DNA from: a virus
DNA length: 25,787 nucleotides
Direction: 5' to 3' (one strand)
IMG/VR virus record: IMGVR_UViG_3300009149_000240
Coordinates: 1 to 25,787 of that record
Part shown: positions 1 through 25,787 of the stretch, piece after piece
Position numbering within the stretch: position 1 is the first letter of the stretch
Layout: every line of letters starts with the position of its first letter
Made by a program: the position numbers and the translations under genes
Notes under the pieces: model-generated
Database searches by the model: none
Told to the model about the DNA's origin: nothing
Seen by the model: the letters and a program-made list of their open reading frames with translations, nothing else

Positions 1-255
1 AAAGTAGAGAGAGTATTGATTGAGTATAAAGACAGACTTGCAAGATTCGGGTACGAATATCTTGATGCTGTTTTTAAGAACTTAGAAATAACTGTTGAGA
101 TCGTTGAGGCAAAAGAACAGAAGTATGAAGAAGAATTAGCAGAGGATATTATGAAGATTTTAACCTGTTATTCTGCAAGATATTATGGCAGACGGGGTGG
201 GAGAAAGAAGAAAAATGCAGAGGAAAATCAGACTATTGAATCTAATGGAATTTAA
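1..255 (+). CDS. IS607-type serine recombinase, C-terminal part (5' end outside window)
   Basis: The reading frame is open from base 1, so this is the end of a gene that begins upstream. The visible 84 residues match the back half of the small serine resolvase/transposase of IS607-type elements (TnpA): an IEYKDRLARFG stretch, then an acidic KYEEELAEDIMKIL helix, then SARYYGRRGGRKKK at the end. In this family a MerR-like helix-turn-helix precedes the serine recombinase domain, and the enzyme cuts and rejoins DNA through a serine; both the HTH and the catalytic serine would lie outside the window. In IS607 elements tnpB normally follows at once. Here no TnpB is present; a small unknown ORF and the phage packaging genes follow. 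It may be a degraded insertion sequence end, an orphan recombinase kept by the phage, or the edge of the element. Family identity is good; role is inferred. Confidence 0.8.
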   Translation, partial: KVERVLIEYKDRLARFGYEYLDAVFKNLEITVEIVEAKEQKYEEELAEDIMKILTCYSARYYGRRGGRKKKNAEENQTIESNGI

Positions 256-427
256 TAAGGAGGTCACAGACGAAGAGCTAAAAACAATCCAGAAAACGAA
301 AAAAATATGGCTCGCTATTCATGCCTGCCCTGTCCCCCCGGTGGCATTGTTTACAGAACAGCCTAATTTTCTCGAAATTACAATAGCCCCCGAAGCAATG
401 GAGCAGCTTAAAAAGAAAAAAGATTGA
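245..427 (+). CDS. Small hypothetical protein (60 aa)
   Basis: A 60-residue ORF between the recombinase and the small terminase, overlapping the recombinase end by 11 bases. It opens with MEFNKEVTDEELKTIQK, has a middle with IHACPVPPVALFTEQP, and ends in a lysine-rich KKKKD. I recognise no family. The same frame is open up to an ATG at 185, but that would overlap the recombinase by 70 bases, so 245 is preferred. The nearest purine-rich site (AGAGG at about 220) is too far for a good ribosome binding site. Its stop codon lies inside the -35 box of promoter P1. It may be a real small phage gene or a chance ORF. Confidence 0.4.
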   Translation: MEFNKEVTDEELKTIQKTKKIWLAIHACPVPPVALFTEQPNFLEITIAPEAMEQLKKKKD

Positions 428-452
428 CTTTGTACTATTAATATAATATTAT
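424..452 (+). promoter_or_regulatory. Promoter P1 for the packaging operon
   Basis: TTGACT at 424-429 and TATTAT at 447-452 are separated by 17 bases, a good sigma-70-type arrangement. The -35 box contains the TGA stop of the preceding ORF. The stretch from 438 to 470 is almost pure A/T, so other -10 choices (TATAAT at 442 or 452) exist but have spacers of 12 or 22. The start of transcription would be near 459, giving a leader of about 25 bases with AGAGGA before the small terminase ATG. Confidence 0.6.
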
Positions 453-482
453 ATAATATATATATAAATAAGAGGACTATAA

Positions 483-1049
483 ATGAGTAACAATAAAAGC
501 CTTTCACCAAAACAGAAAGTATTTGTTAGAGAGTACCTCAAAGACCATAATGCTACCCAGTCTGCTATAAGGGCGGGGTATAGTGAAAGGAGCTCGACTG
601 TTACCTCTTGCCGCCTGCTAGCAAATGCTAATGTTTCAGCAGCAATCAAGAAAGCAGAAGAGAAAGCATGGGATAAAGCAATTATGTCCAGGCGTGAAGC
701 ACTGAGCCGGCTTTCCGCAATGGGGCGTTCAAATATGGCCGATTATATTGATGAATCAGGCAAGCTTGATATAGATAAGATTCTTGAGGAAAAGCCCGTC
801 CTGTCTGAGTTCCACACTAAAGAGTCAGATACACAATTTGGTTCAAGTGTCTCTAAGCGAGCCAAGCTTGTATGTCCAGATAGGGCTATTGCGGAGCTTT
901 CCAAAATGCAGGGATTCTATGAGCCTGAGAAGCACGAGCATACCGTGACGCCAGAGGACGAGGCGCTAGAGCATGCTTTAGAGAAGAAGCTTGATAGCAT
1001 GTCAGTGGACGAACTGAGCGCGCTATTGGAGAAGATGGAGAGTAAATAA
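483..1049 (+). CDS. terS: Terminase small subunit
   Basis: The 188-residue protein starts with the typical small-terminase DNA-binding domain: LSPKQKVFVREYLKDHNATQSAIRAGYS matches the Terminase_2-type opening in which the protein recognises the phage packaging site. The middle has the helix of the family (SRREALSRLSAMGRSNMADY). The C-terminal part (about 150-188) is acidic and helical, ending in ELSALLEKMESK, as expected for the oligomerisation or large-subunit contact region. The ATG at 483 has AGAGGA 7-12 bases upstream. It is the first gene behind promoter P1, and the large subunit is 1.7 kb downstream, separated by four small genes, which is less common than a direct terS-terL pair. Confidence 0.9.
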   Translation: MSNNKSLSPKQKVFVREYLKDHNATQSAIRAGYSERSSTVTSCRLLANANVSAAIKKAEEKAWDKAIMSRREALSRLSAMGRSNMADYIDESGKLDIDKILEEKPVLSEFHTKESDTQFGSSVSKRAKLVCPDRAIAELSKMQGFYEPEKHEHTVTPEDEALEHALEKKLDSMSVDELSALLEKMESK

Positions 1050-1054
1050 TTTAC

Positions 1055-1109
1055 GGGGGTGGTGTCTGCTGGCTTAAATAGACCACCATATGGAATGTTT
1101 GCCACCCCC
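1055..1109 (+). promoter_or_regulatory. Leader RNA with two competing G/C-rich pairings
   Basis: The 78-base gap between terS and the DUF5131 gene has GGGGGTGG at 1055-1062, which can pair perfectly with CCACCCCC at 1102-1109, just before the AGAGG ribosome binding site at 1116. Part of the same G stretch (GGTGG at 1058-1062, plus TCT at 1065-1067) can instead pair with AGACCACC at 1080-1087, with two bases bulged. The two pairings share bases and exclude each other, so the leader could switch. There is no U tract, so it is not a plain terminator. It does not match a riboswitch class I know. Confidence 0.4.
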
Positions 1110-1127
1110 ACCAACAGAGGTAAAACT

Positions 1128-2009
1128 ATGAGTAAAACAAAAATCGAATGGGCTGACGAGACTTGGAATCCTGTAATCGGGTGTTCAAAGATCAGTGAGG
1201 GGTGTACAAACTGCTATGCTGAGAAGATGGCAGGCCGGCTGGCCAATATGGGAACTAAGGGATATACAGAAGTTGTAGGTGTAAATGGTCAAGGTAATTT
1301 TTCCAGAGGCTGGAACAGCAAAACTGCACTTGTCGAATCAGCACTGAAAAAGAAATTCACCGGCAAAGGGAAACGGATATTTGTTTGCAGTATGGGGGAT
1401 ATTTGGCATAAAACTGTAAAGGGGGCATGGAGAGCAAAGCTAGAGAAAACTATTATTTCACACCCTCAACATAATTTTTTGCTTTTAACTAAACGCCCTG
1501 AGAATATTTCTATTGATTATCTCCCTGATAATGTCTGGCTAGGTGTTACTGGTGAAAATCAGAAATGCTATGAAAAACGATGGGATATTTTGACTAATGC
1601 AACTCAAAATTTTCCCAAAAAACCAATTCTCTTCCTATCTGCTGAACCCATGCTAGGTCCGATAGAGCTGGAAGACCCTTTTCCTGACTGGGTAATATGC
1701 GGCGGCGAAAGCGGCCCGAATGCCCGGCCGGTGCATCCTGATTGGGTGCGCTCTCTTCGTGATCAATGCAAATCTGCTGGCGTTCCCTTCTTTTTCAAAC
1801 AGTGGGGGGAATGGTTGCCTTATGAATGGGGTAACGGTGATTATATACAACCACATAGTGAAGCCAAACCGAAAGGCAAATTTAGGCAACATGTTTGGGA
1901 TTATCTCTTGCCTGACAAGATAAGACCGAATAAACATTCCGTCTTTGTTGGTAAAAAATCAGCAGGGAAGCTGCTCGACGGTCAGCAACACACTGAGGTG
2001 CCAGAGTGA
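1128..2009 (+). CDS. DUF5131 / phage Gp37-Gp68 family three-cysteine protein
   Basis: The 293-residue protein carries all hallmarks of the phage Gp37/Gp68 family (PF07505, DUF5131): TWNPVIGCSKISEGCTNCYA with cysteines 19, 26 and 29 (C-x6-C-x2-C), LLLTKRPE, WLGVTGEN, FLSAEPMLGPI, and ICGGESGPNARPVHPDW followed by FFFKQWGEW. The spaced cysteines suggest an iron-sulphur cluster, and the family is often regarded as radical-SAM-like; members also occur beside TcmP proteins, but none is seen here. The substrate is unknown. The start at 1128 is chosen for the AGAGG site 7 bases upstream; the frame is open to a GTG at 1059, but that would place the leader hairpins inside the coding sequence. It lies between terS and a coiled-coil gene that overlaps its end by 4 bases (GTGA). 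Confidence 0.85.
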   Translation: MSKTKIEWADETWNPVIGCSKISEGCTNCYAEKMAGRLANMGTKGYTEVVGVNGQGNFSRGWNSKTALVESALKKKFTGKGKRIFVCSMGDIWHKTVKGAWRAKLEKTIISHPQHNFLLLTKRPENISIDYLPDNVWLGVTGENQKCYEKRWDILTNATQNFPKKPILFLSAEPMLGPIELEDPFPDWVICGGESGPNARPVHPDWVRSLRDQCKSAGVPFFFKQWGEWLPYEWGNGDYIQPHSEAKPKGKFRQHVWDYLLPDKIRPNKHSVFVGKKSAGKLLDGQQHTEVPE

Positions 2010-2278
2010 AAAACGACAAAATAAGCAAAGAGTATAAAGAGCGTAGAAATTATAAATATTTAGCTTTTTTGAATGGAAAACAATCTTTTGACTACTTCGT
2101 GCATGATGCGTTTAATGCAGGTTATGATTGTCAGGCAAAAGAAGTAGAGCGACTCCAAGCCAAAATAGACAAGCTCGAGAAATTACTAAAACAAAAACAA
2201 AAACAAATTTATTCACTTCAAGAGGACGTCAGAAGGATGTCAGGCGAAGTGGTTGCCGAGATAAAGGAGGAACTATGA
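2006..2278 (+). CDS. Small coiled-coil protein
   Basis: A 90-residue protein starting with GTG at 2006, translationally coupled to the DUF5131 gene (GTGA overlap). The first 40 residues include FDYFVHDAFNAGYDCQAKEV; from about residue 43 to 80 there is a strong heptad pattern (VERLQAKIDKLEKLL, then IYSLQEDVRRM) that predicts a long coiled coil. The family is not recognised. It ends in EIKEEL, and its stop codon overlaps the start of the XRE gene (ATGA). Its final bases supply the AAAGGAGG ribosome binding site of the next gene. A role as partner of the XRE or DUF5131 protein is possible only by position. Confidence 0.65.
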   Translation: MKNDKISKEYKERRNYKYLAFLNGKQSFDYFVHDAFNAGYDCQAKEVERLQAKIDKLEKLLKQKQKQIYSLQEDVRRMSGEVVAEIKEEL

Positions 2279-2535
2279 ATGAATTCACAGAGTTCATGGG
2301 AAAGCAAATAAAAAAGGTTCGCAAAGAACAGAAAGTGTTTATTGAAGATTTAGCGCATGGAATGAATTTAAGCCCTCAGACAATAAGAAACATCGAGCAA
2401 GGTAAAAGAAAGGTGACGGCAGATGAGTTAGTCCAGTTGATGGATTTCTTCGAAAAAGATTTAGATTATTTTACAGACCGATTCCAAACAGATGATATTG
2501 ATTTGCATATTAGTAAGGAGAAAAATGGATATTAA
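2275..2535 (+). CDS. XRE-family helix-turn-helix protein
   Basis: The 86-residue protein is an almost bare Cro/C1-type DNA-binding domain. FMGKQIKKVRKEQKVFIEDLAHGMNLSPQTIRNIEQGKRKVTADELVQLMDFF gives the five-helix HTH_3 pattern (residues about 7-60), with helix 2 at IEDLAHGM and the recognition helix at SPQTIRNIEQG. A short acidic tail follows, with no sensor or peptidase domain. The start at 2275 has an AAAGGAGG site 7 bases upstream; the frame is open further upstream (from 2128), but that lies inside the previous gene. A transcription factor inside the packaging operon could regulate late genes or P1/P2; no palindromic operator was recognised near those promoters. Confidence 0.85.
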   Translation: MNEFTEFMGKQIKKVRKEQKVFIEDLAHGMNLSPQTIRNIEQGKRKVTADELVQLMDFFEKDLDYFTDRFQTDDIDLHISKEKNGY

Positions 2536-2773
2536 CGGATATAAATTGGTTTGCACGTGTGATTGTTGCCCTGAACAATATGACGTATTCAAAGACGGCG
2601 AACAGGTTGGGTATATACGGTACAGATGTGGATTTTTTCAGGTAGATACACCCTCCTGCATGAAAACAAACCTTATCGGCGAAGATAGGGGGGGAGAGTT
2701 TGAAAGCGCTATAGAGTCAGAATGGTTAATAGAAGCTATTGAGGCCATTGATAAGCACTTGCAAAAAAATTAG
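2525..2773 (+). CDS. Conserved-looking small Cys-rich protein
   Basis: The 82-residue protein begins MDINGYKLVCTCDCCPEQYD, then VFKDGEQVGYIRYRCGFFQV, and ends in a helix with ESEWLIEAIEAIDKHL. The cluster of four cysteines near residues 10-15 could bind a metal. The pattern CPEQYDVF followed by QVGYIR recalls small unnamed phage proteins, but I cannot assign a function. It overlaps the end of the XRE gene by 11 bases and has AAGGAG 5-10 bases before ATG. Terminase follows after 5 bases, so it belongs to the packaging operon. Confidence 0.65.
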   Translation: MDINGYKLVCTCDCCPEQYDVFKDGEQVGYIRYRCGFFQVDTPSCMKTNLIGEDRGGEFESAIESEWLIEAIEAIDKHLQKN

Positions 2774-2778
2774 GCATA

Positions 2779-4197
2779 ATGACACCAATAGCAAAAATTA
2801 GGCAAGCGCTTGCAAAAAAATCTCAGCTTGAATATATGAAATTCTGCTGGCAGAAGCCCAATGAGCCCTTAATCGTCGGGCAACACACAAAAATAGTGTG
2901 CGACGAGATTGACGATTCAGTAGAAAAATTCCAAAATGGAATATCTACATACAAAATCATTACAATTCCATTTAGACACGGCAAATCAGATATCTGCAGC
3001 CGCTATTTTCCCGCAAAGTTCCTCAGCCAATTCCCGGATTATGAAATGATAATGGCCACATACGGCGCCGATTTATCTTACAAAATGTCAAAAGATGCGA
3101 GAAATATTTTCAAATCCAAAGAGAATTTTGACTTGTTTAACGTCGAAATAGACCCTAGAAACTCAGGCGTGACCGGTTGGGGCGTTGCGGATAGAATGGG
3201 AACATTTACACCTATCGGTATTGACGGGGGGTCGACAGGGAAAGGGGCGCACTGCCTGGTTGTTGACGATCCGCTTAAAGGACGCAAGGCGGCAGAGTCT
3301 AAACTAATCCGCACTAATGTATGGGAGGCATTCAGGAATGATCTATTTACTCGCCTGGCACCTGTCCATATTGTTTTCATACTGGCCACTCGCTGGCATG
3401 TCGACGACCTCATAGGCCGTATTAAGGAAGAAATGGAAGACCCGGACAATGAGGGTTTTCCGAAATTTAAAATAACTTCCTTGCCGGCTAGGAGCGAAAA
3501 ATACAAAACCGGTTATCTATTTCCTGAACGATTCAGCATAAAATACTATGAAAAAGCTTTTGCTATGCTTGGAGAATACAATTCTCAGGCTTTATTGCAG
3601 TGCGAACCGACAATAAAAGGAGGTAATTTATTTGATATGTCCAGTATCCAAATAGATACCGAATTCCCGCAAAATTTACGCTATGTTCGCTTCTGGGACT
3701 TAGCAAGTACGGAAAAGGAACGCGACAGCGACGACCCTGATTTCACAGCCGGCAGCAAGATTGCAGTAAAAATTATAGACAAGATTCATCATTTGTACAT
3801 AACTGATAGCGTCTGGCTGCAGGAAGAAGCGCCAGCAAGAAATAAATTAATCGTAAAAACAGCCGAAAAGGACGGATTTGGAGTATGGCAGGGGGTTGAA
3901 AGCGTTGCGGGGTATAAAGACACATACACGACACTGAAAAGCATTTTAAAAGGCAAGGCAATAGTCAAAAAATGTAAAGTTTCAGGCGATAAACTTGTCA
4001 GAGCCGGGGATATTGAGCCTATATTTGAGGCGGGCAATGTTCATTTATTAAAAGCCCCCTGGAATGATTTTTGGATAGAGCAGCATACGGAATTCCCGGC
4101 GTCAAAGCACGACGACATTGTAGATACAACGAGCGGCGGTTATTATCTTGCCCTTAAACGAGCCGGGGCAAGTAAAATGGCAACAGCAGAACAATAA
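2779..4197 (+). CDS. terL: Terminase large subunit
   Basis: The packaging motor ATPase/nuclease, 472 residues. The N-terminal ATPase has an adenine-binding region near FCWQKPNEPLIVGQHTK, a Walker A variant IPFRHGKS (residues 63-70), a Walker B CLVVDDP (159-165) and the coupling motif ILATRWHVDDL (about 201-211). The C-terminal RNase H-fold nuclease begins at RYVRFWDLAS (301-310, first acidic residue) and ends with KHDDIVDTTSGGYYLA near residue 445, the usual last acidic residues. This matches the Terminase_6 ATPase and nuclease arrangement. It would cut concatemeric DNA and drive it through the portal. The ribosome binding site before 2779 is weak (TTAGGC), so coupling to the upstream gene, 5 bases away, is likely. 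Confidence 0.95.
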   Translation: MTPIAKIRQALAKKSQLEYMKFCWQKPNEPLIVGQHTKIVCDEIDDSVEKFQNGISTYKIITIPFRHGKSDICSRYFPAKFLSQFPDYEMIMATYGADLSYKMSKDARNIFKSKENFDLFNVEIDPRNSGVTGWGVADRMGTFTPIGIDGGSTGKGAHCLVVDDPLKGRKAAESKLIRTNVWEAFRNDLFTRLAPVHIVFILATRWHVDDLIGRIKEEMEDPDNEGFPKFKITSLPARSEKYKTGYLFPERFSIKYYEKAFAMLGEYNSQALLQCEPTIKGGNLFDMSSIQIDTEFPQNLRYVRFWDLASTEKERDSDDPDFTAGSKIAVKIIDKIHHLYITDSVWLQEEAPARNKLIVKTAEKDGFGVWQGVESVAGYKDTYTTLKSILKGKAIVKKCKVSGDKLVRAGDIEPIFEAGNVHLLKAPWNDFWIEQHTEFPASKHDDIVDTTSGGYYLALKRAGASKMATAEQ

Positions 4198-4208
4198 GGA
4201 GCAGTAAA

Positions 4209-4358
4209 ATGGAACGTTTGGAGATCGTAAGAAGACTAAAACTTCTTTTGGAAAAATTGGAAGACCCAGAATTATCGAGACAGGGCTATATTGACGTCCT
4301 GGAGCGCATTGAATGCCTGTCACTTGATGCTCAGTCAGATTTAGCAGAATCTTATTAA
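4209..4358 (+). CDS. Small helical protein (49 aa)
   Basis: A 49-residue ORF 11 bases after terL, with AAGGAG overlapping the terL stop codon and 7 bases before the ATG, so translation is well supported. The sequence begins MERLEIVRRLKLLLEKLEDP and ends in LSLDAQSDLAESY; it is predicted to be entirely helical, with leucine-rich spacing. The family is not recognised. It is the last gene of the packaging operon, 16 bases before promoter P2. A role as packaging accessory is only suggested by position. Confidence 0.6.
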   Translation: MERLEIVRRLKLLLEKLEDPELSRQGYIDVLERIECLSLDAQSDLAESY

Positions 4359-4374
4359 CAGGTCGTTTTTAAAT

Positions 4375-4403
4375 TTGACAAATTCATAAGCGCGTGATAT
4401 TAT
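4375..4403 (+). promoter_or_regulatory. Promoter P2 for the head module
   Basis: A perfect -35 box TTGACA (4375-4380), 17 bases, then TATTAT (4398-4403) preceded by TGA, an extended -10 element. It lies in the gap between the 49-residue gene and the portal gene and has the same -10 hexamer and spacing as P1. Transcription would start near 4410, so the portal must start at the ATG at 4421, not at the in-frame GTG at 4394, which lies within the promoter. Confidence 0.7.
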
Positions 4404-4420
4404 ACGCAAAAGGAACGAAT

Positions 4421-5875
4421 ATGCCGGATACTGAAGCTAATTTAGTTTTTACACGAAGAAATCCCGAATATATAGCAAATGAAAGCTTATGGAAACGCTT
4501 GAATCTTGCTTACTCGGGGGGTGAAACTTATATCAAAAAGGCTTTAATCAGGCACCTTTCTGAATTGGTCTTAGAATTTGAAGAGCGACAAGATAGAGCT
4601 TACTATTTTAATTATGTACGGCGCATACCTACCAGAATAACAGAATTCATACTGGCACAGAACCCGGTAAGGGCGGTCGCTGATGAAGAGATAGTAGCCG
4701 ATTTTGATAGATACGGAAACCGCGTAAACAGTGTTATGCGGCAATGGGAAATCTTAACCTTGCTTTACGGCAGTTCATGGATGCTTGTAGATAGCCCCCC
4801 TACTGAATTAGACGAAGACGGAGCGCCGCTCAAAAAGGATATTTCCCAAAAGAAAAGCGAAAAATTACGTCCTTACGGAATGGCTTTAAGCCCTTTATGC
4901 GTTACTGATTGGTCTTATGGCAAAGACGGGGAGCTTGATTGGGTTATTGTTGCATCCACTGAGCGCGTAGCATCTGACCCTTATACCGAGCCGGAATTAA
5001 CTAATTTACGCACACTCTGGACCCGTGAGTATTGGCAGGTATTTAAGCAGTTAGATAAGCAGACGGCAATATCTGTAGGCGATCAAGTCCCTCATTCTCT
5101 TGGTGCAGTCCCATTAATACGCCGGCTGAAAGTCGAAACCACGGCAATGGACTCAAAGCATTGGATGGAGGATGTCCTAAGAATTTCTGACGCTATTCTA
5201 AACAATGAGTCTGAATGTCAGATAAATATTGTTAAGCAGGTTTTTGGCCTGCTTGTTATCCCGGAATCATTCACCCAGAAACAAGCAGATATACAGCCGC
5301 AAAGCGGTACAGACGTAATAAATAAAGGCGAAACCTGGGGGAAAGCACTTTCAAGGTCGTTTGCGGTAACTGAAGACGAGGCAGAAAATGGTATTACTCG
5401 CTATATTTCCCCTGACGGAATTATCACAGCGGCTATTGAGTCAAGCAACGACAGACTCAAGCGCGAGCTTTACGATATCATAGGACTTGCTGTAAGAGAT
5501 CAAACAACGCAAAGGGAAAGCGCAGAATCCAAGGCGTGGGACAATCAGGCCGTAAGTGCATTCCTGCAGACCGAAGCCGACAGCCTAGAGGAAGCCGAAA
5601 TTAAAACGTGGGAAATGTTCAATAAATGGGATAGTTCAATAGCGGTCCCTGAAGTTAATTACAATAGAGATTTTAATGTACAGGAATTTCAGGCGTCCAT
5701 GTTAGCAATCACCGAAATCCTAGGTATGGGCGTTGGCGAAAAATTCCAAAAGAGAGCAATGCAAACCGCTTTAGGTCTTTTGGATCGCATTGAAAAGATA
5801 AGCCCGGAAGACAAAGCAGAAATTAAAAAAGAGATAGAAACGCTTACACTCGGCTCGACTATTCCAATGGAATAG
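4421..5875 (+). CDS. Portal protein
   Basis: The 484-residue protein lies right after the terminase module and before scaffold and capsid, the fixed place of the portal. NPEYIANESLWKRLNLAYSG, the tract YYFNYVRRIPTRITEFILAQNP (a wing/crown helix region), LYGSSWMLVDSPPTEL near residue 120 and GAVPLIRRL near 230 fit portal proteins of the DUF4055-like type; the exact subfamily is tentative. About residues 340-400 (SSNDRLKRELYDIIGLAVRDQ) would form the long stem helices, and the C-terminus (IEKISPEDKAEIKKEIETL) is helical. The portal is the dodecameric ring through which DNA enters. The start at 4421 has AAAGGA 7 bases upstream and lies just behind the P2 start site. Confidence 0.85.
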   Translation: MPDTEANLVFTRRNPEYIANESLWKRLNLAYSGGETYIKKALIRHLSELVLEFEERQDRAYYFNYVRRIPTRITEFILAQNPVRAVADEEIVADFDRYGNRVNSVMRQWEILTLLYGSSWMLVDSPPTELDEDGAPLKKDISQKKSEKLRPYGMALSPLCVTDWSYGKDGELDWVIVASTERVASDPYTEPELTNLRTLWTREYWQVFKQLDKQTAISVGDQVPHSLGAVPLIRRLKVETTAMDSKHWMEDVLRISDAILNNESECQINIVKQVFGLLVIPESFTQKQADIQPQSGTDVINKGETWGKALSRSFAVTEDEAENGITRYISPDGIITAAIESSNDRLKRELYDIIGLAVRDQTTQRESAESKAWDNQAVSAFLQTEADSLEEAEIKTWEMFNKWDSSIAVPEVNYNRDFNVQEFQASMLAITEILGMGVGEKFQKRAMQTALGLLDRIEKISPEDKAEIKKEIETLTLGSTIPME

Positions 5876-5930
5876 ATAAATAGAAAGTCTTAATTCAACA
5901 TGACAAGTTGTAAAAACGGAAGGACTTAAA

Positions 5931-6632
5931 ATGAATATCGCAGACATCTTGAAAAAGGTAGTAGCAGGAACAACGCTCAGCCAGGAAGAAAACGACTTCT
6001 TAAAATCGTACAAAGAGGGCGCCGGTATTCCGAAGGAAAGGCTGGACAGGGAAATTCAAGCGAAAAAAGACGCTGAAGCCGCGAAAGCTGAAGCAGAAAA
6101 GGCAAAAAAAGACGCTGAAGAAAGATTGAAAGCTCTTGAGGATTCAAAACTTTCCGACGCTGAAAAAGCTGAAAAAGAACGGAAGACGCGCGAGGAAACG
6201 AACAATCGCAGGATTGAAACACTCGAGCGCCAGAGAGACGAAGCCGAAGCTAAGGCTAAATCCCAGGACTTCCGTAATAACATTCAGGATTTAGGTAAAA
6301 CACATAAAGTGGAAGATACCGAAACCTTGCAAATGTTTGCCGAAAAAGAAAAGCTTGATTTTTCTGATAAAGACAGTGTTAATGCTTTTATCGAATCTCA
6401 GAAGACGGCAAGGCCAAGTCTCTTTGGTGCCGAAGTTAAAGGTGGCAGCGGTGCGAAACCCGGAATAGGAACCGGGAGTGTCCCACTTAATAAGATGCCT
6501 ACCACCGTTTCGGAAAAGGTGGCATATATTAAGGAACACGGTCAAGAAAAATATGTAGAACTGGCAGAAAAAGAATCTACTGACAAGGTTGCGGAATTTG
6601 AAGCCAGCAAAAATACCCCAACCACAAAATAA
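5931..6632 (+). CDS. Capsid scaffolding protein
   Basis: The 233-residue protein has the layout of phage scaffolds: a short N-terminal part ending in GAGIPKERLDREI, a long highly charged coiled coil from about residue 40 to 110 (repeated DAEAAKAEAEKAKKDAEERL-like heptads), and a less ordered C-terminal part (GGSGAKPGIGTG) ending in a helical basic/acidic tail. It resembles DUF4355/GP20-type scaffolds and sits directly before the major capsid gene, 12 bases upstream. It would guide procapsid assembly and then leave or be degraded. AAGGA precedes the ATG at 5931. No protease domain is visible here or nearby. Confidence 0.85.
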   Translation: MNIADILKKVVAGTTLSQEENDFLKSYKEGAGIPKERLDREIQAKKDAEAAKAEAEKAKKDAEERLKALEDSKLSDAEKAEKERKTREETNNRRIETLERQRDEAEAKAKSQDFRNNIQDLGKTHKVEDTETLQMFAEKEKLDFSDKDSVNAFIESQKTARPSLFGAEVKGGSGAKPGIGTGSVPLNKMPTTVSEKVAYIKEHGQEKYVELAEKESTDKVAEFEASKNTPTTK

Positions 6633-6644
6633 AAAGGTTATAAA

Positions 6645-7616
6645 ATGGCTATCACATTAGTATCGGATTTTAAGATTTATCAGGAAGAGTTCAATAGCGG
6701 CATGTATGAAAAAGAAGCCCAAATGATTGACCTCTTCAATGCTGCAAGTGGGAATTCTCTCGTGTTGGCGACTTCCCGCAAACGCGGCGAATACGACAAA
6801 AATAGCTTTTTCAAAAAGCTGTCAGGGTCGATTACTCGTCGTGATCTGACCTCAACCGCCGCCGCTACAGCGCTCAAGCTCGTACAGGACGAAAAAGTTA
6901 ACGTAAAACTTAACAAAAAATTCGGTCCAATCGATTCTACTTATGAGCCTTTCCGTATGCAGGGCAAGAATGCCGAGGCTGAATTTGCTTTCATCCTGGG
7001 ACAGGAATTTGCAGGAGCCAAAATTGCGAATCAAGTCAATACTTTGATTGCCGCGCTCGTCGCAGGAGTCGGGAATGTTGCTGATCTGCTGCATGATGGC
7101 ACAGCCGGAACGCCGACGCATGGTGGACTCGTGACAACTTTATCCAAACTGGGCGACCGCTCACAGGATATCGTTGCATTTATAATGCACTCAAAGAGTT
7201 ACTTTGATTTGATGCAGCAGTCCATTACTGATAAAGTATTTGAGGTTGCCGGCGTTACTATCAATACCGGTACTGTTGCAACTTTGGGAAAACCAACCAT
7301 CGTTACAGATAGCCCGGATTTGGTTACTTCAGGTTCACCAGACACATATCACGTTCTGGGATTGCAGACCAGCGCGGCCGTTGCTGAAGACCAAGACGAC
7401 GGGCTCATGGCTCTTGATCTTGTTACAGGGCTTGAACAGCTTGTAATGAGAACTCAGGGCGAGTTCAATTACAATATCGGGCTGAAAGGGTTTACTTGGG
7501 ATGTTTCAAACGGTGGAGCTAATCCAACAGACGCCTCCGTTGGAACTGGCACAAATTGGGATCAGGTTATGACAAGTATCAAAGACCTGCCTGGTGTTAT
7601 GGGTAATTTCCAGTAA
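6645..7616 (+). CDS. Major capsid protein
   Basis: The 323-residue protein after the scaffold gene is the major capsid protein, expected to have an HK97 fold. The N-terminal arm (residues 1-60) includes IYQEEFNSGMYEKEAQMIDLF; the core has FGPIDSTYEPFRMQGKNAEAEF, and the P-domain-like part has IVAFIMHSKSYFDLMQQSITD followed by INTGTVATLGKPTIVTDSP, a pattern typical of capsid proteins in phages with similar portals. The C-terminus is Gly/Asn-rich and ends in GVMGNFQ. AAAAGG precedes the ATG. A terminator-like hairpin follows 22 bases after the stop codon, as is common behind this highly expressed gene. Basis: context plus recognisable core pattern. Confidence 0.88.
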   Translation: MAITLVSDFKIYQEEFNSGMYEKEAQMIDLFNAASGNSLVLATSRKRGEYDKNSFFKKLSGSITRRDLTSTAAATALKLVQDEKVNVKLNKKFGPIDSTYEPFRMQGKNAEAEFAFILGQEFAGAKIANQVNTLIAALVAGVGNVADLLHDGTAGTPTHGGLVTTLSKLGDRSQDIVAFIMHSKSYFDLMQQSITDKVFEVAGVTINTGTVATLGKPTIVTDSPDLVTSGSPDTYHVLGLQTSAAVAEDQDDGLMALDLVTGLEQLVMRTQGEFNYNIGLKGFTWDVSNGGANPTDASVGTGTNWDQVMTSIKDLPGVMGNFQ

Positions 7617-7638
7617 ACAATACGGAATAAATATATAT

Positions 7639-7677
7639 AGATATTGGGGTGGGTGGCCTCAATATCTTATAATTTTT
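7639..7677 (+). terminator. Rho-independent terminator-like hairpin behind the capsid gene
   Basis: AGATATTGGGG (7639-7649) pairs with CCTCAATATCT (7657-7667), 11 pairs with one G-U, around a 7-base loop, and is followed by TATAATTTTT. The lower half of the stem is A/T, so termination is probably partial, letting downstream neck genes be read at a lower level. The TATAAT at 7668-7673 could also act as a -10 box, but the matching -35 (TTGGGG) is poor. Confidence 0.6.
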
Positions 7678-7695
7678 AATCTATAGAGGGATAAA

Positions 7696-8133
7696 ATGAG
7701 CAAAGTTATAAAAAAAACGACCTTTGTCTATTGTGAGAATAGCGATAGCGAAACTATCGAAAAGGCACTGGAAAGTGGTTTTAAGGTTCGCGCATTAAGC
7801 AAATTTGACGGGCAAATCGAACCTGGCAATATTGAAAAGGTTATTATCGTTGGCGTTGATCGTCGTGGTTGCGCTCAGAGATACGAAGCAGCGAAAATTA
7901 AGGTTGAGCTTGCTAAAGGTTCAAAAGTTAAAAAGATTGAACTCCCTGACGAACCAAAAGACCCGGCTGTGCAGACTGCTGGCTCAGTTGGAGAAGTTGA
8001 ACAACTGATTGAACAAGGTAAAGAGTTGGGTCTCAAACTTACCAGAAGCATGAAGCCTGAAACAATGGTTGCTAAAATTCAGGAAGCCACAGACGCGCTG
8101 GATAAAGACGACGAAAACGAAGACAACGAATAA
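7696..8133 (+). CDS. Hypothetical acidic head-region protein
   Basis: A 145-residue protein directly behind the capsid terminator, with AGAGGG 6 bases before the ATG. The first 75 residues look like a small alpha/beta domain (TTFVYCENSDSETIEKALESG, then VIIVGVDRRGCAQRYEAAKI). Residues about 97-133 (VEQLIEQGKELGLKLTRSMKPETMVAKIQEA) have the helix-turn-helix spacing of the HeH/LEM-like or Rho-N-like domains often found at the end of phage head-associated proteins. The tail is strongly acidic (DKDDENEDNE). The position suggests a head decoration or head-tail accessory protein. The function is not established. Confidence 0.6.
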   Translation: MSKVIKKTTFVYCENSDSETIEKALESGFKVRALSKFDGQIEPGNIEKVIIVGVDRRGCAQRYEAAKIKVELAKGSKVKKIELPDEPKDPAVQTAGSVGEVEQLIEQGKELGLKLTRSMKPETMVAKIQEATDALDKDDENEDNE

Positions 8134-8173
8134 CGTAGCCACATATCTGTAAAAAATATTGACTACTTAATAA

Positions 8174-8244
8174 TGCGGTGTGGCAGGTGCTAACAGGTGG
8201 CTCATAACCACCCAGGCATGGTTCGAGTCCATGTTCCGCTACCA
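8174..8244 (+). tRNA. tRNA-like gene with CAT anticodon (Met or Ile2), reduced D arm
   Basis: The 3' half is a good tRNA: anticodon stem GGTGG (8196-8200), loop CTCATAA (anticodon CAT at 8203-8205), stem CCACC (8208-8212); T stem CATGG, loop TTCGAGT and stem CCATG (8217-8233); then TTCCGCT, A and an encoded CCA (8234-8244). The 5' half is abnormal. Only GCGG (8175-8178) pairs well with CCGC of the acceptor, with mismatches at pairs 1 and 6, and the D-arm region is just 15 bases. It allows at best a 3-pair stem GGC/GCT with loop AGGT. It could be a functional minimal tRNA, a tRNA-Ile2 reading ATA (a frequent codon here), or a decaying copy. It lies between head genes. Confidence 0.6.
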
Positions 8245-8257
8245 TAGGAGAATTGCT

Positions 8258-8410
8258 ATGATTGTTAAAATTAAATCTGTAAAACAGGCAGCCAAAAAGG
8301 GCAAAATTGTTGTTGTTTACAAAGTAAACGGTCAATTGACTCATAGGACTATTCCTACTTGCAAAGATGTCGAAAAGGCCATTATTGCACTTGAAGAACC
8401 TAAAAAATAA
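8258..8410 (+). CDS. Small basic protein (50 aa)
   Basis: A 50-residue ORF starting 13 bases after the tRNA-like CCA end, with TAGGAG 7-12 bases before the ATG. The frame is open upstream into the tRNA-like gene (from 8180), but that is not coding. It begins MIVKIKSVKQAAKKGKIVVV, continues VNGQLTHRTIPTCKDVEKAI, and ends ALEEPKK; it looks like a small beta-beta-alpha fold with a lysine-rich front. The family is not recognised. It precedes the connector gene by 12 bases. Confidence 0.6.
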   Translation: MIVKIKSVKQAAKKGKIVVVYKVNGQLTHRTIPTCKDVEKAIIALEEPKK

Positions 8411-8422
8411 GGATTTTCAATT

Positions 8423-8821
8423 ATGGCAATCGATCAAACAGGGGCAGACGTCTATTTTAAGACTCAGTTGACGAATGACAGGTGGAAAGCAAACACCAAG
8501 CAGGATAAGTCTATAGTTATGGCCATTACCGAGATTGCCACCGCTCTAGGTTACAACGACGACACAGACCTAGACGAAGATGACGAGAATGTACAAAAGG
8601 CTTGCTACGAACAAGCTTTATTTCTCTCTGAAAACCTTAGTGACCTTGACATAATGCACAAAGTAGAGCAAGGCAATCTTGCGAGTCAAATAGTTACTGG
8701 CTTAGGCGAGGAGTCGTACAAGTCAAACGGCAAGCTTCAGTCATTAAATGGTATTATTTTAGCCTCCCGCGCCAGCATTTATCTAAAGCGTGTAAGGGGA
8801 CCATTCAGGATGGTAAGGTAA
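8423..8821 (+). CDS. Head-tail connector (adaptor) protein
   Basis: The 132-residue helical protein has the look of the phage adaptor that attaches below the portal: ADVYFKTQLTNDRWKANTKQ near the N-terminus, an acidic centre (DDTDLDEDDENVQKACYEQALFL), and a C-terminal ASRASIYLKRVRGPFRMVR. The YF...W...QDKSIVMAITEIA pattern resembles the DnaT-like/gp6-like connector domain seen in many head modules. The ATG at 8423 has AAGGA at a rather long distance of 9 bases. Next comes the minor head protein after 4 bases. The assignment relies on pattern plus synteny. Confidence 0.65.
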   Translation: MAIDQTGADVYFKTQLTNDRWKANTKQDKSIVMAITEIATALGYNDDTDLDEDDENVQKACYEQALFLSENLSDLDIMHKVEQGNLASQIVTGLGEESYKSNGKLQSLNGIILASRASIYLKRVRGPFRMVR

Positions 8822-8825
8822 TGAA

Positions 8826-9800
8826 ATGGGACGTAGGGCATATTTTGTCAATCAAACAGGCGCCAGAAATGCGACTGTAGCAATGAGTGCTGAATTAGAT
8901 AACATCTTTCAGCAAGCCAGATCGCAAGTATTGAGAACTATCCAGAGAATGTCCCAAAATGGTGAATTAACTTTTGCTGGCAAGCAGAAATTGTTTTTGT
9001 TGAGTGAGATTGATAAAGCTTATGCAAAGATGAACGGGAATATGCTTGAATGGGGAGATCGGAATATCCCGTATTCCGTAAATTTTTACTACAATATGGC
9101 CGTCAGGGATTTAGAAATAGATTCTGCTATTCTAGGCAATTTGAATGAACGCCGGATTGCCGTTGCTATGGGTAATTGGGCCGACGACATAGCGGCGAAC
9201 ACTACTTTTATGTCTCGTATCGAAAAACAACACTTACGAAAAATTTCTGCTGATATTTTCCGAAAAGCATCTTTAACCGGCCAGACCAGACGGCAAGTAT
9301 CAAAAGAACTTGAAGCCCGCGCACTCGAATTGCCCTCATTTCAAGCAATAGACCGTGCCGGCAAACAGTGGAATACTAAAGCATATTTTAAAATGCTTGG
9401 CCGTACCGTTTTACATGGTCAAGGGCGGGAAGCCTATATAGATGTCATGCAGCACCAAAAGAAAGACCTTGCCAGAATAACCGTTAGCGGCAATTCCTGT
9501 CCGGCATGCAATGAATGGGAAAATCGAATCGTAAGCGTATCCGGGACCAATCCACAATACCCGGCTTTAGATAAGGCTGTAAGCCGTGGGCTTTTTCATC
9601 CTAATTGTGTGCATTCTCTTGTTTATTTACCTGATTCTGTGATAGAACAAAAATATTTTGAAGACGGCAGGGCAACGGATGGGATTAATTCCCCAGGCAA
9701 TGCCAATACCCAGACCAAAGAAAAATGGAAACAATACCATCAAAACCATGCAGGAGTGAAAGGAAAATGGCGCAGAACGCCACTTGAAAGCAAACCCTGA
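8826..9800 (+). CDS. MuF-like minor head protein
   Basis: The 324-residue protein has a helical N-terminal two thirds and a C-terminal Cys/His cluster: SCPACNEWENRIVSVSG (C225, C228) then YPALDKAVSRGLFHPNCVHSL (H258, C261, H263). This C-x2-C ... HPNC-x-H pattern is the mark of the MuF/minor capsid protein 2 type domain, thought to bind a metal. Such proteins are packaged in the head or sit at the portal. The tail end is basic (EKWKQYHQNHAGVKGKWRR). In most phages this gene stands between portal and scaffold; here it comes after capsid and connector. The start at 8826 is supported by AAGG 7 bases upstream; an ATG at 8821 is in another frame. No toxin domain is fused. Confidence 0.8.
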   Translation: MGRRAYFVNQTGARNATVAMSAELDNIFQQARSQVLRTIQRMSQNGELTFAGKQKLFLLSEIDKAYAKMNGNMLEWGDRNIPYSVNFYYNMAVRDLEIDSAILGNLNERRIAVAMGNWADDIAANTTFMSRIEKQHLRKISADIFRKASLTGQTRRQVSKELEARALELPSFQAIDRAGKQWNTKAYFKMLGRTVLHGQGREAYIDVMQHQKKDLARITVSGNSCPACNEWENRIVSVSGTNPQYPALDKAVSRGLFHPNCVHSLVYLPDSVIEQKYFEDGRATDGINSPGNANTQTKEKWKQYHQNHAGVKGKWRRTPLESKP

Positions 9801-9831
9801 TGTGCTATATTGCTATTCACGTTTTACCTTC

Positions 9832-9862
9832 GCCCCCTTGTTGTTGTCCGCGACAGGGGGGC
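9832..9862 (+). promoter_or_regulatory. Strong G/C-rich hairpin before a neck gene
   Basis: GCCCCCTTGT (9832-9841) pairs with ACAGGGGGGC (9853-9862), ten pairs with one G-U, loop of 11 bases. It is followed by TCTTCT and then the AAAGGA ribosome binding site of the next gene. Without a proper U tract it is a weak terminator at most; it may be an RNA stability or processing element that divides the neck transcript. Confidence 0.5.
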
Positions 9863-9881
9863 TCTTCTAAAGGAAAAAGCT

Positions 9882-10193
9882 ATGTTAGAGCGCCTCTTTA
9901 AACAGAAATGCAAAATAAAACGGCCGGTAACTGTCGGAACTCTTCGCAATAAAAAAGGGAAATTCAATCTTGACGACGGCACAGACGCATTGATAAAATC
10001 GATTGCCATAACTCAGCAGGAAATGACTTTTTTTAGTCTTACAATTAACAATTCAGCGTTTTTAATAAAGGGAGTCGACAGCATCCCAGACGGTTCAGAA
10101 TTGGTCTATGATGAGAAAACATACAGCCTGAGCAAAATTAAAGTACTGAGAAATATTCACGACAAGCTAGAGGGATTCAAGGTATTTGTATAA
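9882..10193 (+). CDS. Head-closure-like neck protein
   Basis: A 103-residue mainly beta-strand protein (IKRPVTVGTLRNKKGKFNLD, FFSLTINNSAFLIKGVDSIP, LVYDEKTYSLSKIKVLRNIH) in the position of the head-closure protein or adaptor stopper, between the minor head protein and the HK97-gp10-like protein. AAAGGA 7 bases before the ATG at 9882 decides this start; the open frame from 9810 would include the hairpin. Its stop codon overlaps the next start (TAATG). The assignment is by size, predicted fold and order; no signature motif was seen. Confidence 0.55.
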   Translation: MLERLFKQKCKIKRPVTVGTLRNKKGKFNLDDGTDALIKSIAITQQEMTFFSLTINNSAFLIKGVDSIPDGSELVYDEKTYSLSKIKVLRNIHDKLEGFKVFV

Positions 10194-10594
10194 TGGCAAC
10201 AGGATTAAAATTTGATACCCGTCAGTTTCGTATAAAATCAGAGTTATTAAAAAAAATATCGAATAAGAAAAAAAACGCAGCGCTTGAGGCTGTCGGTGCA
10301 TTTGTAGCCAGTGAGGCAAAGGACAGAGCGCCGATTGATGAAGGATTTTTAACAGCAGATATTGAAACTGAAACATATCCGAAAAACGATATAACAGTTA
10401 TATGGGTACCAATTAACGCACCGAGTTCGCAGTATGCCGTTAAAATGCACGAAGATACCTATAATCTAGGACCGAACTCAGCAGCAAAACAAGCACTTAT
10501 GGAAAAAATAGTAGGCCAGAAATATATAAGCCGGTCTATCGATGAAGAGAAAAGAGCGATTAAGGACATTATAAAACGGGAAATGGCACTCTAA
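10193..10594 (+). CDS. HK97 gp10-like neck/tail completion protein
   Basis: The 133-residue protein fits the HK97-gp10-like family: a helical N-terminal part (RIKSELLKKISNKKKNAALE), then AVGAFVASEAKDRAPIDEGF, the typical 'A...AK..AP.D.G.L' signature followed by beta strands (IETETYPKNDITVIWVP) and YAVKMHEDTY, which stands for the usual 'YA...E.G' segment. Such proteins sit at the head-tail joint. It overlaps both neighbours by one base (TAATG), so the three neck genes are translated as a coupled set. Confidence 0.75.
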   Translation: MATGLKFDTRQFRIKSELLKKISNKKKNAALEAVGAFVASEAKDRAPIDEGFLTADIETETYPKNDITVIWVPINAPSSQYAVKMHEDTYNLGPNSAAKQALMEKIVGQKYISRSIDEEKRAIKDIIKREMAL

Positions 10595-11016
10595 TGGCAA
10601 ACCCTAATTCAACAAATTTTGAAGAAGCATTATTGAAACTTACGGCCGGCTGGACCGGCAGAACTATAGGTACAGATATATTCTTAGGTGCATTACCTGA
10701 AAAAATGCTTGAATCTACAGCCGCTATTTTGGATAATGAAATTCCTAATACTGAAAACGACGACGGGCTCAGGCGTTATTCTGCAAGATATATCGGAAAA
10801 TTTGCAGCGCGGGAAACCGCCCGACTCGAAATTGATAAAATCAAAGAAAATTTAGTCAAATACAGTGAAGATGTTGTCATTGATGGAGGGGCGACTGTCA
10901 AGCTCCACCAAGTCAGGCTAAGAGGGGGCGAGGGATTGTATGAGACAAAGGACGACGGGCAGGAATGCTGGAACTGCGTATTAAATTTAATATGCACTTT
11001 TAACCCCCAGACTTGA
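10594..11016 (+). CDS. Tail terminator-like protein
   Basis: A 140-residue alpha/beta protein in the place of the tail terminator (lambda gpU/SPP1 gp17 position), directly after the gp10-like protein and before the tail tube. The N-terminal helix FEEALLKLTAGWTGRTIG, the strand region TDIFLGALPEKML, and the C-terminal strands VKLHQVRLRGGEGLYETKDD and CWNCVLNLICTF fit a small beta-sheet neck protein, but no family signature is certain. Its stop codon lies within the -35 box of promoter P3. Confidence 0.55.
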   Translation: MANPNSTNFEEALLKLTAGWTGRTIGTDIFLGALPEKMLESTAAILDNEIPNTENDDGLRRYSARYIGKFAARETARLEIDKIKENLVKYSEDVVIDGGATVKLHQVRLRGGEGLYETKDDGQECWNCVLNLICTFNPQT

Positions 11017-11041
11017 CAAATAGTATTTTGGATGCTATATA
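11013..11041 (+). promoter_or_regulatory. Promoter P3 for the tail module
   Basis: TTGACA (11013-11018), 17 bases, TATATA (11036-11041) with TGC just before it (extended -10). The -35 contains the TGA stop of the gene upstream, as in P1. Transcription from about 11048 would give a leader of about 70 bases with a hairpin and then the tail tube gene. Confidence 0.65.
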
Positions 11042-11051
11042 AAATAGTTAC

Positions 11052-11083
11052 GACTTTTCTTTTCCCACCCGAAAGCAAAAGTC
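11052..11083 (+). promoter_or_regulatory. 5' leader hairpin of the tail tube mRNA
   Basis: GACTTTT (11052-11058) plus CTTT (11059-11062) pair with AAAG (11072-11075) and AAAAGTC (11077-11083), with a single bulged C and a 9-base loop. It begins within a few bases of the expected P3 start site. A hairpin at the extreme 5' end often protects an abundant mRNA from decay, which would suit the tail tube gene. Confidence 0.45.
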
Positions 11084-11116
11084 AAGCAGACAAAAACCTA
11101 AAATAGGAATATTATT

Positions 11117-11881
11117 ATGCCTTATGCAAAAAATGACACGACTTTAGTGGAATCCGGTGCGTGTTGGTGCTTTTATAAAAATATCATCCTGGGATCAACC
11201 CAGGGCGGTCCAATGATCGGACTTGAAAACACAACCCACGAAGTATTGATAGACCAGAATGGCCAGGAAGTTATTGCAGAAACCGGTCTGGGCGGTAAAG
11301 CTAAGGCAGAAGTGCCAATGGCTGAAACTAATCCCGGATTAATGGCTGCTATCGTTCCCGGTGCCGTAGCTGCTGAAGCTGCAGTCGCTTATGTCGGCAC
11401 AGATGCCGGCGCAAGTTACGCAGCTGGTGAACTCACTTTTGTTACCGCTATTACTGGTGTAAAAGTGGGAGACAGAGTTCATTACACTGCTGCAAGCGGT
11501 GCTGTCATTGGTGTAGTTGCTCAACACGACGAAACCAATAAAAAGGTCAAGCTTATGGATGGCGACGAAGCCCCTGTAGCTTCTCCAAGTCCGTCATTAT
11601 ATGCTGTCGAGGGTGTGCTGTTCCATTCAAGTGCAGGATTGAACCTGAAAGCACTTGCCGGTGAACTTATTTACATTCCGAAAGACACGAGTGTAACTAC
11701 AACCCACATTTTGCCTTCAGCCGGGATTAATTTTAATCCTGAGTCAAGTTTTGACAACGAGACAGAACGCATTATGGCATTAACGTTTACAGGCTACCCG
11801 GATAGCTCAGTTGAGCATGCAACGCTAGGGACTGGATTGGTTTACTTTATTGGAACCAAAGCCGCTTACGACGCGCTGTAA
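11117..11881 (+). CDS. Major tail (tube) protein
   Basis: The 254-residue protein follows P3 and precedes the tail chaperone gene, the position of the tail tube protein. It begins MPYAKNDTTLVESGACWCFY, has a short beta-rich tube domain (EVLIDQNGQEVIAETGLGG) and ends with a strand-rich region (GLVYFIGTKAAYDAL). Residues about 85-150 (Ala/Gly-rich, then GVKVGDRVHYTAASGAVIGV) look like an inserted small beta-barrel or Ig-like surface domain. AGGAA precedes the ATG at 11117. The family is assigned by synteny and size. There is no sheath gene beside it, so the tail is probably non-contractile. Confidence 0.7.
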   Translation: MPYAKNDTTLVESGACWCFYKNIILGSTQGGPMIGLENTTHEVLIDQNGQEVIAETGLGGKAKAEVPMAETNPGLMAAIVPGAVAAEAAVAYVGTDAGASYAAGELTFVTAITGVKVGDRVHYTAASGAVIGVVAQHDETNKKVKLMDGDEAPVASPSPSLYAVEGVLFHSSAGLNLKALAGELIYIPKDTSVTTTHILPSAGINFNPESSFDNETERIMALTFTGYPDSSVEHATLGTGLVYFIGTKAAYDAL

Positions 11882-11902
11882 ATTAACTGAATATATATTA
11901 TC

Positions 11903-11930
11903 AGGGGGCTTGCTTAAATGCTTGCCCCTT
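11903..11930 (+). promoter_or_regulatory. Hairpin between tail tube and chaperone genes
   Basis: AGGGGGC (11903-11909) pairs with GCCCCTT (11924-11930), seven pairs with one G-U; an inner GC/GC pair (11912-11913 with 11920-11921) closes the loop. The next bases are GCATTAATGG, so there is no U tract. It lies 21 bases before the chaperone ATG and could damp expression relative to the tube protein, which is needed in much larger amounts. Confidence 0.45.
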
Positions 11931-11950
11931 GCATTAATGGAGGGTAACAA

Positions 11951-12424
11951 ATGTCTTTCAATGTGGGACCACAAGGCAATTTCACGCTTACAATAACAGG
12001 TTTTGACGCGGACAAGAACGAGGAACCATTCAGCTTTGAAGTTGACCGCCTGGATTATCCTACCGTTACCAAGGCAATGACAAACTGCCCGATTTTAGCC
12101 TCTAAGCTCAATCCTGAGTTAATGACCGAAATTCTCGAAAAAACCCCGGCAAAAGAAAGGCAAATAATCTTAGATAAGATTGAGGGATTACAGGAAGCAG
12201 AACAGCAGCTTATTATCAAACTATTAAGTAATTACTTTCCCCCTGAACGTAGAAAAATATTGAATTACATGCTGTTTGACGAACTGGTCAACATGTTTTA
12301 TTTTTTAGCGACAGGAAACGAAGAAATAAAATCATTAACAGATATAATGAATGAGCTTGAGGCCGTTCAGGAAAATTACAAGAAAAAAGCCGGATTGAAT
12401 AAAAAACCAAAAAAAAAAGCATAG
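11951..12424 (+). CDS. Tail assembly chaperone (gpG-like, first frame)
   Basis: The 157-residue protein stands between tail tube and tape measure, where tailed phages carry the gpG/gpGT chaperone pair. It starts with a small beta region (NFTLTITGFDADKNEEPFSF) and is then helical (YPTVTKAMTNCPILASKLNP ... DELVNMFYFLATGNEEIKSL), ending lysine-rich in KKPKKKA. GGAGGG precedes the ATG. The last codons run through ten consecutive A before a TAG stop; slipping back by one base there would join the next ORF, giving a fusion of 284 residues. The chaperone coats the tape measure during tail assembly and is not part of the virion in known systems. Confidence 0.75.
   Translation: MSFNVGPQGNFTLTITGFDADKNEEPFSFEVDRLDYPTVTKAMTNCPILASKLNPELMTEILEKTPAKERQIILDKIEGLQEAEQQLIIKLLSNYFPPERRKILNYMLFDELVNMFYFLATGNEEIKSLTDIMNELEAVQENYKKKAGLNKKPKKKA
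12409..12418 (+). other. Probable -1 frameshift site (A10 run)
   Basis: Ten A in a row at 12409-12418 are read CCA AAA AAA AAA GCA TAG in the first frame. In the -1 frame the sequence is open from 12403 (after a TAA at 12400) straight into the next ORF. The overlap window of 12403-12424 contains exactly this slippery run. GGAGG at 12424-12428 lies just downstream. Confidence 0.75.
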
Positions 12425-12456
12425 GAGGATGTAAGCTTTTAATCGATCCTAAGTTT

Positions 12457-12804
12457 ATGCAGGCGAAATTTCTGCATTTTTATTCAGGCTATACATGGCA
12501 CTCAATGAATGAACCGGGGAATTTGCCATTTGCGGTATTCGTAAGCCTTTATAAAATGATTGATGCAGTTGATGCAGACAGGGCAATAGAAACGGATATA
12601 CCGGCACTGACAGCGGTTTTATCTGGAAAAATAGGGAATATCAGGAAAAAGATTGAACATGTATACGAGGTAAAGCCAGAATTTGAAACTGAAGCACAAA
12701 AAATAGCGGACAGGCAGGAATCCTATAGAGTCTCACATGCAATAAGGATGGAGCGAGACAAGAATAAAGAAAAAATTGTGTTAAAGAAAAAAAAGGCTGA
12801 ATGA
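12457..12804 (+). CDS. Tail assembly chaperone, -1 frame extension (gpT-like)
   Basis: The 115-residue stretch from the first ATG is helical and ends basic (KEKIVLKKKKAE). The same frame is open upstream to 12403 and encodes SIGGCKLLIDPKFMQAKF before the ATG, so the true product is most likely the C-terminal half of the frameshift fusion. HFYSGYTWHSMNEPGNLPFAV is conserved-looking. There is no ribosome binding site at a usable distance from the ATG at 12457: the only strong one (GGAGG, 12424-12428) is followed by ATG TAA. The end overlaps the tape-measure start (ATGA), the usual arrangement of the lambda T region. Confidence 0.75.
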   Translation: MQAKFLHFYSGYTWHSMNEPGNLPFAVFVSLYKMIDAVDADRAIETDIPALTAVLSGKIGNIRKKIEHVYEVKPEFETEAQKIADRQESYRVSHAIRMERDKNKEKIVLKKKKAE

Positions 12805-15368
12805 TGGCTTATGATCTCGGAGTAATTGGGGCCGGCGTTAAACTTGATAATAAACCTTTTCTATCAAGTATTAATCAGATGCAAAACAGGACATCTTCTG
12901 TCCTGAGCGATATGCAGGGTGCTTTTTTACGCATCTTTGGCACATTAGGCGTTATTAAACTCTTCAAGGATACCACAACCGCATCCATGGACTTCGGGCA
13001 AGCATTGAGCAATGTCGTGAGTATTGCTGATGATCTGGAAATAGACGAAGTAAGAAAAGAAATTACAGGCTTGAATAGCGTACTCGGAAAAAGTACGGAA
13101 TTAACAAATAGTTTTTACCGTGCATATTCTGCCGGCGCCAGGGGGTCCGCAGAAGAACTAGCAAATTTCACAGGTGAAACGGCAAAACTAGGCCGTGCCA
13201 TTCGAGCCGACCAAATAGCAACAATGAAAGCCGTAACCAAGCTTATGAACAGTTACGGGCTCGCTGTCTCGGATGCTGCAGAAATTAATGATACCCTTTT
13301 TCAGATAGTTAAACAGGGGGATACGACAGGGCAGGAAATTGCCACGACTATCGGACTTGTTGCTAATTCAGCTTCAGTCGCCGGTGTTTCTCTGGATGAA
13401 ATGGGAGCCGCCTTAGCGGTGCTTACCAGGACAATGGAAACAAGCCGCGCCGTTGTTTCTCTGAATCAAGTTATTACCTCATTCCTTGACCCGACCAAAG
13501 AGGCTAAGGGCGTTGCCAAAGAATTAGGAATAGAATTAAGCGCGACAGCTATTAAAAATAAAGGATTCGCCGCCTCTATTGCAGAAATTAACGAGAAAGC
13601 CGGCGATAATGTCGAGGCTTTAAATTTAATGTTTGGTAATATCAGAGCTTTTCGTGCCATTGCCTCACTTGCCGGTACTCAATCAGAAACTTTTCAGAAA
13701 ATATTAGTTGAATTTGGGGAAAAAGGCGGTAGCGCGTTAAAGGCATTTGCTGTCCAGACAGATAATGCAAAAACGACATGGACAACCTCAATGGCCGATA
13801 TGAATAAAGCAATGATTCAATTTGGTGATGCAATTGCACCGATGGTTGAAGGGTTGAGCGTTATAATCACGGGGATATCTGATACTGTTAGCGGTATGGA
13901 TGGCTGGGAGATTAAGCTGGGATTAGGCGCTGTCGCTCTTTCTCTCATAACAAATAAACTCAGGGCGTTTGCTTTCACAACAAGAGAAAGCACAATGGCA
14001 AATGCGCTCAATACAACCTCAGTTAATGCAAATACTGCAGCATTGATGAGAAACGCCTCAGCCTCAGCACTTGCAAAACAATCCATTACAAGGAGTGCTG
14101 TAAAAACAGGGGTGTTTAAAAATCAAATTAATGCTTTAGGCGGCAGTATGGGTGTTTTAAGTGCGGCAATGATTGCCGTTCCCGTTGCAATGGCAAGCTG
14201 GAAATTTGGTAAATGGATTAGTGGCATTACCGGCATGGATGATAAACTTGTTAAATTTTACGGTAATTTATTGAATGGGCGTGAAGAAATTGTACAACAG
14301 GGATTTATTCTTGACGAGGCTTTGCTTGGTGCCAGGCGTGGCGTTTTCAATAAAAGACTTGACGACATGCAGAAGCAATTGCCTGAATTTACAGAAGAGT
14401 TTGACGAATTCCGCAAAAAACTCAGCCAAATAGATCCAGATGATTTACAGGGCTTGACTCAAATAGAAAAAAAATTCAGGGAATTTAAAAAAGATATTTC
14501 AACCCCGCTTGAGCTAGAAATCGCTGATATTGTACAAATGAAGCACCTTAAGGGAACACTAGCTGAAACCCTGCTGAACTTCACAAAAGAAGAAGCAGAA
14601 ATATTCCGCGCAAAATTTCAAGATGAAAATATAGACTTTATCACAAAAGATCAGATCAAGGGATTTATTGAACAATCGCAACAACTTACCGCCGCTTTCT
14701 CATTGCAAGAGGCGACAGATAATTTCGAGCACAACTTAATTGAAATTAAAAATATGGCTGCAAAATTTGAGCAGGATCGGCTTGATATAAGGCTTACGGC
14801 CGGGGGTGAACAGGCGCAAAGGGAATCACTTTTAGAGCAACTCGAGGTCGAACAGGCATTTTTTCAGACACAATTGAAATCTCTTTACAATGAGCAGCAG
14901 ATATTTAAAGCTGCCGGACTTGAAAAAGAAACCGAAAAAGTCACAGAAGAACTGCAAAAACAACTCGAAAAGTACGACGAAAATAAAGAAGACATTATTG
15001 ACCTGCAAAAAGAAATTGCAGATAACAGCCCCCTCGGGAAATTGCGTGAAGAAATGCAAAAAGCAGGTGGTATCCAGAAATTGCGTGATTCTCTTTTTAA
15101 GGACGGTGTAACACAACAAGAAAAAAATGTACTATTAAAAACTGCTGGTCCGGCCGGCGCGGAACGATTTGCCGAACTTTTAACAATAGCAAGAGATAGG
15201 GGGCTTGAGGGCAAACAGGCAGAAGAAGTCGCACTCAGTACATTAAACGAAGAGTTAAGGACTCAATTAAAGCAGGGTAATATAACAGATGAACAACAAT
15301 TAACACTACTTGAACGCATCGCTGAAGCTGTAGAATCCGGCAAAGGTGCAATCTTATTTGCGGGGTAA
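12801..15368 (+). CDS. Tail tape measure protein
   Basis: The 855-residue protein is the longest complete gene here and follows the frameshift pair. Residues about 50-350 match the PhageMin_Tail domain: SMDFGQALSNVVSIADDL, then GSAEELANFTGETAKLGRAI, KLMNSYGL, QIVKQGDTTGQEIATTIG, ANSASVAGVSLDEMGAALAV and FGNIRAFRAIASLAG. A hydrophobic stretch near 446-465 (SMGVLSAAMIAVPVAMASW) may insert into the host membrane. Residues about 630-770 are a long coiled coil. With about 0.15 nm per residue as known for tape measures, the tail would be around 125-130 nm. Two ATG codons stand at 12801 and 12804; the first overlaps the upstream stop codon. Confidence 0.92.
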   Translation: MMAYDLGVIGAGVKLDNKPFLSSINQMQNRTSSVLSDMQGAFLRIFGTLGVIKLFKDTTTASMDFGQALSNVVSIADDLEIDEVRKEITGLNSVLGKSTELTNSFYRAYSAGARGSAEELANFTGETAKLGRAIRADQIATMKAVTKLMNSYGLAVSDAAEINDTLFQIVKQGDTTGQEIATTIGLVANSASVAGVSLDEMGAALAVLTRTMETSRAVVSLNQVITSFLDPTKEAKGVAKELGIELSATAIKNKGFAASIAEINEKAGDNVEALNLMFGNIRAFRAIASLAGTQSETFQKILVEFGEKGGSALKAFAVQTDNAKTTWTTSMADMNKAMIQFGDAIAPMVEGLSVIITGISDTVSGMDGWEIKLGLGAVALSLITNKLRAFAFTTRESTMANALNTTSVNANTAALMRNASASALAKQSITRSAVKTGVFKNQINALGGSMGVLSAAMIAVPVAMASWKFGKWISGITGMDDKLVKFYGNLLNGREEIVQQGFILDEALLGARRGVFNKRLDDMQKQLPEFTEEFDEFRKKLSQIDPDDLQGLTQIEKKFREFKKDISTPLELEIADIVQMKHLKGTLAETLLNFTKEEAEIFRAKFQDENIDFITKDQIKGFIEQSQQLTAAFSLQEATDNFEHNLIEIKNMAAKFEQDRLDIRLTAGGEQAQRESLLEQLEVEQAFFQTQLKSLYNEQQIFKAAGLEKETEKVTEELQKQLEKYDENKEDIIDLQKEIADNSPLGKLREEMQKAGGIQKLRDSLFKDGVTQQEKNVLLKTAGPAGAERFAELLTIARDRGLEGKQAEEVALSTLNEELRTQLKQGNITDEQQLTLLERIAEAVESGKGAILFAG

Positions 15369-15372
15369 CAAA

Positions 15373-16089
15373 ATGGCTTATGAATATTTCTTTATAGATG
15401 AAACTGACATAAAAAAAGAAGAAAAAGGGCAGACAAAAAGCCGGAAAATGGTTTTTATAGGCAGTCGGGAAGAGGTAGAGGGATGGCTTCCAGGTATTTT
15501 TGATCCTGCTGATTTTACCTTTTTCGTTGACGGTATCAGGTGGGCAGGCAGTGATTTTATTATCTATACCGCAACAGCAAACGCCCTGAACCGTTTTGAA
15601 TGGGAAATAAGGCTTGTCGCAAAAAATTACCGCGATTTCAGTGGACCAACACAAGGCACGCAGGCAAAAAACCGTGACTTGTCCAGTGTAACAAAACACT
15701 CTATCAGTACTGCAAATTTCACAATTACGGCAAAAATGGCAGGCTATTACCTTGCCCCTACTGGAAAATATGCGATTGATACTGATTATGAAGAGACAGA
15801 CGACAGCCCTTTTAATGAAACTCTTGACATTCACGATATAAACAACGTTCTAAAAATGGATGTGCATAATTTGAAATATTACCTGAGAGGTGCCCCAGAA
15901 CAACACGAATCATTAAGGCAAAGATTCAGCGGGTTTGCTAGTTTTAAGGGGATAAGGGGAAGAGCCGGAGCACAAACCATGGAGGAAACCGTAGGTAAAA
16001 ATGACAACGTTTATACTGAGTGGATTGTTAACATAGAAATGCCTCCCACTGGTTTTACATGGAATACAAACTGGAGGGGGATTACTTAA
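15373..16089 (+). CDS. Tail tip protein following the tape measure (distal tail candidate)
   Basis: A 238-residue protein starting 4 bases after the tape measure stop, the usual place of the distal tail (Dit-like) or tail tip protein. It opens MAYEYFFIDETDIKKEEKGQ, has an aromatic segment (FTFFVDGIRWAGSDFIIYTA) and a beta-rich centre (NRFEWEIRLVAKNY, ISTANFTITAKMAGYYLAP). The C-terminal part has DVHNLKYYLRGAPEQHESLR and ends with IVNIEMPPTGFTWNTNW. No family was recognised. The ATG at 15373 is chosen because an upstream in-frame start would lie inside the tape measure gene; the ribosome binding site GGGG is poor, so coupling is likely. Confidence 0.65.
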   Translation: MAYEYFFIDETDIKKEEKGQTKSRKMVFIGSREEVEGWLPGIFDPADFTFFVDGIRWAGSDFIIYTATANALNRFEWEIRLVAKNYRDFSGPTQGTQAKNRDLSSVTKHSISTANFTITAKMAGYYLAPTGKYAIDTDYEETDDSPFNETLDIHDINNVLKMDVHNLKYYLRGAPEQHESLRQRFSGFASFKGIRGRAGAQTMEETVGKNDNVYTEWIVNIEMPPTGFTWNTNWRGIT

Positions 16090-16466
16090 TGAATTTCACC
16101 ACAGAAAATATTACTGAATGGTCAAAGCACATTATAAACCTGATAAAAGGCAATACACCTATTCAGGGATCGGGAATGCTGATATCTAAAAAGCCTAACG
16201 GATATTTATTTGAAATAGATCAGAAAAGCGGGGGCGGGGCTATATTAGAGGCAAAACTAAAAACAGTAGTAGATGAAAATAACTATACTGCTGATATTTA
16301 TTCAAACAGGGATGAAGCACCACTTTTTGAAGATGTCGAGTTTAAGGTGCTTGATATTGTAGACGAATTAAGTGTTGGGGATTGGATCCCTGCCAGCCAA
16401 AAGCCTCACGGCACCCCGGTGCCTGTAACTTATTGGACTGCAGCGCAACAATTAGGGGATGTTTAA
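16089..16466 (+). CDS. Small tail tip protein
   Basis: The 125-residue protein starts at an ATG overlapping the previous stop codon (TAATG), with GGAGGGG 8 bases upstream. Its middle is beta-rich (GMLISKKPNGYLFEIDQKSG, GAILEAKLKTVVDENNYTAD, FEDVEFKVLDIVDELSVGDW), suggesting a small barrel such as an OB-like fold. Its end (KPHGTPVPVTYWTAAQQLGD) is extended. The family is not recognised. The tight overlap with both neighbours (TAATG again at 16466) indicates that three tail-tip proteins are made in step. Confidence 0.6.
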   Translation: MNFTTENITEWSKHIINLIKGNTPIQGSGMLISKKPNGYLFEIDQKSGGGAILEAKLKTVVDENNYTADIYSNRDEAPLFEDVEFKVLDIVDELSVGDWIPASQKPHGTPVPVTYWTAAQQLGDV

Positions 16467-17386
16467 TGACTCTGGATGCAAATTGGACAACAAGCGAAGG
16501 AAAGGGTAAGCTCACCCGTAGAGCTTTTAATCAAGTGCGAACAACATGCGAAGAGCGCACAAAGGGAGCATATAGAACTATGCCTTCTGGAATCGCCATT
16601 GATCTTGTAAAATATGAGAGAGTAAGAAGATCACTCCGACAACTAATACATGATGAAGTAACAGCTTTAATTACACTTTATGCTAACCACACTGTAAATG
16701 GTGGTGTTTTTGAGGGATTAGCCAGTATCCCACAATGGACTGAATCGGATATCTTAACAGCAATAGGGGATGCAGAGCGCCTCCCCGTTCCAAATGACCA
16801 CCTAAATGCGGCTGCATGGAATTATCAAACTCTTAAAATATTAACTAAATTGCAATGGTCAATGCCGCCTACAGCATGGAGCATTTTCAGTGTTGGCAGA
16901 TATGATAGGACGGGTTCTGGAGCTTCATTGGCAGCAGCTATTACAGACGCGCACGCTAAAGCATGGACATTGCAAAGCCCGACTGGATTGTGGTGTTTTG
17001 CCATTCAGCAAATTGGGTTAAATTATACAGAAGGAAAAACAGTATATACTTTTCCAGATTTAGGCAGCCAATACACTTACGATATTTTTGACTCGGCAAG
17101 ACCCTCTGATATGGGAGAGAATTATTTCAGGATTAATGATGTGCCACCAGTAGCAAGTAATCCTCCTGGAACCGACCCGAGAAACAAGTTTTGGAAGCTC
17201 AAAAGCAATGCCACTGAATCTATATCATTTTCTAGCCAAAGTGTGATAAATAATACATTTGAGCCTATTGAAGTTGTTAATAGAGTAGTAAGCCCCAGTG
17301 GTTTTGCAAAAACAGACTGGGTAGTTGTTCCTAAGATAATATTCAAGTTTGATGGTCCAAATGGCTTTCAAAATAATCTTCCATGA
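16466..17386 (+). CDS. Hypothetical tail protein
   Basis: A 306-residue protein in the tail-tip block. The N-terminal third is helical and basic (LTRRAFNQVRTTCEERTKGA, YERVRRSLRQLIHDEVTALI), and the middle contains IPQWTESDILTAIGDAERLP. The C-terminal half is beta-rich and rich in aromatic and Asn/Ser residues (GKTVYTFPDLGSQYTYDIFD, PGTDPRNKFWKLKSNATESI). It may be a baseplate or tail adhesin hub. The start at 16466 is fixed by TAATG overlap with the upstream gene; the frame is open for 28 codons before it. No catalytic motif was seen. The function is unknown. Confidence 0.6.
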   Translation: MTLDANWTTSEGKGKLTRRAFNQVRTTCEERTKGAYRTMPSGIAIDLVKYERVRRSLRQLIHDEVTALITLYANHTVNGGVFEGLASIPQWTESDILTAIGDAERLPVPNDHLNAAAWNYQTLKILTKLQWSMPPTAWSIFSVGRYDRTGSGASLAAAITDAHAKAWTLQSPTGLWCFAIQQIGLNYTEGKTVYTFPDLGSQYTYDIFDSARPSDMGENYFRINDVPPVASNPPGTDPRNKFWKLKSNATESISFSSQSVINNTFEPIEVVNRVVSPSGFAKTDWVVVPKIIFKFDGPNGFQNNLP

Positions 17387-17414
17387 TTGAAAAAAAACAA
17401 AAGAATGATATGAT
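17387..17414 (+). promoter_or_regulatory. Possible promoter before the fibre region
   Basis: TTGAAA (17387-17392) and TATGAT (17409-17414) are 16 bases apart, with TGA before the -10 (extended -10). The -35 follows the stop codon of the upstream gene directly. The start of transcription would fall around 17421, at the AAAGGA ribosome binding site of the next gene, which is uncomfortably close, so this call is weak. Confidence 0.3.
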
Positions 17415-17432
17415 ATAAAAAAAGGATTTGAC

Positions 17433-18818
17433 ATGTCAGTGACACCAATACCATTAAAAGTTGATGCAGCGACAAAACAGATTATTGAATCTTCAGGATA
17501 CCCAATACAGGAAACCGCATTGCCCTTGCTCGAATACGGGGTTGAATTACTTTTAAATCTTACTTATTACGACGTTGATACCACACAATTAGATACACCT
17601 ATTGTCTATCACCCGTTCTCTGTAAATGATTTATTCGCTTTTCGTGGTGATAATGATTTTAATACTTCTAATTTGCTAATGTTTCTAACTCAAGAGATCG
17701 CGGGAACGCCGCCTCTTTGGGTACTGGCGACTGGACATGAAATAGGCGATGTTGTACGGTCAACAGCCGGCAATTGGTTTTCGTGTATAGCAGCGGGAAC
17801 TACTGGCGGGTCTGAGCCGACATGGGACACTGACATAGGGGATACAACCGTAGATAATACAGTTACATGGCAAAGAGTTTATGACAACGACGGAATCAAT
17901 CAACCCGGAGACTGGGAAAGCGGGGGCACAGCAGATAAAACATTAGGTCAAATTTCCGTCAGACTGATTACGAGCACGACAAAGTTCGCGGCTTTTATTC
18001 TCAGCTTGGATATGTTAAGTCCGACAAGCACGGAAGCATTGATCCAGGGCTTTATGTTGTCGCCAGGAAACGCTTATTATACAACTATTCTGAATTCAAA
18101 ATTTCAGGCAGGCGGCACGGTTGATACCGTTCTTGCAATGCCATCCCCCGCCAACCCGGCATATCTAAACAGCGCACAAAGTTCAGCAATGTTTGTTGAC
18201 CGTGTTTTGTTTAATTTGGCCTCAGCAATTAATTTGCAAATTTCTTCAGGGGCAGTAACCCGCAATAATGCAGTTCATACACTGGAACCTGAGACGGGGA
18301 CAGCGGATGAGCTTGATACAATTAACGGCATTTTAGATGGAGAATGTTGTGTTTTAAAGGTAAATGATTCAGCAAACGATATAATCACATTAAAGCACGG
18401 TACCGGGAACATATTAACACCGGACGGGAACGACTTAATTTTAGAAAAGAACGGGATATTACTGATAATTGGCACAACGGGTGGCAACGTCGAAATAACT
18501 TTACCATTCAACCCCGCAAGTTATGCAAAAAGAGACGTGCAGAACGCTGGAAGTGGGACAACCGTATTAACAGCATTCAATGGGTTAAAACTGCTACTGG
18601 TAGACACAACAAGCGGCAGTGCCAGCATAACACTTCACGCCGCAGCAGACTGGAGTGGTGAGTTATTAATAATTAAAACTTCTGCCTCTAATACGCTAAC
18701 TGTCACGGGAACCGTAAACGGCGCTGTGAACCCGACAATCACAACAATAAGAGGCTCATATAATATATTTAATGACGGAAATGATAACTTTATCACTCCA
18801 AAAGTAATGACACCATAG
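17433..18818 (+). CDS. Tail fibre/adhesin protein with carbohydrate-binding-like module
   Basis: The 461-residue protein is modular. After a 90-residue N-terminal part (attachment to the tail is inferred), residues 95-149 hold a module common in phage tail proteins: LWVLATGHEIGDVV, NWFSCIAAGTTGGSEPTW and TVTWQRV, the 'GD.V....G..F.C..AGT.G..EP.W....G....D.TV.W' pattern seen in carbohydrate-binding-like tail domains. Residues 294-347 hold a beta module (ITLKHGTGNILTPDGNDLIL) that recurs in the next gene. The C-terminus is a Thr/Ser/Gly-rich beta region. AAAGGA precedes the ATG. It probably helps bind the cell surface. No signal peptide is present. Confidence 0.7.
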   Translation: MSVTPIPLKVDAATKQIIESSGYPIQETALPLLEYGVELLLNLTYYDVDTTQLDTPIVYHPFSVNDLFAFRGDNDFNTSNLLMFLTQEIAGTPPLWVLATGHEIGDVVRSTAGNWFSCIAAGTTGGSEPTWDTDIGDTTVDNTVTWQRVYDNDGINQPGDWESGGTADKTLGQISVRLITSTTKFAAFILSLDMLSPTSTEALIQGFMLSPGNAYYTTILNSKFQAGGTVDTVLAMPSPANPAYLNSAQSSAMFVDRVLFNLASAINLQISSGAVTRNNAVHTLEPETGTADELDTINGILDGECCVLKVNDSANDIITLKHGTGNILTPDGNDLILEKNGILLIIGTTGGNVEITLPFNPASYAKRDVQNAGSGTTVLTAFNGLKLLLVDTTSGSASITLHAAADWSGELLIIKTSASNTLTVTGTVNGAVNPTITTIRGSYNIFNDGNDNFITPKVMTP

Positions 18819-18826
18819 GAATTAAT

Positions 18827-20455
18827 ATGAAAAAAATCTTACAAATTTTATTGTTTTTTCTGATTTTACCGCTTTTTGCGGGGAAATTGCCTTTAGAGTA
18901 TGACGAATCCACCGGCGTGGCTGTCCCGGAGACGACAGATATTGATATTAACCCGTCTGGAGATTTTAAAGTAAAAGGAGCTAAGTCTAACGCCTTTTCA
19001 GATACAAACCAGACTGATTTGGGTTTGAACAACACGCACAGAGGCACAGTAACCGGCAACCCGCATGCTGTCACTAAAACAGAAGTGGGATTAGCGAATG
19101 TTACCGATAATGAACAAGTAAAGAAAACAGACGGGATCACGGTTGATCTTAATAAACTGAACCTTAAAGATTCAACAGAGCTTACTATTGGCACGGGTGC
19201 GGTCACAATAACGCAATCCACTCATACTATTGATGGTGAAAGCGACCTTGACGATGATTTAGTAACTATTAATGGAGAAACGCAAGGGGATGTGCTTTGG
19301 ATTGTCCCCGCAAATGCAGCAAGAAATATAACCCTTATACATAGTACTGGAAACATTATCACGCCAAGCGGCTCAGATTATCTTATTCCTGATAATGCCG
19401 TGATAGAATTACATTATGATGGTACGAATTGGCGTGTTATTGGCTTTTATTCTGCCAGTGGTGGCGGTGATGTAACCGGTCCAGCCAGTTCAACAACCGA
19501 TAATCTGCCTAGTTTCAGTGATACCAGCGGAAAGGTTATGAAAGATTCAGGCGTTAGCGCAAACAATCTTGTCCAGAACACCAGAAATATAAACTCAGGT
19601 GAAGGGATTCAGGGCGGTGGCGATTTGTCAGCAGATAGAACGCTTGCGTTGAATATAACTAGTCTGACTTCTGAAGCAACACCCACGAGCGGCGACGAGT
19701 TAGTTATATGGGATGGAGCTAATCACAAAAAGATTGACTGGGATAACTTACCAGGAGCAGCAGGGGGTGAGGCAAATACAGCCTCGAATGTCGGAGGCTT
19801 CGCAGGTTTATTTAAACAGAAAACAGGTATTGATCTCGAATTTAAAACAGTACAGAGTTCAGATAGCTCAGTTTCGATAACAAATAATGCCTCAGATATT
19901 GATTTTAAGATAACAAAAACAGGTGTTTACCGTACTTTATATGTTGATGCAGGAGCATACACACCATGCACCACGAATGGAGCAACTACAGGTACAAACG
20001 AATATGCTACAAATGATATTGAATGGGATTATTTCGCATTTGATGGAGGAGCGACAGAAGAGCGTATACAGTTTAAAATTGCCATGCCGGACGTATGGGA
20101 TAAATCAACAATTAAGATAAAATTTTATTGGTCAAGTGCAACGGGTAGCACGACAGCGGATACCGTAGAATGGGGAATAAAAGCAGGCGCTTTAGGGGAT
20201 GGTGATGCCATAGATACCGCATTAGGTACTGCTGTAACTATCTCAGACGCTTTACTTGCAGATAACGGCACGGATTTACAACTTTCATCTGCAACGGCTG
20301 CAATGACAGTTGGGGGTACTCCTGTGCTGGGCGATCTGGTAACATTTGAAATTTATCGTAATACTGACGGCACGGATGACATGGTAGAGGATGCGTGGCT
20401 GATGGGAATAATGATTCAATATAAAGAATCTGCAACAGAGCCTAGCGCATGGTAA
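18827..20455 (+). CDS. Mosaic tail fibre protein with N-terminal signal peptide
   Basis: The 542-residue protein combines several known tail-fibre pieces in order: TGNPHAVTKTEVGLANVTDN (78-95), a beta module ITLIHSTGNIITPSGSDYLI (168-187) shared with the preceding gene, GDVTGPASSTTDNLPSFSD (214-232), and GEGIQGGGDLSADRTLALNI (258-277). Residues about 365-542 form a C-terminal beta domain that could be the receptor-binding head. Unusually, it begins with MKKILQILLFFLILPLFAGK, a basic start, an unbroken hydrophobic core and an LFA cleavage site, an apparent Sec signal peptide. Virion fibres are normally assembled in the cytoplasm, so export is unexpected. There is no separate chaperone gene. 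Confidence 0.78.
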   Translation: MKKILQILLFFLILPLFAGKLPLEYDESTGVAVPETTDIDINPSGDFKVKGAKSNAFSDTNQTDLGLNNTHRGTVTGNPHAVTKTEVGLANVTDNEQVKKTDGITVDLNKLNLKDSTELTIGTGAVTITQSTHTIDGESDLDDDLVTINGETQGDVLWIVPANAARNITLIHSTGNIITPSGSDYLIPDNAVIELHYDGTNWRVIGFYSASGGGDVTGPASSTTDNLPSFSDTSGKVMKDSGVSANNLVQNTRNINSGEGIQGGGDLSADRTLALNITSLTSEATPTSGDELVIWDGANHKKIDWDNLPGAAGGEANTASNVGGFAGLFKQKTGIDLEFKTVQSSDSSVSITNNASDIDFKITKTGVYRTLYVDAGAYTPCTTNGATTGTNEYATNDIEWDYFAFDGGATEERIQFKIAMPDVWDKSTIKIKFYWSSATGSTTADTVEWGIKAGALGDGDAIDTALGTAVTISDALLADNGTDLQLSSATAAMTVGGTPVLGDLVTFEIYRNTDGTDDMVEDAWLMGIMIQYKESATEPSAW

Positions 20456-20472
20456 AAGGAATCACAGATTAA

Positions 20473-21258
20473 ATGAAAATATTTAAGATAATATTATTTA
20501 TGGGAATCAGTTGTTTTCTTGTCTCTTTTTCTCCTGTTCAGACACATAGGCGAAGTGCTTTTCGAGATACCACTTGGACAGCAAACAGTGCAGTATTAAG
20601 CGCACAAGATAGTACGCTAGTTGCTTATTGGAAAGCTGAGGGTATAAGCGACTCAAAAGGCAGTCACACACTGACGAATGTGGGGACTGCAACATATACA
20701 GCAGGAAAATATAATAATGCGCTTACATTAAACGGAAGCTCTCAGTATTTTACTGCTGTTGACGATTCTGATTTTGATTATGGTAGTGGCGAATTTACTA
20801 TTGCTTGTTGGTTTAATCGGTCGGCTACAGGTGTAGACCATAATATCTATCACCAACTAGCTAACGTTGGACAATATGCCAGCCCTGTTACGATACAAAT
20901 AACATCCGGCAATAAGCTAAAAATACTTACTTCAACAAATGGAACATCATGGACAACTACAGGAGAGGGCAGCACAACAATTAATGCGACAACATGGTAT
21001 CACTTAGTAATTGTGGGAGACGGAACCGATATCAAAGGATATATAAATGATTCGCTAGAAGTCACGCTGGCAAGTGTCGGCACGTTATTTAATGCGACTC
21101 AGGTAGTTGAACTCGGTGCTTATACATATTCAGGGGGCACTGTTAATCATTTTAATGGGCAGCTAGACGAACTGGCTGTATGGAAAGGTTATGGAGCAGA
21201 TAGTGCATTTATATCTGCTTTGTATAATTCAGGCACGGGATCATTTTATTTACCATAA
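20473..21258 (+). CDS. LamG/concanavalin-like lectin protein with probable signal peptide
   Basis: The 261-residue protein carries a LamG-like jelly-roll domain over residues about 45-255: DSTLVAYWKAEGISDSKGSH at the front, AGKYNNALTLNGSSQYFTAV, then GEFTIACWFN, TWYHLVIVGDGTDIKGYIND and FNGQLDELAVWKG, the standard run of the Laminin_G_3/concanavalin-like fold that binds glycans. The first 20 residues (MKIFKIILFMGISCFLVSFS) look like a signal peptide. A cysteine lies at 15, but the residue three before it is Gly, so a lipobox is doubtful. It starts 17 bases behind the fibre gene, with AAAGGA rather far upstream. It could be a surface protein of the host or a virion adhesin. Confidence 0.8.
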   Translation: MKIFKIILFMGISCFLVSFSPVQTHRRSAFRDTTWTANSAVLSAQDSTLVAYWKAEGISDSKGSHTLTNVGTATYTAGKYNNALTLNGSSQYFTAVDDSDFDYGSGEFTIACWFNRSATGVDHNIYHQLANVGQYASPVTIQITSGNKLKILTSTNGTSWTTTGEGSTTINATTWYHLVIVGDGTDIKGYINDSLEVTLASVGTLFNATQVVELGAYTYSGGTVNHFNGQLDELAVWKGYGADSAFISALYNSGTGSFYLP

Positions 21259-21629
21259 TGTTTATACTTAATCCAAAAAAGAATTGTTTTTTAACGTCCG
21301 AAGAGTTGGCAACAATAAAAATATTGTCAGCATCTTGCGGAATAAAGATATATGGTGTTAAAATTATCAAAAATACAGGGCTGTCATGGAAAAATAATAT
21401 TGCTTGTTTTTCGGTAATGAATCCGAATAGTATTTTTATTTGCGATGATATGCAGAACATGAAAAAGATTATGCCGCACATTGCACACGAACTGAAGCAC
21501 AGAGAGCAACTAAAAAGAATGGGAGCAGTCAGGTATTTATGTTTGGCAAATCCGATATGGAGAAAGGCAACTATTGAGCCTGAAGCGTATGCTGAAGAAA
21601 AGCGCGTAGAATTGGAATTAAATCTATGA
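21258..21629 (+). CDS. Small zinc metallopeptidase-like protein (HExxH)
   Basis: The 123-residue protein overlaps the lectin gene by one base (TAATG). Residues 77-81 read HELKH, an HExxH zinc site in a helix (IMPHIAHELKHREQLKRMGA), followed 25-30 residues later by IEPEAYAEEKRVELEL, where a glutamate could be the third ligand, as in gluzincin-like folds and small phage peptidase-like proteins. The N-terminal half contains beta strands (IYGVKIIKN, FSVMNPNSIFICDD). Without a recognised cell-wall-binding domain its substrate is unknown; peptidoglycan cross-links or a tail protein are possible targets. It is coupled to the small membrane protein gene downstream (ATGA overlap). Confidence 0.65.
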   Translation: MFILNPKKNCFLTSEELATIKILSASCGIKIYGVKIIKNTGLSWKNNIACFSVMNPNSIFICDDMQNMKKIMPHIAHELKHREQLKRMGAVRYLCLANPIWRKATIEPEAYAEEKRVELELNL

Positions 21630-21805
21630 AATATTTTGAAAATCACGAACCATTGGGACTGCCACCAGGCTCAGTCAGGGCTTGCATGGCAACAATGGTA
21701 CTTTTTACTATTTGCGCGATGAACGCCAGGGGAATGGAAATAAATCAAGAATTTTATATGGTATTAGGCACAATAATTGGCTTTTATTTTGGAAGTCGAA
21801 AGTAG
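21626..21805 (+). CDS. Small two-helix membrane protein (holin candidate)
   Basis: A 59-residue ORF that overlaps the metallopeptidase-like gene by 4 bases (ATGA). MKYFENHEPLGLPPGSVRAC is followed by a membrane segment (MATMVLFTICAM, about residues 18-32), a short loop (NARGMEINQE), and a second segment (FYMVLGTIIGFYFG, about 43-56), ending SRK. The 'LPxGSVRA ... FYFGxR' pattern is known from small phage membrane proteins located near lysis genes. A class II-like holin is a reasonable guess. It is too short for many gene finders, but coupling and pattern both support it. Confidence 0.65.
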   Translation: MKYFENHEPLGLPPGSVRACMATMVLFTICAMNARGMEINQEFYMVLGTIIGFYFGSRK

Positions 21806-21809
21806 GAAC

Positions 21810-22088
21810 ATGGAAAAAGCAGAGATAAAAGAATTCGCAAAAGAAGTTGTTAGGCTCCAAAACGAAAATAAAGCCGATGAAATGGAAAAAACGCATTGTA
21901 AAATAGGCTGGACTGTTGAGGATGTAGAAGCTCTAAAAGAGTTGACCGGCTATATAAGATCAAGCAAAAAGGCTGTTCGCAGAGCTATTTTCAGGATTAT
22001 TGTTATAAGCTTAATAGGTGGATTTTTATTTTTTCTGAGTGAAAAGGCTAAAAGTATTATCTTGGTACTGGCCAAACTTTTTAATTAG
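21810..22088 (+). CDS. Small membrane-anchored protein with cytoplasmic coil
   Basis: The 92-residue protein begins with a charged helix (EIKEFAKEVVRLQNENKADE), then CKIGWTVEDVEALKELTGY, a basic stop (SSKKAVRRAIFR), and one clear transmembrane helix (IIVISLIGGFLFFL, about 61-76), with a second hydrophobic stretch at the end (IILVLAKLF). It starts 4 bases after the holin candidate; the ATG at 21810 with AGTAGGA upstream is preferred to in-frame codons inside the previous gene. It may be an antiholin, holin partner or phage membrane accessory. The function is inferred from position and topology only. Confidence 0.6.
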   Translation: MEKAEIKEFAKEVVRLQNENKADEMEKTHCKIGWTVEDVEALKELTGYIRSSKKAVRRAIFRIIVISLIGGFLFFLSEKAKSIILVLAKLFN

Positions 22089-22097
22089 GTTAAAATT

Positions 22098-22442
22098 ATG
22101 GATAAATTAAGCGATTTTTTCAGGGGTGATACAAAGCAGGTGATAATGAATTTCACCAAACAAAGCGATGGTTCAAAGATCGACTTGACTGGCGCAACTC
22201 TCACATTTACCATGAAAAAAGATGATACTGACCCGGATGTTGACGCCGTGATTCAAAAAGATTTAGTTATTCAATCACCGGCAACAGATGGACAGGCAAT
22301 TTTAACTTTGACGCCTATTGACACCGACCAGGATACAGGCGATTATGTTTATGACATCCAGCTTGTAGACGCAACAAGCAGTGTTTCAACAATCCTGAAA
22401 GAAAGCATTGCAATTAAACAAGACGTAACAATAACGGCATAA
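22098..22442 (+). CDS. BppU-like Ig-fold baseplate/fibre adaptor
   Basis: The 114-residue protein matches the small N-terminal immunoglobulin-like domain of BppU-type baseplate proteins (DUF2479/BppU_N): FFRGDTKQVIMNFTKQSDGS, LTGATLTFTMKKDDTDP, then an acidic middle, GQAILTLTPIDTDQDTGDYV and YDIQLVDATSSVST. Such domains attach fibres to the baseplate and often occur as separate genes just before a fibre gene, as here: the next gene starts 1 base later. No catalytic residues are expected. Confidence 0.75.
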   Translation: MDKLSDFFRGDTKQVIMNFTKQSDGSKIDLTGATLTFTMKKDDTDPDVDAVIQKDLVIQSPATDGQAILTLTPIDTDQDTGDYVYDIQLVDATSSVSTILKESIAIKQDVTITA

Positions 22443-22443
22443 A

Positions 22444-23355
22444 ATGGCAGAATGTGACACAATTTCAGTCGAATTGATTGAAGAAACTATAGGCGTTAAA
22501 AACGTAGAGGAAATAGTAGACGTTAAGGTCGATTGTGTTTCTATTAATTATTCAGGAAAAACAGCACAAGTTGAAGATATTATAGAAGCTGGCGAGGGTA
22601 TAAGTGCATTAAAAGTGCTTAGAAATGATGCCACCGATAAAGCATTTATTGCAGATGTAAGCGATATTGCTGAAATAAATAGAATTATCGGGATATCAAA
22701 AACAGCGGCAATTATCGGCAATAGCGTGGAATATGTGATATCCGGGAGCCTGACAGATGTTTTATGGTCGTGGGATGTCACAAAACCTATATTTTTTGAC
22801 AGTAACGGAGATTTGACACAAACGCCGCCGGTTGCGGGGTTCAGTATGATAGTGGCAATCCCGATAACGAGTACAACTATAAACGTAACGATTAAGCAAG
22901 GAATTAAATTAGTGGACGACCATCGCCGAATATTCAAGGCACCCGCAACCGTGACTTTAAATACAGGAACGAGTTCTAGTACCGTTTCTGATTTACAAAC
23001 CTTAAATGACGGGAATACCTATGATCTTGCAGAAGCAGCAAGTACTCCAGGTATGAATTTAGAAATCAATTTTACAAGTGTGGATTCAGTTAAAGGTTTT
23101 GCAATAAAAGCGTATTATGTGGGGAGTTCGACCCATTACGTTGAGGTTCAGATTTGGAATGATACGACGAGCGCTTGGGACGTATTTGTAACGCTTCTTT
23201 CGGGGCTCGGCATGAATTATAGATATATTGAAATACCTGATTTTGATGCGGATTATATAGATGGTAGCGGAAACACAATAATCCGACTTTATCACCCAAC
23301 ATCCGGCAATGCTTCGCATGATTTGTATATAGATTATGTCGCTTTATTAGGATAA
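22444..23355 (+). CDS. Tail fibre/baseplate protein
   Basis: A 303-residue protein in three parts. Residues 1-45 repeat the string VE/VK-I-V-DVKVD (VKNVEEIVDVKVDCVSINYS), perhaps an extended attachment strand. Residues 46-160 show a pattern known from phage fibres: EAGEGISALKVLRNDATDKA, IIGNSVEYVISGSLTDVLWS, then FFDSNGDLTQTPPVAGFSMI. Residues about 165-303 are a C-terminal beta-sandwich-like domain (TVSDLQTLNDGNTYDLAEAA, THYVEVQIWNDTTSAWDVFV, HDLYIDYVALLG) that could bind a receptor. The ribosome binding site is weak, so translation is probably coupled to the BppU-like gene upstream. No signal peptide is present. Confidence 0.65.
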   Translation: MAECDTISVELIEETIGVKNVEEIVDVKVDCVSINYSGKTAQVEDIIEAGEGISALKVLRNDATDKAFIADVSDIAEINRIIGISKTAAIIGNSVEYVISGSLTDVLWSWDVTKPIFFDSNGDLTQTPPVAGFSMIVAIPITSTTINVTIKQGIKLVDDHRRIFKAPATVTLNTGTSSSTVSDLQTLNDGNTYDLAEAASTPGMNLEINFTSVDSVKGFAIKAYYVGSSTHYVEVQIWNDTTSAWDVFVTLLSGLGMNYRYIEIPDFDADYIDGSGNTIIRLYHPTSGNASHDLYIDYVALLG

Positions 23356-23370
23356 ATCAAAGGTAAAAAA

Positions 23371-23748
23371 ATGTTAAAATATTTACAAAAGACTATTGAA
23401 AATGAGGACGGGGGAATCGCCAGCGCATGGGAAGGATTGGATTTGGTCGTTAATCTGGAAACCAGAAAAGCGCACGTAAGAGAAAGAGGCTGGAAAACTG
23501 GGCAATATCTTGCAGACGGAAAAGGGCCTTGTGTGCCGCCTATTTTATGGAAAGAACCCGATATTGACATATTGGTGACTGTCGCTGAATATCCAGTGGG
23601 GACACCTATTGAAAAAGTCAATTTTGATTGTATAGTGACTCGTATGGTTACGCTGGATTACTACCCCGGCACAGAAACGCCTAACCCATTTAAAGGCGCG
23701 GTAATAACTGATACCCCGGAACCGACACCGGAAGATATCCCGGAATAA
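23371..23748 (+). CDS. Hypothetical protein
   Basis: A 125-residue protein after the fibre gene, with AAAGG 7 bases before the ATG. It starts MLKYLQKTIENEDGGIASAW, has a basic strand region (LETRKAHVRERGWKTGQYLA), PPILWKEPDIDILVTVAEYP and FDCIVTRMVTLDYYPGTETP, and ends proline/acidic-rich (DTPEPTPEDIPE), which may be a flexible tail. No family was recognised. The position between the fibre and the exported repeat protein suggests an accessory virion role, but this is only inference. Confidence 0.55.
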   Translation: MLKYLQKTIENEDGGIASAWEGLDLVVNLETRKAHVRERGWKTGQYLADGKGPCVPPILWKEPDIDILVTVAEYPVGTPIEKVNFDCIVTRMVTLDYYPGTETPNPFKGAVITDTPEPTPEDIPE

Positions 23749-23758
23749 AAGGAAAAAC

Positions 23759-23947
23759 ATGAAGAAGAAGCAAGACAAACCAGTGTCAACAGAGCCGGTA
23801 GCGAAGAAATTCACTATTGAACTTGAGGCAGAGCATGTAGGGCAAATTATGGACATTCTGGAACAAGTCAGATTGCCACATAGAACAATCCACCCTATTA
23901 TTGAGAGTATTAATAATCAAATCGAACTAAAAAAGGTGAAAAAATGA
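23759..23947 (+). CDS. Hypothetical protein (62 aa)
   Basis: A small protein starting MKKKQDKPVSTEPVAKKFTI and continuing with a helix (AEHVGQIMDILEQVRLPHRT) and a basic end (NNQIELKKVKK). AAAGGA lies 5 bases before the ATG. Its stop codon overlaps the start of the exported repeat protein (ATGA), so the two are coupled. The family is not recognised; similar short helical proteins are found among phage accessory genes. Confidence 0.55.
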   Translation: MKKKQDKPVSTEPVAKKFTIELEAEHVGQIMDILEQVRLPHRTIHPIIESINNQIELKKVKK

Positions 23948-25787
23948 AAAATGATTTTCTAAAAATGTTCGGAATTATTGCCTTTGCAATGGCAATATGT
24001 TTAAGCCCGGTTTTTGCGAAAGATGTCCAGCAGTTCGGGCTTTCGACAAACGTAGACAGCGCAACTGCTACAGATATCTGGGACTTAACAACTCAACCAA
24101 TATGGGTGGCACCTACACAAGCCCGCGTTCATGCTATTGTTTCTGCAAATGCCGGGGATAATGCAGGTACAGGCACTTTAACCTTAGCAGGGGTGCCGTT
24201 GGATACCGAAACCGTTACAATTAACGGGAAGGTTTACACTTTTCAGTCTACATTGACAGATGTAAACGGAAACGTTCTGATTGAGCCTGATGGAACCGCA
24301 ACTGGGACTCTAACATTCACAGACGTACCGGTAGACGGCGAAACTGTTACAATTAATAGCAAAGCTTACACCTGGCAGTCGATTTTAACTGATGTTGACG
24401 GTAATGTATTTATTGAACCAGATGCGACAGCCACAGGAACGCTGACAATGACCGGGGTGCCGTTGGATACCGAAACCGTGGTTATAAACAGCAAAACCTA
24501 TACTTTCCAGGCGACATTAACAGACGTTGACGGGAATGTGAAAATTGCCGGTGATTCCAGCGCAGCAGGTACGCTGACAGTTACAGATGTTCCGCTAGAT
24601 ACTGAAACGGTGACTATTGGATCAAAAGTATATACCTGGCAATCAATTCTGACTGACGTTGACGGGAACGTATTAATCGAACCTGATGCGACAGCGACAG
24701 GGCTTTTAACTATTTCCGCAAATCCAACAGACACCGAAACCGTTACTATAAGCTCAAAAACTTATACCTGGCAGGACACTTTAACCGATGTCGATGGGAA
24801 TGTGAAGATTGGTGCAAGTCAAGCCGAATCTGTAAGCAATATTTTGGCAGCCATAGAGGGGGGTGCCGGTGCCGGCACTAAATATGCTGCCTCAATGACA
24901 ACTAACACCGAAATAACAGCAATAAATAACGCTAATAATCTAGCTGTGACTGCTATTTTAGCGGGTGCAGTAGGAAATTACGGCACTACTGAAACAATGG
25001 CAAACGCCGCTTGGGGTGGCGCTAATATGACTGGTGGGACTGATAACGCAAGCGGGTCCGGCGATAACTTAGCTGCCGCAATTATCGGAGGTGCTGGGTC
25101 TGGCACAAAATACGCGGCCTCAATGGTAACAAATACTGATGTTACAGCCGTTAAGACTGCTGGAAATTTAGTATCAACAGCAATCAATGCCGGTACAAGT
25201 GCCAATGCTGTAGCCACCACCGAAACCATGACGAATGCGTCCTGGGGTGCGGCGAATCTAGCGGGCGGTACTGACGACGCAAGCGGATCAATAGATAATT
25301 TAGTAAAAGCGCTTGATCTAAGCGGTACCGGTGGCGTTAATTATGCGGCCTCAATGATTGCTGGCGGTGTAGTTACTGGCGTTAACAATGCCGGGGATTT
25401 AGACTTAACAGCAGATTTAGCGGGTACCGTTGGGAATTATACAACAACTGAAACCCTTACTAATGGAAGCTGGGGCGGTGCCGTAATGACCGGAGGCACA
25501 GACGATGCGAGTGGAAGTGCTGATAATCTGATTAGTGCTTTTGATTTATCAGGAGTTGCCGGGACTGATTATGCAACCTCTATGACTGTTGGAGTTGTGA
25601 CAGGTGTAAATAATGCCGGGAATATTGACGCTACAAGCAATATAGCTGGTCCTTTGGGTAATTATACCACGACCGAAACCATGACTAACGCATCCTGGGG
25701 AGGCGCGAATCTTACAGGTGGCACCGACGATGCAAGCGGGTCAATAGATAATTTAATCAGTGCAATTAATATGAGTGCCGGCGCAGG
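23944..25787 (+). CDS. Exported repetitive surface/fibre protein (3' end outside window)
   Basis: At least 614 residues, with no stop before the window ends. Residues 1-25 are a classic Sec signal peptide: MKNDFLKMF, a hydrophobic core IIAFAMAICL, and SPVFA before KDVQQ. Residues 26-76 are unique. Residues 77-296 are five exact 44-residue repeats (ETVTINxKxYTWQxxLTDVDGNV type); residues 297-614 are four repeats of 71-77 residues plus the start of a fifth (each with KYAASM or a similar string, NYTTTETMTNASWGGA, TGGTDDASGS). Both parts resemble halves of a beta-rich module known from phage fibre and structural proteins. The low-charge Thr/Ala/Gly/Asn composition fits an elongated adhesin. The gene is coupled to the 62-residue protein. 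Function is unknown. Confidence 0.75.
   Translation, partial: MKNDFLKMFGIIAFAMAICLSPVFAKDVQQFGLSTNVDSATATDIWDLTTQPIWVAPTQARVHAIVSANAGDNAGTGTLTLAGVPLDTETVTINGKVYTFQSTLTDVNGNVLIEPDGTATGTLTFTDVPVDGETVTINSKAYTWQSILTDVDGNVFIEPDATATGTLTMTGVPLDTETVVINSKTYTFQATLTDVDGNVKIAGDSSAAGTLTVTDVPLDTETVTIGSKVYTWQSILTDVDGNVLIEPDATATGLLTISANPTDTETVTISSKTYTWQDTLTDVDGNVKIGASQAESVSNILAAIEGGAGAGTKYAASMTTNTEITAINNANNLAVTAILAGAVGNYGTTETMANAAWGGANMTGGTDNASGSGDNLAAAIIGGAGSGTKYAASMVTNTDVTAVKTAGNLVSTAINAGTSANAVATTETMTNASWGAANLAGGTDDASGSIDNLVKALDLSGTGGVNYAASMIAGGVVTGVNNAGDLDLTADLAGTVGNYTTTETLTNGSWGGAVMTGGTDDASGSADNLISAFDLSGVAGTDYATSMTVGVVTGVNNAGNIDATSNIAGPLGNYTTTETMTNASWGGANLTGGTDDASGSIDNLISAINMSAGA
24172..24831 (+). repeat. 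Five tandem 132-bp (44-residue) repeats
   Basis: Units begin at 24172, 24304, 24436, 24568 and 24700, each starting GTLT (GLLT in the last) and containing ETV.I..K.YT.Q..LTDV.GNV. The period is exactly 132 bp with no insertions. Units 1 and 3 resemble each other (YTFQ), as do 2 and 4 (YTWQSILTDVDGNV, IEPDATAT), showing a 264-bp higher-order duplication; a 26-base stretch at 24190-24215 recurs exactly at 24454-24479. Confidence 0.9.
24832..25787 (+). repeat. Tandem repeats of about 225-231 bp, second type
   Basis: Units run approximately 24832-25044, 25045-25275, 25276-25503, 25504-25728 and 25729 to the window end (partial). The GGTD motif that ends each unit lies at residues 364, 441, 517 and 592, so the spacing is 77, 76 and 75. 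Shared text includes DNL.....(L/I), YA.SM, TTETMTNASWGGA and TGGTDDASGS. These units continue beyond the window, so the copy number is unknown. Confidence 0.85.

Follow-up and report, generated by a model that had tools for sequence, protein, structure and literature searches.

Assembly of tailed phages is, in textbook accounts, a wholly cytoplasmic process. Three genes in the tail region of an uncultured phage were nevertheless noted in a first-pass annotation to begin with what appeared to be Sec signal peptides, and the questions raised by this locus are whether these starts are genuine signals and what exported tail proteins would do. The window, i.e., the whole stretch of DNA that was analyzed, is a linear IMG/VR record of 25,787 bases. 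It encodes a terminase, portal, major head protein, minor head protein, an Ig-type protein and a tape measure protein, followed by a block of fibre-like genes, and it is a siphovirus-type contig. The nearest cultured-phage relatives of its structural proteins are distant (at most 42% identity for the major head protein and approximately 31% for the terminase), and scans of IMG/VR with the window terminase and with its LamG protein returned no match; a LamG alignment retrieved four loci only. The features relevant to the argument are as follows.

2779..7616, plus strand: head module (terminase large subunit, portal and major head protein), without signals
12801..15368, plus strand: tape measure protein of a siphovirus-type tail (phrog_1533, E 2.2e-27), without a signal
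17433..18818, plus strand: neighbouring fibre-like protein, without a signal
18827..20455, plus strand: tail fibre 18827 (542 aa), in the order signal, collar-fibre repeat region, depolymerase-type beta-sandwich, C-terminal module
18827..18880, plus strand: Sec-type signal peptide of 18827 (18 aa), MKKILQILLFFLILPLFA^GKLPLEYD, site LFA^GK
19007..19234, plus strand: tail-collar-fibre repeat region, residues 61-136 of 18827 (phrog_34368, E 1.4e-6; phrog_25620, E 2.4e-4)
19271..19435, plus strand: depolymerase C-terminal-type beta-sandwich, residues 149-203 of 18827 (PF25692, E 3.7e-4, below the Pfam cut-off)
19928..20452, plus strand: C-terminal fibre module of 18827, approximately 175 residues, found in about 70 distinct proteins of environmental phages and placed behind a signal in 10 of these
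20473..21258, plus strand: LamG-domain protein 20473 (261 aa), second fibre- or adhesin-like protein (PF13385, Laminin_G_3, E 2.7e-16)
20473..20526, plus strand: Sec-type signal of 20473, MKIFKIILFMGISCFLVSFSPVQT, with a weak cleavage site
20545..20565, plus strand: HRRSAFR motif, residues 25-31 of 20473
21626..21805, plus strand: small hydrophobic protein amid the signal-bearing genes, holin-like at best (PF11351, E 0.019, below cut-off)
23944..25787, plus strand: repeat protein 23944 (at least 614 aa), running off the contig end
23944..24018, plus strand: Sec-type signal of 23944 (25 aa), MKNDFLKMFGIIAFAMAICLSPVFA^KDVQQ, site VFA^KD

The three N-termini are as first described, each presenting a basic n-region and an uncharged hydrophobic core right at the start codon. 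The cleavage sites of 18827 and 23944 are clean, with Ala at -1 and an acceptable residue at -3, as had been claimed, and the predicted mature N-terminal peptide at the cleavage site in the window is GKLPLEYDESTGVAVPETTDIDINPSGDFK. In 20473 the basic start and the core are in order, but the cleavage site is weak (LVS^FS) and the next candidate site is followed by Pro; processing of this protein as a lipoprotein was considered and rejected, as GISC is not a lipobox. All three starts are ATG, preceded by AGGA (18827 and 20473) or AAGG (23944), and no Shine-Dalgarno-backed start was found just downstream of the hydrophobic part of any of them; a dual start, with a signal-less form made from an internal start, was rejected given the absence of such backed internal starts. 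The signals were called not by SignalP but by a transparent rule that demands a basic start, an eight-residue hydrophobic core and small residues at -3 and -1, and that shuffled proteins pass at less than 1%. It called 3 of the 34 window genes against an average of 0.29 for shuffled window proteins (P ~0.003), and all three calls fall within the fibre block (P ~0.01). Under a looser version of the rule, the only lambda genes called were Lom, Rz and Bor, each of which encodes a true export or membrane protein, and none was called in T7, its nozzle gene included. The signals on the three window proteins are not due to chance, nor are they unique to the window.

The proteins behind these signals are of virion type. 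The fibre block lies 3' of the tape measure gene, 20473 has the LamG lectin fold, and the standard fibre modules previously ascribed to 18827 are real, given its matches to the collar-fibre repeat and the beta-sandwich. A profile of the 18827 C-terminal module retrieved 80 loci comprising 70 distinct module proteins, and a signal was found on 10 of the 70, nine by rule and one, L027, by inspection, its core being interrupted by a Glu; as the sample was picked by similarity to the window module, this proportion is not a rate for phages overall. Three further calls on module proteins (L042, L044, and L060) were recognized as mis-called starts and discarded. The signal-bearing module contigs range from 38 to 62% in G+C content, and module contigs span podovirus and siphovirus types. 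Signals also cluster by phage: among other genes of at least 120 aa, 17 of 102 carried one on contigs with a signal-bearing module protein vs. 19 of 531 elsewhere (approximately fivefold; p 6e-6), and only 2 of 633 shuffled versions of these genes were called. Several of these signal-bearing neighbours are recognizable fibre or spike proteins, such as L027:2374 with its Peptidase_S74 fibre chaperone domain and L004:2665 with a pectate-lyase-type beta helix. The surprise initially expressed at finding signals on virion-type fibres, when known tail proteins lack them, was thus well placed, and the phenomenon is wider than had been recognized. The relatives of 23944 in other phages (L006-L009) are without a signal.

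Signals are found as well on tail parts other than fibres. One relative, G004 (locus L123), which encodes a terminase, portal and major head protein, has four consecutive genes with export-type signals; three of them encode an adaptor-like protein, a nozzle and a module fibre, and the product of the remaining one has a Tat-like start. The nozzle, L123:5163, bears a clean signal behind an AGGAGG-backed start. Its AlphaFold model (pLDDT 65) was submitted to Foldseek, and the best 22 PDB matches all came from podophage tails or portal-tail assemblies (E 1e-15 to 5e-6), including those of T7, P22, SU10, and cyanophage A4; by its modelled fold, L123:5163 is a podovirus tail nozzle. The adaptor-like protein, L123:7775, matches phrog_399 (E 2e-14), with residue 28, where the canonical protein starts, aligned to position 2 of the profile, and its predicted mature N-terminal peptide at the cleavage site is SSQQNSTTSAEDFISDVR; its fold search, made with a poor model, gave weak best matches to tail or connector chains. 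In G011, the nozzle and three further genes carry signals. The signal of the G002 nozzle has no ATG, GTG, or TTG start, only an ATC after AGGAG, and may be decayed or decaying; the clean cases of a nozzle signal are those of G004 and G011. Sets of signals are incomplete, since the adaptor-like protein of G002 and the window protein 17433 lack them, and no signal was found on any terminase, portal, or head protein.

The relationship of the signals to the proteins they precede became apparent from G010, a relative with tail genes that are without signals. Residue 2 of its adaptor-like protein aligns to residue 21 of the G004 protein (37% identity), which is the predicted cleavage point; likewise, residue 8 of its nozzle aligns to residue 27, and residue 6 of its fibre to residue 28, of the respective G004 proteins. 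The nozzles of G002 and G010 are 77% identical, and the products of the next fibre gene are 68% identical over their first 75 shared residues, with residue 27 in G002 aligned to residue 6 in G010 and the 21 extra N-terminal residues of the former constituting its signal. The phrog_7759 protein of G002 similarly has a signal in front, and 37 isolate records align to it only from about residue 19 onward. Because the signal-less orthologues start almost exactly at the predicted cleavage sites, the signals are, as judged from these alignments, add-ons placed precisely before normal tail proteins, which tail genes have acquired or shed in sets. The first-pass annotation had held that homologues with a start beyond the hydrophobic stretch would speak against a signal; many relatives do start there, but the add-on pattern across gene sets argues against taking this as proof of wrongly called starts. 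Neither the G010 nozzle nor the window LamG protein found a match by tblastn in 50,697 phage records.

A short motif provides a ruler for the same comparison. The gene after or near that of the module fibre often opens with a motif like L-x-H-R-R-K-A-F-R, which lies 4-14 residues past the start Met in signal-less phages and approximately 6-7 residues past the predicted cleavage site in L027 and L050. In the window protein 20473, it lies at about this same distance past the weak site. In 11 of 12 contigs, the fibre and its motif partner either both carry a signal or both lack one (p 0.018, with a small sample). Branched receptor-binding systems exist in phages, and by likeness to these, the motif is read as a putative docking peptide.

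The signals, their placement before virion-type proteins, the single gene copies described below and the orthologues with and without signals are all seen in the sequences; from them we infer actual export, cleavage and late joining of tail parts. It is proposed that in the window phage and scattered environmental tailed phages, the tail parts that are added late, being the fibres and lectin-like second fibres of the window and the nozzle and adaptor-like protein of podovirus relatives, are made as Sec preproteins. These would cross the inner membrane and lose their signals to signal peptidase I, and the mature proteins, with N-termini matching those of the signal-less orthologues, would take up their fold and be kept in reserve beyond the inner membrane. 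Synthesis in the cytoplasm would be confined to the heads, portal, terminase and, in siphoviruses, the tail tube; upon lysis, opening of the membrane would mix the cytoplasmic and periplasmic pools, and the tail parts would join the DNA-filled heads. P22 and T4 provide the classical examples of separately made fibres and spikes being joined to particles in vitro. The suggestion that fibres may be added after lysis is the one among those originally offered that the evidence favours, and it is extended here to other tail parts. That Sec-exported and processed tail parts join heads at lysis in the window phage and its relatives is our preferred reading, favoured tentatively and with slightly less than even confidence. 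Against it stand the incomplete sets of signals, the non-standard start of the G002 nozzle signal and the weak site of 20473, and heads would have to stay closed until lysis if both adaptor and nozzle were exported. A stronger form, in which virions are built in two compartments, with cytoplasmic heads and a processed periplasmic nozzle, adaptor and fibres joined only at lysis, and in which whole sets of tail genes acquire or lose the trait together as a module, is possible but more doubtful.

The exported proteins could alternatively not be virion parts in that form, and serve instead as receptor-binding proteins released in the course of infection to mask receptors, remove surface polymers, or prevent superinfection and binding to debris. 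The frequency of receptor-binding or enzyme-like features among them is consistent with such a role (LamG, carbohydrate-binding, and the beta helix of L004:2665), as is the example of lambda Lom, which is exported and has its gene between those for tail spike and fibre (PMC12309495). However, signals are also borne by the nozzle and the adaptor-like protein, neither of which binds a receptor, and in a diderm host a Sec signal alone leads only to the periplasm. Diderm hosts are suggested for G002 and G010, the only two genomes with signal-bearing outer-membrane barrels (PF13505, E 1e-16 in G002; the G010 barrel is 55% identical). Moreover, no second copy of the nozzle or module fibre was found in the records examined, some of which are incomplete, and if the one copy were a decoy, the virion would have none; with a single copy per record, the signal-bearing nozzles and module fibres are probably the virion copies, which speaks against surface adhesins as well as decoys. 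A role in covering receptors is accordingly considered unlikely. The idea, also raised at the outset, that the hydrophobic starts are membrane or tail anchors would have uncleaved or slowly cleaved signals bring tail parts together at the inner membrane as the site of tail assembly and head docking. Some phages do assemble in association with membranes, and the weak site of 20473 would suit an anchor. The fit is otherwise poor: the sites are mostly of the A-x-A type (the best sites of 35 signals have Ala at -1 in 26 and Ala or Val at -3 in 25, somewhat biased by choosing the best of several), orthologues without signals start at the cleavage point, and the main part of a protein behind a Sec signal would end up on the outer side of the membrane. 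Anchoring thus appears rather improbable.

Could the hydrophobic starts be accidental or mis-called, and without function? The detector is rule-based, and the three discarded calls were errors of this kind, but Shine-Dalgarno sites precede 21 of 31 signal starts with almost no backed internal starts, signals cluster by phage, and among orthologues the signal takes the place of the initiator Met, making this explanation very improbable. Lysogenic conversion, with prophage-encoded adhesins displayed on the host surface, had been put forward on account of exported adhesin-like domains within a tail region; it now lacks support and seems the remotest of these possibilities. A tyrosine integrase (PF00589) was found in none of 10 records, which may be incomplete although three are of 39-44 kb, with controls positive. 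In a strict genome scan, the module occurred in one bacterial-genome contig only (L031, from a Phycisphaerae bin), where its gene has no signal, and core tail parts carry signals too, among them the nozzle, which is not an adhesin.

If tail parts do use Sec, host export, signal peptidase and the moment at which lysis occurs would all bear on completion of the virion. The resemblance of some environmental phage parts to secreted bacterial proteins would then be explained, and caution would be called for before signal-bearing fibre genes in metagenomes are assigned to the host or taken for secreted effectors. A natural experiment is already at hand in the pairs of orthologues that differ in having a signal.

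Virion proteins with cleavable export signals are familiar from the coat proteins of filamentous phages (M13 pVIII and pIII), and in this respect these resemble the present tail parts. Inoviruses, however, are extruded through the envelope without lysis, whereas the present phages are tailed, with head and portal, and separate cytoplasmic heads are proposed for them. PblA and PblB of the lysogen-borne phage SM1 are, like the present proteins, of tail type and are proposed to act on the host surface; unlike them, they have no signals of the ordinary kind, and it is lysis that brings them to the surface. The nozzles T7 gp12 and P22 gp10 share their fold with L123:5163, the gene for which follows portal and adaptor-like genes; the T7 nozzle gene has no signal, as is usual for nozzles though not strictly part of their definition, L123:5163 has one, and its G010 orthologue does not. 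The target proteins of phage diversity-generating retroelements are reported to be without signal peptides (PMC6199706). A search of open-licence papers, which is incomplete, found no report of Sec signals on the tail proteins of tailed phages. Lambda Lom is comparable in having a signal peptide, being exported and having its gene inside the tail-fibre region (PMC12309495), but it forms an outer-membrane barrel rather than a fibre; a barrel of similar type is encoded in G002 and G010 besides their tail genes. Signal-bearing endolysins, viz. the fOg44 lysin and J5a (PMC8878798), are late phage proteins on the host export route, as is proposed here, but they are lysis enzymes and not virion parts. 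Signals on virion proteins of filamentous phages, an exported non-virion protein in Lom and exported endolysins were hence already known, and their occurrence on tail proteins of tailed phages is apparently new.

The gene that follows or lies near the module fibre (the tail fibre with the C-terminal module of window gene 18827) encodes a conserved N-terminal motif, L-x-H-R-R-K-A-F-R, found as follows (locus:position):

window 20545-20565, motif
L027:9458, L050:9535, L036:12436, L049:9494, L039:6686, L029:766, L014:7830 and L051:7554, motif-bearing genes in other loci

Downstream of it, the domains are unrelated between proteins (LamG, Gly-rich and others), and the motif is possibly a docking peptide. 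The same position is occupied in another phage by a gene with a Tat-like start, and a similar RR start was recognized in EBPR siphovirus 2 gp70 (L034:8589).

L123:3323-4147, minus strand, Tat-like start MLTRRKFIELTAIWGALLPASAQA^SW (^, predicted cleavage)

In phages with signal-less module fibres, an additional family is encoded downstream of fibres.

L076:11567, L083:4842, L100:4927 and L105:8935, proteins of 404-444 aa, signal-like start (EETEIVTGQETSPNYIP)

Close to the contig start is a gene of another family.

window 1059-2009, phrog_2045 family protein (E 4e-86), no assigned function

The nozzle profile matches the window LamG protein (E 4e-12), and tail nozzle proteins with internal LamG-like insertions were identified (L133:2549-5719, L137:5959-9051, L134:5905-9132). 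Two genes of L118 have signal-coding sequence in front of them.

L118:13922-16759, minus strand, nozzle gene with upstream stretch
L118:11583-12014, minus strand, phrog_7759 protein with signal

Upstream of the nozzle, an in-frame stretch would encode a signal but has ATC at the expected start-codon position; metagenome records L131 and L132 both show the identical arrangement. The phrog_7759 signal sits ahead of the usual start; in pelagiphages and cyanophages this protein apparently lacks a signal.

Two related phages encode signal-bearing outer-membrane beta-barrels, 55% identical and reminiscent of lambda Lom.

L119:12561-13103, minus strand, barrel (PF13505; phage G002)
G010:41245-41787, minus strand, barrel
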